DNA from: Desulfosarcinaceae bacterium
Lineage (GTDB): Bacteria > Desulfobacterota > Desulfobacteria > Desulfobacterales > Desulfosarcinaceae
Direction: 5' to 3'
NCBI GenBank assembly: GCA_030066015.1
Contig: JASJCL010000035.1
Coordinates: forward strand, 1 to 63,197
Length of the DNA stretch: 63,197 bases
Below, piece by piece: positions 1 to 63,197 of this stretch. The notes below the pieces were generated by a model that did not search any database, was not told where the DNA came from, and saw nothing but the letters and a program-made list of their open reading frames with translations. Position 1 is the first letter of the stretch. Each line of letters starts with the position of its first letter. A program made the translations under genes and the position numbers.

Positions 1-58
1 GACTCCTTTGGTTTTCGTTAAATGATTAAATCGTTGCATCGGCTTGCCGGCTGGCACT

Positions 59-1537
59 TCAGGAAGCTGACGGTACCCCCAGCTCTCTTTCCGTGTCGAG
101 CACGATCTGACGAATGCCGGCCAGAACTGCTTCCGGCAGGGGATCGGGCTGATGGTTGGCCAGGATCCAGCGGGCCTTCTCCACGGCTCTCTCATAGGCG
201 CTGGTGGCGCCCCTCTCCTCCCAGGTGGCCCGCATGCGGCGGTCGACCAGCTCGGGCTTGGACTGGGACCGCATCCCCTTGAAGGTGTGCGGGTGCATGA
301 GAAAATCCTTGCCGGGCCCCATCTCCTTGATGACGTCCACTGCAAGGCTCTCATCGCTCACCGGGATGCCGTGCACGGTGAAGTTGATCATGCGGGCGAA
401 TTCGCAGTCGAGCACCAGTTGACCGTAGTCGAAGGTGATGCCGCTTTCGAGCATTCCCAGACCATAGATCATGTTGGCGCCTGCCAACGCGGGGATCATG
501 GCGGTCAGGGTCTTCTCGTGGCCCATCTGGGTGTCGGATATCTTGCCGTCGCCCTAGCCGCCGGCAACGTAGCTGGGCAGGGCGTAGTAGCGGGCCAGGC
601 GTGCCACGGCGCCGCTGATCAGGGCACACTCGGGGGTGCCCACGGTGGCAGCCGCCATCTTGAGGTCCATGGCGGTGGTGGAGCTGCCGTAGATCACCGG
701 GGCGCCTTTGCGGGTCAGTTGACTGAGGGTGATGCCCGAGAGGATCTCGGCATTGTGGGTCACCAGGGTGCCGGCCAGGGTCACCGGGGCGGTGCCGCCG
801 GCCATGGCCATGCTGAGGATGTTGCAGACCACGTTGTTTCTGGCGGCCGCCATAATGATCTCGCAGCAGTCCTGGATCAGTTGGAGGGGGCTTACCGGGC
901 AGGTGGTGAAGCTCACCAGGGGGCGCCGTTTGAAGGCCTCGATGCCGCCGGCGATGAGGCGCCCCATCTCCAGGATTTTGCCCAGCAGAAAGCCGTTGAC
1001 CGGCCCGAAGGCGCAGTGTTTGGTGGTGTTGGTCAGGTAGGCCTCGGCGTTGTGCAGGGCGACGGCGGCCTGGTCCACGTCGTGGGCCCCCATGGCCTTC
1101 TCGCAAAAGTCCACCTCGGGAAGATAGTCGATCACACGGGCCGAGTCCACCAGGTCCTGCTTGACCGGGTCGCGGTTCTCGCCGGTCGCGAGATCGTTGA
1201 TCTTGACCCCTTCGCTGAAGTTGGTGAAGTGGACCCGGTTGCTCTCCAGCACCAGATCGTGTTTGGGGTCGCGGCCGGCCAGGACCACCTGGGGGGGGGC
1301 CGATCGAACGGCATCCTCCACCAGGTAGGGCGGGATGCGCACGATTTTGGCCGCGGCATCCACTTCGGCGCCGTGGTCGCCGAAGCAGGTCCGGGCCGTG
1401 TCGTCCTCCACAAAGACCCCGGTCTGGGCGAGCACCTCCAATGTGCCCAAATGGATCTCCTCCACCTCCTCTTCGCTGAGGATCTCCATGCGCAAGCCAC
1501 CGTTGCGCTCTCTGCCGGCGTGATGTCGTCGGTTCAT
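59..1537 (-). CDS. mttB: MttB-family methyltransferase with in-frame pyrrolysine codon
   Basis: Trimethylamine:corrinoid methyltransferase family (MttB, COG5598), cytoplasmic; it should move a methyl group from a methylated amine to a corrinoid protein. The frame is interrupted once, by TAG at 554-556 (codon 328), and both halves are clearly MttB: the first ends in SYVAGG, the second continues GDGKISDTQ and runs to TGA. M. barkeri MttB carries Pyl near residue 334, so the amber is read as Pyl, giving about 492 residues. The ATG at 1537 has an AAGGA box six bases upstream. It is last in a minus-strand operon with the RidA, saccharopine-pathway and second MttB genes. Substrate unknown; trimethylamine is the family default, but the neighbours hint at something lysine-like. 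Confidence 0.9.
554..556 (-). other. In-frame UAG predicted to encode pyrrolysine (mttB, codon 328)
   Basis: The amber codon follows Ala-Gly-Gly and precedes Gly-Asp-Gly-Lys, with the conserved Asp-x-Gln seven residues further on. This is where Pyl lies in MttB, and the protein stays homologous on both sides. The pyl operon is present in the same window. Confidence 0.88.
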
Positions 1538-1683
1538 AGGAATTCCTTGGAACTTAAAAAGATTGATGGGTACACCATAAGGAAGGTAAAGATCGACAAA
1601 AGCGTGCGGTAGAATTTTATCTCCCGCCGCGTTTTATAACCTCCCAGCGAGAGACAATTTCGGCTGCAAGCGCCTTCAAAGGG

Positions 1684-2079
1684 CTACACCCCATCCGCCA
1701 CCACCGCATCGGCCTCCATCTCCACCAGCCAGGCCGGGTCGATGAAACGGCTCACCTCCACGAAGGTGCAGGCCGGGCGTATCTCGCCGAAGAATTCGCC
1801 ATGGGCCCGCCCGGCCTCCTTCCAGCGATCGATGTCGGTGAGCATGACGCGGGTGCGGATGATGTCCTCCCGGCGTCCGCCGGCGGCGACCACCGCCGCC
1901 AGGATGATCTCCAGGCAGCGCCGGGTTTGACCATGAAGGTCACCCGGGCAGGCGGTCTGACCGTCCTCGGCAATGGGCGCCGTCCCGGCCACCGCAACCA
2001 TGTGGCCGATTCGCACCGCCCGTGAGAAGCCGATCGGTTCCTCGTAGGGAGACCCCGATGAGATCTGGGTGCGCTTCAT
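1684..2079 (-). CDS. RidA/YjgF/UK114-family protein
   Basis: A 131-residue member of the RidA family, small trimeric cytosolic proteins that hydrolyse reactive enamines and imines released by amino-acid-metabolising enzymes. Recognisable features are the opening ISSGSPYE followed by GFSRAVRIG, AVAGTAP, and the late stretch RPACTFVEVSRFIDPAWLVEMEA. Its ATG overlaps the stop codon of the upstream lysine-oxoglutarate-reductase-like gene by 4 bases (ATGA), so the two are translationally coupled. It ends with TAG. An imine-producing amine or lysine pathway is a natural setting for this protein, but the actual substrate cannot be read from the sequence. Confidence 0.85.
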   Translation of the reverse strand: MKRTQISSGSPYEEPIGFSRAVRIGHMVAVAGTAPIAEDGQTACPGDLHGQTRRCLEIILAAVVAAGGRREDIIRTRVMLTDIDRWKEAGRAHGEFFGEIRPACTFVEVSRFIDPAWLVEMEADAVVADGV

Positions 2080-3413
2080 GCGGGCGCCTCCTTGCCGGCC
2101 GCATGGGCGTCCAGGTGTTCTTGGAGGTAGGCGTACTCCTGGGTGAGCTGCCCGTTATAGACAATGACGGCCTTGCGCACCTCGTGATTCAAGCCCGATT
2201 TTTCAAGGGGCTTGTCGAAGTTGGCTGTCAGGATATTGGGGACCAGCGGGGACAATTGATGGCTGAAAAAGGTCGAGCTGTCCAGGGGGAGTTCACAGGG
2301 CAGGTTATCCACCGCCAGAAGGACGATGCCGTCACCGGTGTGCCCGTCGGTCACCGCCTGGGTCAGGGGGTCCACCTGGTAGGCGGGCATGTCGCTGTCC
2401 GTGGAGCGCACATTGCACTCGACGCTGCCGTGGGTGTCGCAGGTGATGTCGGCGATGCCGGCCAGAAGTGATTTGGGCGACCTTTCGGCCTGCCGTTTGA
2501 GACCCTCCCAAGTGATGAATCGGGGGTAGCGGGCTTCCCAATAAATGGCGTTGATCAGAAGCCGGAAGTGGGCCAGGTAGGGATCGAAGCGGCTCTGGTA
2601 CAGATCGGGCTGGTCGAAGTACTCTTGCAGATCAAAGGCACCGCCGTCCGTGCGTTCCACCAGATCGGCCTCCTTGAAGACCGTGACGTAGAGACGTTTG
2701 GGATCGGCTGTGCCGTCTTTGGTCAGGGTCTCGACCTCATCGGGCGCCACCCGTTCGGTGGGCAGACAATCCAGAATCTGCTGAGCACCTTCAGACACGT
2801 TGCCGTAGCCCAAAACGCCAATGGTAAAGGGGGTCAGCTCGTCCGGGAAGCCCCTCTCGGCGATCTTGGCCCCCACCGCTTTGAGGTGCCGTTGGGCGTC
2901 GGCCACCGAGGTGTACTCATGGGCCCTGTTTATCTGTGACAGGGGCGTCGACACGCCTTTGGCGGCCCAGTGGGCGCCCATGAGGCTGAGAATGTCGATG
3001 GCCCCCGCATCGCCGGCGTAGCGGCCAAAATAGACCATGCGGCGCCCCTTCTCGTCGGAGATGCGTTCATAATCGATCAGGGTGGCGCCGCTGTCGATGA
3101 TCTTCCGCAGGAGGGGCATGCCGTGCTGCTGGCCCTTGATGGTGTGGGAGAAGAAGAGATAGGTCTTGCCGGCCTGGATCTTCTCCTCCGGAATCTCTTT
3201 GACCCCGAGAATCACCTCCCCAGGCGCCTCGTTGTGGCAGATTTGGGCCCCGGCCTCCAGGTAGGCTTGGGAGCTGAAGCAACGCTTCGCCGAGACCTGG
3301 ACATAGGCGCGGACATTGGTTTTCTCGCGAATCTTCTTGAGATCGGCCGGCACGAGTGCGGTGCGGCGCTCCCAGCGGTTCTTGTCCTCGGCGCGAATCA
3401 GCAACGTTTTCAT
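2076..3413 (-). CDS. Lysine-2-oxoglutarate reductase-like protein (LOR/SDH N-terminal family)
   Basis: A 445-residue protein resembling the lysine-ketoglutarate reductase half of the bifunctional AASS enzyme and the alanine dehydrogenase/PNT N-terminal fold. It opens with MKTLLIRAEDKNRWERRTAL, where the ERR-LVP stretch is the family hallmark; IGVLGYGNVSEGAQQ near residue 200 is the nucleotide-binding loop. In eukaryotes this activity joins lysine and 2-oxoglutarate to saccharopine. The partner saccharopine dehydrogenase-like gene lies 2 bases upstream. Here the eukaryotic fusion appears as two separate cistrons. Direction and exact substrate are inferred only. It overlaps the RidA gene by 4 bases. 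Confidence 0.75.
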   Translation of the reverse strand: MKTLLIRAEDKNRWERRTALVPADLKKIREKTNVRAYVQVSAKRCFSSQAYLEAGAQICHNEAPGEVILGVKEIPEEKIQAGKTYLFFSHTIKGQQHGMPLLRKIIDSGATLIDYERISDEKGRRMVYFGRYAGDAGAIDILSLMGAHWAAKGVSTPLSQINRAHEYTSVADAQRHLKAVGAKIAERGFPDELTPFTIGVLGYGNVSEGAQQILDCLPTERVAPDEVETLTKDGTADPKRLYVTVFKEADLVERTDGGAFDLQEYFDQPDLYQSRFDPYLAHFRLLINAIYWEARYPRFITWEGLKRQAERSPKSLLAGIADITCDTHGSVECNVRSTDSDMPAYQVDPLTQAVTDGHTGDGIVLLAVDNLPCELPLDSSTFFSHQLSPLVPNILTANFDKPLEKSGLNHEVRKAVIVYNGQLTQEYAYLQEHLDAHAAGKEAPA

Positions 3414-3415
3414 CG

Positions 3416-4774
3416 TTACACATCTCCCCAGTAGCTGCGTTCATCGGCGGAAAGTTCACTGCGGCGTTCGATGAAGCGAATATTTTTCTTCTCACACTCG
3501 GCCAGGATCGGGTCGTAGATCTGTGGATGAACCGGAATCTGTACACCAGTCAAATCGACCTTCCCAGTGGCCACTAGGCCGGCGGCGATGCCCACCGGAT
3601 ACCCCACCGTGCGCGACATGGAGGTGTCCCCCCCGGGGATGCCGGAATCGATGAGCGTGGACTGAATTCGCTGGCGGGGCTGTTCGGGGAAGAGGACCTC
3701 GAATTCGTGGTGCATCACCAGGAGATCCATCTCGCCTTCGTCGTAGACCAGCCGGCTCTTCAGGGTGTGGGCGAACATGTCGAAAACCGAAACCGTTCCC
3801 AGGTGAAGTCTGCGGTCCGACAAGAGGCCCAACCACTCCAGTTTCTTGAGGGTCAGGCTGTGTACCGGTATCTTCAAGTATGCGGCGATGGCCGTGCGCA
3901 GGTCATCCGCCGGACCGCAGGAAACGATATTGGCCAATACCTCGCGGGGCGTCACCTCGTCGAAGTCGAACTTCATTTTCTGGTTGAGCAACCCGAGCTT
4001 CTTAATGAAGTCCCAGGTCTCGCAGTAGCCCACATTGCGCAGAGTGCCGCGATACATCCCGGAGACCCCCGTCAGGCCGTACATACCGATGTACGGCAGG
4101 GCGTCGCGGTTGACATAGGCCTCAAACACACCAGCGCCGGGCACACTTTTTAGCCAGTAGTGCTCGAAGAGCTGATCGCCGGGCACCTCGATCACCTTGC
4201 CGTGCTCGAGGTAGCGGCCGTCATTCATGGCGGCCAGCATGGCACCCTCGGGGCTCCAGGAGAATTTGTAGCCCAAGGGGTTGTTGTTGCTCTCCAAAGC
4301 CGGCAAGCCGCCGCAGTAGGAGAAGAAGCTGTCCACGCGCCCGCCGTCGCTGTGAACCTGGTCGATAATCTGCATGGCCGACATGTGGTCTAGACCGGGA
4401 TCCACGCCTACTTCATTGAGGAATAGCAGCCCCTTGGCCTTTACGTCGGCGTGAATTGACCGCATCTCCTCCTTGACGTAGGAGGCGGTGACCAAGTGCT
4501 TGCGCAGCTCGAGACAGAGGCGGCCCACCCGGGGATGAAAACTCCAGGGCAGGAGGCTGACGACGATGTCGGCGTCGGCCACCAGGTTGTGGAGACGGGC
4601 GCTGTCGTTGACGTCCAGTTGAATGGCGATCCCCCGGCTGTGATCGCCCACGAGCTCCTGGGCCGGCTCCATCTGTTGATCGGCCACCAGAACGGCCACC
4701 TCCGGCAGATCGAGCAGGTAATGTACGGCGGGTCGGGCCACGAGGCCGGCCCCCAGAACGAGGATCTTTTTCAT
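3416..4774 (-). CDS. Saccharopine dehydrogenase-like protein
   Basis: A 452-residue saccharopine dehydrogenase-family protein (Sacchrp_dh_NADP plus C-terminal domain). The N-terminus MKKILVLGAGLVARP carries a GxGxxxxP dinucleotide loop, followed by ADIVVSLLPW and NEVGVDPGLDHMSAM, all typical of the glutamate-forming enzyme that splits saccharopine to aminoadipate semialdehyde and glutamate. It is directly followed by the lysine-oxoglutarate-reductase-like gene (2-base gap) and preceded by an MttB-family gene 15 bases away, so co-transcription is very likely. The pair could degrade lysine released by demethylation of a methylated lysine, or control lysine supply for Pyl synthesis; both are inference. 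Confidence 0.82.
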   Translation of the reverse strand: MKKILVLGAGLVARPAVHYLLDLPEVAVLVADQQMEPAQELVGDHSRGIAIQLDVNDSARLHNLVADADIVVSLLPWSFHPRVGRLCLELRKHLVTASYVKEEMRSIHADVKAKGLLFLNEVGVDPGLDHMSAMQIIDQVHSDGGRVDSFFSYCGGLPALESNNNPLGYKFSWSPEGAMLAAMNDGRYLEHGKVIEVPGDQLFEHYWLKSVPGAGVFEAYVNRDALPYIGMYGLTGVSGMYRGTLRNVGYCETWDFIKKLGLLNQKMKFDFDEVTPREVLANIVSCGPADDLRTAIAAYLKIPVHSLTLKKLEWLGLLSDRRLHLGTVSVFDMFAHTLKSRLVYDEGEMDLLVMHHEFEVLFPEQPRQRIQSTLIDSGIPGGDTSMSRTVGYPVGIAAGLVATGKVDLTGVQIPVHPQIYDPILAECEKKNIRFIERRSELSADERSYWGDV

Positions 4775-4789
4775 GGGATGGTCGCCTCC

Positions 4790-6226
4790 TTAGGACCCCT
4801 GTGCCGTTTCATAGGGGTGAATGAGGGTCTCGCCCCGGGCCATGATCTCGTCATGGTCCGACGGCGGCCGCAGTTCGACCATAAGATCGATGGTGTGCCT
4901 GCGCAGGTGGCCATCGGCAGAGGGGCCTTCCTCGGCCGCCCACTGCTCCAGCGTTTGGCTGGGCCACAGATCGGCGCTTTGCGCTTGGCGGAATCGCTCC
5001 AAGGTCAGCGGTGCCATGAGAAAATTGCCTGCTGGTCCGATGGTGTCGATCTGCTCCGTGGCGACATCGGTCGCTGCAAGGCTGAAACCGCCACTGAATT
5101 GGCGCGCCTGGCGGATCACCTGATCCGCATACACCACCACGGTGGGCGCGAAGGCCAGACTATCGAAAGTCCCCCCCACAAATGGGGCCATGCCCACCTT
5201 GCCCATGCAGGCGGTGAGGTGGTTCATCCAGAGGGTGCCGGCCAGCTGCAAATCGGCTCCCCAGCCGTTGACGCAGCCTGAGGTTCCTGAGTGGGGCAGG
5301 CCGTAATGGGCCATCATTTCGGCACACGCCAGATTGAGCAGCATGCTGTGTGGCGTGTAGACACTGGTCATGGCTTGCATGTCGAAACCGGCGGGCAGGC
5401 TGCCGGCAATGATGGGAGCGCCTGCCTTGACCAATTGGCTGAACACCACGCCGGCCAGCAGTTCGGCGTTCAGCAGGGCCAGCGTTCCACCGGGGCTGAT
5501 GGGTGTGGTCGCACCGCTCATGCCGTAGTTGTTATAGATCAATGGCAACCCGCGTTCGACGGCCATGACGGTCTTGCGGGTCGTCTCCCGGCCCAGCACC
5601 AGCGGAGAGATCGGATTGACATAGGGGATGACCCACGGCTTGCGGCTCAGCTCGCCGTGAAGGAATTCCAAGAGGTCGAGCGCCGCCGTAAACATGCGCT
5701 CGTCGCTGATTAAGAGCACCAATGGCTTGACGGTGTTGGCCGTCATGGTGAGGGTGGCCCAGAGGTCGGCGGTCTCGGTGGGCAGATCCTGAGCGATTCC
5801 CGGGGTGGAGAGCAGATCAAAGGCCGGCAGGTGATCGGCCAGCCGGCTGGCTGCGGCGACGTCCGCCAGGGTGAAGGGCCGCACTTGGTCGTCGGCCGGC
5901 TCCTGATAGTAGAGATTGGTGACCCCCACTCCAAAGCGGGTAATGTTGGAGCGCGTATCGCCGAGGTGGAAGCGCGGCGCCCCCTGGCGATCGTGGATGG
6001 AGACGCTGCCGGGGGCTTGTGCCAAGGCCCAGTTCACGACCTCGGCCGGAATATAGACGCGCCGCTCCCCATCCGCCACCCGACAACCGGCCCCGGCAAA
6101 CCGCCGGCGGGCATCCGGATCATCCACCCGCAGTCCGGTGTCCTCCAGGATGGCGAGGCTGAAACGGTGGACCTGATCCATCTGCTCGGGCCTCAGGACC
6201 GTCAGGGTGGGTTGCACCATCTCCAT
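4790..6226 (-). CDS. MttB-family methyltransferase, no pyrrolysine
   Basis: A 478-residue MttB-superfamily protein (COG5598) with an uninterrupted frame. Where Pyl aligns in MttB it has Cys (residue 318, in GTSGCVNGWGADLQ), judged by the conserved Asp-x-Gln seven residues later. Characterised members lacking Pyl act on quaternary amines such as glycine betaine (MtgB), proline betaine (MtpB) or carnitine (MtcB). I chose the ATG at 6226 because GGAGGG lies six bases upstream; an in-frame ATG at 6247 has no convincing ribosome site. It is the first gene of the minus-strand operon reaching to 59 and diverges from the pyl operon. The substrate is not identifiable from sequence. Confidence 0.85.
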   Translation of the reverse strand: MEMVQPTLTVLRPEQMDQVHRFSLAILEDTGLRVDDPDARRRFAGAGCRVADGERRVYIPAEVVNWALAQAPGSVSIHDRQGAPRFHLGDTRSNITRFGVGVTNLYYQEPADDQVRPFTLADVAAASRLADHLPAFDLLSTPGIAQDLPTETADLWATLTMTANTVKPLVLLISDERMFTAALDLLEFLHGELSRKPWVIPYVNPISPLVLGRETTRKTVMAVERGLPLIYNNYGMSGATTPISPGGTLALLNAELLAGVVFSQLVKAGAPIIAGSLPAGFDMQAMTSVYTPHSMLLNLACAEMMAHYGLPHSGTSGCVNGWGADLQLAGTLWMNHLTACMGKVGMAPFVGGTFDSLAFAPTVVVYADQVIRQARQFSGGFSLAATDVATEQIDTIGPAGNFLMAPLTLERFRQAQSADLWPSQTLEQWAAEEGPSADGHLRRHTIDLMVELRPPSDHDEIMARGETLIHPYETAQGS

Positions 6227-6303
6227 CGGGAGCCCTCCAAACCACATCCATTAAGCGCTCTTGCCAGGCCCACGCGGATTCGGCAGACCGATGACATTGT
6301 ATG

Positions 6304-6350
6304 TTGTCACTTACAGGACAACGCTTACCAGCGGGGCTTGTAAGTGTCAA
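6304..6350. repeat. Inverted repeat, possible operator for the pyl and MttB operons
   Basis: TTGTCACTTACA (6304-6315) and TGTAAGTGTCAA (6339-6350) are reverse complements at 11 of 12 positions, 23 bases apart. The right arm overlaps the minus-strand -35 candidate and lies just upstream of the pyl -10 candidate, as expected for a regulator binding site controlling both directions. The regulator is unknown. Confidence 0.5.
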
Positions 6351-6375
6351 TCAACTAATATATGAGGATCACAGT

Positions 6376-6408
6376 GCGCGGCGTGGGCGAGCGCCCCACG
6401 CCCTGCGC
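6376..6408 (+). other. Stable hairpin in the tRNA-Pyl leader
   Basis: GGCGTGGG (6380-6387) pairs with CCCACGCC (6395-6402) around a 7-base loop. The stem extends outward with GCGC pairs (6376-6379 with 6405-6408) across a 2-base bulge. It is directly followed by AAGGAGGTGA (6409-6418), complementary to the 16S rRNA 3' end, and three bases later by the tRNA. It may aid 5' processing or stop ribosome loading; no U-tract follows, so it is not a classic terminator. Confidence 0.55.
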
Positions 6409-6421
6409 AAGGAGGTGAAGC

Positions 6422-6495
6422 GGGGGGTGGATCGAGATGAGATCGCGTGGACTCTAAATCCACGTAGCTCGGTGCGACACCGGGACTCCCCGCCA
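6422..6495 (+). tRNA. pylT: tRNA-Pyl (anticodon CUA)
   Basis: Amber suppressor tRNA charged with pyrrolysine by PylS. It folds with the hallmarks of tRNA-Pyl. The acceptor stem is GGGGGGT (6422-6428) with ACTCCCC (6485-6491), discriminator G and encoded CCA (6493-6495). One base only (6429) lies between acceptor and D stem, and the D stem is GATC/GATC. The anticodon stem has six rather than five pairs (6446-6451 with 6459-6464) around loop CTCTAAA, anticodon CTA at 6454-6456. The variable loop is three bases (TAG), and the T arm CTCGG/CCGGG has loop TGCGACA without the usual TTC. It heads the pyl operon, 34 bases before pylSc. Confidence 0.96.
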
Positions 6496-6529
6496 TTTTT
6501 ATTGGCGCCGGAAGGAACGGCATGCGTCC

Positions 6530-7366
6530 ATGACGTCCTGGACCGATATTCAGCATCGCCGGCTGGTGGAGCTGGGGGCCGCGGAGGCGGTTCTCCAACA
6601 GGCATTCAGCGACGATGCGGCGCGCAACAACGCGTTCCAAAAACAGGTGACCGCCCTCACCCGTTTGGGGCGGGGACGACTGGCCCAGCTTCGGTCGACC
6701 CATCGTCGACCGGCCCTGTGCCGCCTGGAGCATCGCCTGACGGAGGCCCTCACCGGATTGGGCTTCGTTCAGGTGTCCACCCCCGTTCTGCTCTCGCGCG
6801 GACTGCTGGCGAAGATGGGCGTCACCACCGACCACCCGCTGAACAAGCAGATCTACTGGGTGGAACGGGACAAATGCCTGCGCCCCATGCTGGCCCCCCA
6901 CCTTTACTATGTCATGAAAGACCTGTTGCGCCTGTGGGAGAAGCCGGTGGCGATCTTCGAGATCGGACCCTGCTTTCGCCGGGAGAGCGAGGGCGCCCGC
7001 CACAGCAGTGAATTCACGATGCTCAACCTATGCGAATTTGGACTTCCCGAGGTGCAGCGCCGCCAGCGCATCGAAAACCTGGCGGACGTCATCATGGCGC
7101 AGGCCAAGATAACGGCCTATGCATTTGAAACCGAAACCTCCGCCGTATACGGCACCACCGTGGACGTGGTGGCCGCCGACGGCCTGGAACTCGGCTCCGG
7201 CGCTATGGGGCCCCACCCCCTGGATCGGGCCTGGAAGATCACCGATACCTGGGTGGGCATCGGCTTCGGCCTGGAGCGGCTGCTCATGGCCACCGAGGGC
7301 GGCAGCCATCTGTCGCGCCATGGCCGCAGCCTGGCGTATCTGGACGGGGTGCGGCTGAACATTTAG
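6530..7366 (+). CDS. pylSc: Pyrrolysyl-tRNA synthetase, catalytic domain (PylSc)
   Basis: The catalytic class II core of pyrrolysyl-tRNA synthetase as a separate 278-residue protein, the bacterial arrangement also seen in Desulfitobacterium; it ligates Pyl to tRNA-Pyl. Motifs: RPALCRLEHRLTEAL and LGFVQVSTPVL, KCLRPMLAPHLYYVMKDL (motif 2 region), FEIGPCFRRESEGARHSSEFTML, and GIGFGLERLLM (motif 3), ending SLAYLDGVRLNI. The stop codon is TAG (7364-7366); if read as Pyl the frame stays open for 51 more codons to TGA at 7520-7522, past the pylB start. A GGAAGGAA box is about 12 bases before the ATG, with a three-codon ATG frame at 6522 in between. Confidence 0.95.
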   Translation: MTSWTDIQHRRLVELGAAEAVLQQAFSDDAARNNAFQKQVTALTRLGRGRLAQLRSTHRRPALCRLEHRLTEALTGLGFVQVSTPVLLSRGLLAKMGVTTDHPLNKQIYWVERDKCLRPMLAPHLYYVMKDLLRLWEKPVAIFEIGPCFRRESEGARHSSEFTMLNLCEFGLPEVQRRQRIENLADVIMAQAKITAYAFETETSAVYGTTVDVVAADGLELGSGAMGPHPLDRAWKITDTWVGIGFGLERLLMATEGGSHLSRHGRSLAYLDGVRLNI

Positions 7367-7494
7367 GATCGCCAACGTGAGGCGAGCGTGTCGGCCGTTG
7401 TTCAAGCGATGGGGATCGAGTCCACCGCCCAAGCGCGCTGCCGGCATGCCAAAGATTGCCCCACGCCCAGTTACCGGACCGGGAAGAGAGAGCT

Positions 7495-8607
7495 GTGGAT
7501 CGATTTACCAGCGCCCAATTGAATACACTGCTGGCCAAGGCCGTCCAGGGGAGCGCCCCGACGCCCCATGATATCGAACGCCTTCTGCTGTTGACCGACC
7601 CGGATCAGGTCGCCGCCCTGATGCAGGCCGCCCGGCGGGTCCGCACCCGCCATTTCGGCCGGGAAGTATTTCTCTACGGTTTTCTCTACGCCAGCACACA
7701 CTGCCGCAACCACTGCCGCTTCTGCCTTTACCGCCGCGGCAATCCCGCCGCGCCGCGCTACCGCAAGAGCCAGACGGAGATGGTTGCGCTGGCCACGGCG
7801 CTGGCAGACAGCGGGGTCCACCTCATCGACCTGACCATGGGAGAGGATCCCGAGGTCTACGCCCCGGATGGCAAGGGGTTTGAAACGCTGCTGGAGACCA
7901 TGGACCGCATCCGCACCGCCACCGGACTGCCCCTGATGGCATCGGTGGGCGTGGTGCCGCCGGTGATACTGGAGGGCCTCGCCGAGCGGGGCATCGAGTG
8001 GTACGCCTGCTACCAGGAGACCCACTCCATCAGTGGCTATCACCGTCTGCGCAGCGGACAGGACTATGATGAACGATGGCGGAGCAAACTGCGCGCCGGC
8101 GAACTGGGCATGCTGGTGGAGGAGGGGATCCTCACCGGTGTGGGGGAGACCCCGCGGGACCTGGTGCGCTCACTAATGGCCATGCGGACAATGGCCGCCG
8201 ACCAGGTGCGCGCCATGACTTTCGTGCCCCAAACAGGCACCCCCATGGCCGGCTGGCGCCATCGCCCGCCATGGAGCGAGCTCAAGCTCATCGCGCTGAT
8301 GCGGTTGGTGATGCCGGATGCCCTCATCCCGGCCAGCCTCGATATCGACGGTCTCTCCGGCTTGGCGCAGCGCCTGGCGGCAGGGGCCAACGTGGTCACC
8401 TCCTTGGTCCCCCCGGGAGAGGGGCTGGCCGGCGTGGCCCAGAGCGAGCTGGACATCGAAGCGGGCAACCGCAGCGTATCCGGTATCCAGGAAACCTTGG
8501 CGACCTGCGGACTGCAGCCGGCGGCGGCGGAAGCGTACCTCGCCTGGGTCCGGGCCCGTCAGGAGATGAAATGCCGCGCCCAGCGGAGGGACCGATGCGC
8601 CTGTTAG
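7495..8607 (+). CDS. pylB: PylB, methylornithine synthase (radical SAM)
   Basis: First enzyme of Pyl biosynthesis: a radical SAM mutase converting L-lysine to (3R)-3-methyl-D-ornithine. The iron-sulfur motif CxxxCxxC is at residues 70-77 (CRNHCRFC) inside FLYASTHCRNHCRFCLYRR. I chose the GTG at 7495 (370 residues) because GGGAAGAGAG lies just upstream; an in-frame ATG at 7456 would add 13 residues with no clear ribosome site. The gene overlaps pylC by 13 bases and ends in TAG (8605-8607). Readthrough would add about 44 Trp- and Arg-rich residues that look non-coding, so this UAG probably just terminates. Confidence 0.94.
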   Translation: MDRFTSAQLNTLLAKAVQGSAPTPHDIERLLLLTDPDQVAALMQAARRVRTRHFGREVFLYGFLYASTHCRNHCRFCLYRRGNPAAPRYRKSQTEMVALATALADSGVHLIDLTMGEDPEVYAPDGKGFETLLETMDRIRTATGLPLMASVGVVPPVILEGLAERGIEWYACYQETHSISGYHRLRSGQDYDERWRSKLRAGELGMLVEEGILTGVGETPRDLVRSLMAMRTMAADQVRAMTFVPQTGTPMAGWRHRPPWSELKLIALMRLVMPDALIPASLDIDGLSGLAQRLAAGANVVTSLVPPGEGLAGVAQSELDIEAGNRSVSGIQETLATCGLQPAAAEAYLAWVRARQEMKCRAQRRDRCAC

Positions 8608-9791
8608 TGGTCGGCGGACGCCTCCAGGGAGTGGAGGCCGCGTACCTGGCTAAAAAAGCCGGCTTCTGGGTGCGGGTGGTGGACAAGGCGGCCATGGTGC
8701 CGGCCATGCACCTGGGAGACCATTTTATCCAGGTGGATGTGACCTCCCCCCAGGGGCTGGCCCTGGCGACGGAGGGGATCGACCTCATCCTGCCGGCCTT
8801 GGAGAACCCGGCCGTCTTGCAGGCCCTGGCCGAAAGCGCGCCTGAACTGGGGATCCCGCTGGCCTTCGATCTGGCCGCCCACAAGCTCAGCAGCTCCAAG
8901 CGGCGGTCGGACCAGCTTTTTGCCAGCCACCAGATCCCCGCCCCCGAGCCTTGGCCAGCGTGCGGCTACCCAGTGATGGTCAAGCCCGATCGGGGCAGCG
9001 GCAGCGAGGGGGTCCGCCTTCTGACCGAAGGAGAGCTCCTGGCAATCCAGATCGACGGGGGGTTTCCGCCCGAGGGAATGGTGGCCCAGCAATATCTCGA
9101 GGGCCCCTCCTATTCCGTGGAGGTGATCGGCGTGCCGGGCAACTACCACGTCATGCCGGCGACGGAGCTGGAGATGGATGCGGGGCACGACTGCAAGCGG
9201 GTATTGGCGCCGAGCGGTTTGGGGACGGATGCTGCGGATCGTCTGGCCGCCATCGGCCGTGCCTGCGCGGAGGCGATCCAGCTCACCGGGATCATGGACG
9301 TGGAGGTGATCCGCCACGAGGGCGTTTTCAAGGTTCTCGAAGTGGATGCCCGCCTGCCCAGCCAGACGCCCATAGCGGTCCTGCACAGCAGCGGCATCAA
9401 CCAAGTGGCACTGCTGGCAGCCCTTTTTCAGGGGGGGCAGGCTTCGGCCCATGAACCTCTCGTCAGCCAGGACGGGGTGATTCTGGAGCATATCGCGATT
9501 GCAGATGGGCACTTGCGGGTATTGGGCGAACACATCATGGCGGTGACGGAGGGCCTCCGTCACGAGACCGGTTTCTTTGGCGCCGACGAGGCCCTCACCA
9601 CTTACAGGCCCGGTGCCCCGTCCTGGGTGGCCACCTTGATCATCACCGCTGCGGACAGAGCGGCGGCGTGGGAGAAGCGATCGCAGGTGATGGCGAACCT
9701 CAAGCAGACCTTTGACTTGGTGGCCCTGGCGGCCCCCCGTCCCGATAGCGCCCGTTCAGGCGCCGGCCAGCGCGGGGGAGCGGTCCCATGA
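8595..9791 (+). CDS. pylC: PylC, 3-methylornithine-L-lysine ligase (ATP-grasp)
   Basis: Second step of Pyl synthesis: ATP-dependent joining of 3-methylornithine to the epsilon-amino group of a second lysine. The protein starts MRLLVVGGRLQGVEAAYLAK, very close to characterised PylC, and has ATP-grasp features (VMVKPDRGSGSEGV, PEGMVAQQYLEGPSYSVEV, VLEVDARLPSQTP). At 398 residues it has a short extra Ser/Gly/Arg tail compared with archaeal PylC (about 360). ATG 8595 follows GGAGGG; an upstream in-frame ATG at 8571 with AGGAG is the alternative. It overlaps pylB at the 5' end and pylD by 4 bases (ATGA) at the 3' end. Confidence 0.94.
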   Translation: MRLLVVGGRLQGVEAAYLAKKAGFWVRVVDKAAMVPAMHLGDHFIQVDVTSPQGLALATEGIDLILPALENPAVLQALAESAPELGIPLAFDLAAHKLSSSKRRSDQLFASHQIPAPEPWPACGYPVMVKPDRGSGSEGVRLLTEGELLAIQIDGGFPPEGMVAQQYLEGPSYSVEVIGVPGNYHVMPATELEMDAGHDCKRVLAPSGLGTDAADRLAAIGRACAEAIQLTGIMDVEVIRHEGVFKVLEVDARLPSQTPIAVLHSSGINQVALLAALFQGGQASAHEPLVSQDGVILEHIAIADGHLRVLGEHIMAVTEGLRHETGFFGADEALTTYRPGAPSWVATLIITAADRAAAWEKRSQVMANLKQTFDLVALAAPRPDSARSGAGQRGGAVP

Positions 9792-10669
9792 CCCGGTTGA
9801 CCCGTGCCGACCTGCGGAACCTGGAGGGCTCCCTGGCCGCCTACGAGCACTACCTCAACGATGCGACCGGCATCGATCTGGCAGGCCTCGCGCTGGAGGC
9901 GTCCGGGCTGCCTGCGGATACGGCCTGTCGCAACGGACTGGCCGATCTTCGACTGGCCGTGATCCCGGTCACCATCGGACTGGGCATCATCGGTGGCTTT
10001 TCCCAGAGCGTCGCCGCCATCCTCAATCACCTCGGCTGTCACAGCTACGTTACAAAGAGCTGTGATGTGGCCGGAATCACCGAGGCGTTGGCCCGGGGGG
10101 CGGCGGCCCTCTTCCTGTCCGACGATAGCGACTTTGTGGCCCTGGACCCCGAGCGTCGCGTGATCGTCCACAACACCGCGGCCACGGCCCGCGGATTCGT
10201 GGCGGGACTGGCGCGGATGGCGGGTGGTGTGGTGGGGCGGGAGGTCCTGGTGATCGGATGCGGAGCGCTGGGGGGAGCCGCCGCAGAGGCGCTGCTGACA
10301 CGGGGCGCCCATTTGGTGCTGACAGACCACGATCCAGCCGCCAGCGCAGCCCTGGCCGCCTCCCTAAGGGCCAAATTTGGGCAAGACGCACAGATACGCC
10401 TCTGCCCGCACACCCGGCTAGATGCGGTTGACCTCATTTTCGATGCCAGCAATACGGGCGATCATATCGATGTGGAGATGATGGGGCCGGCGACCTGTGT
10501 AGCCGCTCCCGGTATGCCCTGCGGGGTAACCGCAGCCGGTCGCCGACGACTGGGCATCCGCATGCTCCACGATCCCCTGCAGATCGGTGTGGCCACCATG
10601 GCGGGTCAGATTTACGCAGCCCAGTTATGCGCTTCCTGCATGCCGGCGGAGGGAACGCTTCATGGCTAA
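9788..10669 (+). CDS. pylD: PylD, pyrrolysine synthase (dehydrogenase)
   Basis: Last step of Pyl synthesis: NAD-dependent oxidation of L-lysine-N6-3R-methyl-D-ornithine, followed by ring closure to the pyrroline. The 293-residue protein has the PylD signatures IPVTIGLGIIGGFSQSVAAI, HLGCHSYVTKSCDVAGI and a Rossmann loop VLVIGCGALGGAAAEALL near residue 155. It overlaps pylC by 4 bases (ATGA) and pylSn by 8 bases, so the operon is translationally coupled throughout. The stop is TAA, unlike pylSc and pylB. Confidence 0.94.
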   Translation: MTRLTRADLRNLEGSLAAYEHYLNDATGIDLAGLALEASGLPADTACRNGLADLRLAVIPVTIGLGIIGGFSQSVAAILNHLGCHSYVTKSCDVAGITEALARGAAALFLSDDSDFVALDPERRVIVHNTAATARGFVAGLARMAGGVVGREVLVIGCGALGGAAAEALLTRGAHLVLTDHDPAASAALAASLRAKFGQDAQIRLCPHTRLDAVDLIFDASNTGDHIDVEMMGPATCVAAPGMPCGVTAAGRRRLGIRMLHDPLQIGVATMAGQIYAAQLCASCMPAEGTLHG

Positions 10670-11009
10670 GCAGCGCAAACCGGCTGCCAAACGCTACTAC
10701 CGCAAACGGGTGGCGCTCCTGCGCCTCATCGATAAAATCAAGCTCTGGCCCTCCCGGCGGGGCATCCTCCACGGTATCCGTACCATCGAGCGCCTGGGTG
10801 CGCAGGCCCGGGTGACCACTCATTGCAACAAGCAATTTCTCGTCAACGATTCGCGCAACAGCCGGGCGGCGCGCTGGCTGCGCAACAAGTGGTTTCAGGG
10901 AATCTGCCCGCAGTGCGGGGTGCCCGATTGGAAACTGGAGAAGTTCAGTGCCACCCGCTTCCGGCGCCACCACGGCTCCGATCTGCTCAAACCGGGTGAT
11001 CCGAGCTGA
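10662..11009 (+). CDS. pylSn: Pyrrolysyl-tRNA synthetase, N-terminal tRNA-binding domain (PylSn)
   Basis: A 115-residue stand-alone version of the PylS N-terminal domain, which binds tRNA-Pyl tightly and cooperates with PylSc. Diagnostic segments are KLWPSRRGILHGI, TTHCNKQFLVNDSRNSRAAR and WLRNKWFQGICPQCGVPDWK; the His/Cys residues match the zinc site of this domain. It is very basic, as expected for a tRNA binder. It is last in the order tRNA-Pyl, pylSc, pylB, pylC, pylD, pylSn, the standard bacterial layout. ATG 10662 overlaps the pylD stop; the gene ends in TGA. Confidence 0.95.
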   Translation: MAKQRKPAAKRYYRKRVALLRLIDKIKLWPSRRGILHGIRTIERLGAQARVTTHCNKQFLVNDSRNSRAARWLRNKWFQGICPQCGVPDWKLEKFSATRFRRHHGSDLLKPGDPS

Positions 11010-11416
11010 TGGTCCTTCCGCTTGCCCGCGCCCCTTCCTGGGGGTTGGGATCATCCGTCATCGGGGCAAGCGATGAAGCACCGTCGGTTTTGGACCGACC
11101 ATAAATTCGATATCCTGCGCTTTTCACCATCGCCTCAAGGCGCCTCCGGCCCTTTGGACCCTCCTCTTTAAACAGAAAAACCGCGCAAACCGCTGCGATT
11201 AAATTTTATATGTTTTCTTCTCACCATTCGAGGTTGACATGGACGCTCGTCCCTCAGTATAGACCTCTCTATCGAGACCGAATTATGGTCTAACCAAAAA
11301 GAGCGGCGCCACGCTTTGGCGCGGAGACCCGGCATTTTGGGGAGAGATCCCGCTATCGTGAAGCGCGGCCCGCGGGAACTGCAGCCCGCAACTGGGTTGG
11401 TGAGGGGAGAGGCGCG
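11010..11416. promoter_or_regulatory. Intergenic region after the pyl operon with GntR-type operators
   Basis: No gene is seen in these 407 bases. GCTTGCCC (11020-11027) and GGGCAAGC (11064-11071) form an 8-bp inverted repeat enclosing a smaller CCCC/GGGG hairpin, possibly the end of the pyl transcript, though no T-tract follows. GTCGGT/ACCGAC (11083-11099) is a second hairpin. TGGTCTAACCA (11286-11296) fits the TGGTNNNACCA operator of FadR/PdhR-type regulators, and TGGACCGACCA (11091-11101) is one base off it. The FCD regulator gene starts 120 bases downstream. Confidence 0.5.
11286..11296. promoter_or_regulatory. Candidate FadR/GntR operator TGGTCTAACCA
   Basis: A perfect match to TGGTNNNACCA, the half-site arrangement of FadR/PdhR/LldR-type GntR regulators, 120 bases before a gene for that kind of regulator. 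Probably an autoregulatory site that also controls the downstream MttB and oxidase genes. Inferred from motif and position only. Confidence 0.5.
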
Positions 11417-12250
11417 GTGGCAACCTTCAAGCCCGCCGATGATAAAAACGTCACCCAGGATGTCATCCGGCAGATCGAAAACGCCATCATCTGCGGGGAA
11501 CTGACCGAGGGGGCCAAACTCTCGCCGGAGAGGGAGCTGCAGAACGCGTTCCGGGTCTCCCGCACCACCATTCGGGAAGCGCTGCGGGTTCTGGCGCAAA
11601 AGGGTCTCATCACCATCCGCAAAGGCAAGGGCGGCGGCTCCTTTGTCGAACCCAATAGCGGGCTCAGGTTCGGCGAGAGCCTGGACCTGATGATCCGCCT
11701 GGGCCAGATCAGCTTGCGACAGCTATTCGAGTTCCGCAGCCATATCGAGGTCCTCGCTTTCGAGTCGGCCATCTACAAGGCGACCTCGGCGGACATCGAC
11801 CGACTCGATCAGATCCTCGAAAAAATGAAGTGGACCTCGCAACACTATGGCGGTGATCCGCAGGCCTTTTTCGAGATCGAAAAAACCCTGCACCGGGCCA
11901 TGGTCGACCTATCGGGAAACCCCCTCTACGGACTGGTGCTGAACGCCATCACGGCGAGCACATGGAAGGTGATGCGTTTTTTGCCCAACTCGGAAGTGGA
12001 GATGGTCGCTGCCCTGCAGGACTGGCGCGATATCCTCGACGCCATGCGGCAGGGCGACATCCATACGGCAACCGCGGTGATTCGGACCCATCAGCTAAAC
12101 TACCGCAGGGTGTATGAAGCCTATTTGCACGAACGGGACTTGACTGATCGGACCCTTGCCCAGGCAGTGGCGACATGTGAACCGGCATCGAAGCGGCCAA
12201 ATTTTGATTCGAGCATTATACCACCAGAACACCAACGCAGAGGGGGATGA
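11417..12250 (+). CDS. GntR-family (FadR/FCD) transcriptional regulator
   Basis: A 277-residue DNA-binding regulator. The N-terminal winged helix-turn-helix spans about residues 10-80, with LSPERELQNAFRVSRTTIRE and ALRVLAQKGLITIRKGKGG as the recognition region and wing; the C-terminal FCD ligand domain follows from about residue 95. It starts at GTG 11417 behind GGGGAGAGG. Its stop overlaps the ATG of the next MttB-family gene (ATGA), so regulator, methyltransferase and amine oxidase form one operon. The ligand is probably the substrate or product of that pathway. TGGTNNNACCA-like sites upstream suggest autoregulation. Confidence 0.88.
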   Translation: MATFKPADDKNVTQDVIRQIENAIICGELTEGAKLSPERELQNAFRVSRTTIREALRVLAQKGLITIRKGKGGGSFVEPNSGLRFGESLDLMIRLGQISLRQLFEFRSHIEVLAFESAIYKATSADIDRLDQILEKMKWTSQHYGGDPQAFFEIEKTLHRAMVDLSGNPLYGLVLNAITASTWKVMRFLPNSEVEMVAALQDWRDILDAMRQGDIHTATAVIRTHQLNYRRVYEAYLHERDLTDRTLAQAVATCEPASKRPNFDSSIIPPEHQRRGG

Positions 12251-13719
12251 TGCTACAATCGGACCAGACCCAATCCCGTTCGCTCCGCATGCGGATCTTC
12301 AGCGACGACCAGATCTGGGAGATCCGGCAGGCGGCGTTCGACATCGTCGAAAAGGTCGGCTTCGTCTGTCCCCACAAGGCGGCCCAGCAGATGCTGGCCG
12401 CCGCCGGGGCCTGGGTGAAGGGGGACCGGATCCGGCTCCCCCGCCACATCGCCGAGGGGTGCCTGGCGACGACCCCCAAGGGATGGATCCTATATGACCG
12501 CGACGGCCGCCGGGCCATGGAGGTGGAGGGACGCAAGAGCCATTACGGCACCGCCACCGCCAGCCCCCACACCCGGGATGTGTTCACGGGAGAGATCCGG
12601 ACCACCGAACTGGTCGACATCGCCAATGGGGCCAAGGTGGCCGATGCCTGCGGCAACATCGATTTCGTCATGCCCATGGGGTCCTCTCAGGACGTGCCGC
12701 CCAATACCGCGGACGTCAACGAGTTCCCCACCGTGGTGGCCAACACCGCCAAGCCCATGGTCTTCATCGGGTATACGCCCCTGGGGTGCGAGTATGTTTA
12801 CGAGATGGCGGCGGTGGTCGCCGGGGGGATGGAGGCTCTGAGGCAAAAACCCTTCCTGATCGCCTATCCCGAGGGCATCGCCCCCCTTTTCTACCCCGAG
12901 GACACCATCGACCGCATCTTCGTCTCGGCCGATCGCTGCATGCCCCAGCTCCCCGGTTCCACGGTCCAGGCCGGCGCCACCGGTCCGGTGACCCTCGCGG
13001 GAATGACGGCCCAGATGACGGCGGAGGCCATCATCCACATCGTCGTCGCCCAACTGCGCCAGCCCGGGTGCCCCGTGGCAATGAGCGCCAACGCCGCCGT
13101 GCTCAACATGACCTCGGCGCTCAACACCATGGGGGCGCCCGAACTGAGTCTGGCCCAGTGCGCCCAGGCGGAAGTGGCCCAATCCTTCAACCTGCCCACC
13201 TGGGGGCTGGCCGGCGCCACCGACGCGAAAACCCTGGACGCCCAGGCCGGTTTGGAGGCCGCCTTTTCCATCCTGAGCCAGGGCATGGGCGGCCTCAATC
13301 TGATTCACGACGTGGGCTACATGGCCGCCGGCATGATCTGCAGCCTCGAACAGCTGGTGATGGGCAACGAGATCATCGGTATGGCCAAACGCTTCATCAA
13401 CGGCATCACGGTCAACCGCGAGACGCTGGCGCGGGAGGTGATCGAGGCGGTGGGACCGCGGGGCCATTTTCTGCAGCAGCGCCACACCATGACCCACTTT
13501 AAAAAGGAGCTGTGGCGGCCCCAATTGCTGGACCAGAGCGGCATCGAGACCTGGACCCAGGCGGGACAACCAAGCCTGCAAAACCGCGCCCGCGAAAGGA
13601 CCATCGCCCTATTGGAATCCCATACCCCCAAGGGGCTTCCAGACAAGATCACGACCGAACTGGAGCGTCTCAGGCGGGCGGCGCAAAAAGAGATTCTGGC
13701 CAAACAGGAAAAAGCGTAA
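12247..13719 (+). CDS. MttB-family methyltransferase, no pyrrolysine
   Basis: A 490-residue MttB-superfamily protein with an open frame throughout. At the Pyl-equivalent position it has Ala (residue 324, GLAGATDAKTLDAQ), with the conserved Asp-Ala-Gln seven residues on. The rest is typical: MRIFSDDQIWEIRQAAFDIV at the N-terminus, GATGPVTLAGMTAQM, and a final helical segment. It is coupled to the FCD regulator upstream and followed 30 bases later by a FAD amine oxidase-like gene. The combination suggests stepwise demethylation: a quaternary amine by this protein, then an N-methylglycine-like product by the oxidase. The substrate is unproven. Confidence 0.87.
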   Translation: MMLQSDQTQSRSLRMRIFSDDQIWEIRQAAFDIVEKVGFVCPHKAAQQMLAAAGAWVKGDRIRLPRHIAEGCLATTPKGWILYDRDGRRAMEVEGRKSHYGTATASPHTRDVFTGEIRTTELVDIANGAKVADACGNIDFVMPMGSSQDVPPNTADVNEFPTVVANTAKPMVFIGYTPLGCEYVYEMAAVVAGGMEALRQKPFLIAYPEGIAPLFYPEDTIDRIFVSADRCMPQLPGSTVQAGATGPVTLAGMTAQMTAEAIIHIVVAQLRQPGCPVAMSANAAVLNMTSALNTMGAPELSLAQCAQAEVAQSFNLPTWGLAGATDAKTLDAQAGLEAAFSILSQGMGGLNLIHDVGYMAAGMICSLEQLVMGNEIIGMAKRFINGITVNRETLAREVIEAVGPRGHFLQQRHTMTHFKKELWRPQLLDQSGIETWTQAGQPSLQNRARERTIALLESHTPKGLPDKITTELERLRRAAQKEILAKQEKA

Positions 13720-13749
13720 GGGCTTCAGTCCATCCAAAAGGAGCGGCAA

Positions 13750-15063
13750 GTGGGTATGACCCAACCGCAATATGACGCCATCGTGATCGGCGCCGGCATC
13801 ATCGGCTGCTGCATCGCCTACGAGCTGGCCAAGCGCGGCCGCCACTGTCTGGTGGTGGACAAACTGGCCGGCAGCGGACTCGGCTCGACGGCCGCCAGCT
13901 GCGCCATCATTCGCCTGCACTACTCCACGCCCCAGGGAGTGGCCCTGGCCAGGGAGGGATATTACTACTGGCTGGATTGGAAGCGGTACCTCAAGACGCC
14001 GGATCCCTCCGGGATGGCGTACTATAAAAACACCGGCAATCTGATCTTCAAGAGCGAGGTCAACCACAACCTCGTGAACGTGAAAGCGGCCCTGGAAGAG
14101 ATGGGCATCGGCTACCGGGACCTGGCGCCGGAGGAGATCCCCCAATTTCTCCCCAACCCCGATCTGCGCGCCTACCACCCCCAGAAGCGGTTGGCCGATC
14201 CGGACTTTGGCACGCCCACCGGCGGCCGAGTGCCCGGCGCCATCTACGTGCCCGAGTCCGGCTATATCAGCGATCCCAAGCAGTCCACCCACAACGTGGA
14301 GATCGCCGCGCGTGCCGCGGGAGCAACCTTTTGCTTCAATGCCGAGGTGGCGGAAATTCTACAGGCGAAGGGCCGGGCGGCCGGCATCCGGCTTGCCGGC
14401 GGGGAGGCGATCGCAGCGCCGGTGGTGGTCAATGTCAGCGGTCCCCACTCCCATAAGATCAATCGAATGGCCGGGGTGGCGGAGAAGATGAGGATCAAGA
14501 CCCGCGCCCTACGGGTAGAGGTGGTCCATGTGGAAAGTCCGGCTGGGGTGAACTGGGAGAAGGACGGGGTCATGCTGTCGGACAGCGACACCGGCATCTA
14601 CGCCCGGCCGGAGGTGGGCAACCACTGGCTCATCGGCAGCGAAGAGCCCGCCTGCGACGCCCTCGAATACGTTGACCCCGATGACTATAACCACAACTTT
14701 ACCGCCCAGTCACGGGCGCAGGTCCTGCGGGCCGGCATGCGCATCCCCGACCTGCCCATTCCCAACCAGCCCCAGGGCGTCGTGGACCTCTACGACCTCA
14801 GCGACGACTGGTACCCCATCTACGACAAGAGCGATCTACCCGGCTTTTACATGGCGGTGGGCACCAGCGGCAACCAGTACAAAAACGCGCCCGTGGTGGG
14901 CGCCTTCATGGCGGAACTGATCGATTATTGCGAGCGCGGTGGCGACCATGACGAACAGCCGCTGCAGTATCGCATGACATATCTGAAGCGGTCCCTGGAC
15001 ATCGGCTTCTTCAGCCGAAACCGCGAGATCAACCGCGCGTCCAGTTTTTCGGTCATCGGGTAG
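13750..15063 (+). CDS. FAD-dependent amine oxidoreductase (DAO family; sarcosine/dimethylglycine oxidase-like)
   Basis: A 437-residue DadA/sarcosine oxidase-like flavoprotein. The N-terminal FAD-binding motif VIGAGIIGCCIAYELAKRG follows MGMTQPQYDAI; later GNLIF, VNVSGPHSHKINRMAG and AVGTSGNQYKNAPVVG are typical of the DAO fold. Such enzymes oxidise N-methyl or alpha-amino groups of sarcosine, dimethylglycine or D-amino acids. The GTG at 13750 has AAAAGGAG six bases upstream, better placed than the ATG at 13756. It belongs to the regulator-MttB operon and ends with TAG. In an anaerobe it would more likely act as a dehydrogenase than an oxygen-using oxidase. Confidence 0.8.
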   Translation: MGMTQPQYDAIVIGAGIIGCCIAYELAKRGRHCLVVDKLAGSGLGSTAASCAIIRLHYSTPQGVALAREGYYYWLDWKRYLKTPDPSGMAYYKNTGNLIFKSEVNHNLVNVKAALEEMGIGYRDLAPEEIPQFLPNPDLRAYHPQKRLADPDFGTPTGGRVPGAIYVPESGYISDPKQSTHNVEIAARAAGATFCFNAEVAEILQAKGRAAGIRLAGGEAIAAPVVVNVSGPHSHKINRMAGVAEKMRIKTRALRVEVVHVESPAGVNWEKDGVMLSDSDTGIYARPEVGNHWLIGSEEPACDALEYVDPDDYNHNFTAQSRAQVLRAGMRIPDLPIPNQPQGVVDLYDLSDDWYPIYDKSDLPGFYMAVGTSGNQYKNAPVVGAFMAELIDYCERGGDHDEQPLQYRMTYLKRSLDIGFFSRNREINRASSFSVIG

Positions 15064-15261
15064 ATCAATTTCTCTCCCGATAGATATGAGGCTGAATCAG
15101 TCACTCTCGCAAAGCCGAGAAGGCCTGCAGTGCGTCCACCAAAAGATTTTGAGTTTGTGCTGCTCCAAAAATAGCGTGTCTGTCGTTTGGACAGGTTTAT
15201 GACAGGGTATTGCACGTCTTATCGAAACTAACCCCTGAATCCCCTTCAGATACAACAACGA

Positions 15262-16962
15262 CTAGACACGAATTCTATGCACCTCGACCTTTATCGCTTC
15301 TGCGAGCTGAGAAAGGTCAATCGCCTGTTGATTCACCGAGTCGCTGGCGGACAGAATCTGTTGCGTTGAGGTATCCACATTGCGCACCCGTTCCGAGACC
15401 ATCTCTGTCGCTTGTGCCGAACGGGCGATGTTGTCATTCACCTCAGAGACCCCATTCGAGGCCTGGTTCATATTGTCAGCAATCTCTTTCGTTGATGCCG
15501 ACTGTTCCTCGACAGCGGCAGCAATGGTATTTACGAAATGGCTGGCCTCGTCCATGATCTCTGCTATCTTTTTAATCTTCTCCATAGTTTCGGTCGTTTT
15601 GGATTGCATCCATCGCAGCTTTTCATCGGCGTTGTGAGTGGCGATTGACGTTTGCTTGGCCAGTTCCTTTATTTCCTGGGCCACGACGGCAAACCCCTTA
15701 CCGGCTTCGCCAGCACGAGCCGCCTCGATGGTGGCATTTAACGCCAGGAGATCTACTTGCTCGGATACTTCTCTGATGCTGTCGGTTACGGCATCTATCT
15801 CTCTAGCAGCCTGACCCAGTTCCAGGACAACTTCGGAGACATTCGCAAAACTGCCGTTTGCATCGTCGATCACAGTCTGCGCCTTACCTGAACTCTCGGC
15901 GATCTCGGATATGGTGTTGAACAATTCGTCCGATCGCCTCGTTACCTGGCTGATATTGGTAGCGGTTTCCTCCATGGCGGTAGCGACGGAACTCATCGTG
16001 GCGCTTACTTCGCTGGTGGATTCTGCAACTGTATTGGATTGCTCCGTAGTCGACTGCGCTTCAGATTTCAGTTTCTCGGAGATGGTCTGCAATCGCTCCG
16101 ATGATTCTGCGAGCTGGTCGCTTTTTTGGATAAACCCCTGGAAAATCGACTGCATTGCGTCACTGATTAAATTCAATCGATTCTGTATATGCGCCAATTC
16201 GTCTTCTCGTTCCGTTTGGGTACGATGGGTGAAATCGCCCTGTCTTAATTTTTTCGCATGGTTGAGGATCAAATGAACCGGTTTATTCACCAGAATAAAA
16301 AACAACAGGTAGATTGCGGACACCAAGATAAGAAGTCCCAATAGACCGATTAAAATGCTCTGTTTGCGGGTATTGCGCACGGCATTCATGGAGCTTGAAA
16401 GATCCGAGGCGACACTTATACCCCCAAGAATCTTCTGCGATTGACCATGACAATGATGGCAGCTTTGCTCATTGAGGATGGGAAGGTGTTTCACACTGTA
16501 GAGCATGCTGCCATCGGATAGCGTATTGATCGTGGCTGGCGGTTGACCATCGGACAGCATTTGGTTGATGGCGGCTTCCGCATCTGTAGTGTCAATAAGC
16601 TGCGCCATGGAAACGCCCACCTTGGTGCGATCTGTGCTGAACGAAATGCTGCCGCGGAAATCATACACATAGATGCTGACACCGGGCAGCTTTTGATTCA
16701 GGCGGGAGAACTGGGACCGTACGATATCGTTGTCACCGGTGCTCAGCGCGTCAAAGATGGCGTTGTTGATCACATTCGCTAAACGCGTGTTCTGGTCGGC
16801 CGCCTGCTGGTTTAACAATTTTTCCTGGGACCGAATATCATGGGCAATTATGGCAGCCATAACAACGCCCACAATCATGAAAATGGGAACCAACACCATG
16901 ATCCACAGCTTGCGGCCTCGAACCGATAACTTCTTTAGGGGGTTCACAGTTCTTATGCCCAT
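15262..16962 (-). CDS. Methyl-accepting chemotaxis protein with periplasmic heme c site
   Basis: Membrane chemoreceptor of about 566 residues. TM1 is near residues 20-40 ([19 protein letters not shown]). The periplasmic sensor contains one CxxCH heme c motif (SCHHCHGQ), and TM2 ([20 protein letters not shown]) lies near residue 205. HAMP and a long signalling coiled coil follow, with the hairpin tip [21 protein letters not shown] heme sensor suggests response to redox state or gases. I took the ATG at 16962 since GGGGGGG precedes it; an ATG at 16980 overlaps the upstream cytochrome gene. It ends in TAG and converges on the amine oxidase gene. Confidence 0.88.
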
Positions 16963-16963
16963 G

Positions 16964-17446
16964 TTAGTGCGCCCCCCCATAAAGTAGCGGTTTGAAGTTG
17001 AACGCCCCTATGCGTTCAGAATTATGACATTTCATGCAATCCTCAACATCGATGACGGCATTCAAGTCGCTCGGGTCTTCGGATTCGGCATGCACACTGC
17101 CAGGACCATGGCAAACCTCGCAGCCGGTATCCTTCAAGTGGGGGGTCTCCTGCTCTGAACGAAAGCCGCCCGTTTTTCCATAGCCTGTCGTGTGGCAGCC
17201 ATAGCACCCCTTGAGTTCCTCGGGTGTCAATTTTGTCGCCATTCTCTTCACGCTAGTGAAGGAATTGGCCTTTTTTGAGTGTTCTGTGAACGCCTCAAAT
17301 TGATCGGGATGGCACCCACCACACGTTTCAGAACCCACGTAGACAGGTTCCCCTGTGGCAAAACCCATCGAAACCATACCATCTGCATGTAATACTGCGA
17401 TAACGAGGAGAAAAAGAAGGGCATTGAACGGTTTTTCAAATTCCAT
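16964..17446 (-). CDS. Tetraheme c-type cytochrome (cytochrome c554-like)
   Basis: A roughly 160-residue periplasmic cytochrome with four CxxCH motifs: CGGCH, CYGCH, CEVCH and CMKCH. The N-terminus [20 protein letters not shown] forms an export signal or anchor. The first site lies in [20 protein letters not shown], typical of the cytochrome c554/doubled-CXXCH group. A GAGAGGAG box is 11 bases before the chosen ATG; the frame opens further upstream to 17500. It lies one base before the heme chemoreceptor, so the two are co-transcribed. The cytochrome may deliver electrons to, or report redox state to, the receptor; this is inference. Confidence 0.85.
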
Positions 17447-17645
17447 AACAAGTATAACTCCTCTCGGATATTCAGCTTTCAGTGGAAATCCGTTCCGCAT
17501 ACCTTTTTTGTCTATTTGGATCTATTCTATATTTATCGGTTTTATAGAAATTTACATAAATTCAGTCCCGCGCTTCTTACCGGGCCCATCGCGCTGGATA
17601 GGTTTCGCGTTTGCTTAGAGAATATATGCGATCTGAAGCGGTGAA

Positions 17646-18827
17646 TCAGGGTGATTCAACGGGTGCCAGAAAGGCCTCTGCCAAATGGGTCCAGAAACCG
17701 GCGCCGATGGGCAGTATGTCGTCGTTGAAATCAAAGGCCGGGTGATGGAGGGGCTTGGGATCGGGGGATGACTGGGTGCCGATGAAGAAATAACAGCCCG
17801 GACAGACCTGAAGCATATAGGAGAAGTCTTCACTCCCCATGAAGGGGCGTGCCAGATCGATCACCTTGTCGGCACCGGCAAAGGCCACGGCCTGGTCGCG
17901 CACGAAGGCGGTTTCGGCCTTGTGGTTGACGGTGGCGTCGTAGCTGCGGCGGTGGTCTACCGTTGCCCGCATCCCATAGCTTTGCGCCTGGCCTGTGGCG
18001 ATCTCGCTGATCCGCTTCGCGAGATACTCACGGATCTCCGGGTCGAAGGAGCGGATGCTGAGGACCAATTCGGCAGTATCGGGAATGATATTGCTGGCCG
18101 AACCGGCATGAAACGACCCCACCGTGACCACGGCCGGCTCGAAGGGCTTGATGTTGCGCGAGACGATGCTTTGGAGGGCCATCACGATGCTGGCCCCAGC
18201 AAGGACGGGGTCGGCCGTATCCTCCGGCGAGGCGCCGTGGCCGCCCCGGCCGTGGACCGTGATCTTGGCCTCATCCACCGCCGCCATGATGGGGCCTTCG
18301 CGAAGGGCAAGATGTCCCATGGGAAGATTGGGGGCGTTGTGGAGCGCAAAGACCGCGTCGCAGGGGAACAGCTGGAAGAGCCCCTCCGCGACCATGGACT
18401 TGGCCCCGCCGAAATTCTCCTCGGCCGGCTGGAAGATCAGATGGACGGTCCCATCGAAACGCCCCCGCTCGGCGATGGCCGCAGCCGCTCCCAGAAGCAT
18501 GGCCATGTGCCCGTCATGGCCGCAGGCATGCATTTGGCCGGGATTCTGACTGGCATAGGCAAGACCCGTCCCCTCCTCCACCGGCAGCCCGTCCATATCG
18601 GCCCGCAGTCCGATGGACCGCTGAGAATGCCCCTTGCGCAGGCTGCCAACCACGCCGGTCGTCGCCAGACCGCGGTGCACGGTATACCCCAGTGCCGTCA
18701 AGCGCGCGGCAAGAAAATCGGCCGTCGCGGTCTCTTTGAAACCCAATTCGGGCATTTGGTGAAGGGCGTGACGCAGGCGCTCCAGCTCGGAGCGGTTGAG
18801 ACGGATCTCGTTGGCAGGCTTCGGCAT
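17646..18827 (-). CDS. M20-family metal-dependent amidohydrolase
   Basis: A 393-residue M20D peptidase/aminoacylase-family protein (HipO/AbgB-like), cytoplasmic, hydrolysing N-acyl amino acids or similar amides with two metal ions. Motifs: LRADMDGLPVEEGTGL and ACGHDGHMAMLLGAA (metal ligands), QPAEENFGGAK, and the dimerisation lid GRGGHGASPEDTADPV. The ATG at 18827 gives the usual family length. It is last in the ABC transporter operon, 32 bases after a permease gene, so it probably processes the imported compound, for example an acylated or conjugated amine. Confidence 0.87.
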   Translation of the reverse strand: MPKPANEIRLNRSELERLRHALHQMPELGFKETATADFLAARLTALGYTVHRGLATTGVVGSLRKGHSQRSIGLRADMDGLPVEEGTGLAYASQNPGQMHACGHDGHMAMLLGAAAAIAERGRFDGTVHLIFQPAEENFGGAKSMVAEGLFQLFPCDAVFALHNAPNLPMGHLALREGPIMAAVDEAKITVHGRGGHGASPEDTADPVLAGASIVMALQSIVSRNIKPFEPAVVTVGSFHAGSASNIIPDTAELVLSIRSFDPEIREYLAKRISEIATGQAQSYGMRATVDHRRSYDATVNHKAETAFVRDQAVAFAGADKVIDLARPFMGSEDFSYMLQVCPGCYFFIGTQSSPDPKPLHHPAFDFNDDILPIGAGFWTHLAEAFLAPVESP

Positions 18828-18859
18828 TGCAGCGCCCCTCGTCGTTGGCCGCCGGGTGG

Positions 18860-19630
18860 CTAAACGTCCCGGGTCGGATTGCGGTTTTCGAAGTAGCGGA
18901 AAGTGAAGACCAGGATCCCGGTCAGGCACAGATAGATGAGTGCCAGCAGCAGCAGTGGTTCGTAGATGATGTAGGTGGCCTGGCGTACTTTTGACGTCAC
19001 GGCATAGACGTCGATGACGGTGATGGTGGCGACCAGGGGTGTCGCTTTCAGTTGCAGGACAACCTCCCCGTTGAGGGTGGGCAGGGCGCGGGCGATGGCG
19101 CGCGGCAGCCAGATGCGCCGCAGCAGGGTGAAGGGCGTCATTCCGTAGGCGCGTCCCGCTTCGAGCTCACCATTGGGAACGCCGGCGAAGGCACCCCGCA
19201 TCACCTCTCCCTCGTAGCCGGCGAAGGAGAAGGTCAATGCCAAAACCCCATAGGGCCAGGCCTCGCGCAGGTAGGGCCACAGAAAGGATTCCCGGATCCA
19301 GGGGACCTGGGGAAAGAGGGACCCGACGCCGTAGTAGATCAACCAGAGCTGAAGCAGCAGCGGGGTACCGCGGATCAGGGTGCAGAAGCCTTTGCAGAGA
19401 AGGGCCAGGGGTTTGGGGCCCGTCACCTGGAAGAGGCCCAATGGAACGGCAAAGAGAAACCCCAGAATGACGGTCGAGGCCAGGATGAGGAGGGTGACCC
19501 CGACGCCGGCCACCAGATCTCCAGCGAATTGGGGCAGCCACTCCCAGCTCATGGCGGTGGCGATATAGACCACCAGCCCCGCGGCCAGCAGCATGAGGAC
19601 GACACGATGGGGTTTGATCCAGCTCAGCAT
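18860..19630 (-). CDS. Amino-acid ABC transporter permease (HisM/GlnP type)
   Basis: A 256-residue inner-membrane permease of the polar amino acid uptake family. It has several hydrophobic segments and the EAA loop that docks on the ATPase (ELEAGRAYGMTPFTLLRRI, IWLPRAIARALP). It pairs with the second permease encoded just upstream. The two genes are separated by TAG ACC ATG, so this gene is in the same frame as the previous one with only the UAG and one Thr codon between them. It ends in TAG. Confidence 0.9.
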   Translation of the reverse strand: MLSWIKPHRVVLMLLAAGLVVYIATAMSWEWLPQFAGDLVAGVGVTLLILASTVILGFLFAVPLGLFQVTGPKPLALLCKGFCTLIRGTPLLLQLWLIYYGVGSLFPQVPWIRESFLWPYLREAWPYGVLALTFSFAGYEGEVMRGAFAGVPNGELEAGRAYGMTPFTLLRRIWLPRAIARALPTLNGEVVLQLKATPLVATITVIDVYAVTSKVRQATYIIYEPLLLLALIYLCLTGILVFTFRYFENRNPTRDV

Positions 19631-19633
19631 GGT

Positions 19634-20344
19634 CTACCCAACCTCCGGTATGCCGCGATAGGCACGCCGCTCAATGGATCGAATGAGGACGTTGGACAGC
19701 AGGGTGACGATCAGATAGAGCACGCCCGCCGCGCTGAAGAAGAGAAAATAGTGCTTGGTCGCCCCCCCGGCCTGTCGGGTGGCCAGGGTCAGCTCGGTAA
19801 AGCCGATCACGGCCAGCAGGGCGGTGTCCTTGGTCGCGATGAGCCAGAGGTTGGAGAGGCCGGGAATGGCGTGGGGCAGCATCGCCGGCAAGGTGATGCG
19901 CCGCAGCATCAGACTCGGCTTCATGCCGTAGGCGCGGGCCGCCTCGATCATACCGGGGGGGATGGCCTTGATGGCCCCGCGGATCACCTCCGTCGAGTAG
20001 GCCCCCTGGACCACCCCGATCACCATGATGCCGGCCGCCAAGCCGCTAATGTCGATGGGCGGACGGCCGAGGAGCTGCATCACCTGGTTGACGATATCCG
20101 AACCGACGTAGAAGAGAAGCACAATCAGGACCAGTTCGGGGATGGCCCGCACGACGGTGGTGTAGCAGGCCAGTAAGTCGCGTAGGACCGGGCCGCCGTA
20201 GAGTTTGCCGAAGGCACCGCCAATGCCGATTAATAGGCCCACCAGATAGCCGCCAAAGGCGACGGACATCGACATGGCCAGTCCGCGAAGCAGCACCGCG
20301 CCCCAGCCGGGGGGAGAGAAGGCAAGCAGTTCGAAAGCGCTCAT
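19634..20344 (-). CDS. Amino-acid ABC transporter permease (HisQ/GlnP type)
   Basis: A 236-residue permease partner of the adjacent one. The EAA loop is MIEAARAYGMKPSLMLRRIT, and the N-terminal segment GLAMSMSVAFGGYLVGLLIG is a membrane helix. The gene ends with TAG (19634-19636), followed one codon later in the same frame by the ATG of the next permease. If the UAG were read as Pyl, a single tandem permease of about 494 residues would result; ordinary termination with reinitiation is the default reading. Confidence 0.9.
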   Translation of the reverse strand: MSAFELLAFSPPGWGAVLLRGLAMSMSVAFGGYLVGLLIGIGGAFGKLYGGPVLRDLLACYTTVVRAIPELVLIVLLFYVGSDIVNQVMQLLGRPPIDISGLAAGIMVIGVVQGAYSTEVIRGAIKAIPPGMIEAARAYGMKPSLMLRRITLPAMLPHAIPGLSNLWLIATKDTALLAVIGFTELTLATRQAGGATKHYFLFFSAAGVLYLIVTLLSNVLIRSIERRAYRGIPEVG

Positions 20345-20434
20345 AATTTCAGATGGCCCGTCAGCGTCAGGGGTGCATCGATTGGATGTCTGGATGGTGG
20401 GGGCTGATCAACAGCCCCCAGAACCAATGGCGGT

Positions 20435-21211
20435 TTATTCGCCGTAAACGTCCATGCCAAAATACTTCATGGATAGCTTCTGGTACTCGCCGCTGGCGCG
20501 GGTGGCTTTGATGGCGGCGTTGATCTTTTCGCGCAATGCATCGTCCCCCTTGCGCACGGCAACGCCGACCCCCCGGCCCAGAATGGTCGCATCGTAGGCC
20601 ACCTCACCTTTGATCTCACAGCAGGCCATCCCTTCCTTTGATTCCATAAATTCGGTCATCGCCGGGGCATCGGCCTGGGTGGCGTCGATGCGGCCGGAGA
20701 CCAGGTCCTGGTTGATCTCGTCCTGGGTCTGGTATTGCTTGAGCTTGGAGTCTTTGAAGTACTTCTCGGCGTACGCCGCATGGGTGGTGGCCGTCTGCAC
20801 GCCGACCAGCTTGCCCTTCAGGCCCTCTGGCGTGGGTGCGAACTTCATGCTTTTGGTGCCCACCACCACGGCATTGGGCTTGAAGTAGGGGATGGAAAAA
20901 TCGACCTTCTTCTCACGCGCTTCGGTGATCGACAAGGAGCCCATGATCATGTCGACCTTCTTGGACATCAACGCGGGAATGATGCCGTCCCACATCGTAG
21001 GCGCCAGCTCGCAGTCCAGTTTGGCCTCCTTGCAGACGAGCGCGATCATCTCGATCTCCCAGCCGACCCATTTGCCCGATGCATCCGGGGAGGTGAAGGG
21101 CGGGTAAGGCTCTGCGCCGAAGGCCACACGAACCGTTTCCGCAGCCGCCAGGCTGGTGCTGAAGATGATGACGAGGGCAACGAGAACCAGTTTCTTCAGT
21201 AATGCAGACAT
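20435..21211 (-). CDS. Periplasmic amino-acid/amine-binding protein of an ABC transporter
   Basis: A 258-residue extracellular solute-binding protein, family 3 (ArgT/HisJ). The signal peptide MSALLKKLVLVALVIIFSTS ends near AAAETV. The mature domain has the family patterns FGAEPYPPFTSPD, WEIEMIALVCKE, DMIMGSLSITEAREKKVDFS and SGRIDATQADAPA. It captures the substrate in the periplasm for the two permeases. Because the operon lies between MttB genes, the ligand may be a methylated amine or amino-acid betaine rather than a standard amino acid, but the sequence does not decide this. Confidence 0.9.
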   Translation of the reverse strand: MSALLKKLVLVALVIIFSTSLAAAETVRVAFGAEPYPPFTSPDASGKWVGWEIEMIALVCKEAKLDCELAPTMWDGIIPALMSKKVDMIMGSLSITEAREKKVDFSIPYFKPNAVVVGTKSMKFAPTPEGLKGKLVGVQTATTHAAYAEKYFKDSKLKQYQTQDEINQDLVSGRIDATQADAPAMTEFMESKEGMACCEIKGEVAYDATILGRGVGVAVRKGDDALREKINAAIKATRASGEYQKLSMKYFGMDVYGE

Positions 21212-21298
21212 GTCAATCTCCTTTGCTTCCTCTGTAATGGGGTTAGGTTCGTCTGTACCTGCATCGCGGCGCCAAGGGAGCGTGCCAGCGGAGCGCCG

Positions 21299-22087
21299 TC
21301 AGGAGAGGGCACTGATAAACCGCTTGAGATGCTCTGACTCCGGTGCGCCGAAGATCTGCTCGGGGGGACCCGCCTCCGCGATGATGCCGTTGTGCAGAAA
21401 GATGATCCGGTCGGCCACCTCCCGGGCGAACTTCATCTCATGGGTGACGAGGAGCATGGTGCGGCCCTCTTTGGCGAGATCACCGATGACGGCCAGCACC
21501 TCACCGATCAGCTCGGGGTCCAGGGCCGAGGTGGGCTCGTCGAACAGCATCACCTCCGGCTGAATGGCCAGAGCCCGGGCGATGGCGGCCCGCTGCTGCT
21601 GGCCGCCGGAAAGAAACATCGGGTAGGTGTCGTGCTTCTCATGCAAGCCCACCCGTTTAAGGAGGCTTTCCGCCAATTCGGTGGATTCCGCCTTCGAGCG
21701 ACCCAAGACGTGGACGGGGACCTCGATCACATTCTCCAGTAGGGTCATATGCTGCCAGAGGTTGAAACTCTGGAAGACCATGGCCAGACGGGTGCGGATG
21801 CGGCGCACCTGGTCCTGGTCGGCGGGCTTCAGACCGCCTTTCCCGTCGCGCTTCATTTCGATGGCTTCGCCATGCACTTTGATGGTGCCGCTGGTGGGGG
21901 TTTCCAGCATGTTGATGCACCGCAGCATGGTGGATTTGCCCGAACCGCTGCCGCCGATAATGGCGATCACCTCGCCCTGATGCGCATCGAGGGAAACGCC
22001 TTTGAGCACCTCAAGGTCGCCAAATGATTTGTGCAGATCGATGACCTCGATCACCTTTGCCGCATCGGTCCCGCTTGAATGTGCCAT
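21299..22087 (-). CDS. Amino-acid ABC transporter ATP-binding protein
   Basis: A 262-residue ATPase of the HisP/GlnQ type that powers the transporter from the cytoplasmic face. Walker A is IIGGSGSGKSTMLR, the signature is LSGGQQQRAAIARAL, and Walker B is VMLFDEPTSALDP. It is the first gene of the operon ATPase, binding protein, permease, permease, amidohydrolase. A TTGGATACAA palindrome-like site lies about 45 bases upstream of the ATG, matching sites in front of the nearby mttB genes and implying shared control. Confidence 0.93.
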   Translation of the reverse strand: MAHSSGTDAAKVIEVIDLHKSFGDLEVLKGVSLDAHQGEVIAIIGGSGSGKSTMLRCINMLETPTSGTIKVHGEAIEMKRDGKGGLKPADQDQVRRIRTRLAMVFQSFNLWQHMTLLENVIEVPVHVLGRSKAESTELAESLLKRVGLHEKHDTYPMFLSGGQQQRAAIARALAIQPEVMLFDEPTSALDPELIGEVLAVIGDLAKEGRTMLLVTHEMKFAREVADRIIFLHNGIIAEAGPPEQIFGAPESEHLKRFISALS

Positions 22088-22362
22088 ACAATTTGCGCTC
22101 TAAAAGTAGATGTCGACCAGGTTGCCAATTTGGATACAACTATTGAGCCCTTTTATTGCATCCGACCCAAACGGTCTGACGAGCAAGCATCAACCATATT
22201 TGGGCGGGTTAGCGGCGTAAAAAGGGGCCCTGATCCCACAAGACCATATATAAGCACATAATATTTACAGATTGAAATATAAAAAAATTAATTTTCACCG
22301 AATGAATGCGACGCGGCAGACCGCGCATTTGAAACACTTGCTCGACAGCGCGTGGCCGGTAC
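22088..22362. promoter_or_regulatory. Upstream region of the ABC operon
   Basis: 275 bases with no gene. It is AT-richer than its surroundings and holds the operator candidate TTGGATACAA at 22130-22139. No convincing -35/-10 pair was identified for the minus-strand operon. Confidence 0.4.
22130..22139. promoter_or_regulatory. Candidate GntR operator TTGGATACAA (ABC operon)
   Basis: This near-palindrome (8 of 10 positions symmetric) is identical to the site at 24709-24718 and close to TTGTATACAT at 24881-24890. All three lie before operons flanking the GntR-type regulator gene at 22363-23022, so that regulator is the likely binder. Confidence 0.5.
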
Positions 22363-23022
22363 CTACAGAGAGATGTAATCCTCGGGCAGCACCTGGATCT
22401 CCATCCCCTCGAAGGCGCTGGTGAGATGGGTCTCCATCTCTCTCTCCGCCGCGGTGGGATCCCCAGTCTCGATGGCATCCACGACCTGCTGGTGCTCGTG
22501 AATGGAGGGGTAGATGGGCATGGAAAAAAACGGATCGTAGAGAATGAGATAGATCTTGGTTCGGTTGAGCAGCTCTTCGATGTAGCGGGAGAGCACCGTG
22601 TTGCCCGACGCCTCGGCGATGGTTAAATGAATGGCGTCATTTACGCGGTAATACGCCTCCAGATCCCGTTTCGTGAAAATTGCGCGCTCCTCGTCCAGGC
22701 AGGCGCGTAATCGTTTGAGCTGCATCTCCGTGATCTGTTTGGCGGCCAAACGGGCGGCGGCCTTTTCGAGTTGCGTCCGAACGAAGAAGGTGCCTTGGAT
22801 CTCTTCCAGGGTGGGTTCGATGACACAGGCGCCTTTGTTGGTCTCATAGGTGGCGAAGCCCTCGTAGACCAATCGGCGAATGGCGCCCCGCACCGGGGTT
22901 CGGCTGACCTTGAGCTGGGTGGCCAGGGCGGTTTCGACCAGTTTGGTGCCCTGCTTGATATACCGCTTGATGATGGCGTTCTTGAGCTTCTGGTAGACGA
23001 ACGCTTCGTTGCTCTTATCCAT
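22363..23022 (-). CDS. GntR-family (FCD) transcriptional regulator
   Basis: A 219-residue regulator with a GntR winged helix at residues 8-75 (ATQLKVSRTPVRGAIRRLVY, then FATYETNKGACV as the wing) and an all-helical FCD ligand domain (VRTQLEKAAARLAAKQIT, then EASGNTVLSRYIEELL). It sits between the ABC transporter operon and an MttB-family gene, both on the same strand. Three copies of a TTGNATACAA-type palindrome are found before the ABC operon and between the two divergent mttB genes. It probably senses the imported amine. It ends with TAG. Confidence 0.88.
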   Translation of the reverse strand: MDKSNEAFVYQKLKNAIIKRYIKQGTKLVETALATQLKVSRTPVRGAIRRLVYEGFATYETNKGACVIEPTLEEIQGTFFVRTQLEKAAARLAAKQITEMQLKRLRACLDEERAIFTKRDLEAYYRVNDAIHLTIAEASGNTVLSRYIEELLNRTKIYLILYDPFFSMPIYPSIHEHQQVVDAIETGDPTAAEREMETHLTSAFEGMEIQVLPEDYISL

Positions 23023-23189
23023 TCAAAATACCCGTCTCCATCCCGGTTGGCGTTGGCTTTGGATCGTTCGGCCTCCCCTATATCACAGGATCGTGGGGCG
23101 GCGGAAATCGATCTCCCCAGGCGTTCGGCTGCCGGAAAGGATCGGGGATGCGCCAAGCGCCTTACGGTGTCGGGGACGATCGCCCGCCA

Positions 23190-24647
23190 TCACCCCCCGA
23201 GGATCTCCTTTCGGGCTGCCGCCGCGATCCGATCCAGCTCCCCCTGCAAGGCCTCGTCCAGGGGCGGCACCTCATGGCGGGACAATATCTCGGCGGCCCG
23301 CAATGTGGCCTCGGCGGCCAAACTTTGGGGACCCTCGCCCCCGCCTTTGTGGGAAGGATGGGCAAAGAGCTGAGGGACAAACTGGATCTCCTTGCGCAGA
23401 AAATCCCGGGTATGGGGATCGGTGAGGTAATGGCCGCTGCCCGTGGATACCCGTTTGATCGCCTCGAGACCAAAGGCTTCGGTCTCGTGACTGAAGCCCG
23501 CCAGCAAGCGGCGGGTGTGGCCCCAGATCTCATCACCGATCACCAAGCCCTCCTTGCTGATTCCCATGGACCTATCCACACAGCCGGTGGAGGCGTTCTC
23601 GAAGGACCCCGCCAGGGCGAAAAGACTCACCGACACGCCGTTGCCGAAGAGGATATCCTCGAGTCTCGCCCCGGTGGTTTCGTAGGCCGAGGGCGCCGCC
23701 GGCAGCCGGTAGTGGCGGGCCATCTGGATCAGCCCCAGTGAGCACAGAACGATCTCGGGACTCATGAAGAGGGTACCACCGGTGCGCTTCTCCATGGCTT
23801 GGATGAAAAAGTAATACCAGGTGGGGGTACCCGGGCAGAGGAGATCGATGAGGACGGCGCTGGCCACCGCCTCGGCGTTGGCCTGAACCAAGGTACCGGC
23901 GATGGTCGTCGGGGCGCTGGTCCCCATCATCGGCACGATGGGTACTTTCACCGGAATCTTGTAGCGCCCATACTGGAGCAAGCGTTCGATCTCGTCCTCG
24001 GGATAGTGGAGTTGCTGCAGCACGGTAACGATACCGTGACCGATGGGGCGTTGGGCCAACACCTCACTGGAACCCGCCACGGCCAGCAGCATCTCGAGCT
24101 GATAGGCAAGGTTCTTGGAATCGCTCACCAAGGTCCAGATGTGTTTGCGGCCCGCCTCCAGCAACGCTTTGAGCACCAGGATATCCCAGAGGGGCAGGGG
24201 GGTGTCGCAGGGGGTCTGGGAGGCCACGAAGGCCGTATTGGGCAAGGCATCGACGAGGCGGCCGAGATCGTGGCAATCCTGGAGCGTCACCTTCCGGTTG
24301 CCGCCGGTGGCCAGGTCGACGAGGTTCACCGCCCCACCAGTGCTCCGGCAGATGGGAGGGGCATCATGGGCCACCTGGAAGTCGAACTCAGGCGTCCGGC
24401 CGCCGCAGACAAAGGACTTGGGAAGGGTCGCCAGGGAACCCTCCACCAGCGCAGGCGGAAAATGGGCCCGGCGAGTGGTCATATCGACTCGGGCGCCTTT
24501 TTCAGCCAGCGTTTTCAGGGCTGCCGTATGCTGAACCGCAATTCCCGTGTTTTCGAGAATATCGAGGGTGTGACCGTGGACGATCGCCACCTGCGCCGCG
24601 CTGAGCACCTGATATGTGGGAATGTTCAACCTTCGCTCCAGAGACAT
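23190..24647 (-). CDS. MttB-family methyltransferase, no pyrrolysine
   Basis: A 485-residue MttB-superfamily protein with an intact frame. Around the Pyl-equivalent site it reads APSAYETTGARLEDILFG; Thr is the likely residue there, but the alignment is less certain than in the other paralogs. Typical parts include a starting LSAAQVAIVHGHTLDILENT and APTTIAGTLVQANAEAVAS. It is divergent from the Pyl-containing mttB at 24923 and shares with it a promoter region holding two TTGNATACAA sites. With the ABC transporter and GntR gene downstream on the same strand, it probably demethylates the imported compound. Confidence 0.86.
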   Translation of the reverse strand: MSLERRLNIPTYQVLSAAQVAIVHGHTLDILENTGIAVQHTAALKTLAEKGARVDMTTRRAHFPPALVEGSLATLPKSFVCGGRTPEFDFQVAHDAPPICRSTGGAVNLVDLATGGNRKVTLQDCHDLGRLVDALPNTAFVASQTPCDTPLPLWDILVLKALLEAGRKHIWTLVSDSKNLAYQLEMLLAVAGSSEVLAQRPIGHGIVTVLQQLHYPEDEIERLLQYGRYKIPVKVPIVPMMGTSAPTTIAGTLVQANAEAVASAVLIDLLCPGTPTWYYFFIQAMEKRTGGTLFMSPEIVLCSLGLIQMARHYRLPAAPSAYETTGARLEDILFGNGVSVSLFALAGSFENASTGCVDRSMGISKEGLVIGDEIWGHTRRLLAGFSHETEAFGLEAIKRVSTGSGHYLTDPHTRDFLRKEIQFVPQLFAHPSHKGGGEGPQSLAAEATLRAAEILSRHEVPPLDEALQGELDRIAAAARKEILGG

Positions 24648-24708
24648 CGTGGCGAAGGGGTTTTGCTGGATGATCGATACAACAGGTCGGCTGGGTCCTT
24701 CACCAATA

Positions 24709-24718
24709 TTGGATACAA
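24709..24718. promoter_or_regulatory. Candidate GntR operator TTGGATACAA (minus-strand mttB)
   Basis: Same 10-mer as at 22130-22139. It lies about 20-30 bases downstream of the predicted start of the minus-strand transcript, a position suited to repression. The neighbouring GntR/FCD regulator is the likely binder. Confidence 0.5.
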
Positions 24719-24743
24719 TTATTGGTTATAATTTTTGTACTCA

Positions 24744-24771
24744 TTTAAAGAGGTCGGTGCCTGTTTGTCAA
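24744..24771 (-). promoter_or_regulatory. Promoter candidate for the minus-strand mttB
   Basis: Read on the minus strand: TTGACA (24766-24771), 16-base spacer, TTTAAA (24744-24749). This leaves a leader of about 90 bases carrying the TTGGATACAA operator. Confidence 0.5.
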
Positions 24772-24839
24772 TAATTATCTCAATGGGTTAGCCCTGCCGG
24801 CGGGATATGGGCGGCGGGCTGCAAAGACCGAAATCGGTA

Positions 24840-24869
24840 TTGACATGAGCGGGTTAGCGTGGTTTTAAT
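24840..24869 (+). promoter_or_regulatory. Promoter candidate for the Pyl-containing mttB-mtbB operon
   Basis: TTGACA (24840-24845), 18-base spacer, TTTAAT (24864-24869). Transcription would start near 24876, immediately before the TTGTATACAT palindrome, so a bound repressor would block initiation. Confidence 0.6.
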
Positions 24870-24880
24870 GCATTCAAATA

Positions 24881-24890
24881 TTGTATACAT
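24881..24890. promoter_or_regulatory. Candidate GntR operator TTGTATACAT (mttB-mtbB)
   Basis: Its core TGTATACA is a perfect palindrome and lies just downstream of the predicted start of the mttB-mtbB transcript. It matches the TTGNATACAA pattern at 22130 and 24709 at nine of ten positions. Confidence 0.55.
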
Positions 24891-24922
24891 TTTTATCTAT
24901 GGTCGCGGAAGAGGAGAGGCGT

Positions 24923-26449
24923 ATGGATATCGAAAATGCAGCGGCCGCCGCCGATAGGAGCCAGCTTCACCTGAGCCTGCGAGATGGGCCAGCCCCGGGT
25001 GAACCATTCCCGCCAGGAAGCCTTCGCATCCGGTCTCTGAGCCGCGCGGAGTGCGCCAGGATCCATCAGGCCAGCCTGGAGCTGCTGGCGGGCACCGGGA
25101 TGGTGGTCACCAGCAAGAAGGCCCAGGCCGTCTTCGCCGATCACGGGGCCAGGGTGGAGAAGGTCGATGACCGCGTCTACCTGCCGGCCCCGCTCGTGGA
25201 GAAGGCCCTGGCCACCATTCCGTCGGAGATCACCATCCCGGGACGTACTCCCGACCGGGACTACGTGATGGGGGGCGACCGCCTGGGCTTCATCAACTTC
25301 GGCAGCACCGTCTGGCTCCATGACCTCCACACGGGCAAACGGCGCAAAGCGGTGAAGAGTGACGTGATGGAGGTCACCCGGGTAATGGACACCCTGGACA
25401 GCCTGAAGATCCTGATTTCAATGCTCAACGCCAGCGACGCATCGCCGGTGACCGAGACCCTGCACACCCTGGCGGCCTCCCTGGCCAACACCACCAAGCC
25501 GGTGGAGGCGATCCCCCCCACGGCCGACCTCATCTCAAAGATGGCCCTCATGGGAGAGGCCGCCGTGGGCAGGGATACCTTCCGCAGGCGCCCCTTCTTC
25601 TTCACCGGCGTCTGCGTGGTGAGCCCGCTTACGCTGGTGGACGACTGCAGCGAGGTCCTCATGGCCTCGGTGGCGCATGGCTTCACCACCAGCGTGCTCA
25701 GCATGTGCCTGGCCGGCGGCACGGCCCCCATCCATTTGGCCGGCACCGTGGTCCAGCACAATGCCGAGGTCCTCAGCGGCCTGACCCTGGGCCAGCTGGT
25801 GCGGCCCGGTGCCCCCATGTTCTACTCCAGCTCCACCACCACCCTGGACATGCGCTACGGCATGGCGGCGGTGGGCGCTCCCGAGGGGGCGGTGCTCAAT
25901 GCCGCCCTGGCGCAGATGGGGCGATACTACCGTATTCCCGTAAGGGTCTCCGGTGGGTAGGTGGACGCCAAATTGTGCGACGCCCAGGCCGGTTTCGAAG
26001 CGCTGCTCACCGCCCTTCCAGCAGCTTTGGCAGGTGCCAATCTGATTTACGGCAGCGGCATGGTGGACAGCGGGATGGCCTTGGACTACGGCAAGCTGTT
26101 GATGGACGACGAGATCAACCGAGCCATCTATCATGTTCTCAAGGGATTCGAGGTGAATGAAGAGACCCTCTCCGTGAAGCTCATCGAGGCGGTGGGCCAC
26201 AGCGGTAACTATCTCACCCACCCGAGTACTTTTCAGCACTGCAAGGACCCCATGGCTCCCAAGCTGATGAACCGCGAAACCTATGAACGCTGGAGGGCCG
26301 GGGGAGAGACCAGCCTCCACCAGCGGGCTCTTGCCAAAGCCCGGGAGGTGGCGGCCGCTCATGAACCGACACCCATCAGCCCCCATGCTCAGAAGGAGAT
26401 CGACGAGATTATTCGCGAGACGGAGAAGGAACTTGGCGTCGGCAACTAG
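24923..26449 (+). CDS. mttB: MttB-family methyltransferase with in-frame pyrrolysine codon
   Basis: Second Pyl-type trimethylamine:corrinoid methyltransferase of the window, about 508 residues. The frame has one TAG at 25958-25960 (codon 346). Before it the protein reads IPVRVSGG and after it VDAKLCDAQAGFEALL, both conserved MttB sequence. I chose the ATG at 24923 because GAGGAGAGG lies just upstream. The terminal codon is also TAG (26447-26449), and the same frame stays open for 39 codons straight into mtbB. The pair mttB-mtbB is a methylamine operon without its own corrinoid protein. Promoter and GntR operator candidates lie just upstream. Confidence 0.9.
25958..25960 (+). other. In-frame UAG predicted to encode pyrrolysine (mttB, codon 346)
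   Basis: The amber codon follows Ser-Gly-Gly and precedes Val-Asp-Ala-Lys, with Asp-Ala-Gln seven residues on. This matches the Pyl context of MttB, and homology continues on both sides. Confidence 0.88.
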
Positions 26450-26566
26450 GGTCTGCCCAGAACCAGCACCCCTCACCCGATTTCAATGCTGTCAAGATCG
26501 ACATCCGCTTCAGGTACACCGATTCATCGCCAACGGCTTTTTAACAGATACGGCAGGAAGAGGATT

Positions 26567-27970
26567 ATGAAAGCGATAACCACCAGCAGAGGCGACGGTG
26601 AGCGCATCACCCTCACCGAGGATGCGCTGCGCCAGGATATTGTCGCTGGCAGCGAGGACGCCGCCAGGAAGGGAAAGATCGATTCGCTCTCCAAAGGGGA
26701 GATCAACTACCTGGCCGATATCTTCTGCATACCGGGCCGGACGGTGTCGGTGGAACTGGGCAAGGAGGTGGTGGTCAGCGACGACGGCGCAGCCCTCATG
26801 CCCAGCTGGGGGCGGCCCAGCGCCGGGCACGCCATTCCCATCAGCGACCACCAGGCCATTCTCATGTACGAGCGGGTCTACGGCGGCGATACCGTGGGGC
26901 TGGGCTTCCCCGACTACAGCTACAAACCGGTAAAGTCGGCCATCGGCTACGCCCGCTCCCACTACAAGACCATCTCCATGCTCACCACCATCCCCCTGGT
27001 CTATGGCGCCCAGCCCAACATGGGGATGTACTACCACCCCACCGGACCGGTGGAATCGCCTTCGGACTACTTTTCCAAGTACGAATTCGACAAGGCCTGG
27101 GCCCTCCAGGAGGAGGCCGCCGAGCGGATGCGGGGCGACGTCCTGGACGTGGCTGAGAACCTTTACGAAGTGGGCTGCGAAGCGTTGAACCTGGACACCT
27201 CGGGCAGCGCCGGCGACGCCGACTTCTGGGGCTGCCTCAACGTGGCGGCGGACATCAAGGAAAAGTGCCCCGACATGCCGGTGGAGATGGGCATGGCCGG
27301 CGAGATGATCATGGGCCTCCACGGCAAGCTCACCCACGGGGGCGAGCGCCTGGCCGGCATGTATCCCCACCAGCAGGCCCAGGCGGCCGCCAGGGCCGGT
27401 GTGGATGTGTTCGGCGTGGCGGTGAACGCCAACACCGGCAAGTCCACCCCCTACAACCTGGCCCGGACGGTGACCTTCACCAAGGCGGCTGCCGAGGCGG
27501 TCTCCATCCCCATCCATGCCAACAGCGGCATGGGCGTGGGCGGCATGCCCATGACCCTCCTGCCCCCCATAACGGATTCCACCCGCTGCGCAAAGGCCCT
27601 AGTGGAGATCGGCAAGGCCGACGGGTTGTAGGTGGGCACCGGTGATTCCCACGGCGTCGCCATTGCCCAGATTGTGTCCGCTTGCATGGGCGGCGTTCGG
27701 ACGGCCGGAGATCTGGTCGCCTGGATGCAGTTCACCCGCAGGATGAAGATCGACACCGCCAAGGCATTCGTTGCCGACAAATTGAATTTGAGGGTGGGGG
27801 AGCTCACCGACGAGACCGTCATGGCCCGGGTGAGGGCTGAAAAGGGGATCGGTTCCGTGATTCCCGACCACATCGAGTACACCGGGATCGCCGCCAAAAC
27901 CAAGATCGCCAGGCTCCTCGACATCAGGATCCGATCGGTGGATCTCTATGAGCAGCATCTCAGCGCCTGA
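26567..27970 (+). CDS. mtbB: Dimethylamine:corrinoid methyltransferase MtbB with in-frame pyrrolysine codon
   Basis: A 467-residue MtbB-family protein that transfers a methyl group from dimethylamine to its corrinoid protein. It closely follows the archaeal MtbB pattern: FPDYSYKPVKSAIGYA, MGMYYHPTGPVESPSDY, LDTSGSAGDADFWG, MGMAGEMIMGLHG and MYPHQQAQAAARAGVDVFG. A TAG at 27629-27631 is codon 355, essentially the Pyl position of archaeal MtbB (356), and VGTGDSHGVAIAQIV continues the homology. The ATG at 26567 follows GGCAGGAAGAGG. The final stop is TGA. It lies 117 bases after mttB in the same frame and is probably co-transcribed with it. Confidence 0.93.
27629..27631 (+). other. In-frame UAG predicted to encode pyrrolysine (mtbB, codon 355)
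   Basis: The amber codon lies between KADGL and VGTGDSHG. This corresponds to residue 356 of archaeal MtbB, where Pyl is known to be inserted. Confidence 0.92.
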
Positions 27971-28262
27971 GCTGCAAACCGGGCGCAGGCCGCACTCTCC
28001 TCAAGCCCGCCCCGGGGGCGCCGGCGTTGACGGTCGCCCTGGCGGACGATCTCCGGGCCCTTGTTTACCAGCGCTCTTTCGCCCCGGTATTTCCATTGGG
28101 ACGCCTCGCGGGGAGGTGCCGCGGCGGGCGCAAGAGAGGGAAGCGGTCCGGCATCTCATCAATTGACGCTCTGAACGATGTGGGGGCGGGATCGGGTTCA
28201 GGATACCGGTTTGGGAGAGGAGGGGAAAGGGACTCAATGAAACGGGAATGGTACCGAAGAGA
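27971..28262. other. Gene-free stretch after mtbB
   Basis: 292 bases between convergent genes. I see no credible coding frame and no terminator with a T-tract; open frames here look like high-GC noise. Confidence 0.4.
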
Positions 28263-28436
28263 TCAGCTGTCGAGCCGCCGCTGACGGCTCGAGAACTCCA
28301 CCAGGGTCTCCAGCCGCACCACCCGTTTGTCCACATCCACCACGTGGGTCTGCAGGCGATCGATATCCTGGTTGAGCCGTTTCACTTCGTCGGTGAGTTT
28401 GAGCACGTCAATCAGCAGATCCTTCCAACCGGACAT
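28263..28436 (-). CDS. Small coiled-coil protein of unknown function
   Basis: A 57-residue protein opening MSGWKDLLIDVLKLTDEVKR and continuing with a regular heptad-like helix (LNQDIDRLQTHV, then DKRVVRLETLVEF). No family recognised. It starts two bases after the stop of the ribbon-helix-helix gene, so the two form a pair. A helical partner for a DNA-binding protein is one possibility; a toxin-antitoxin arrangement is another, but nothing in the sequence proves it. Confidence 0.65.
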   Translation of the reverse strand: MSGWKDLLIDVLKLTDEVKRLNQDIDRLQTHVVDVDKRVVRLETLVEFSSRQRRLDS

Positions 28437-28438
28437 GG

Positions 28439-28714
28439 CTACCCCTTCGACGCGGCGATTTTTTCCAGCGCTTCGTTCAACCGCCGGCGTGTGTCGGCCG
28501 TGTCGGAGATCGCTTCCTTGAGCCGTGTGGCCACCAGCTCCATGAGATCCTCTTCGCCCATGTCGGCGGGGAGATCTGGATTGTAGGCGTCGATGGCCTT
28601 TCTGACCATCTCTGCGGCAGATGTGTTTTCTCTTCTGGCCAAACGCTCGATCTTCTCGACCTGCCCAGGATAGATCAGAAATTGTTTTCTGACCAAATTC
28701 TCGGCTGCCTGCAT
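28439..28714 (-). CDS. Ribbon-helix-helix-like DNA-binding protein
   Basis: A 91-residue protein with a central ribbon-helix-helix-like segment: a short strand (QFLIYPGQVEKIERLAR) followed by the turn and helix ENTSAAEMVRKAIDAY, as in CopG/Arc-type regulators. The C-terminal half (EDLMELVATRLKEAI and on) is helical and charged, suited to pairing with the adjacent coiled-coil protein. The gene ends in TAG two bases before that ATG. Role unknown; small regulator or antitoxin-like are the main options. Confidence 0.7.
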   Translation of the reverse strand: MQAAENLVRKQFLIYPGQVEKIERLARRENTSAAEMVRKAIDAYNPDLPADMGEEDLMELVATRLKEAISDTADTRRRLNEALEKIAASKG

Positions 28715-28841
28715 GCGGTCACCTCCCCTGCTGGTTTCTATCGACCAATATACACATACACAACACCATACACAAGTCTGTTTTGGAGGCGGATCTATCT
28801 TCGGCGGGCAGTTCAGCGGCAGGCAGGCACCGCATCTTTGC

Positions 28842-29633
28842 TCATCCCCTGTCTTCTCTGATGGTCCGATAGAGCGCCGCCTCTGCGGCCGTCAACCGCT
28901 CTCGGCGCTCATAGAGCTTGTCGAGAAAAAAGTGGAAAAAATCGTGCCGCAGGCTGTCCCGGCCGGCGATGACGCTCCAGCGATTGCGGCCCCAGTGGAC
29001 CCTGGCCTGCTCCTCTTTGCCATCCTCCAGGATACCGCCCAGAAACTCCGCCTTGTCCACCACCAGATCGAAGCTGCGACCGCCGATCGCGGTTTCGATA
29101 TCACGATTGACCGGGTGGGTGACCTGGAGTTTGAAGGTGTCGGGATAGGGCCTCATGAAGATGCATTTGACGGAAACCCCCCTCTCTTCCGCCTCGACCA
29201 GGAGGGGTACGAGGCGGGCGGCTTCCTGGGGAAAGAGGCGCACGTAAATTTCGCCCTGGGCGCCGTCGATCATTTCACGCGCCTTTGAAAGCGCCATCTC
29301 ATAACCGCTGAGGGTCCAGATGAAATCCGTTTGGTTCGGCGCCTGAACCGCCTCGATGAGGGTCTCCAGCTTGCCCAAATCGGCCTCATAGCTCTTGCGT
29401 AACTGGCTGAGCAATTCCGATGGCGGCAGGGGAATGTACTTTCCTTCACTGGGTTCGGCGACAAAGCCGCGATCTTTGAGATTGCGGAGGATATCGTAAA
29501 TGCGGGCACGGGGGATGCCCGACGAGCGACTCAGTTGGGAGCCGTTGACAGGATGGTGGGCCAGTAGGCTCAGATATGCCGTGATGGCATAATCCGATAG
29601 CCCGATATTGAGGTTGTATCGCTTCTGTACCAT
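28842..29633 (-). CDS. TrmB-like transcriptional regulator
   Basis: A 263-residue protein with an N-terminal helix-turn-helix of the TrmB type (residues 10-70: LSDYAITAYLSLLAHHPVNG, SGIPRARIYDILRNLKDRGF). A PLD-like effector region follows (MIDGAQGEIYVRLFPQEAAR, VSVKCIFMRPYPDTFKLQVT). TrmB proteins are mostly sugar-responsive and are common in archaea, less so in bacteria. It stands alone here, close to the methylamine genes; whether it regulates them is unknown. Confidence 0.82.
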   Translation of the reverse strand: MVQKRYNLNIGLSDYAITAYLSLLAHHPVNGSQLSRSSGIPRARIYDILRNLKDRGFVAEPSEGKYIPLPPSELLSQLRKSYEADLGKLETLIEAVQAPNQTDFIWTLSGYEMALSKAREMIDGAQGEIYVRLFPQEAARLVPLLVEAEERGVSVKCIFMRPYPDTFKLQVTHPVNRDIETAIGGRSFDLVVDKAEFLGGILEDGKEEQARVHWGRNRWSVIAGRDSLRHDFFHFFLDKLYERRERLTAAEAALYRTIREDRG

Positions 29634-29795
29634 GCGCCGCCCGTGTTGTCACAAACCGTGCAAAACTCGTAACAACATCCCCCGGGGGTGTCAAGCGCAT
29701 ATGGGGGGCGAAGACTCGGTCACATGCCGAGGGTGCTGTCCATCCGGTCCCTCAATGGGAGATCGTTTTAATCGTCTTAATCGATTGCAAGTGAT

Positions 29796-30248
29796 CTAAG
29801 CCAGGATCAAATGGACGAAATTCGTTTCCACAAAACGGGTGAGTCTTTGGTTGAGGTCGGCACCGGGCGCTTGGAAGGCGCAGCCTAAACAGACAAGATC
29901 GGTGGTGTCCGCATCGACATACCAGCGAATCTGCGCCGCGGTTTCCAGATGCTGCCGCACCTGGCGATGGGGTATGCGCAAGGCCAAGATGGTGAAGCGG
30001 TCGCCATTTGTCAGGGTCACGGGCCCCATATCGGTCCGTTGAATTCCCATGCCCAATCCGCCGCGGCTGAGGTTCATCACCATGGCCTCAATGGTGGTCG
30101 GTTCTGCGTCGCGGGCGGTGAAGCGGAGCGTTGCGGTGACGCCATCCGCCGGTGCGAATACCAGTCTGGGGTAGCGGCGCCGATTGGCAGCCGGAGTGGA
30201 TTGAAGCGCGACAGTGGCGGCCGCGGCCGTGGATTGCTTGGCTTCCAT
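29796..30248 (-). CDS. PilZ-domain protein
   Basis: A 150-residue PilZ domain protein, probably a cyclic-di-GMP receptor. The binding pattern is visible as NRRRYPRLVF (RxxxR region, about residues 23-30) followed by MVMNLSRGGLGMG (the D/NxSxxG region, with Asn in place of the usual Asp). The rest forms the beta-barrel ending QIRWYVDADTTDLVCLGCAF. No partner domain is attached. The stop is TAG. Confidence 0.82.
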   Translation of the reverse strand: MEAKQSTAAAATVALQSTPAANRRRYPRLVFAPADGVTATLRFTARDAEPTTIEAMVMNLSRGGLGMGIQRTDMGPVTLTNGDRFTILALRIPHRQVRQHLETAAQIRWYVDADTTDLVCLGCAFQAPGADLNQRLTRFVETNFVHLILA

Positions 30249-30302
30249 GGTGAATTTCCCTTCTCTTCGATCTGGGTCCGCTGGTCAAATGCAAAGGGGT
30301 TT

Positions 30303-30333
30303 CGAAGTGCACCAGGGCGGCGGGTGCACTTCG
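30303..30333. terminator. Hairpin between the PilZ and EamA genes
   Basis: CGAAGTGCACC (30303-30313) and GGTGCACTTCG (30323-30333) form a perfect 11-bp stem with a 9-base loop. On the minus strand it lies downstream of the EamA transporter gene and could end its transcript, but no real T-tract follows. It could also be a 5' leader structure of the PilZ gene. Confidence 0.45.
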
Positions 30334-30414
30334 GAGTGGACATCCTAAGCCTCGGCACTTTTTTGAAAAACATAAGAATGTTTATGGTTTACAAAATAGA
30401 CCAATGTGCTCGCC

Positions 30415-31284
30415 TCAAGGGGGCCCCCAATGGATCATGATCAGTGAGGCAGCGCCCAGGGCAACCGCCCCGATGTTGCGAACGGTGGCGCGTTCACCGA
30501 AGAGCAGCACGCCGCTAAAGAAGCTCAGCATCACCACGCTGACGCTGACAATGGGAAAAATCACCGAGCTCTCCCAGGTCGGCTGGGCCAACGCGGCGAT
30601 GAGAAAATAGATCGCCCCATAATTGTTGAGCCCCAGGATGGCCCCTGCCAGACCTACCCGCCAGTTCTCAAACAATGGACGGGGACCGCGGCGGATTCGC
30701 AGGGCGGTGAGCCCCCAAACGAAGGCCCACAGAAAACAGAGGGCCAGGTAGGAGTGAAAGCCATGCGGCGTCAAGAATCTCGTCTGCACCCATTTGGTGT
30801 ACGCCAGGTTGAAGCCGAAGCCGAGAAACAGCGCCAATGGTAGGGCATGGCCCTTGGTGGCATATCCCTCAGTGCCCGCCTCCGGCCGGAGCAGAAAGAG
30901 CGTACCCAAGGCCATCAAGATGCCGACGGCCTTTGCCACGTGGAGGGTATCATCGTAGAGCAGGAAGGCGACCACCACCGGTATTACCACCGCGATGCGG
31001 GCGCTGACGGCCGCCACCGCCACGCCGTGGAGACGGGTCACGGCCGACATGAGCAGGAAACAGCCCACCAGAATCCCGCCCTGAAAGGCGGCCAGACACC
31101 AGAGGGTCACCAGACGCCCGCCCACTGCTGGGGGCCCTCCCGCCACTAAACCACATCCCAGCCCGAAGGCGACCAGATAGTTGATGACGATGGCGGGCAG
31201 GGCGGCGATCTCCAGCCGGGCATAGAGCTTGAAAAGGAGCTGGTTGGCGGTGGAACAGAGAATGGCGAGCAGCATCAGGGTCAT
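30415..31284 (-). CDS. EamA/DMT-family transporter
   Basis: A 289-residue inner-membrane protein with about ten hydrophobic segments, typical of the drug/metabolite transporter superfamily (two EamA repeats). Examples are LMLLAILCSTANQLLFKLYA at the start and SVVMLSFFSGVLLFGERATV with the family's conserved glutamate near the end. The substrate cannot be deduced. Its ATG overlaps the stop of the DinG-like helicase gene (ATGA), so the two are co-transcribed although functionally unrelated on present evidence. Confidence 0.85.
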   Translation of the reverse strand: MTLMLLAILCSTANQLLFKLYARLEIAALPAIVINYLVAFGLGCGLVAGGPPAVGGRLVTLWCLAAFQGGILVGCFLLMSAVTRLHGVAVAAVSARIAVVIPVVVAFLLYDDTLHVAKAVGILMALGTLFLLRPEAGTEGYATKGHALPLALFLGFGFNLAYTKWVQTRFLTPHGFHSYLALCFLWAFVWGLTALRIRRGPRPLFENWRVGLAGAILGLNNYGAIYFLIAALAQPTWESSVIFPIVSVSVVMLSFFSGVLLFGERATVRNIGAVALGAASLIMIHWGPP

Positions 31285-34067
31285 GGGCGCGCAGCTCCCA
31301 ACGGGTGAGCCGATATGGCCGGCGACGGCCCGCTGCGGCGACGGTTTTCTACCAGCTGCTGGTAAACGGTGTGGGAACGGATGCGGGTGTCGAGGAAGAG
31401 AACCCGCCCCCGGTCGGACTCCGAACGGATCAGGCGCCCCACTCCCTGGCGAAGCTTGATGGCGGTGTCATAGTGATAGCGCTCCCAATAGGCCTTGTTG
31501 TCGGCCCGCCGACGGGCCAGCTGAAGGGGGTCGGTGGGGGCGGGATAGGGGATGCGGGTAATGATGACCTGGGTAAGGGTGTCGCCCTTGAAATCCACCC
31601 CATACCAAAAAGACTCCACGCCCAGCAGGACACTCTCTTTGATGGTGCGAAAATCGTCGCACAGGGCCACAGTGGGATCGCCCTTGCGTTGCACCAGGAG
31701 GGGGTAGCCGGCGGCCGCAAGGGGCCTTTCGATCCGGGCCGCCACCGCTGCCAAATCGGCATAGGAGGCAAAGAGTACCAAAGTGCGGCCCTGGTTGCGG
31801 TGGATGAGATCGGGAAGGAGGTCGACCACCGCATCCAACCAAACCGGTTTGTTGGCAAAGCGACCGCTCAAAGCGCCGGCCGGCACGTCCACGGTGAGGG
31901 CCGCCGGGTCGAAGGGAGAGGGCAGGGTCGCTTCCAAGATTGGCTTGGAAACGGATTCCGGGGCGGCCGGCGCCAGGGGTCGGTCCAGGCCGACGATGCG
32001 TCTGAACTGGCGAAAACTGTCCTGATGGCGCAGCGTTGCGGCGGTGAAGACCACGCCATCTCTGTCGGGGTAGATCCGTTCGCGGATCAGGCCGCTCACA
32101 TCGACCGCCTGTAGGGTGAGGACCCAATGGCGACCGTAGCAAGCGTATGCCGCTATATGTGTATGCGTGTCGGCATTGAGCAGAATCCGCTTGAGGGCGG
32201 CGGCTTGGTCCAGCAGCGCCTGGGCGGCATGCCCCACTCTCTGGGCGGTGCGGGGCAGGATACGCAATCGGCGACAGAGATCCTCGTCCGAAAAGGACTC
32301 AAGCCCTTTGGCGAGCTGGCCAAGCAGCTTCTCGAGGGCGTTGAGATGTTCGCTTAAACGACCTTGGCGATACACAGCGTGGCGGTAGACCAGCTCCTTG
32401 ACCGCACCCGGCTGGGCGGTGGGGTCCAGCGCCATAAGGGCCCTGTGGAGGGCTCCCACCTCCTGGCGGAGGCCGATATGGGTCACCGCAACCCGATCAA
32501 GGCGATCGCGGTCCTGGCCGGCGGCCCGTCTCAGCGCCGCTTTTAGTGGTCGCCCCACAAGAGAGAGCAGCCGGCTCAATTCGTGGGATGCGGTCTCGCT
32601 TTGGAAGGCACCGCGGACAGCGTTTTCGAAGTGATTGGCCTCGTCAATCACCACGGTGCGGAAACGTCCGGCGAAGGTGGGGTCGCCGCCCATGAGGGCC
32701 AGCTTGTGGTGGTTGGTCACCACCAGGCGCGCATGTCGAGCAGCGGCGGTCACGATCTGTGCGGGGCAGTGAACATGGCGATGGGTGCAGCCGCTGGCGG
32801 CAGTGGTTTCGGCCAGCATGGCCGCGAGGCGTCCCCCATCGTCCAGCCAGTGGCGCACCTTCTCCCCCACGCCGTCCACATCGGTTTGGTGAAAATGGTA
32901 GATCAGCTGCACCAGATAGAGCCACGCCAGCCGTTGGTGCCCTGTCAGATGCGGGGTGTCGAGCAGATCCAATTTTTCCACACAGAGGTAGCTGCGTTTG
33001 CCCTTGAGCAATACGGCGGGAATATCCTTGAAGTGCGGCAGTAGCGCTCTGCAGATGGGCCACTCCCGTTCAAAAAGCTGTTCCTGGAGATTTTTGGTGT
33101 AGGTGGAGATGATGCCCTGCGCACCCGGGTTGCGGGCCAGGAAGCTCAACAGGGGTAGCAGGTAGCCCAAGGTCTTGCCCGTACCCGTGCCCGCTTCGAG
33201 GCAGAGGATGGCACCCTGGTTGACCGCCTCGGCGACATGGGCGGCGTAGTCCCGCTGTGCCGCCCGTGGCTGGAATCCCTGCCCGGTACCTGTCAGGGCA
33301 GCGAAGAGCGCGTTAAGGTGTCGCTCCGCCACTGGATTTGATCTGTATGCAATGGCAGGCGGGACGCGGCCGGGTTGAACACGCTCCAGAAATAGGCGCC
33401 AATTGGGAGTTTCGGCGTCCGCCGCAGGTCCGAGAAGTTCGCCGTAATAGGCCCGGTGGTGGGTCGCCATGTGGACCAGCACCTGTCCGAAAAGCGTGCC
33501 GCTCTGACGCAGATAGTGGCGCAGTGTCGCGGCCCGGGGCTGGAGACGACTATTGAGCACCTCCCCGCCAATGTGGGCCAGGAGCCGCTCTCCCAAGGCC
33601 ACCATTTCGGGGGCAGTGAAGCTTTTGCGCCGACGGCGACGGTCGTGCAAATACTCCCAGAGGGCAGTCGGGGCAAAGGAGGTGAGCTGCGGCAGCAGAA
33701 ACTCGGCGGCGAAGCTTAAGTCGACAGTGCGCATCCCGCCGCAGAAGGCGGCGATGGCAGCCAGGTCGCCATAGGGGTCCAGCACAAGTATAAAGGGTGG
33801 CTGGTCCAGGAAAGCGGCCAGGCGGCGCCGAACCTGTTCGGGGGGCTCCCCCGCAAGCACCGCGTCCCGGTTCAGGTTGCTGTAGTGGCGCTCGCGCAGG
33901 CCAAAAAACGGGTAGCTCACCAGGGCGTCGAAATCGGTAGGCGGGCGATCCGGGTAGAGGGTGCGGGCCGCCACGGCATAGACCCGATTGCCATTGTGGG
34001 CTTTGCGGCCGCAATGGGCGAAGACCAGCGAGAGGCGGTCGATATCGGCGGTAAATGGCTTCAGCAT
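31281..34067 (-). CDS. DinG/XPD-like superfamily 2 helicase
   Basis: A 928-residue DinG-type ATP-dependent DNA helicase. Walker A is EAGTGTGKTLGYLLPLL near residues 285-300, and the Walker B box is VVIDEANHFENAV near 470. Between them, cysteines in YLCVEKLD and SGCTHRHVHCPAQ could ligate the XPD-type iron-sulfur cluster. The C-terminal motor includes DGVVFTAATLRHQDSF, LVLFASYADL and KLRQGVGRLIRSESDRG. About 280 N-terminal residues precede the helicase and I cannot assign them. The ATG at 34067 was chosen because the frame further upstream lacks homology-like character. Likely role: unwinding of structured or damaged DNA. Confidence 0.85.
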   Translation of the reverse strand: MLKPFTADIDRLSLVFAHCGRKAHNGNRVYAVAARTLYPDRPPTDFDALVSYPFFGLRERHYSNLNRDAVLAGEPPEQVRRRLAAFLDQPPFILVLDPYGDLAAIAAFCGGMRTVDLSFAAEFLLPQLTSFAPTALWEYLHDRRRRRKSFTAPEMVALGERLLAHIGGEVLNSRLQPRAATLRHYLRQSGTLFGQVLVHMATHHRAYYGELLGPAADAETPNWRLFLERVQPGRVPPAIAYRSNPVAERHLNALFAALTGTGQGFQPRAAQRDYAAHVAEAVNQGAILCLEAGTGTGKTLGYLLPLLSFLARNPGAQGIISTYTKNLQEQLFEREWPICRALLPHFKDIPAVLLKGKRSYLCVEKLDLLDTPHLTGHQRLAWLYLVQLIYHFHQTDVDGVGEKVRHWLDDGGRLAAMLAETTAASGCTHRHVHCPAQIVTAAARHARLVVTNHHKLALMGGDPTFAGRFRTVVIDEANHFENAVRGAFQSETASHELSRLLSLVGRPLKAALRRAAGQDRDRLDRVAVTHIGLRQEVGALHRALMALDPTAQPGAVKELVYRHAVYRQGRLSEHLNALEKLLGQLAKGLESFSDEDLCRRLRILPRTAQRVGHAAQALLDQAAALKRILLNADTHTHIAAYACYGRHWVLTLQAVDVSGLIRERIYPDRDGVVFTAATLRHQDSFRQFRRIVGLDRPLAPAAPESVSKPILEATLPSPFDPAALTVDVPAGALSGRFANKPVWLDAVVDLLPDLIHRNQGRTLVLFASYADLAAVAARIERPLAAAGYPLLVQRKGDPTVALCDDFRTIKESVLLGVESFWYGVDFKGDTLTQVIITRIPYPAPTDPLQLARRRADNKAYWERYHYDTAIKLRQGVGRLIRSESDRGRVLFLDTRIRSHTVYQQLVENRRRSGPSPAISAHPLGAARP

Positions 34068-34161
34068 AGCGGGTCCGATGGCGGCAGCCCTCTCGACACA
34101 CTGGCGATGGGATCGCGGTGGGATCGCGAGGCCGGCGTGGTTTGGGGTGCCGCGCAACCAC

Positions 34162-34491
34162 TCACTTGGGCGGCAGGGTTTCCACGAAGGCCTTTGCCTT
34201 GGCGAGCCAGTCGGCCAGCACGCGATCGTCGGCAAACCCTTCCGGCGCCACCATGACCCACCCCTTCATGGCCCGGCCGGTGATATCGAAAGGACGGCAA
34301 TGGGGCTGGGTCAGTGCGTCGGCCGCCTGGTCAACGCCCAGGCGCAGAATGAGAAACTCCTTGTATACCCCGCAGACCATGTTGCCGTGGAGAAGGCAGC
34401 AGACCCCGCCAAACATCTTTTTCTCCACCACATCGGACCATTGTCTCAGGACCGCGTTGATGCGCATCTGAACGCTATCATCGTAGGGCAT
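34162..34491 (-). CDS. TfoX N-terminal domain protein
   Basis: A 109-residue protein with the TfoX-N fold: MPYDDSVQMRINAVLRQWSD, then KKMFGGVCCLLHGNMVCGVY (the conserved KxMFGG), ILRLG, and RPFDITGRAMKGWVMV. In proteobacteria full-length TfoX controls competence, but single-domain versions like this are widespread and of unknown function. The ATG at 34491 has GGAGGCAGC directly upstream. Confidence 0.85.
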   Translation of the reverse strand: MPYDDSVQMRINAVLRQWSDVVEKKMFGGVCCLLHGNMVCGVYKEFLILRLGVDQAADALTQPHCRPFDITGRAMKGWVMVAPEGFADDRVLADWLAKAKAFVETLPPK

Positions 34492-34576
34492 GCTGCCTCC
34501 CTTTCCTGCTGGCGTGGGTTTGGGATCTGGTCTATTGGTGGGCCCATGGGCCCAAGTCGCGCGAAGATCGCTCCCC

Positions 34577-36847
34577 TTACCGGAGCCACTCGCTGAACGG
34601 CGCGCCGTCCCGCAGCAGGCGATAGCGGATGAAGGCGTTGAGGCAGCGCATGGCCCGGTTGGCGGTGAGGTAGGTGGGCACCCCACCGGCATCCAGGGTC
34701 TTGCCAAGCTTGTTGTATACCGCATCGGCATTGGAGACCACGTTGACCGATACGGCCGTGGGTTTTCGGTAGCGGTGGACCAGGCGGACGATGCGGGCGG
34801 CGATGTTGTCCGGGTTGGTGTCGATCTCGGCGTCGGTGGTGTGGATGAGGGTGCTCTGGGGAACGATGGAGACCATGAGCGCATCCACGCCATCTGCGGC
34901 CAAGACCGCCTCGATACTGCCCTCGAAGGTGGCGTCATCGGCCATGGGCGTCAGGTCGAGGAGAGGATCGGGCACCACCATGGGGGGTAGAATCTTGTTC
35001 AGGGCCGCCTCGGTACGCGCATCAAAGCGGGCCAGCTCCAGGTTGCCCAGGTGATCGGCCGCAAGTGTTTTTTCGTAACCGGCATTGGCGATGATGGCCA
35101 CCCGGTTGCCCTTGACGGTGAAATCGGCCATGAGGGCGAAGGTCTTGATGAAATCCCCATGGTCGATCATGCTGTCCGCCACGATGAGACCGGCCTGTTT
35201 CATGGCGGCCTTGGCCACGGCGTACTCACCGGCGATGCTGGCCGTATGGCTCTCGGTGGCTTTCTGGCCCGCCTCGGTGCGGCCCGCCTTGTAGACCACT
35301 ACCGGTTTTTCGCCGCGGGCGGCGATATCAAAGAAGCGCCTCCCGGCGCCGGGCTTGAATCCCTCAATGTAGCAGCTGATCACGGATACCGATGGATCCT
35401 GCTGGAAGAAATCCACCAGATCGCAGACATCCACATCGAGTTGGTTGCCGTAACTGACGATGACCTTCGGGCTGATGGCGTTTTTGAGATTCTCCAGCTC
35501 GATGATCCCCAGCGCCCCGCTCTGGCTGAGCAGCACCACGTTATTCTCCTCGCCCAAATTGACGGCAAACTTCTCTTCGGGAATGAAGAAGGTATTGACA
35601 CCCGGCTGATCATTGCCACCGGCGGTGATAATGCCCAAGCAATTGGGTCCCATCACCCGTATCTGGTTGGCCATGGCCAATTCTCGGATCTCCGCCTCCA
35701 GATCCCGGTGCTGGGCGATCTCGCTGAAGCCGCTCGGGATGAGAATCGCCGCCGGGATTCGCTTGGTGGCGCAGTCGGCCATCACGGCCATGCAGGCGGC
35801 CGCCGGCACGGTGACGATGGCCAGGTCCACCGGATGGGGGATCTCCTTGAGGGAAGCGTAGAGCGGCAACTCCTTCCCGTCCAGCAGCAAGATGCCGCCC
35901 TTGGGATTGACGGCATAGACATCGCTGCGCCCCAGCTTGAACAGGTTTTCGACGATGATGTTGCCCGACTTGGTCCTGTCGCTGGTGCTGACCCCCACCA
36001 CCGCGACCCCACAGGGATCAAAAAAGGGTTTCAGGGTTTGGGTGGCGGGTGGACCAACGGCATGTTGAGGAGCCGCCGGGGCAAAACTGGCGAAGCCGTC
36101 AATGGCCAGAAAACGGCCGTCGGGCGTGAAGACAAAGGGGTTGACCTCGAACTCGGTGAAAGCGAATCCGGTGTCGTTGGGAAAGAAATTGGAGAAGGCC
36201 ACGGCCATCTCGCTGAAACAGACCCCCGCTTCGACAATTCGGGGGACATAGTCCCCGTGCCCCTGCTGGAGATATTTCTGGTGGATATGGGTGGATTCCA
36301 GCAGGGCCCGCGCCCAGGCACCATCGATGGGGGCCAGAATCAGATTGGGGGCGGAGAAATGCTTGGCGAAGTGTTCCGCATCACTGCCCCCTTTGGAGAA
36401 GGAGATGACGGGTCCGAAGGCTTCGCTCTCCCGAAAGCCAAGCATGATCTCGTTCCCCAGCTCCTGGGTATACGCCACATGCTCCACGAAGAGAATACTG
36501 TCTACCGACACGTTGCGTTCGGCGAAGCGTCGCAGCATCTCCGTAAAGCGATAGCGGACGAAAGCCGGATCCTTGTACACCACCTCCACTCCGCCGGCGG
36601 CCTGTTTGTGCGCCACTTCGGCGGACACGACTTTGAGGACCACCTTGTTGCTGCCGAACATTGAGAGAAAGCGGTCGCTGATGTGATTCGCGTTCTTGAC
36701 GACGGCATGCACCGGGGCCCTCAGGCCAAAGGCCTTTAGAATGGCGTATACTTCATGCTCGTAGAGGGTGTGTCGACCCGCCTGGTGGGCCTGCTGCAGC
36801 ATATCGATGATCATCGCCCGGACAGGGGCCGTCAGGGGTGTCGGCAT
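34577..36847 (-). CDS. ADP-forming acyl-CoA synthetase (acetate-CoA ligase type)
   Basis: A 756-residue NDP-forming acyl-CoA synthetase with domains in beta-alpha order: ATP-grasp first (to about residue 270), then a CoA-binding domain (DPCGVAVVGVSTSDRTKSGN) and succinyl-CoA-ligase-like domains. VVLLSQSGALGIIELENL and the histidine segment ESHTASIAGEYAV are the phosphoryl-transfer regions. It interconverts acyl-CoA and acid with ATP formation, useful for energy conservation in anaerobes. The ATG at 36847 follows AAGGAAG; the open frame upstream is a low-complexity Arg/Ala stretch from a 12-bp repeat. The substrate acid is unknown. Confidence 0.88.
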   Translation of the reverse strand: MPTPLTAPVRAMIIDMLQQAHQAGRHTLYEHEVYAILKAFGLRAPVHAVVKNANHISDRFLSMFGSNKVVLKVVSAEVAHKQAAGGVEVVYKDPAFVRYRFTEMLRRFAERNVSVDSILFVEHVAYTQELGNEIMLGFRESEAFGPVISFSKGGSDAEHFAKHFSAPNLILAPIDGAWARALLESTHIHQKYLQQGHGDYVPRIVEAGVCFSEMAVAFSNFFPNDTGFAFTEFEVNPFVFTPDGRFLAIDGFASFAPAAPQHAVGPPATQTLKPFFDPCGVAVVGVSTSDRTKSGNIIVENLFKLGRSDVYAVNPKGGILLLDGKELPLYASLKEIPHPVDLAIVTVPAAACMAVMADCATKRIPAAILIPSGFSEIAQHRDLEAEIRELAMANQIRVMGPNCLGIITAGGNDQPGVNTFFIPEEKFAVNLGEENNVVLLSQSGALGIIELENLKNAISPKVIVSYGNQLDVDVCDLVDFFQQDPSVSVISCYIEGFKPGAGRRFFDIAARGEKPVVVYKAGRTEAGQKATESHTASIAGEYAVAKAAMKQAGLIVADSMIDHGDFIKTFALMADFTVKGNRVAIIANAGYEKTLAADHLGNLELARFDARTEAALNKILPPMVVPDPLLDLTPMADDATFEGSIEAVLAADGVDALMVSIVPQSTLIHTTDAEIDTNPDNIAARIVRLVHRYRKPTAVSVNVVSNADAVYNKLGKTLDAGGVPTYLTANRAMRCLNAFIRYRLLRDGAPFSEWLR

Positions 36848-37193
36848 GGCGGTGCTTCCTTGGCTGTGGGATTCGACGCTCCTCACTATTAGCGCATGCG
36901 GCGTTGAAAAGCGAGCGGCTCTGACGAGGGCTCTGACGAGGGCTCTGGGGAGGACTCTGAAGAGGGCGCTGGTGGGCGAACGGCTCACGGCAGCAAGCGC
37001 GATCTGCGCAGCCGTTCCGCAACGACCCCGGCTAGAGAACCTTCTGCAACGTCACTGTTTTTCGTTCACTGCGAAATCGCTCCAACATTTTGTTACAAAC
37101 GGTTACCGGCCCGAAAAGCTTCTTCCGGTCAATCCGAATATATCTCCATCATCGATACCGTTCTGCGACAGACTTTCAAACAAAGGAGGCCTT
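36848..37193. other. Divergent intergenic region
   Basis: 346 bases between the acyl-CoA synthetase and the Spy-like lipoprotein. It contains the tandem repeat at 36917-36964. AAAGGAGGC just before the lipoprotein ATG is a strong ribosome binding site. No gene or convincing promoter pair is seen. Confidence 0.4.
36917..36964 (+). repeat. 12-bp tandem direct repeat (4 units)
   Basis: GGCTCTGACGAG occurs twice in a row (36917-36940), followed by the variants GGCTCTGGGGAG and GACTCTGAAGAG, and a degenerate fifth unit. It lies upstream of two divergent genes. Function unknown; probably slippage-derived. Confidence 0.8.
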
Positions 37194-37643
37194 ATGCTAC
37201 ACAAACTGATGATGGCGATGATGGTGTTGGGATTGGTTGGCGGAATGCTGTTTTTCACCGGCTGCCGACGAGACGCTGGACGACATCCCGACCCGGAGCG
37301 AATCGCGGCGAAGATCGCCGAACGCCTGGATCTGGACGAGACCCAACAGGCCCGACTCACGGAGATCGTGTTCGCGCTGGAGGCCGATCTCACAGAACTC
37401 CACGATGCCGAGCCGGATCCCCACCAGATGATGGCCGACATGATCCGATCGGAGCGGTTGGATGGCGTTGCCCTGGAGCAGCTGTACACCGCCAAGCGCG
37501 AGACGGTGGATCAGATGGCGGAAAAGGTGATCCCGGCCCTGGTGGATTTCCACGCCATCTTGACCCCGGAGCAGCGGGAGACCCTGGCGGCGCGCATCGA
37601 AGACCACGAACTCCACCGGCGCTGCCGCTTCGCGCGGCGCTGA
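37194..37643 (+). CDS. Spy/CpxP-like periplasmic lipoprotein
   Basis: A 149-residue protein with a lipoprotein signal (MLHKLMMAMMVLGLVGGMLF then FTGC, Cys near residue 24). The helical mature domain resembles Spy/CpxP and heavy-metal-resistance proteins: DLDETQQARLTEIVFALEAD and a closing LTPEQRETLAARIEDH, the LTxxQ motif family. Such proteins buffer envelope stress as chaperones or as inhibitors of the Cpx sensor. Directly downstream are a response regulator and sensor kinase of the Cpx type, so the three likely form one envelope-stress module. A strong AAAGGAGGC ribosome site precedes the ATG. Confidence 0.82.
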   Translation: MLHKLMMAMMVLGLVGGMLFFTGCRRDAGRHPDPERIAAKIAERLDLDETQQARLTEIVFALEADLTELHDAEPDPHQMMADMIRSERLDGVALEQLYTAKRETVDQMAEKVIPALVDFHAILTPEQRETLAARIEDHELHRRCRFARR

Positions 37644-37706
37644 ACTGCACCGGCAGCGGGAGCGGCTTTATGCGCCTCCCGCTGCCGGCTGCGCACGGAC
37701 GGCCCC

Positions 37707-38405
37707 ATGGCAGAACCCAGACCAACCCTCTTGATGATCGATGATGACGAGAAGCTCAACGCTCTCTTGGCGGAATTTTTTGACGGTTTCGGTTTCCACA
37801 GCCTCTCGGCCACCGATCCGGAGACCGGCTTGAAACTGCTGCAGCGGATGAAACCCGATCTGGTGATACTGGACGTCATGCTGCCGGGAATGAATGGTTT
37901 CGAGGTTTGCAAGGAGATCCGCCGGCGCTCCGATGTGCCCATCATCATGCTCACCGCCCGCGGCGATGTCACCGACCGTATCGTCGGATTGGAGTTGGGT
38001 GCCGACGACTATCTGCCGAAGCCATTTGAGCCACGGGAGCTGGTGGCCCGGATTCAAACGGTTCTACGTCGCGGTAGGGCTGGCGACGACAGGGATCTCC
38101 TCAGCTTCGGCGATCTGCGCATCGACCCCACCGCGCGCACGGTCGTCTTGCGCGAAGCGCCCCTGAACTTGACCACCAACGAGTTCGACGCGCTCCTGCT
38201 CCTGGCGGCGAAGCCAGGCAAGGTCTTCAGCCGCGACGAGATCCTCAACGCCCTGCGGGGCATCGACTGTGATGCCTACAACCGATCCGTCGACATCACC
38301 ATGAGCCGGTTGCGCCAGAAGCTGGGGGACGACCCAAAATCGCCGCGCTTCATCAAAACCGTCTGGGGAACCGGTTACGTCTTCATCGGAGAGGCGGCTA
38401 AATGA
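37707..38405 (+). CDS. OmpR/CpxR-type response regulator
   Basis: A 232-residue two-component regulator. The receiver domain has DDDEK near the start, the phosphorylated Asp in VILDVMLPGMNGFEV (about residue 54), IIMLTARGD and the Lys in YLPKPFEPRELVARI. The C-terminal winged helix includes TTNEFDALLLLAAKPGKVFS and RSVDITMSRLRQKLGDDP. Its stop overlaps the ATG of the sensor kinase (ATGA). Together with the Spy-like lipoprotein upstream it resembles the CpxRA envelope-stress system. Confidence 0.93.
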   Translation: MAEPRPTLLMIDDDEKLNALLAEFFDGFGFHSLSATDPETGLKLLQRMKPDLVILDVMLPGMNGFEVCKEIRRRSDVPIIMLTARGDVTDRIVGLELGADDYLPKPFEPRELVARIQTVLRRGRAGDDRDLLSFGDLRIDPTARTVVLREAPLNLTTNEFDALLLLAAKPGKVFSRDEILNALRGIDCDAYNRSVDITMSRLRQKLGDDPKSPRFIKTVWGTGYVFIGEAAK

Positions 38406-39733
38406 TCTTCGCCCGTCTCCGGCGTCTACCGCGCTCCATATTCACCAAATTGCTGCTGGTGATTCTGGTGGCGGGGATCTGTCTCAACTTCACCCTGGGG
38501 GCCTTCTTCCACCATGCGTATCGGCGATTGGCCAACTCCCCCCTCAAACGCAACTTGGCCCAATACGCCCACCTCCTCGTGGCGGACATGGGCATACCGC
38601 CCGATCCGGCGCGGGCCCGCCGTCTGGCGTCCGAAGCGGGGCTACTAATCTGGTATCACGGACCCGAGCGGGTCTGGGCCAACACCCGTATTTCACTGCC
38701 GGCCATCGAGTGGGAAGATCGGCGCACGATCTGGTCCGAACGCGCCGCCATTCGCCACGTGCGCCACCACGGCCATTTTTATCTCCGCTATGAGATCGAT
38801 GCCCAGCGGTTTACCTTTCGGTTGGCCAAACCAGATTTCGAGGCCGAGGATGTGGTCAAAGGGGGGCTTTTCATCCTGGCGGCCCTCTCCATCACCCTGG
38901 GCTTGGTGTTCATCTTCGTTCGCCGCATCCTCAAACCGGTGGACCACCTTACCCGGGGTGTCCACCAGGTGGCCGCGGGCCGCCTGGACCACCGGGTTCC
39001 GGAAACCGGGGTAGATGAGTTCAGCCAGCTGGCCCGAGCGTTCAACCAGATGACGGGGCGGATAAAATCCTCCCTGGAGGCGCGCGAACAACTCCTCCTG
39101 GACGTGAGTCACGAACTGCGCTCTCCCATCACTCGGATGCGGGTGGCCCTCGAATTCCTGCCGGACAGCAAGGCCAGAGCCGCCTTGGCGGAAGATGTGG
39201 CGGCGATGGATGCGCTGGTGGGCCAGATCCTGGAGGAGGCCCGCACCCATCATGAGGCCGGTCAGCTCGATCTGATCCCCCTGGATCTGGCGGCGGCCGT
39301 GAAGACGGCGGCCGACGGATTCAGCGCGCGTCGACCCGGTGTTGTGCTCAACATCCCCGAGGGTGATTGGCAGGTCCCGGCCGACGCAGCCAAGGTCCAG
39401 ACGGTCCTCTCCAATTTGCTGGAGAACGCCATTAAATACAGCACCACCGATAGCGGCGCCGTGCGCGTCGAGTTGCGGCACCAGGCAGAGGGGATCGAGA
39501 TCCGCATTCGGGACGAGGGCGTCGGCATCCCTCCTGCCGATCTGGAACACATTCTGGAACCCTTTTATCGGGTGGATAAATCGCGCACCAAGGCGACCGG
39601 GGGATATGGTTTGGGATTGAGCCTCTGCCACACCATCATGCAGGCCCACCGCGGCCGGATCACCATCAGCAGCCAAATGGGTCGCGGCACCGAGGTAACC
39701 CTCTTATTTCCCATCGATGGGGCGCTGGGGTAA
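38402..39733 (+). CDS. CpxA-like sensor histidine kinase
   Basis: A 443-residue membrane kinase. TM1 is at about residues 15-38 (LLLVILVAGICLNFTLGAFF), with a periplasmic sensor of about 110 residues; TM2 follows (GGLFILAALSITLGLVFIFV), then a HAMP linker. The phospho-acceptor His is in LDVSHELRSPITRMRVAL, and the ATPase boxes are LSNLLENAIKYS, IRDEGVGIPPADLEHI and GGYGLGLSLCHTI. It pairs with the overlapping response regulator. Envelope stress is the probable signal, by analogy with Cpx. Confidence 0.92.
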   Translation: MIFARLRRLPRSIFTKLLLVILVAGICLNFTLGAFFHHAYRRLANSPLKRNLAQYAHLLVADMGIPPDPARARRLASEAGLLIWYHGPERVWANTRISLPAIEWEDRRTIWSERAAIRHVRHHGHFYLRYEIDAQRFTFRLAKPDFEAEDVVKGGLFILAALSITLGLVFIFVRRILKPVDHLTRGVHQVAAGRLDHRVPETGVDEFSQLARAFNQMTGRIKSSLEAREQLLLDVSHELRSPITRMRVALEFLPDSKARAALAEDVAAMDALVGQILEEARTHHEAGQLDLIPLDLAAAVKTAADGFSARRPGVVLNIPEGDWQVPADAAKVQTVLSNLLENAIKYSTTDSGAVRVELRHQAEGIEIRIRDEGVGIPPADLEHILEPFYRVDKSRTKATGGYGLGLSLCHTIMQAHRGRITISSQMGRGTEVTLLFPIDGALG

Positions 39734-39754
39734 CGCTCCTCCCCGCCGGCGCCC

Positions 39755-40693
39755 TCAATGACGGGCCGTTTCCGCCTCCCGCGCGGCGCTATGGGTGGCA
39801 CCGAGCAGCGCCTGTGCCCGCTTGCGGATCTCCTCGTAGGGATCCGTGGCGAGCGCGGCAATTTGCGGCGTCAGGGACGAAATCGCATCGGGCGCCTGAT
39901 GATACAGCTGGTCGAGGGCCAGGGCGCGAACCGCCGGGTCACTGTCCCGTAGACAGCCGGCGTATTCATCGAGATCCTCAATAATGGCGCTGACCCGACC
40001 GAGCAGGGAGAGCGCATCCAGGCGCAGCTCCGGATCGGGATGGGACAGGTAGTCGCGATAGGTGATCGCCACGCGTTCATCGGCACCGGCAAAACGTTCA
40101 ATATTGTAGAGGATCACCTTTTGCTGGGCCGGCGGGGCGGTCTGCAGACGTTCGATGAAAGGGGCCACAATGCGGGCATCCCCCAGGTTGGTGAGGGCTT
40201 CGACGGCCGCCTCCTGCACATCGGCATCGCTGTCATAAAGGACTTTGAGCAGGTCCAGCACGCAGTCCAGATGGCCTTCCCACCCAAGTGCGATGGCGGC
40301 GTTGGCCCGCCGCTGGGGCTGGGGGTTGTCCAACTCTTCGGTGAGGTGCGCCACCAGGATCGCTTCGATCTCAAGTCCGGGACCCAAGGCACATAGCTGC
40401 ACGGCGGCGAAACGCCGCACGTCATCGGACTGTTCCAAGTCGATCATGATGGTGAAGAGGGTGTCCGCGGCACTGGGGCGCCGGCTGCTGCCCAGGAGCA
40501 ACAAAATCCGCATTTTCATGGCGGCTGGTGCGATTTCGAATGCCCGCCGCATAAGGAGCACCGCCTGATCATTGATCTCAGGCAGGACCCCGGGCGAAGC
40601 TAGCCAATTCCCGACCCTTTCAAGGGCCCGGTCCCTATCGGGAAATGCGATAACCTTGTTATTACCACTGCCCATAGCGTATACGCGACCCAC
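39755..40693 (-). CDS. HEAT-repeat protein
   Basis: A 312-residue soluble protein made of about eight HEAT-like helical repeats (for example RRANAAIALGWEGHLDCVLD, ADVQEAAVEALTNLGDARIV, DPELRLDALSLLGRVSAIIE, DPAVRALALDQLYHQAPDAI). Such scaffolds mediate protein-protein contacts. No catalytic motif, signal peptide or membrane segment is seen. It converges on the sensor kinase gene and diverges from the rhomboid gene; its partner is unknown. Confidence 0.8.
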   Translation of the reverse strand: MGRVYAMGSGNNKVIAFPDRDRALERVGNWLASPGVLPEINDQAVLLMRRAFEIAPAAMKMRILLLLGSSRRPSAADTLFTIMIDLEQSDDVRRFAAVQLCALGPGLEIEAILVAHLTEELDNPQPQRRANAAIALGWEGHLDCVLDLLKVLYDSDADVQEAAVEALTNLGDARIVAPFIERLQTAPPAQQKVILYNIERFAGADERVAITYRDYLSHPDPELRLDALSLLGRVSAIIEDLDEYAGCLRDSDPAVRALALDQLYHQAPDAISSLTPQIAALATDPYEEIRKRAQALLGATHSAAREAETARH

Positions 40694-40778
40694 TTAGGAT
40701 AGTTACTGGCAGAGATGGCTCCCACAGCGGCCCACCTCCGCAGAATTCTCAACCACCGCTCTCAAGAGGTCAACCCTT

Positions 40779-41456
40779 TTGCTGCCCCTCGGTGATAAAA
40801 ACCCCACCCGTCGCCTGGCGCTGGTCAACATCCTGCTGATTGCCGCCAATGTGACGATCTACCTCTACCAGCGCTTTTACGCACCCGCTGGTGCGGCGGA
40901 TTTCATCCAGCGCTTCGGCTTCGTTCCCCATCTGCTCTCCTCCCTGGATCAAACGGGGACGGCCGCGGCCGCCTGGGTCCCCGTTACCTTGGTTACCGGC
41001 ATCTTTTTGCACGGCGGCTGGTTTCACCTGGGTAGCAACATGCTGTTCCTGTGGATCTTCGGCGACAATGTGGAGGATCGCCTGGGCCATGGCCGCTATC
41101 TGCTCTTCTACCTGCTCTGCGGCATATTGGCCGCTCTGGCCCACTTCTGCGCCCATCCCGGGTCTACCCTGCCCACGATCGGCGCCTCGGGAGCGATCGC
41201 CGGTGTTATGGGCGCCTACGTTTTTCTGTTCCCCAAGGCCCGCATCCGCACCCTTGTGGTGGTGATCATCTTCATTCAGATATTCCACCTACCCGCCTGG
41301 TTTCTCATCGGCATCTGGTTCGTCACCCAGATCCTCAGTGCGGCCACCGAACTGGCCACCGCACAGGTTGCCGGTATCGCCTGGTTCGCCCACATCGGCG
41401 GATTTGTGGCCGGAGTTCTGCTGCTGCTGGCCCTCAAGCCGGATTCCCGAACTTAA
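40779..41456 (+). CDS. Rhomboid-family intramembrane serine protease
   Basis: A 225-residue polytopic membrane protease that cuts substrates within or next to the membrane. The catalytic serine is in TIGASGAIAGVMGAY (GxSG) and the histidine in WFAHIGGFVAGVLL. The L1-loop region GGWFHLGSNMLFLWIFGDNV is characteristic. Start is TTG 40779 with AAGAGGT at a suitable distance; no good ATG or GTG fits. The substrate is unknown. Confidence 0.88.
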   Translation: MLPLGDKNPTRRLALVNILLIAANVTIYLYQRFYAPAGAADFIQRFGFVPHLLSSLDQTGTAAAAWVPVTLVTGIFLHGGWFHLGSNMLFLWIFGDNVEDRLGHGRYLLFYLLCGILAALAHFCAHPGSTLPTIGASGAIAGVMGAYVFLFPKARIRTLVVVIIFIQIFHLPAWFLIGIWFVTQILSAATELATAQVAGIAWFAHIGGFVAGVLLLLALKPDSRT

Positions 41457-41501
41457 AGGTGACGATCCAGCCACAGCCGCGACGCCTATTTGGGAAGAAA
41501 C

Positions 41502-44500
41502 CTAATCAAACAATGCCAGTTGCTGCTGCCTGGGCGGTTTTTTCGGATGCTGATTGCGGTCCCATGGAGCGAGCAGATCGTCGGGAATATCCGCCAGAAA
41601 GGGTGAGCGATCCCGCACCTGCAGCTTCCCGTGGACACGCCGCTTGCGGGCGCGGGATAGGAAGAGCCGCTGGCGCGCCCGGGTCATTCCCACATAGAGC
41701 AAGCGGCGCTCTTCGGCCAGATCCACATCCGCGTCCGGCGCCCCACGGGAAATCGGCAGATAGCCATCTTCGCAGCCGGCAATAAATACCACTGGAAACT
41801 CCAATCCCTTGGCTGCGTGCAGGGTCATCAGGGCGACCCGCTCGGCACGCGGATCGTAATAGTCCGTGTCCTCCAAAAGCGCGAGATTTTCCAGCAAACG
41901 CGCCCGGTCCATCTCGGCTGCAGCCGCCTTCTGCAGCAGCAGATCCAGCGCCTGGGTGGTCGTTTCGTCAGCACCGAAGCGGCCGCCGATGGCGCTATGG
42001 TCGATGAGATGACGGAGCTGCTCGACCAGGGGCAAGCGATCCAAAGGGCGGCGCAGTTCGTCGAGGCGTTGGATGAAATCGAACAGATTCTGCTGCCGGG
42101 CCAAAGAGATACCGGGCAGGGGTATCCGCCGGGCGGCGACGAGGGCGTCCGACAGGCCCAACCCCTTGTGGTAGGCCCATCGTTTGACCTGTTGCAGTGT
42201 CTTGGGACCGATACCGGCCTTAAGCGCACCCGCGGCTGTCTCGAAATCGGAAAAAGCGGCACTATTGTTCATCAATTGAACTAGGGCGACCAAGGCGGCG
42301 ATAAGCGGTTCCTCGAGCAGGTGACCGCGGCTGGCGATCTGGCAGGGAATGCCGCCCTTGCCCAGCTGCGCTGCCAGTTGAACGCCTTGCTGGTGGGTGC
42401 GGTAAAGCACGGCAACATCGCCAAAGCTGAGTTGACGGGCGGCGCTCTGATCCTTGACACTGCCAAAATCGAGATGATGAAAGCCGGTTCCGCCGACCAG
42501 CTGTTCAATGGTTTTTCCGATGGCAACCGCCTCGGAGCGCTCGGTAGCTGCCGCCATTTCACAAATCGGCAGGCTCCCCGGCATCTGGGCGACGGGCCGA
42601 TCGTCACCGCTGCCCGTTAGACTGATATGCTGGTTGGCGATCACCTCGTAGGCAGCGCTGAGGACGGTCTGAACTGATCGATAGTTGCGCCGTAGGTGCA
42701 CGACGCGCGCACCGGGATAATCCTCCAGAAACCGGTTGAAGTAGGTAACCCGGGCCCCTCGGAAACCGTAAATGGCTTGGTCAGGATCGCCGATCACGCA
42801 GAGCTGGCTGTGGCCCGGGCATAGCGCTCTGACGATCCGGTACTGACCCGCATTTAGGTCCTGATACTCATCCACAAAGAGATATGGGAATCGCTCGCGG
42901 CAGCTCTGGCGGAAATCGGCATCCTTTTCCAGCAGCGACACCACCTCGAAAATGAGGTCATCGTAGTCCCAGGCACCTAGCTGCCCTAATAGACGCTGGT
43001 AGGTGGGATAGGCGGCGCTGATATCCCGTCCATCGGCTGCGGCCAGCAGATCTTTGCGAGGGGCATCGGGTGGCAGCAGGCCCTGTTTGACGGAACTCAC
43101 CGCCCTCAAGGCAGCCTTGATCGAGATGGTGTCCGAGGTGGGGTCAGCGGTCGCGGCCAGTTTGAGGGCATCCCCCATCAGGGCCGCTTGGCGGTCGCCA
43201 CTGATGATGAATCGCACCGGTTGGGACGCAGCGGGTGTGTTTGATGGGGTCTCCTTTTCAACTGGCAGAGATCCGCGGTCCTTCTCCTGCAGCAATTGCA
43301 GGCAGAGGCCGTGAAAGGTGGCCACGAGCGGCCCCCCGCTGCCGCCAAGGCGCCCAGCCAGTCGTTCCCGCATCTCGGTCGCTGCTTTCTGGGTGAAGGT
43401 GACCGCCAGGATAGTGTCGGCCGGTACCTCGGCATCGTTCACTAAATGAACAATTCGTTCGGTGAGCACCCGCGTCTTGCCGGTACCGGGGCCGGCCACG
43501 ACAATAACGGGGCCGTTGCGGTGATCGATCACCTGCTGCTGTTCGGGATTGAGCTGGATGGTCGCCGGCGCCGTAGCGGTTGCGGTCGGTGCGGCGCGTT
43601 CAGCACCATCTATGGCCGCCAGCACTCGGGACAGGGGTTGTGACATCGAGGCATCTGCATTGGCGCTGACGCGAGGCAGTGGGGCCGGCGCTGCGGTGAC
43701 CGCTTTGGCGGGTTCCACCCCGGTGGCGAACAATCGGCGCTGCCCATCCAATCTGGCCCATTCGTCGGGGCTGAAAATGTTCAGCCGACCATACTCGCCA
43801 TCATAGCCCGGTGAGAAGGTGATCTCACGGTTGCGCATCCGACCGATCGCCTCGCCAAGGTGGGGAATTTCACAGCTGAGGAGCGCCTCCAGGGGCAGGT
43901 CGCGCAGGATCGACAATTCCGGTCCATAGCTTTCCAGCAGCCGCTGTCGGGCCAAGGTAACTCTCTTGGACTTGGGTCCCACCCGGAGCAGCTGGGCAAG
44001 CATGTCCTCCAGGGGAACCAGGTGAACGAATTCGGCGCTGGTGGCTGGCCGGAAGCCCACCGGCCGGTCGGAGAGCGCCTCCACCCGGTGAAGCACCCCC
44101 AGCACCAGTGGCTTGCCACATACCGGGCAAAGACCATCGTAGCGACGGGTCTCGTCGGGCAATAGCTGTACACCACATTTGCGGTGTCCGTCGGCGTGGT
44201 ATTTGCCCTCCTCAGGATAGAACTCGATGGTTCCCTTGAAGTTCCCTGCAGAGGGCTTCTTCAGCGCCTCGAAGATGGCCTCATAGGAAAGCTCGGTATC
44301 AAAGCAATTGGCCTCCCGGCCCAGTTTGGCCGGACTGTGGGCATCTGAGTTGGATACCAGCGTAAATTGGTCCAGGGCGGAAACCCGCCAGTTCATGGGT
44401 GGATCGGAGGAGAGGCCGGTCTCCAGGGCAAAGATGTGGTGGCTGAGATCGCCGAAACAGGCCTCCACCGAATCGAAACCCGACTTGGAGCCCAGCAGGG

Positions 44501-45011
44501 AGAACCAAGGGGTCCACACATGGGCCGGAATCAGGTGGGCTTCGGAATCCGTCTCCAATACGGTCTCCATCAAATCGCGGGCATCGAGGCCCAAAATAGG
44601 GCGTCCATCTGAATGGATGTTGCCGATCTGTTCCAGGCGTTGGTTGAAGCGTCGCGCGCTCTCCAGATCTGGCATGAATACCAAATTGTGATTCTTTCGG
44701 GTACGTTCGCCTTTCTTGTAGATGTTGCTGATCTCCGTTTCGAGCAGGAAGCGCACATTCCCCTGGCAGGCGGATGGAATTTGTGCGTCGCAGCCCGACG
44801 CCAGATCGGACCGGAGCCGAAACAAACCGGTTTCGGCGGGCACCAGCTTATCTTGGAGTTCGGCGAACCAGGCCGGATGGGTAAAATCGCCGGTGGCGAC
44901 CACGGTCAATCCCTTATTGCGGGCCTCCACGTAGAGATTTTCCAAGTTCAGGTTTTTTGCCGTTGCGCGCGAGTAGCGTGAATGGATGTGCAGGTCGGCA
45001 ATAAACTTCAT
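41502..45011 (-). CDS. EndoQ-like PHP endonuclease fused to UvrD-type helicase
   Basis: An 1169-residue fusion. Residues 1 to about 430 resemble endonuclease Q, which nicks DNA 5' of deaminated bases: PHP motif FIADLHIHSRYS at the start, VVATGDFTHPAWFAEL, HVWTPWFSLLG, SNSDAHSPAKLG, and a zinc site with Cys in RKCGVQL and CPVCGKPLVLGVLHRVE. From about residue 480 a complete UvrD/Rep superfamily 1 helicase follows: VVAGPGTGKTRVLTERIVHL, YLFVDEYQDLNAGQY, GDPDQAIYGFRGA and EERRLLYVGMTRARQRLFLS. Likely function: incision at deaminated DNA coupled to strand displacement. ATG 45011 has AAGGGG just upstream. The stop is TAG. Confidence 0.88.
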   Translation of the reverse strand: MKFIADLHIHSRYSRATAKNLNLENLYVEARNKGLTVVATGDFTHPAWFAELQDKLVPAETGLFRLRSDLASGCDAQIPSACQGNVRFLLETEISNIYKKGERTRKNHNLVFMPDLESARRFNQRLEQIGNIHSDGRPILGLDARDLMETVLETDSEAHLIPAHVWTPWFSLLGSKSGFDSVEACFGDLSHHIFALETGLSSDPPMNWRVSALDQFTLVSNSDAHSPAKLGREANCFDTELSYEAIFEALKKPSAGNFKGTIEFYPEEGKYHADGHRKCGVQLLPDETRRYDGLCPVCGKPLVLGVLHRVEALSDRPVGFRPATSAEFVHLVPLEDMLAQLLRVGPKSKRVTLARQRLLESYGPELSILRDLPLEALLSCEIPHLGEAIGRMRNREITFSPGYDGEYGRLNIFSPDEWARLDGQRRLFATGVEPAKAVTAAPAPLPRVSANADASMSQPLSRVLAAIDGAERAAPTATATAPATIQLNPEQQQVIDHRNGPVIVVAGPGTGKTRVLTERIVHLVNDAEVPADTILAVTFTQKAATEMRERLAGRLGGSGGPLVATFHGLCLQLLQEKDRGSLPVEKETPSNTPAASQPVRFIISGDRQAALMGDALKLAATADPTSDTISIKAALRAVSSVKQGLLPPDAPRKDLLAAADGRDISAAYPTYQRLLGQLGAWDYDDLIFEVVSLLEKDADFRQSCRERFPYLFVDEYQDLNAGQYRIVRALCPGHSQLCVIGDPDQAIYGFRGARVTYFNRFLEDYPGARVVHLRRNYRSVQTVLSAAYEVIANQHISLTGSGDDRPVAQMPGSLPICEMAAATERSEAVAIGKTIEQLVGGTGFHHLDFGSVKDQSAARQLSFGDVAVLYRTHQQGVQLAAQLGKGGIPCQIASRGHLLEEPLIAALVALVQLMNNSAAFSDFETAAGALKAGIGPKTLQQVKRWAYHKGLGLSDALVAARRIPLPGISLARQQNLFDFIQRLDELRRPLDRLPLVEQLRHLIDHSAIGGRFGADETTTQALDLLLQKAAAAEMDRARLLENLALLEDTDYYDPRAERVALMTLHAAKGLEFPVVFIAGCEDGYLPISRGAPDADVDLAEERRLLYVGMTRARQRLFLSRARKRRVHGKLQVRDRSPFLADIPDDLLAPWDRNQHPKKPPRQQQLALFD

Positions 45012-45294
45012 CAATGCCCCTTCCCTGGATTTCTGAGCGGTTATCGACCCTCTTCAACCCGACCGATTCTGGGGGTCGCCATCCCATCGATTTGATACGC
45101 CAAACCAGCGCCGCGAGGCCCGCTCGGGTTTGGCTAATTATTTGTAATTTTATTGATTTTTTTATTATAACCGGGTAATGTTGTCCGCTTGATCATGCCA
45201 CCCCCGAATGGTGGTTTCGCCCCCTTAAGAAAGGGCTTGGCGCGCGGCTGTTCGGGCTGCCGATAACCTAGCTGCCGTTGGAGTTCTGCCGTTT
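45012..45294. promoter_or_regulatory. Divergent region between EndoQ-UvrD and rdgC
   Basis: 283 bases, no gene. It holds an 8-bp inverted repeat (GCCAAACC 45099-45106 with GGTTTGGC 45127-45134) and an AT-rich block containing the rdgC promoter candidate at 45142-45170. Confidence 0.45.
45142..45170 (+). promoter_or_regulatory. Promoter candidate for rdgC
   Basis: TTGTAA (45142-45147), exact 17-base spacer, TTATAA (45165-45170), in an AT-rich block about 120 bases before the rdgC start. The long leader is unexplained. Confidence 0.55.
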
Positions 45295-45912
45295 ATGGGA
45301 TTGCTATCACGATCGGTATCCATCACCCGTTATCAGGTGGAGAAGCAGATCGACGCCCCGGTCACCGAGAATGTGCTCAATGGGCTGAAAAAATACGCCA
45401 TCACCGAAATCGACAACGAAGCCGAAGCCCAGGCGGTTGGCTGGACCTGCTTTGAAAATCCCTACGCCCCCGATTTTGAGCAGGCCAATTTTACCGTCGG
45501 CACCTATTTCGTGTTTTCACTGCGCATCGACAAAAAGGCCATCCCGGTCAAAGTGGTAAAGAAGCACACCGCCATTGAGATGCAAAAACGGCTCGCGGCA
45601 TCGGGACGTGATTTCCTCTCCCGCAACGAAAAAAAAATGATCCGCGAACATGTGCTCAACGTGCTCAATATTCGCATTCCGGCGACTCCCTACGTCCACG
45701 ACCTGCTCTGGGACTACGAGGCCAAACGATTGCTGTTTTTTAACAATCAGAAGGGGGCCAATGAAGCCCTGGAGACCCTTTTCAGACAGAGTTTTGGACT
45801 GCGCCTCATCCGGCTCTTTCCTTACACTATGGGCGAACTCACCGCCGGCCTGAGCGAATCGCAGCGCGATGTGATGGGCTCCCTATCTCCAGCCAGACTC
45901 GCAAAGGGGTGA
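45295..45912 (+). CDS. rdgC: RdgC-like recombination-associated protein
   Basis: A 205-residue protein related to RdgC, a DNA-binding ring protein that modulates RecA activity in E. coli. Supporting segments are GLLSRSVSITRYQVEKQIDA at the N-terminus, TYFVFSLRIDKKAIPVKVVK and LFRQSFGLRLIRLFPYTMGE. It is shorter than E. coli RdgC (about 300 residues), matching the shorter deltaproteobacterial form. The next gene begins two bases after its stop and may supply the missing part. Neighbouring dnaN and gyrB fit a replication-recombination setting. Confidence 0.78.
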   Translation: MGLLSRSVSITRYQVEKQIDAPVTENVLNGLKKYAITEIDNEAEAQAVGWTCFENPYAPDFEQANFTVGTYFVFSLRIDKKAIPVKVVKKHTAIEMQKRLAASGRDFLSRNEKKMIREHVLNVLNIRIPATPYVHDLLWDYEAKRLLFFNNQKGANEALETLFRQSFGLRLIRLFPYTMGELTAGLSESQRDVMGSLSPARLAKG

Positions 45913-45914
45913 TC

Positions 45915-46466
45915 ATGCTTGACATCGCCATCGCATACGACCGCTACAAATTCATTGGCAACGAGTTTCTTACCTGGCTGTGGTACGCCATTGACAACGC
46001 CCCGGAGGCACTCGCCAAGATCGATCCCACCATGCAGGCACTGGAGGTGGGCAATCGCATCGTTCTCAAAAACCAGACCGAGAACGGTGATGAAACCATC
46101 TCCATCAAAGGCGATACGGCCGGACTCGAGGAGGGACTCTTGGCCCTGGCCAAAGGTGCCATGGTAACGGAGATCAACCTGATCTACAAGAGCGAGGAGC
46201 ATCAGTGGCAGTTTTCGCTCAAAGGGGAAAGCTTGAGCTTCTCCGGATTGAAAACACCGGAAACGGGTCGTTTCGAAACCCAGGACGACGTGGAGGGGAT
46301 GGTGCTCGAAAAGGCGTATCTGCTTGAAAAAGCGACCGGCCTTCTGGATACGCTTTTCAACCACTTTATCCAGCTCCGGGTCACGAACACCTGGCTGGAT
46401 GAGGTCCAGCCCACCTTGAGGGACTGGATTCAGAAAGCGCACGCCACGGCCCCTGGGGCGGGTTGA
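45915..46466 (+). CDS. Hypothetical protein paired with RdgC
   Basis: A 183-residue soluble protein of unknown function opening MLDIAIAYDRYKFIGNEFLT. Its C-terminal half is helical (EGMVLEKAYLLEKATGLLDT). It starts two bases after the rdgC-like stop behind AAGGGG and is surely co-transcribed. Because the RdgC-like protein is short, this could be the second half of a split RdgC, but I see no clear homology to confirm it. Confidence 0.65.
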   Translation: MLDIAIAYDRYKFIGNEFLTWLWYAIDNAPEALAKIDPTMQALEVGNRIVLKNQTENGDETISIKGDTAGLEEGLLALAKGAMVTEINLIYKSEEHQWQFSLKGESLSFSGLKTPETGRFETQDDVEGMVLEKAYLLEKATGLLDTLFNHFIQLRVTNTWLDEVQPTLRDWIQKAHATAPGAG

Positions 46467-46744
46467 ACGGCCGGTTTGCCCCATCTTAAAATTATCGGTT
46501 GTTTTTTCAGTCGGATGGATCCCATTTTGACACTTACATATTGATATTTTGTCAATAATTTCATACTTATGAACATAGTTGCCACCGTTGGTACAAAACA
46601 GCGCTCCTATCAACGCTTTATCAACAGGTTATGATCACGGTTGCCTTTTAAAAACCATATTTAAAACAAATAGATAGAGATTTATTGGTGGTATCAACAG
46701 GGCTTACTATAAATAGTCTTATTAAAATCTATAGGAATAGATAG
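46467..46744. other. AT-rich region before dnaN with DnaA-box-like sites
   Basis: 278 bases, AT-rich against a GC-rich background. TTATCAACA (46618-46626) is one base from the DnaA box TTATCCACA; CTATCAACG (46607-46615) and GTATCAACA (46691-46699) are weaker copies in the same orientation. TATTGA-N7-TCAATA (46539-46557) is a palindrome. It may hold dnaN control sites or part of a replication origin; dnaA itself is not in the window. Confidence 0.35.
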
Positions 46745-47863
46745 ATGAAATTTACGATCAACAAGAAGGCGATTGGGGATGTCCTGAGCAAGGTACAGGG
46801 TTTAACGGCCCGCAAGAGCAATTTGGGCATCACCGAAAATATCCTGATCCGTTCGAGTGACGCCAGCATCCAGTTGTCCGCCACCGATCTGGAAACCGGT
46901 TTCGACGGTACCTATCCCGCCGACCTGGATGTCGCCGGTGCCATCGCCATCAATGCCAAGAAATTCTTTGAGATCGTGAAGGAGTTTCCCAGCGACACCA
47001 TCGAAATCAACGAAATCGAGAACCGCTGGATCGAGATCGGCAATCAGAAGGTCCAATACCATATCGTGGGAATGAATCCCGACGATTTTCCCGTGACACC
47101 CACTCTGGAAGCGGTGCCCCTCTTCAACATCGCGGCGGACGCGCTGCGCAGCATGATCGAGAAGGCCGTGATGATCAGCGGCAGCGGTGACGATAAACGC
47201 GCCCACATCAATGGCGTCTACTTCGAGCGCCGCACCGTGGGGGACCAACTCGTGGTGCGGATGGTGTCCACCGACGGCAGCCGTCTGGCCACCGTGGACG
47301 TGGCATACAGCGATCCTGCCGACCTGCCTGAATGGGACGGGGTCTTGATCCCCAAAAAAGGGCTCGGTGAGGTCGCCAAATTTCTGGACGGGGGCGGGGT
47401 CGTGCAGATCGGTATCAAGGATAGTTACTTCATGGCCCAGAAAGGGGGCGATACCCTCATCATCCGTCTGCTGGAAGGGGATTTTCCCAAGTATGACGAC
47501 ATCGTTTCGAAACAGAACGCCTACACTCTCAGCATCGATAAAAAACCATTTGCCATGATGCTCAGACGTATGTCCATCCTCTCATCGGAGAAGTACAAGG
47601 GGGCCATTTTTAATTTCGACAAGAACCAGTTGGTGATTACCGCTACAAACCCCGATATCGGTGAATCCAAAGAGGATCTTGCCATCGCCTACGAGGGCGA
47701 AAAGATCGAGGCGGCCTTCAATCCCAAATTTTTCAGTGACTGTCTCAACGCCATCGACGAAGACAACGTCCTGTTGCACATGGTCGATGGCGAGAAGCCC
47801 TGCCTGGTGGAGGGTGAGAAAGACAAATCCTTCCTAACCGTCATCATGCCAATGAGAATCTAA
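46745..47863 (+). CDS. dnaN: DNA polymerase III beta subunit (sliding clamp)
   Basis: A 372-residue beta clamp, the ring that tethers DNA polymerase III to DNA. It starts MKFTINKKAIGDVLSKVQGL and has the three-domain clamp pattern, with VRMVSTDGSRLATVDVAY in the middle and the classic ending DKSFLTVIMPMRI. The TAA stop is followed at once by the gyrB ATG. dnaA and recF, often neighbours of dnaN, are not here; rdgC lies upstream instead. Confidence 0.97.
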   Translation: MKFTINKKAIGDVLSKVQGLTARKSNLGITENILIRSSDASIQLSATDLETGFDGTYPADLDVAGAIAINAKKFFEIVKEFPSDTIEINEIENRWIEIGNQKVQYHIVGMNPDDFPVTPTLEAVPLFNIAADALRSMIEKAVMISGSGDDKRAHINGVYFERRTVGDQLVVRMVSTDGSRLATVDVAYSDPADLPEWDGVLIPKKGLGEVAKFLDGGGVVQIGIKDSYFMAQKGGDTLIIRLLEGDFPKYDDIVSKQNAYTLSIDKKPFAMMLRRMSILSSEKYKGAIFNFDKNQLVITATNPDIGESKEDLAIAYEGEKIEAAFNPKFFSDCLNAIDEDNVLLHMVDGEKPCLVEGEKDKSFLTVIMPMRI

Positions 47864-50272
<2,409 letters not shown>

Positions 50273-50741
50273 GAATCGAACTGCCGTGCAAAAAGTAGAA
50301 CCCCTGAGGCCTGGCGGAGTCCTCAGGGGTTCTTAGTTGGGTGCGCTCTTTCTTTTCAAGTCGTCGGTGTCGGTTCAGGAGTCGGCGTCGGTCAGCGAAA
50401 GCAGGCCAAATTGAGGAGCTGGTTCAGGACGAGGAGAATTGTGGTAAAAGCGCAACGACCGTATTGCATAAACGGGGCTAATTGTCAATAAAATTTGAAT
50501 ATTCTTTAGTATTTTAGGACCACTTTCGCCACTCAGCAGAATTGTGCATTATTGCAACAACTTATTCAGCTCGCTTCCCATGTCTGACTCCGCCATGGCG
50601 CGTTGCGGTTTCCCATCAGTCCAATTCCCATACAGACGGACCATTGCACTCTGCCGCTTGACCTTTGCCTTTTGCGGTGGAGTTGATTACATTTAGGGTG
50701 CATCACGGCCAGCACCCCTAACCGATGGAGGGATAGCCGCC
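50273..50741. other. Intergenic region between gyrB and thyX
   Basis: 469 bases without a gene. After the gyrB hairpin there is a short GTCGGT-rich direct repeat near 50360-50395, then an AT-rich block with a weak promoter candidate TTGTCA (50482-50487), 17-base spacer, TTTAGT (50505-50510). GGAGGGATAGCCGCC before the thyX ATG is its ribosome site. Confidence 0.4.
50297..50333 (+). terminator. Probable transcription terminator after gyrB
   Basis: AGAACCCCTGAGG (50297-50309) pairs perfectly with CCTCAGGGGTTCT (50321-50333), a 13-bp stem with an 11-base loop, 25 bases after the gyrB stop. The following bases are only moderately T-rich, so efficiency is uncertain. Confidence 0.65.
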
Positions 50742-51422
50742 ATGAAGATCATCGACCCCTATTTTGACGTTCTCAATCTGCCCGACGGAGCGGCGGTGCT
50801 CACCCATATCGAGCTGGCCGCCCGCACCTGCTACAAGTCGGAGGACAAGATAACGTCCGATTCCGCCGCCCGCCTTCTGCGAGCGCTGCTGAAAAGCGGC
50901 CATCACAGTGTCTTCGAGCACGCCAGTGCGTCGGTCCGCATCACCTGCGATCGCGGCATCTCCCACGAAATCGTTCGCCATCGCCTGTGCGCCTTCAGCC
51001 AGGAAAGCACCCGCTACGCCAATTACGCCAAGGAGAAGTTTGGTCAGGAAATCACGGTTATCAATCCCTTTTTCTGGCCCGTGGGAAGTCCGGCCTACCA
51101 GGCATGGAAAGTCCAGATGGAGAGCGCCGAAGCGGCCTATTTGAATCTCATTGAGGGCGGGGCCAGCCCCCAGGAAGCCCGCAGCGTTCTCCCCAATAGT
51201 CTCAAAACAGAGGTCGTCATGACCGCCAACTTGCGTGAGTGGCGCCATATTTTAAAGCTTCGCTGCGCCGCTGCATCTCACCCCCAGATCCGCCAGATCA
51301 TGCTGCCCCTTCTGGATCGATTTCATCGGGCTATTCCCGTTATTTTTGACGATTTGCAGCGCGAATACCAATCCGATATTGAACACTTTGCTGCCACAGC
51401 GCCTCTGGGCGCCTGCAGCTGA
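50742..51422 (+). CDS. thyX: FAD-dependent thymidylate synthase ThyX
   Basis: A 226-residue flavin-dependent thymidylate synthase making dTMP from dUMP with methylene-tetrahydrofolate and reduced FAD. The ThyX motif RHRxxxxSxxSxRY is visible as RHRLCAFSQESTRYANY (about residues 78-94), preceded by HHSVFEHASASVRI and followed by LPNSLKTEVVMTANLREW. No ThyA appears in the window. Confidence 0.95.
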   Translation: MKIIDPYFDVLNLPDGAAVLTHIELAARTCYKSEDKITSDSAARLLRALLKSGHHSVFEHASASVRITCDRGISHEIVRHRLCAFSQESTRYANYAKEKFGQEITVINPFFWPVGSPAYQAWKVQMESAEAAYLNLIEGGASPQEARSVLPNSLKTEVVMTANLREWRHILKLRCAAASHPQIRQIMLPLLDRFHRAIPVIFDDLQREYQSDIEHFAATAPLGACS

Positions 51423-51779
51423 CCCCCCTTCCATAAAGGTTCGCGCCCGGAAGGCCCGCGTCCGGGTGTTTTCCCAACACTGGAAATCCCTACTTTTTTA
51501 TAATCCGGTATCTGGACAGACGCCATCCGGCACAAGGCGCCATCCGCCATCGGCGCCATCCGCCCGCCACTAAGTTGTTCCAGGGCAATCTTCCGCCCAA
51601 AATTCCAGAGGGTCAGCCACTGCCTGCCAGCGATGCGCGGTTAAGGCCTCATTTATCTCGGCAAGATGCCGATGGAGATATGAGACCCCACCTCACGGAG
51701 CGATCTCACCCAAAAAGAAACGACGCCTCTCGGTACCAGCGTCGAACCCATTCACCGCAGGATGGAACAAGGAGATATC
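51423..51779. other. Intergenic region before the lipoprotein gene
   Basis: 357 bases without a gene. It contains a perfect TATAAT at 51499-51504 with no good -35, and three copies of CGCCATCCG (see repeat). AAGGAGATATC precedes the lipoprotein ATG. Confidence 0.4.
51521..51562 (+). repeat. Three spaced copies of CGCCATCCG
   Basis: CGCCATCCG at 51521-51529, 51538-51546 and 51554-51562, spaced 16-17 bases, just downstream of a TATAAT box. Iterated spacing could mark a regulator site or be simple repeat expansion. Confidence 0.5.
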
Positions 51780-52661
51780 ATGCACACGGTTTCACATCCA
51801 TTGAGCTGCCACACACCGCAACCCGCAGTTTCGCTCGGCTCCGCCCTCTGCGGGCGGTTGGCGGTGCTCGCTACAGTGGTGTTGCTCCTCCTCTCGTCGG
51901 CGGGGTGCAGCGGCAACGTATTTGAGGGCGTCTCCAATGACGACTCCGACGACGCTAAGCTCGAACAAGCGCGTATGGCCATCGACGACGCCGATTACGA
52001 CCAGGCTGTCGAGTTGCTCAACGACCTTCTGGACGGGGATCCCACCGATCCGCAGGCACTGGCCTATCTCAGCCATGCCTATGCAGGGATGGCAGGAATG
52101 GACACCCTCGACCTGTTAACCATCATCGATGAACTGGACGAGAACGGGCAGTCTGGCGACATCGATATGGTCGGACGGGTGTTGGGAGACGCCGAAGGCG
52201 ACGTTACGGCCAGTGAGGTGGCCAACAAGCTCGATCATCTCAACGATGCCATCGACAGCTTGGAACAGATCGAAGCCAACGGCGGCAGCCTCTCCGATGA
52301 CGAGACGGTGCAACGCGGGGTTCTGGGGGTCGCGCGAATCGCCATGCTGTTGGCGGACATCGTCTTTACGGACCAGGGCGCCGGTGCCGACGATTCGATC
52401 CGTCTCACCGAGGAGGGGCTGACCGCACTATACAGCGACACGCCTGACTTCGATGGGGATGTGGATGCGGGTCAATTGGCCTATCTGGCCGAGGATATTC
52501 TCAGTGTCCAGGCGGCGGTGCAGGTACTGGAAGAGATCGGCTCGGATAACGACTTGAGCGAAGATTTCGACGAATTCGAAGAGGATCTCAACCCAGATGG
52601 GAATTCCATCATCTCCACCGAAGAGTTGGAAGCCTACGTGGGATCATTGACAAACACTTAA
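51780..52661 (+). CDS. Acidic TPR-like lipoprotein
   Basis: A 293-residue predicted lipoprotein. The long signal region ends in VVLLLLSSAGCSGN, giving lipidation at Cys near residue 42. A TPR-like segment follows (DDADYDQAVELLNDLLDGDP, then PQALAYLSHAYAGMAGM). The remainder is very rich in Asp and Glu, ending with an EF-hand-like DLNPDGNSIISTEELEAYV, which may bind calcium. It is 23 bases upstream of a predicted outer-membrane barrel gene, so the two likely act together at the outer membrane. No known family assigned. Confidence 0.72.
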   Translation: MHTVSHPLSCHTPQPAVSLGSALCGRLAVLATVVLLLLSSAGCSGNVFEGVSNDDSDDAKLEQARMAIDDADYDQAVELLNDLLDGDPTDPQALAYLSHAYAGMAGMDTLDLLTIIDELDENGQSGDIDMVGRVLGDAEGDVTASEVANKLDHLNDAIDSLEQIEANGGSLSDDETVQRGVLGVARIAMLLADIVFTDQGAGADDSIRLTEEGLTALYSDTPDFDGDVDAGQLAYLAEDILSVQAAVQVLEEIGSDNDLSEDFDEFEEDLNPDGNSIISTEELEAYVGSLTNT

Positions 52662-52684
52662 TGTCGAAAAGCAAGGGGTAACGC

Positions 52685-53785
52685 GTGAAAACCCGACCGA
52701 ACACCGTAATTTGGCAGATTCTGACCCTCTTCATGGCGATCACCTTTTCCGCCGGTCCGGCAATGGCGAAAGTCTACCCGCGGTTCTACCGGGGGGTAAG
52801 GCCCCTTGGCATGGGCGACGCCTTCACCGCGGTGGCGGATGACGAAAACGCCCTGTTCTACAATCCCGCCGGACTCGCAAAAATAGACACCCTCACCTTC
52901 GCTGTGGTCAATCCATTGGTGGAAGCCTCCGCCGAAAGCATCGACATGGCCTCCGATGCCGATGATACCGACTTGGATGATACCGGTGAGGTGGCGGACC
53001 TGCTGCGCGATTATATCGGTGAGCACCAGCACGTACGCGGAGCGCTCTTTCCCCACGTGGGATTCAATGTCGGCGGTTACGGTATTATGGTTGGCTTTCT
53101 GGCGCAGGCCACCCTGGATGCCGAAATCCGCGATCCCATATGGCCCGAAGCGGATACGGACTACGTTTTCGACCGTGGACTGATCGCCGGGGTAGGGGGG
53201 CGCATCCCCTTTATGGATCTTCGGCTGGGCGCCGCGCTGAAGTACATCAGCCGCAGCAGCCTGAATGAGGTGTACACGGCCACCGATATCGCCGACGATG
53301 ATTTTGAGGACGACTTCGAAGACGATCTGGAGGACGGCTCGGCGGTGGCGCTTGATCTGGGCGTCATCTACAGCCTTCCCTGGATCGATTGGGCAGAGAC
53401 GGATGTGGGTTTCACCATCCAGCATCTACCGGAGATGCAGTTCGGTAATGCGCTCAATCAGGAGACGCAGGCCAATATTGGGATAGCCGCCAAGAAGGGC
53501 TTCGGTGGTTTTAATGTGATTGCAGCCGTGGATTATGTTGACCTCACCCACGCCATCGGCGAGGATCGGGATGTTCCCAAGCGGTTACATTTGGGCGGCG
53601 AGGTGCAGCTGCCGATGATTCTGTCGCTGCGACTGGGCTTGAACCAAGGATACCTTAGCTACGGTATCAGCGCAGACCTCTGGGCTCTCAAGCTCGATTT
53701 TGCCGCGTACACCGAAGAGGCCGGTGCCCATGCGGGGCAACGCGATGATCGTCGCTATGCGGGACAGATCTCCTTCGGCTGGTAA
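52685..53785 (+). CDS. Outer-membrane beta-barrel protein (PorV/FadL-like)
   Basis: A 366-residue protein with signal peptide (VIWQILTLFMAITFSAGPAM, cleavage near AMA-KV). It carries the motif RPLGMGDAFTAVADDENALF then YNPAGLA, common to PorV, TraF-like and UPF0164 outer-membrane barrels. Later segments alternate in beta-strand style and the last residue is aromatic (ISFGW), as expected for a barrel recognised by the Bam machinery. An acidic insertion (about residues 90-105 and 200-220) echoes the adjacent acidic lipoprotein. Start is GTG 52685. A strong terminator follows. Confidence 0.75.
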   Translation: MKTRPNTVIWQILTLFMAITFSAGPAMAKVYPRFYRGVRPLGMGDAFTAVADDENALFYNPAGLAKIDTLTFAVVNPLVEASAESIDMASDADDTDLDDTGEVADLLRDYIGEHQHVRGALFPHVGFNVGGYGIMVGFLAQATLDAEIRDPIWPEADTDYVFDRGLIAGVGGRIPFMDLRLGAALKYISRSSLNEVYTATDIADDDFEDDFEDDLEDGSAVALDLGVIYSLPWIDWAETDVGFTIQHLPEMQFGNALNQETQANIGIAAKKGFGGFNVIAAVDYVDLTHAIGEDRDVPKRLHLGGEVQLPMILSLRLGLNQGYLSYGISADLWALKLDFAAYTEEAGAHAGQRDDRRYAGQISFGW

Positions 53786-53810
53786 ACGGGTTTAGATGGT
53801 CCACGAAATG

Positions 53811-53847
53811 GGGCGCCGCCACCGTCGAGGTGGCGGCGCCCTTTTTT
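53811..53847 (+). terminator. Intrinsic transcription terminator
   Basis: GGGCGCCGCCACC (53811-53823) pairs perfectly with GGTGGCGGCGCCC (53829-53841) around GTCGA, followed by six T (53842-53847). It is a textbook rho-independent terminator for the lipoprotein-barrel operon. Confidence 0.95.
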
Positions 53848-53983
53848 GTCAACCCCGAGGAATCACACAAAAAAATTTAAAAAGCTGACAGGTTAGGGGT
53901 ACGCGTATTATAATTGGTCTAACGGCAACGTGAACGCGCATGCGCTGGGATTTCTGGTCCGGTAAGCGGCACAAGGGGTGCCA

Positions 53984-56900
53984 ATGAAGTTGTGTCCATC
54001 TTGCGGTCAAGGGCTGGCCCAATCGCTGACCATCTGCCCCGTCTGCGGGCAGACGGTCGGAAATGGCCTGCAATACGTGGACGATTATGAGATCCTCGAA
54101 ATCGTCCATGAAAACCGTCTCAGCATTCTTTGTAAAGCGCGCCTGATCCATCGGTCTGGACCGGTCATGCTACGGTTGTTCACCGCCGCCTCCGGTGTCG
54201 ACGAAGTGGTGGCCGCCCGACTGACGCGCGAACTCGAAGAACTCCGCAAACTACCGGCAGACCGTTTCGTGCAGCACCAGCAGATCAAACGTTCCAGTGA
54301 GGGCCTCTGGTACCGCGTCAGCGAATGGGTGGACGCCGTCAGTTGGGGCGACCTCATCGCCGGCGGACGCCTGACCCAGCTGGCCACCCTCCTCAAACTC
54401 TTCGAACAGATGACGACCGCGATAGAGGAGCTCCACCGGCGCAAGCTGTTCATTCCCCATCTGATCCTCGACGACATCATGGTGACGGTCGATCCAGCGC
54501 AAGGTCTGCGGCTGCTGGTGGACTACAAATTGTCCCGCTTCCTAACGCCGTCCATGGATTCGCCCAGACCCATGCTGCGCGATCTGCTGCGCTGCCATCC
54601 GGACATCCTCAGCGGGGCGCCGCTAGATTATCGTAGTGACATCTGGTCGCTGGGCAAGGTGTTCATTGAGATATTGACCGCCGATTTCATCACCTGTGAC
54701 CATCGGCCTAAGATAGAGTTTCTGAAGGTACCCGAAGACCTCAAACGCCTGTTGCGCACGATGCAGGCGGAGGACCCGGACCTGCGTCCAAAGGCGAGCT
54801 CGGTGGCCGAGATTCTGCGGAGGATGCAGAGAGAGGCATCTCATCGTCGGCGCCGACGGCGCACACCGGCCACCGAAGTGGTCCTCAAGAAACTGCGCCT
54901 GAGAATCTCCGTATTGCTGGCGGTGGTGGTGTTCCTGCTGGTGGCCCTCGTGCCGCTATGGTTCTTCATGGGCGGGCAGCAGCGGGATGACGGCGACCCG
55001 TTGGCCCAGTATGCCAACATCTATGCGGGGTCCGTGGCCTTCGTCCTGGTGGGCTATGAATTGACCCTTGATGATACCGTCATCTATCAGAACCAGACGG
55101 AAGGCACCGCATTTCTCGTGGATGGCGAGGGGTATCTGCTCACCAACCGCCACGTGGCATGCCCCTGGCTCGAGGACAGCAGTTTCCAAACCGTCATTGC
55201 CCGCCTCAAAGCGATGGACCAGACCCCCCGATTCAGTTATCGGATCTATCTCTGGTTCGAAGGCGAGAGAGCGTTTTTCCGATCTCCGGAAGTGGCCGAC
55301 TCAACCGATCCTGCGGATCTCTATTTCCTTGAGAACGCTTACGCTTCCGATCGCAATCAGCAGGTTGAAATCGTGGGGGTGGCCAAGCCGCAATACCAAA
55401 CCGGAACATTGATCAAAGCCCCCCTCCAGGATGATTTCGCCGTGCTCAAGATCGATGCGCCGCCCCACGGGTTGACGCCCTTGCCGCTCAGCCGGGGCAC
55501 CGCTGTCACCGATATTCCGCGTCTCTCGCCGGTGATCACCCTGGGGTTCCCCCTGGGACGTCAGACCCAGGTCGCCACGGTCAACGTAAGTGTTACCCGG
55601 GGGCACGTGCGACGGGCGTTTGAAAATCTGCTGCAGGTGGATTCCTCCATCCACCGCGGCAACAGCGGCGGACCGGTGATTGGTGAAACTGGCCGGGTGC
55701 TCGGGATCGCTTCCGGCGTCGCCATCGATCGCAGTGTGGGCCCCCTGCCGGTGATGACGCCCCAGTCCGACATCGGCATGGTGCTCCCCATCGAAAAGGT
55801 GGCCGCCTTCCTCGACGAGATCAAGTTGGGCCGGTTGAAGTGGAACGGCGTTATCGATCCGGGGGTCGAGTCACGGGTGGAAACCATCACGGCCAAGGCG
55901 CTGACCGACGAATGGCAAACAGCGGTGGAGATGGTTGAGACGGCACTGGAGGAGAGCAGCGAACCGGCTCTCTACATGCTTTCCGGCATTCTCAACATCT
56001 GCCTGGGCGATAGGGCGACGGCTGACCGGCGACTGCGTCAGACCCTATCCATGGATCCGGACAACAACCAAGCCGCTTTCTTTCTCTATTTGCTCAATGA
56101 CCATGTGGATCATCAACCCGGGAGCACCTTCTTTCAGCAGCTGGTCGAGTTGAATTGGCGATCCAGTGACGAATTTTTCGGCTATCTCACACGGCTCAGG
56201 GCGGAGCGTATCGACCCGGTGGAAGCGATGGCCAGCGGATGGGATACCCGGGCCGAGCGGGCTTGGATAACGCTGGTGGTTGGCCAGTTGGAGCGGGAAG
56301 CCGGGCGGCTGAAGGCTGCTGAGGACCTCTTTACCCAGGCGGTTCGGCTGGCCGATATCGACGACTGGTCCTTCTTGTTGGCACGCGGTTATTTGAATCA
56401 GGTCCAGCAGCAGCGTCTGGCGGCGCTTCCAAGCCGTGCCGAGCAAAACGCGTATCGGGTTCGATTGGCGGAGCGGAAGCATGAATTGGACGCCCATCGG
56501 GAGGCCGTTGAGAAGGTGGATGCAGAATTGGCGGCGTTGGTGCAGCGGCTGAACCGCGAGGCCGGCGATATCGCGGCCCAGCGCCGAACACTGGAGGAGA
56601 TGCGGGCTCTGGATGGGGAGAACGGCGATCTCCTCGCTGGACTGGCCTTTTACAGTGCCATGGATGAAGCCTGGGAACCGGCCCTCACCTACTCGCGCGA
56701 TTTCCTGAGCCGGGCCGGGCGGGAGAGCGCCAGCCGCCTGAGCGTTGGACTGCTGGAAGCGGAGATACTGCTCTGGATGGGGCGCACCGAGGAGATGGAG
56801 GCCAGTCTGAAGTCCTTCCACGAGCGTACCCGGGATCCTTGGTACCGAGCGCTATCGGCCTATTTTCTCGAACGAACCCCCTTCGATTCCTCCGAAGACG

Positions 56901-57109
56901 ATCTCTACAAACAGCTTGGACTGGCGGTTGGGCAAACCCCAGAGAATCTGGTCACTGCCCACACGGCCCTCGGGTTTTGGTCAGAAAGCCAGGCGCAGAC
57001 AGAGGTTGCCAAACGGCACTACAAGGAGGCGCTGGGGTCGTATCTGGATAACTGGTTGGAATATGAACTGGCTCGTGAACGTCTGCGCCGGCTGCGCAGC
57101 GAGGAATAG
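53984..57109 (+). CDS. Zinc-ribbon, pseudokinase, trypsin-like protease and TPR fusion protein
   Basis: A 1041-residue membrane protein with an unusual domain chain. Residues 4-23: zinc ribbon (CPSCGQ, CPVCGQ). About 33-290: protein-kinase-like fold lacking catalytic residues; HRD is replaced by IPHLILDDIMV and DFG by VDYKLSRF, and the ATP-lysine is not evident. About 305-330: one TM helix (SVLLAVVVFLLVALVPLWFF). About 350-620: trypsin-like serine protease with His390 (LLTNRHVAC), Asp484 (DDFAVLKID) and Ser561 (HRGNSGGPVIG). From 620 on: TPR-like helices. This predicts cytoplasmic sensing joined to periplasmic proteolysis. ATG 53984 follows AAGGGG. The stop is TAG. Confidence 0.85.
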   Translation: MKLCPSCGQGLAQSLTICPVCGQTVGNGLQYVDDYEILEIVHENRLSILCKARLIHRSGPVMLRLFTAASGVDEVVAARLTRELEELRKLPADRFVQHQQIKRSSEGLWYRVSEWVDAVSWGDLIAGGRLTQLATLLKLFEQMTTAIEELHRRKLFIPHLILDDIMVTVDPAQGLRLLVDYKLSRFLTPSMDSPRPMLRDLLRCHPDILSGAPLDYRSDIWSLGKVFIEILTADFITCDHRPKIEFLKVPEDLKRLLRTMQAEDPDLRPKASSVAEILRRMQREASHRRRRRRTPATEVVLKKLRLRISVLLAVVVFLLVALVPLWFFMGGQQRDDGDPLAQYANIYAGSVAFVLVGYELTLDDTVIYQNQTEGTAFLVDGEGYLLTNRHVACPWLEDSSFQTVIARLKAMDQTPRFSYRIYLWFEGERAFFRSPEVADSTDPADLYFLENAYASDRNQQVEIVGVAKPQYQTGTLIKAPLQDDFAVLKIDAPPHGLTPLPLSRGTAVTDIPRLSPVITLGFPLGRQTQVATVNVSVTRGHVRRAFENLLQVDSSIHRGNSGGPVIGETGRVLGIASGVAIDRSVGPLPVMTPQSDIGMVLPIEKVAAFLDEIKLGRLKWNGVIDPGVESRVETITAKALTDEWQTAVEMVETALEESSEPALYMLSGILNICLGDRATADRRLRQTLSMDPDNNQAAFFLYLLNDHVDHQPGSTFFQQLVELNWRSSDEFFGYLTRLRAERIDPVEAMASGWDTRAERAWITLVVGQLEREAGRLKAAEDLFTQAVRLADIDDWSFLLARGYLNQVQQQRLAALPSRAEQNAYRVRLAERKHELDAHREAVEKVDAELAALVQRLNREAGDIAAQRRTLEEMRALDGENGDLLAGLAFYSAMDEAWEPALTYSRDFLSRAGRESASRLSVGLLEAEILLWMGRTEEMEASLKSFHERTRDPWYRALSAYFLERTPFDSSEDDLYKQLGLAVGQTPENLVTAHTALGFWSESQAQTEVAKRHYKEALGSYLDNWLEYELARERLRRLRSEE

Positions 57110-57211
57110 TTATGACCTGCAGGGGCGCCCCGGAACCGGCAGCGATGCGATAATCCGCAGCAGACGGCGGTTCTCGCCCAAAGTGGGCCGTGGGCTGCGA
57201 GAGGCCGCTGA

Positions 57212-58588
57212 TTAAAAGGCGATGTTGCCCGGCGTCCTCGGGAAGGGGACCACATCGCGGATATTGCTGATTCCGGTGACCAGCATCAGCAGGCGTTCGA
57301 AGCCCAACCCAAAACCGCTGTGCGGTACCGAGCCGTACCGTCGGCTGTCCAGGTACCAGGCGTACTCCATCTCGTCGAGCCCCATCTCCGCCATTCGTGC
57401 CGACAACACGTCAAAGCGCTCCTCGCGCTGGCTACCACCGATGATTTCACCGACACGGGGAACGAGGACGTCCATGGCGGCCACCGTCTTGTTGTCGTCA
57501 TTGAGGCGCATGTAGAAAGGCTTGATGGTCTTGGGGTAGTCATGGAGGATTACGGGCTTTCGGAAATGCGTTTCGGTGAGGAAGCGCTCGTGTTCGCTCT
57601 GTAGATCATTGCCGTAAGCGACGGGATGCTCAAAGGGTTTCTTTACCCGTCCCAGAATCTCGATCGCCTCGGCGTAGGGTAAGCGGATGAAGTCCTTTGC
57701 GCAGATTGTCTCCAAGGTGTGGCGCAGCTGTTTGTCGACGAAGCGGGCAAAGAGGTCCACATCATCGGCACAATTTGTCAGCGCATAGTCGACGAGGCAT
57801 TTCACCATCTCCTCGGCGAGATCCATGTTACCGCCGAGGTCGCAGAATGCCATTTCAGGTTCGATCATCCAGAATTCGGCCACGTGTCGGCTGGTGTTGG
57901 AGTTTTCGGCGCGAAAAGTGGGACCGAAAGTGTAGACATCGCCCAGCGAGAGGGCGAACATCTCTACCGAAAGCTGTCCGGAGACCGTTAAGCTGGCTTC
58001 CCTGCCGAAAAAATCGTTTTGAAAATCGGCCTCACCAGGGGGTAGGGTGGTGACCCGGAACAATTCACCGGCACCCTCGCAGTCGGATCCGGTGATAATG
58101 GGGGTGTGGATATAGCGAAAACCCCGCTGTTTGAAAAAAGCGTGTACCGCGTAGGCCATCTCGGAGCGTATCCGAAACGCCGCCCCATATTTGTTGGTGC
58201 GCGGACGTAGGTGGGCGATGGTGCGTAAAAACTCGTCACTGTGCCGCTTTTTCTGGAGCGGGAAGCTCTCTGGGGCCAAATGGACCACATCGACCGACGA
58301 CGCTTGGACCTCCCATTGCTGTCCCTTGCCTTTGGAGGCCACCAGGGCGCCCGTCACCGCTACCGCCGAACCGGTGGTGATGTTGCGCACGCCGGCGTAG
58401 TCGGGCAGATCAGCGTCGGCGATTACTTGAATATTTTTCAGGCAAGACCCATCGTTGACTTCGAGAAAGCTGAACGCTTTGGCATCTCGCTTGGTGCGCA
58501 CCCAGCCCTTGATCAGCACCGTCTCGATGGCGGCATCGGCGTTCAAAAGCGCGGCCACGCGGCTGCGCGGTACTATAGGGGTCGGCAT
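57212..58588 (-). CDS. asnS: Asparaginyl-tRNA synthetase
   Basis: A 458-residue class IIb aminoacyl-tRNA synthetase charging tRNA-Asn. An N-terminal OB-fold anticodon domain ([20 protein letters not shown]) is followed by the catalytic core: [40 protein letters not shown] (motif 2), [11 protein letters not shown], and [20 protein letters not shown] (motif 3) near the C-terminus. AAAGGA is six bases before the ATG. Encoding AsnS means direct asparaginylation is possible here. Confidence 0.96.
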
Positions 58589-58763
58589 GATTGATCCTTT
58601 CGATACCCCGCATCAGGGAAGGCGTGTGATCGGCAGTTGGACGGGACATCGCCGGGGCCTTGAACAGGGTCAAATATAGGCTTGATTTGCAGGCGCGTCT
58701 TTGACATGTACAGGCGTTTTGCCCGCTAACATTTTGGAAACGTGAAAGATTGTCAAATATACC

Positions 58764-61286
58764 ATGAGCATCCAGACCATTCAAGATCTCCTGCCCCGGG
58801 TGGAAATGCCCAGCCGATACTTGGGAACCGAACGCAACGCAATCCGCAAGGATTGGCAGGCGGTGTCCTTGAAGATCGCGCTCGCCTTCCCCGACCTCTA
58901 TGAAATTGGCACCTCCCACTTCGGGCTGCAGATTCTCTATCACATCCTCAATGCGGAGAGCGACATTCTCGCCGAGCGGGTTTTCGCACCCGCGGAGGAT
59001 ATGGAAGCTCAGCTGCGGACCGCGGGTCTCCCCCTGAGCGCGCTTGAATCGGGCCGTCCCCTGGCGGATTTCGACATCATCGGCTTCAGTCTGCTGTATG
59101 AGCTGAACTACACCAATATTCTCAACATGCTGGAGCTGGCCGGTCTTGGTTTTTGGGCCCATGAGCGCACGGAAACCGATCCGCTGGTAATCGGCGGCGG
59201 ACCCTGTGCCGTCAATCCAGAGCCGGTCGCGGCATTCTTCGACGCCATCGTTGTGGGCGATGGCGAGGGGGTGATTCTTGATATTTGCCGTGCCTGGCAG
59301 CAGTGGCGGCGCCAGGGGGGCTCCAAAGAGGCGCTGCTCACACGGTGGGCCGCCATCGATGGTGTCTACGTGCCCTCTTTGTACGAGGTCACCTACGACG
59401 CGGCCGGACTCCCCTCGATAGACGCCCGCGCAGGTGCCCCCGCGCGGGTCCGCCGAACGGTGGTGGCCGACCTTGATGCCGCCAAATTTCCAGATGCGCC
59501 CATCCTGCCCTTCGGCCGCCCCGTGCACGATCGCCTGCGCCTCGAGATCTCGCGGGGATGTACCCGTGGCTGCCGTTTCTGCCAGGCAGGGATGATCTAT
59601 CGGCCGGTGCGCGAGCGCAGTCCCGCCAATTTAATCGCCTTGGCCAAGAGCGCCCTGGCCCGGACCGGATACGAGGACCTCTCGCTGCTCTCCCTGAGCA
59701 CCAGTGACTACGCCTGCATCAGCGAACTGATGGCCGCTCTCATGGGGCGCTGCGCCAATGATCATGTGGCCGTCTCGCTGCCATCGCTGCGGGCCGGAAC
59801 GCTGACACCCGAACTGATGGCGTTGATCAAGGCGGTGCGCAAGACGGGTTTCACCATCGCCCCGGAGGCGGGCAGCGACAGGCTGCGGCGGGTGATCAAC
59901 AAGAACATTACGGACGCTGACATCGTCCATACCGTCGAGAACGCCTTCTCCCTCGGTTGGCGCGTGATCAAGCTCTATTTCATGATTGGACTGCCCACCG
60001 AAACCCAGGATGACCTGGCGGCACTCGTGGCCCTAGTCCAGCGGCTTAAATCCATGCCCGGACGACACAACAGAGGGGGGAAGATCCATGTGAGTGTCAC
60101 TACCTTCATCCCCAAGGCGCATACCCCTTTCCAATGGGCCTCGCAGATCGATCTGGACACCTCAAAGACGAAACTGCGCTGGATCAAGGAGCGGCTGAAC
60201 CAACCGGGTGTCCAGGTCAAGTGGCAGGATCCGGCTGTGAGTGTCGTTGAAGGCCTCTGGGCGCGGGGGGATCGCCGTCTGGCCAAATTGCTCGTGGCTG
60301 CCCATGAGGAGGGGTGCAAGTTCGACGGTTGGAGCGACAAGTTCAATCTTCGGCGCTGGCAGGAAGCCTTTCAGGTCGCCGGCATCGATCCGGCATTCTA
60401 CACCCAGCGCCAGCGTAGCCTGGACGAGCCGCTGCCCTGGGACCACATTGACGCACGCCTCGAAAAGGACTTTCTAAAAGCCGAATGGCGGCAGGGACTT
60501 GACGGCATCCAGCTAGACGACTGCCGTGACGGAGCCTGTCACGAATGTGGCGCCTGCGACTTTCGTCAGGTCGCACCCGACATCGTCTCGCACTGTGATC
60601 TGCCCGAGCGCCCAGCCCAGCCCAGATCCCCCTCCCCGAACCAAGGCTGGCGGCGGCTGCAGGTGACGTTCGCAAAGACGGGTCCGGCCCGTTTTTTCGG
60701 TCACCTGGAGTTGGTCAGCATCATGATTCGGGCCATCCGACGGGCGGGGATTCCCCTCAAACACTCGGAGGGGTTCCATCCGATGCCAAAAATCGCCTTT
60801 GCCGACCCCCTGCCGCTGGGGATGGAGAGTTTGGCGGAATTTTTCTTTATGACCGTGGCCGATCATGTTAAACCATCGGATGTAACTGCCTGTTTGAACG
60901 AGCAAATGCCGATCGGTTTGGAGATAAAGGCGTGCATCCTCGCTGGGGGCCGCCGTCTACCGACACACCCGGTCGCGGAAACCTATCGCATCCGTCTGAC
61001 CCATCCCGCTGTATCAGCCGAGAAGGTGGCCGCCTTCAACGCTCGAACCAGCCTGGTGTTCGAGAAGATCACCAAGAAGGGCAGGCGGCGCCGGATCGAC
61101 CTGAAGGAGGTGGTTCGCTGTTTCGAACTCAGCGATGGCGGCGACCTCCTGATCACCCTGATTCGCACCCAAGGGCGGGTGGTGCGGCCTGCCGATCTGC
61201 TCCGCCGGGTGTTTGGATTGGAGAAGACCGATCTCGTCGAGGCCAGAATCCTCAAACAGAGCCAAGAACCGTTATCCACCGGATAG
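58764..61286 (+). CDS. TIGR03960-family radical SAM protein fused to a DUF2344 domain
   Basis: An 840-residue protein. The N-terminal part (about 1-230) resembles the B12-binding-like region of this family (YEIGTSHFGLQILYHILNAE). The radical SAM cluster motif is CTRGCRFC in RGCTRGCRFCQAGMIYRPVR near residue 265. A C-terminal DUF2344 domain begins near residue 630 (VTFAKTGPARFFGHLELVSI, LKHSEGFHPMPKIAF). The fusion is conserved upstream of rng in many anaerobes and has been proposed to act in RNA modification; its reaction is unknown. It ends with TAG, 68 bases before rng. Confidence 0.9.
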   Translation: MSIQTIQDLLPRVEMPSRYLGTERNAIRKDWQAVSLKIALAFPDLYEIGTSHFGLQILYHILNAESDILAERVFAPAEDMEAQLRTAGLPLSALESGRPLADFDIIGFSLLYELNYTNILNMLELAGLGFWAHERTETDPLVIGGGPCAVNPEPVAAFFDAIVVGDGEGVILDICRAWQQWRRQGGSKEALLTRWAAIDGVYVPSLYEVTYDAAGLPSIDARAGAPARVRRTVVADLDAAKFPDAPILPFGRPVHDRLRLEISRGCTRGCRFCQAGMIYRPVRERSPANLIALAKSALARTGYEDLSLLSLSTSDYACISELMAALMGRCANDHVAVSLPSLRAGTLTPELMALIKAVRKTGFTIAPEAGSDRLRRVINKNITDADIVHTVENAFSLGWRVIKLYFMIGLPTETQDDLAALVALVQRLKSMPGRHNRGGKIHVSVTTFIPKAHTPFQWASQIDLDTSKTKLRWIKERLNQPGVQVKWQDPAVSVVEGLWARGDRRLAKLLVAAHEEGCKFDGWSDKFNLRRWQEAFQVAGIDPAFYTQRQRSLDEPLPWDHIDARLEKDFLKAEWRQGLDGIQLDDCRDGACHECGACDFRQVAPDIVSHCDLPERPAQPRSPSPNQGWRRLQVTFAKTGPARFFGHLELVSIMIRAIRRAGIPLKHSEGFHPMPKIAFADPLPLGMESLAEFFFMTVADHVKPSDVTACLNEQMPIGLEIKACILAGGRRLPTHPVAETYRIRLTHPAVSAEKVAAFNARTSLVFEKITKKGRRRRIDLKEVVRCFELSDGGDLLITLIRTQGRVVRPADLLRRVFGLEKTDLVEARILKQSQEPLSTG

Positions 61287-61354
61287 CACGGCCGGATCAG
61301 CGACAGTGCATCCACCGCAACCAACGGTAGAATCAGGAGGCGGGTATCGCTACC

Positions 61355-62971
61355 ATGTATCGCACCATCGTGATCAACGACACCGTCCACGAAACCCGCG
61401 TGGCGCTGCTCGAAGACGGTACCATCGTTGAGTTGTTCACCGAGCGTCGGGGTACCTCCGACATCAGCGGCAATATTTACAAGGGGCGTGTGCAACGGGT
61501 GCTGCCCGGCATGCAGGCAGCGTTCGTGGATATTGGTCTTAACCAGGCGGCTTTCATCTACGTGGACGATGTCGTTCTGGATAACTACCATGAAAACCTC
61601 ACCTGTGAAGAGGTGGCCCGCAGAGAGGAGATGGCCCGCAGAGCCGAAGCGGAGGCGGCCCGCAAGGCGGAGGCCAAACGCAATTCCGATGCGATCCGCA
61701 GTACGGATCGGAGCGTTCGGAGCGACGCGCCGGAGGATGAGGAGGAGGATGCCTTCGCCAAGGCAAAGATCGAGGATCTTCTGGTGGAAGGCCAGGAGAT
61801 TTTGGTTCAGGTGGCCAAGTCACCCATCGGCACCAAAGGGGCCCGTATCACCTCCCACATCTCGCTGCCCGGGCGATTCCTGGTTCTCATGCCCACCTCC
61901 TCCCACATCGGCGTGTCGCGCAAGATCGAGGACGAGGCCGAACGCACGCGCCTGCGGGAGATGGTCTCCGGGCTGCGATGTGACCAACTGGGCTACATTG
62001 TCCGGACCGCCTCGGAGGGCATCGCTCGGGACAAGCTGGCCCAGGAGATGGATTTTCTGAAAAATTTGTGGGCCACCACCCAGAAAAAATATCTACACGC
62101 CCCCACACCAAATCTGCTCCACCAGGAGCTCAATGTCAGTCTGCGGGCCGTGCGCGATCTTCTCATCCACGAAGCGGAAAAGCTCATCATCGACGCCGAG
62201 AACGGCTACCACGCGATTCTCAATTTTTTGGACACCTTCATGTCCAGTCTCAAGGACTCGGTCGAGTTGTACAAGGGTCAGGAGCCCATCTTCGATCATT
62301 TTAACCTGGAGGGCGATATCTCGCGTGCCCTCAAGCGCAAGGTGTGGCTGAAGTCCGGCGGTTACATCGTCATCGAGCATACCGAGGCCCTCACCGCCAT
62401 CGATGTCAACACCGGTCGCTTCGTCGGCAAGCACAACCTCGAAGAGACTATCGTCAAGACCAATCTGGAGGCCGTCAAGGAGATCGCCTACCAGATCCGT
62501 TTGCGGGATGTCGGGGGCATCATCATCATCGATTTCATCGATATGGAGCGTAGGTCCAACCAAGAGAAGATCTTCAACGCCCTCAGCGAAGCGTTTCGCA
62601 AGGATCGCAGCAAGACCCACATCCTCCCCATGTCCGAAATGGGTCTGATCCAGATGACCCGCAAGCGCACCCGCAAAGCGCTCACGCGACTGCTCTGCGA
62701 GCCCTGCTTCTACTGCGAGGGAGAAGGCTACCTGCTCTCCAAGCAATCGATTTGCTACAATATCTATCGTGAAATCATGGCCACGGCCAACGACATTACC
62801 GGTCATCGACTAACCCTGCGCGTCAACCCCGATATCGCCGAACTGCTGCATGGCGAGGAGCGCCGAATTATCTCCAATCTGGAGCAGCACATCGGGGTTC
62901 AGATCGTTATTTATCCAAATATTAAATATCATCTGGAGGAATACGACATCATCGAAGTCGCCAAACAGTGA
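61355..62971 (+). CDS. rng: Ribonuclease E/G family endoribonuclease
   Basis: A 538-residue RNase G-type enzyme that cuts single-stranded RNA at 5'-monophosphorylated sites, in rRNA maturation and mRNA decay. It has an S1 domain near the start (GNIYKGRVQRVLPGMQAAFV, NQAAFIYVDDVV) interrupted by a charged Ala/Arg/Glu insertion of about 60 residues. The catalytic metal site lies in AIDVNTGRFVG and IIIIDFIDMERRSNQ, and the zinc-link region is LCEPCFYCEGEG. A promoter-like sequence follows the gene, probably for the next operon. Confidence 0.95.
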   Translation: MYRTIVINDTVHETRVALLEDGTIVELFTERRGTSDISGNIYKGRVQRVLPGMQAAFVDIGLNQAAFIYVDDVVLDNYHENLTCEEVARREEMARRAEAEAARKAEAKRNSDAIRSTDRSVRSDAPEDEEEDAFAKAKIEDLLVEGQEILVQVAKSPIGTKGARITSHISLPGRFLVLMPTSSHIGVSRKIEDEAERTRLREMVSGLRCDQLGYIVRTASEGIARDKLAQEMDFLKNLWATTQKKYLHAPTPNLLHQELNVSLRAVRDLLIHEAEKLIIDAENGYHAILNFLDTFMSSLKDSVELYKGQEPIFDHFNLEGDISRALKRKVWLKSGGYIVIEHTEALTAIDVNTGRFVGKHNLEETIVKTNLEAVKEIAYQIRLRDVGGIIIIDFIDMERRSNQEKIFNALSEAFRKDRSKTHILPMSEMGLIQMTRKRTRKALTRLLCEPCFYCEGEGYLLSKQSICYNIYREIMATANDITGHRLTLRVNPDIAELLHGEERRIISNLEQHIGVQIVIYPNIKYHLEEYDIIEVAKQ

Positions 62972-63197
62972 ACCCACGGTGTTTCGGCGCTTCAAAGTTT
63001 GCCTTGACAGTGGGATACGGTTTGGTAATAATCGCGGATTGTGCATTTGATTGAGTGGGTTGTGTTTCGGAAAACGAGAGAACCTCGTTAAAGACCGAAC
63101 GAGAGGGCCACTTGGGCGGGCTGGGCTTCCACACGAGGCTCGCCGTGAGACCTCATTTTAATGGGGCCTCATCACAATGAGGAGCCGCCAAGAGGCC
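62972..63197 (+). promoter_or_regulatory. Region after rng with a promoter candidate
   Basis: TTGACA (63004-63009), 16-base spacer, TAATAA (63026-63031) is a good sigma-70-type promoter pointing out of the window. In many relatives rplU-rpmA follow rng, so this may drive them, but the gene is not included. CCTCAT/ATGAGG near 63166-63182 forms a small hairpin. Confidence 0.5.

Follow-up and report, generated by a model that had tools for sequence, protein, structure and literature searches.

A probable complete pyrrolysine operon with a split synthetase and its methyltransferase neighbourhood in a Desulfosarcinaceae bacterium

The pyl Operon

The window, meaning here the whole stretch of 63,197 nucleotides that was analysed, carries between positions 6422 and 11009 of the forward strand a tRNA gene followed by five protein genes. 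The tRNA gene, pylT (6422..6495), encodes its CCA end and has a CTA anticodon according to ARAGORN; a direct parse gave full pairing in the acceptor (7/7), D (4/4), anticodon (6/6) and T (5/5) stems, one linker base, a variable loop of three bases (TAG) and a discriminator G. All the features on which an earlier note had based its tRNA-Pyl assignment (the anticodon, the 6-bp anticodon stem, the one-base linker and the three-base variable loop) were seen in this way.

Downstream lie pylSc (6530..7366), for the catalytic subunit of PylRS (TIGR02367, 322 bits for a cut-off of 178), pylB (7495..8607), for the radical SAM methylornithine synthase (TIGR03910, 447 bits, cut-off 348), pylC (8595..9791), for the 3-methylornithine-lysine ligase (TIGR03909, 382 bits, cut-off 248), pylD (9788..10669), for the 3-methylornithyl-lysine dehydrogenase (TIGR03911, 200 bits, cut-off 150), and pylSn (10662..11009), for the small tRNA-binding subunit of the synthetase (TIGR03912, 124 bits, cut-off 51). 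The three biosynthetic proteins PylB, PylC and PylD are all present above their NCBIfam cut-offs, and separate PylSc and PylSn, each above its own, place the synthetase in the split PylRS (sN) class; PylSn is found as a single copy in a search of the genome. The best PDB relatives are those expected: 3dsq for PylSc (E 5e-92), 3t7v for PylB (E 4e-77), 4ffl for PylC (E 1e-43), 4j43 for PylD (E 1e-22) and 5ud5 for PylSn (E 3e-10).

When gene ends and frames were checked, all the pyl reading frames were intact. The five genes had been described as overlapping, which holds for pylB/pylC (13 bases), pylC/pylD (4 bases) and pylD/pylSn (8 bases) but not for pylSc/pylB, where 128 bases separate 7366 from a GTG start near 7495 that is our own choice. 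Read off the sequence, PylSc retains FRRE and GIGFGLER, motifs 2 and 3 of class II, and PylB retains CRNHCRFC, its CX3CX2C motif; loss of catalytic residues in PylSc or PylB, the observation that the earlier note had asked to be looked for against its reading, was not seen in these motifs. Scanning of 6150-11450 gave no sigma-70-like promoter, a result that carries little weight; the two terminator-like sites it gave both lie on the opposite strand, and shuffled sequences averaged 3.1.

Methyltransferase Genes with an In-Frame TAG

Six methyltransferase genes of the genome (four MttB and two MtbB) each contain one in-frame TAG, internal and at the expected site in 6/6. Among the 26 MttB-family places of the genome, four have such a TAG, every one at the Pyl column, and both MtbB places have one inside the DGL-O motif, as in relatives; MtmB gave no match in the genome. 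Recoded TGA and TAA codons in two other MttB homologues were considered and rejected, both lying at match ends.

Three of these genes belong to the window. The first MttB (59..1537, reverse strand, TAG at 556..554), called MttB(Pyl) below, reaches 724 bits against TIGR02369 when read through its TAG, above the cut-off and with UAG at the Pyl site. The second (24881..26449, forward strand, TAG at 25958-25960) is divergent and of uncertain start, ends on a stop TAG (26447-26449) and reaches 535 bits for a cut-off of 525. The MtbB gene (26567..27970, forward strand, TAG at 27629-27631) gave 433 bits against TIGR02368 for 26597-27967. Rfam elements PYLIS_3 (both MttB genes) and PYLIS_2 (MtbB) also matched; we give these matches no separate weight as a sign of an RNA element, because they fall on conserved coding sequence and TAG-free MttB homologues also exceed the PYLIS_3 cut-off.

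According to PMC8318568 (section 9), two lysines are converted to pyrrolysine by PylB, PylC and PylD, and the tRNA-Pyl that decodes UAG in a small number of mRNAs is charged by PylSc together with PylSn. The full set with a split synthetase that the earlier note had proposed is borne out by five proteins above their cut-offs and by the presence of Pyl-requiring genes in the same genome. Judging by these genes, we put at about 0.9 the probability that 6422-11009 is a complete bacterial pyrrolysine operon with at least six corrinoid-dependent methyltransferases of its own genome as users; the operon would be expressed and pyrrolysine inserted at the UAG of each. Such a full gene set to make and use pyrrolysine in an anaerobic bacterium is uncommon and already known. 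Pyl operons are rare across bacteria in general, and the rarity that had been claimed for this one stands broadly, but in the organism's own class PylSc was above its cut-off in 53 of the 389 genomes sampled. The operon is one more example of a bacterial Pyl system already described; its neighbourhood is less ordinary.

The Divergent Neighbouring Operon

Upstream of pylT and on the reverse strand, a divergent operon reads, in order: a non-Pyl MttB homologue that we call MttB-like A (4790..6247; PF06253, 183 bits), a saccharopine dehydrogenase of glutamate-forming type (SDH, 3416..4774; PF16653/PF03435; PDB 1e5l, E 3e-81), a lysine-ketoglutarate reductase (LKR, 2076..3413; PF05222/PF01262), a RidA-like imine/enamine deaminase (1684..2079; PF01042) and MttB(Pyl). 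An overlapping contig extends it with an MtbB(Pyl) and then a corrinoid protein. LKR and SDH correspond to both parts of human AASS, an enzyme of lysine catabolism, at full length (E 1e-77 with 8dda for LKR, E 1e-75 for SDH), but here they are two separate genes within a methyltransferase operon.

MttB(Pyl) can be compared with the Methanosarcina MttB (7XCL/7XCM), which it matches over residues 7-479 of 492 (E 3e-115) and with which it shares the Pyl site and the equivalents of Met249 and Tyr364. As stated in PMC9842639, Gly110 and Tyr364 are 100% conserved in 66 MttB sequences; the position of Gly110 is Ser in the clade of MttB(Pyl), here called Ser-type, and Gly in the 12/12 other Pyl-MttB rows. 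The genome also has Gly-type Pyl-MttBs at other places, among them the second MttB of the window.

In the four same-family relatives that have a pyl system (G110, G158, G285 and G293), an LKR/SDH pair adjoins the pyl operon in 4/4. MttB-like A is intact in two of them (G110, G293), present as a remnant in G158 and missing from G285; across the class, 36 of the 44 genomes with a match to it at E 1e-90 also have PylSc above cut-off. In our genome, G110, G293 and G325, LKR and SDH are flanked by MttB-like A on one side and MttB(Pyl) on the other, all four genes lying on one strand; of the 27 clusters of Ser-type MttB and MttB-like A, 5 have LKR/SDH in the same stretch (these four and G150). SDH orthologues lie near either methyltransferase in 8/11 genomes with PylSc versus 0/8 without it, the latter count including two contigs of 5.7 and 10.7 kb. 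The linkage is seen in families f1, f4, f12 and f66. Instead of MtbB, 15/27 clusters have a dimethylglycine-dehydrogenase-like gene (one was compared with the PDB, E 2e-126). The Ser-type MttB of relatives is often accompanied by MttB-like A and an amino-acid transporter of polar type, whose binding protein in G110 has the Lys/Arg/Orn-binding subfamily as its best match, below that cut-off. RidA gave no match in the relatives' clusters.

Possible Substrates of the Divergent Operon

Growth on methylamines, the use of the Pyl system that the earlier note had in mind, is only one reading among others of these neighbouring genes. From gene content, TAG positions and linkage we tentatively propose, at somewhat short of an even chance, that the divergent operon is the main Pyl user and demethylates an N-methylated lysine stepwise. 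The quaternary amine would first be demethylated by MttB-like A, the tertiary amine by the Ser-type MttB(Pyl), and the secondary amine by MtbB(Pyl) or, in other lineages, by the dimethylglycine-dehydrogenase-like protein; the freed lysine would then enter the saccharopine pathway. Extended to the Desulfobacteria, and with the same reserve, the substrate of the Pyl enzymes there may be a methylated amino acid, with N6-trimethyllysine as the likeliest candidate and lysine degraded via saccharopine. N6-trimethyllysine is laminine, a seaweed compound.

Several observations count against methyl-lysine use: the score of MttB(Pyl), which is above the cut-off for trimethylamine methyltransferases; the fact that just 5/27 clusters hold LKR/SDH; the absence (G285) or remnant state (G158) of MttB-like A while LKR/SDH and the pyl operon remain; and the genomes G341 and G313, where Ser-type MttBs occur and a genome-wide search for MttB-like A at E 1e-90 gave no hit.

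With about the same probability as methyl-lysine use, the Pyl enzymes could serve plain methylamines only, from trimethylamine to dimethylamine and methylamine, with LKR and SDH in ordinary lysine catabolism or in lysine balance (pyrrolysine uses two) and the relatives' transporter supplying lysine for Pyl. The 724 bits of MttB(Pyl) and the 525 and 433 bits of the two MtbBs, all above the trimethyl- and dimethylamine cut-offs, agree with this, as do the kept Met249 and Tyr364 equivalents and the genome's lack of an MtmB match, by which methylamine would be the end product. In PMC8318568 a like locus is read as trimethylamine use, and a Lys/Arg/Orn-binding protein is suggested to aid Pyl synthesis. 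Against plain methylamines speak the position of LKR and SDH between the two methyltransferases, the 0/8 versus 8/11 count, short contigs included, the replacement of MtbB in the 15/27 clusters, the change of Gly110 to Ser and the Gly-type Pyl-MttBs elsewhere in the same genome.

It is rather unlikely that the cluster degrades another amino-acid betaine (e.g., glycine betaine through dimethylglycine to sarcosine) and that LKR/SDH is a lineage-specific addition. The dimethylglycine-dehydrogenase-like proteins of the 15/27 clusters would fit, and PMC8318568 names the non-Pyl MttB at a comparable locus as a putative glycine betaine methyltransferase, but the polar amino-acid transporter, with the G110 binding protein nearest to the Lys/Arg/Orn-binding subfamily though below its cut-off, and the linkage of LKR/SDH in four families point elsewhere.

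If Ser-type Pyl-MttBs do act on a methylated lysine, the natural role of pyrrolysine would be wider than methylamines and include a new substrate class, the annotation "trimethylamine methyltransferase" would be wrong for a clade seen here in about 30 genomes, and a candidate route for the anaerobic breakdown of methylated lysines would be at hand.

Comparison with Known Systems

The Pyl system of Desulfitobacterium hafniense, which we take to be the source of PDB 3dsq and 2zni and to have the order pylSc-B-C-D-pylSn, resembles the present one in its split synthetase, 3dsq being the best PDB match of PylSc; the sequences have diverged, and here the operon adjoins a lysine-degrading methyltransferase operon. 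The present pyl operon brings another complete Pyl system of bacteria and one more pair of split PylRS and tRNA. Those PylSc relatives that carry a name come from Deltaproteobacteria assemblies. Likenesses to the dual Pyl/Sec Deltaproteobacteria, as described by Kivenson et al. 2021 (PMC8318568), are the full Pyl set, a tRNA-Sec above cut-off in our genome (73.4 bits, cut-off 47) and, in relatives, a Pyl-MttB near a non-Pyl MttB, a polar amino-acid transporter and a regulator. The main text of that paper does not contain the word saccharopine and reads the locus as trimethylamine use, whereas here LKR/SDH and MtbB(Pyl) are in the operon. Among openly licensed PubMed Central papers, no co-mention was found of trimethyllysine with MttB, nor a joint mention of pyrrolysine, dimethylglycine dehydrogenase and trimethylamine methyltransferase; pyrrolysine with saccharopine returned just two papers, by their titles and the opening of their abstracts a Cordyceps metabolite profile and a peptidomimetics review.

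TAG as an Ordinary Stop Codon

TAG is the stop codon of 7 of the 37 window CDS (41 listed minus 4 mis-delimited), pylSc and pylB included; since it also serves as an ordinary stop, UAG is ambiguous in this genome. This would suit a decayed or silent pyl operon with truncated pseudogenes as TAG-bearing methyltransferases, which is nonetheless very improbable given the intact frames, the kept motifs, the single internal TAG at its expected site in all six genes and the conservation of the order pylT-Sc-B-C-D-Sn in the four same-family relatives, at 43-75% protein identity. That Pyl-tRNA reads through the pylSc TAG (7364-7366), behind which 51 in-frame sense codons follow, to give a regulated longer synthetase is hardly credible and is disfavoured for want of conservation in relatives, the stop being TGA in the four closest and the tails of other pylSc genes with a TAG stop being mostly short and, by eye, unrelated. 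Behind the pylB TAG there are 44 sense codons, which lie within pylC in another frame.

The pyrrolysine operon

The genes for tRNA-Pyl and for PylSc, PylB, PylC, PylD and PylSn all lie on one strand within 6422-11009. The composition proposed in the earlier note is borne out, as each of the five proteins exceeds the curated NCBIfam cut-off of its own model; comparison with the PDB also returned the expected relative of solved structure for each. The tRNA-Pyl is 74 nt long, with every stem fully paired (G-T pairs counted), a discriminator G and a CCA encoded in the gene, and the count of its stems agrees with the 6-pair anticodon stem, the single base between acceptor and D stems and the 3-base variable loop described earlier. 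The catalytic motifs, read from the sequence, are retained in PylB (CX3CX2C) and in PylSc (class II motifs 2 and 3). The genes had been called overlapping, which does not hold for pylSc and pylB, separated by 128 bases; the rest of that description stands. The stop of pylSc is a TAG (7364-7366), beyond which the frame stays open for 51 further codons that are not conserved in relatives; pylB likewise ends with TAG (8605-8607), the next TAA or TGA coming only after 44 sense codons.

The operon itself is of an already known kind and not new, because PylSc is over the cut-off in 53 of the 389 genomes in a sample of this class and the gene order is the same in close relatives: within the family, PylSc was found in G110, G158, G285 and G293, each ordered pylT-Sc-B-C-D-Sn. 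Many members of family f12 are ordered otherwise: pylSc follows pylD, and pylSn mostly lies upstream (most of loci L066-L090, except L069, L072 and L074). The named relatives, with PylSc identities of 59-60%, are assemblies of Deltaproteobacteria, Desulfohalobiaceae, Desulfobacterales and Desulfobacteraceae. One pyl locus, L080, has two tRNA-Pyl genes nearby. G030, which has a pyl operon, also shows a weak PylSc-family match of 30.8 bits at C42:33663-33854; with its single in-frame TAG, this may represent either an additional Pyl gene or a pseudogene.

Pyrrolysine enzymes and the use of UAG

In the organism's own genome, a 5.73 Mb draft in 155 contigs, the MttB family occupies 26 places, one of them too short to reach the pyrrolysine column; four of the 26 carry a single in-frame TAG, in every case at that column. 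Each of the two MtbB genes contains a single TAG, a search of the genome for MtmB found none, and PylSn is single-copy. TAG is also an ordinary stop, ending 7 of 37 CDS in the window, pylSc and pylB included (41 were listed and four wrongly delimited ones dropped). A tRNA-Sec over the cut-off is present, suggesting a place for the organism among the dual-code Deltaproteobacteria described in PMC8318568.

The divergent neighbour operon

Divergently from pylT, on the minus strand, follow MttB-like A (4790-6247), a methyltransferase of the MttB superfamily without Pyl, then saccharopine dehydrogenase (SDH, 3416-4774) and lysine-ketoglutarate reductase (LKR, 2076-3413), both of which match human AASS chains, RidA (1684-2079) and an MttB with in-frame TAG (59-1537). 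The window contig, C86, stops 58 bases beyond this last gene. The first 86 bases of another contig, C81, match its end with 3 mismatches, and C81 continues with an MtbB that carries a TAG, followed by a corrinoid protein whose TIGR02370 match is over the cut-off. Because these ends overlap and the order MttB(Pyl)-MtbB(Pyl)-corrinoid protein recurs in G110 and G293, the full operon most likely comprises MttB-like A, SDH, LKR, RidA, MttB(Pyl), MtbB(Pyl) and the corrinoid protein. No RidA was found in the relatives' clusters.

SDH and LKR stand beside the pyl operon in all four same-family relatives having it, with MttB-like A intact in G110 and G293, reduced to a remnant in G158 and missing from G285. 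SDH matches at about 59% identity or more occur in 19 class genomes (two partial). PylSc is present in 11 of these 19 vs 42 of the remaining 370 (Fisher p 4e-6), and SDH shares a stretch with MttB-like A and/or the Ser-type MttB defined below in 8 of the 11 (G158 included, with its remnant) vs 0 of the 8 lacking PylSc (p 0.002), tests which ignore shared descent, 5 of the 11 coming from one family. Two of these eight have SDH on short contigs, and the SDH of another, G344, is close to a different MttB homologue; in G018, G109 and G382, with PylSc, SDH lies apart from both methyltransferases. Of the 389 genomes, 44 have MttB-like A (E 1e-90); PylSc is over the cut-off in 36 of these, and two of the other eight (G337, G353) have a partial PylSc match.

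A Ser-type MttB clade

According to PMC9842639, Gly110 of MttB is 100% conserved in an alignment of 66 Pyl-containing trimethylamine methyltransferases. At this position Ser is found in the window MttB (59-1537) and throughout its clade of 10 distinct genes (support 100/99), vs Gly in 12 of 12 other Pyl-MttB rows. MttB-like A was inspected in 47 places, as copies or as remnants (46 plus the G158 remnant, many near contig ends). In 27 of them, our own included, a Ser-type MttB with TAG lies in the same stretch; the set was gathered through MttB-like A and is therefore no measure of Ser type standing alone, as in G285, G313 and G341. A dimethylglycine-dehydrogenase-like protein occurs in 15 of the 27 clusters (that of G213 was compared with the PDB) and MtbB in 8 (in 7 of these the TAG is visible, the piece in G325 being truncated at the contig end), the two never together; four have neither in the stretch, including our own, whose MtbB lies on C81. 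At the contig edge of G285, a dehydrogenase-like fragment 85% identical to that of G213 adjoins MttB(Pyl), LKR and SDH. A polar amino-acid ABC transporter is in the stretch of 20 of the 27; the G110 binding protein falls best in the Lys/Arg/Orn-binding subfamily, below that model's cut-off, and our genome encodes a 67% match to it on a different contig. Five of the eight genomes with MttB-like A but no PylSc over the cut-off (G099, G221, G266, G353, G359; loci L260, L261, L263, L265, L282) nevertheless carry a Ser-type MttB with TAG, which may reflect incomplete drafts or pyl-gene loss. In L047 (10927-12372) and L095 (11811-13256), an MttB homologue has Ala in place of Pyl and groups within the Pyl-MttB clade (98/95 together with L102); both genomes keep the pyl operon, and the enzyme has possibly lost Pyl.

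Proposed function

We tentatively propose, with a probability of about 0.4, that the neighbour operon demethylates an N-methylated lysine stepwise and then degrades the lysine. The three methyltransferases fit the quaternary, tertiary and secondary states of one nitrogen, the third step being exchanged in other clusters for the dimethylglycine-dehydrogenase-like enzyme. Known members of the dimethylglycine-dehydrogenase family act on N-methyl amino acids. The carrier is of the polar amino-acid type, and lysine would be the end product provided that LKR and SDH act like their relatives. Seaweeds, especially Laminaria, are reported to contain N6-trimethyllysine in free form (PMC3890275). Plain methylamine use by the Pyl enzymes stands level with this proposal: MttB(Pyl) easily passes the trimethylamine-methyltransferase cut-off and retains the equivalents of Met249 and Tyr364, LKR/SDH are missing from the stretch in 22 of the 27 Ser-type clusters, and PMC8318568 describes a similar locus as serving trimethylamine use and lysine supply for Pyl synthesis. 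The word saccharopine is absent from the main text of that paper, and here LKR/SDH lie within the operon. As far as searches of the openly licensed PubMed Central literature tell, the linkage seen for LKR/SDH, the Ser-type clade and the non-Pyl homologue that often accompanies it, and the replacement of MtbB by the dimethylglycine-dehydrogenase-like protein are apparently new.

Other methyltransferase sets

A possible second set (17646-27970) includes an M20 peptidase, an amino-acid ABC transporter, a GntR regulator and a very divergent non-Pyl MttB homologue, and finishes with a divergent, Gly-type Pyl-MttB (24881-26449, plus strand) followed by the second MtbB (26567-27970, plus strand); it may be another methylated-compound pathway. 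The Pyl-MttB stops at a TAG (26447), its frame being open into MtbB, so that UAG read as Pyl throughout 24881-27970 would give one MttB-MtbB chain of 1029 residues; this open frame could be chance. At 12247-15063, a DAO-type oxidoreductase adjoins a non-Pyl MttB homologue, a pair which recurs on other contigs of our genome and in G344 (L142, L149, L195).
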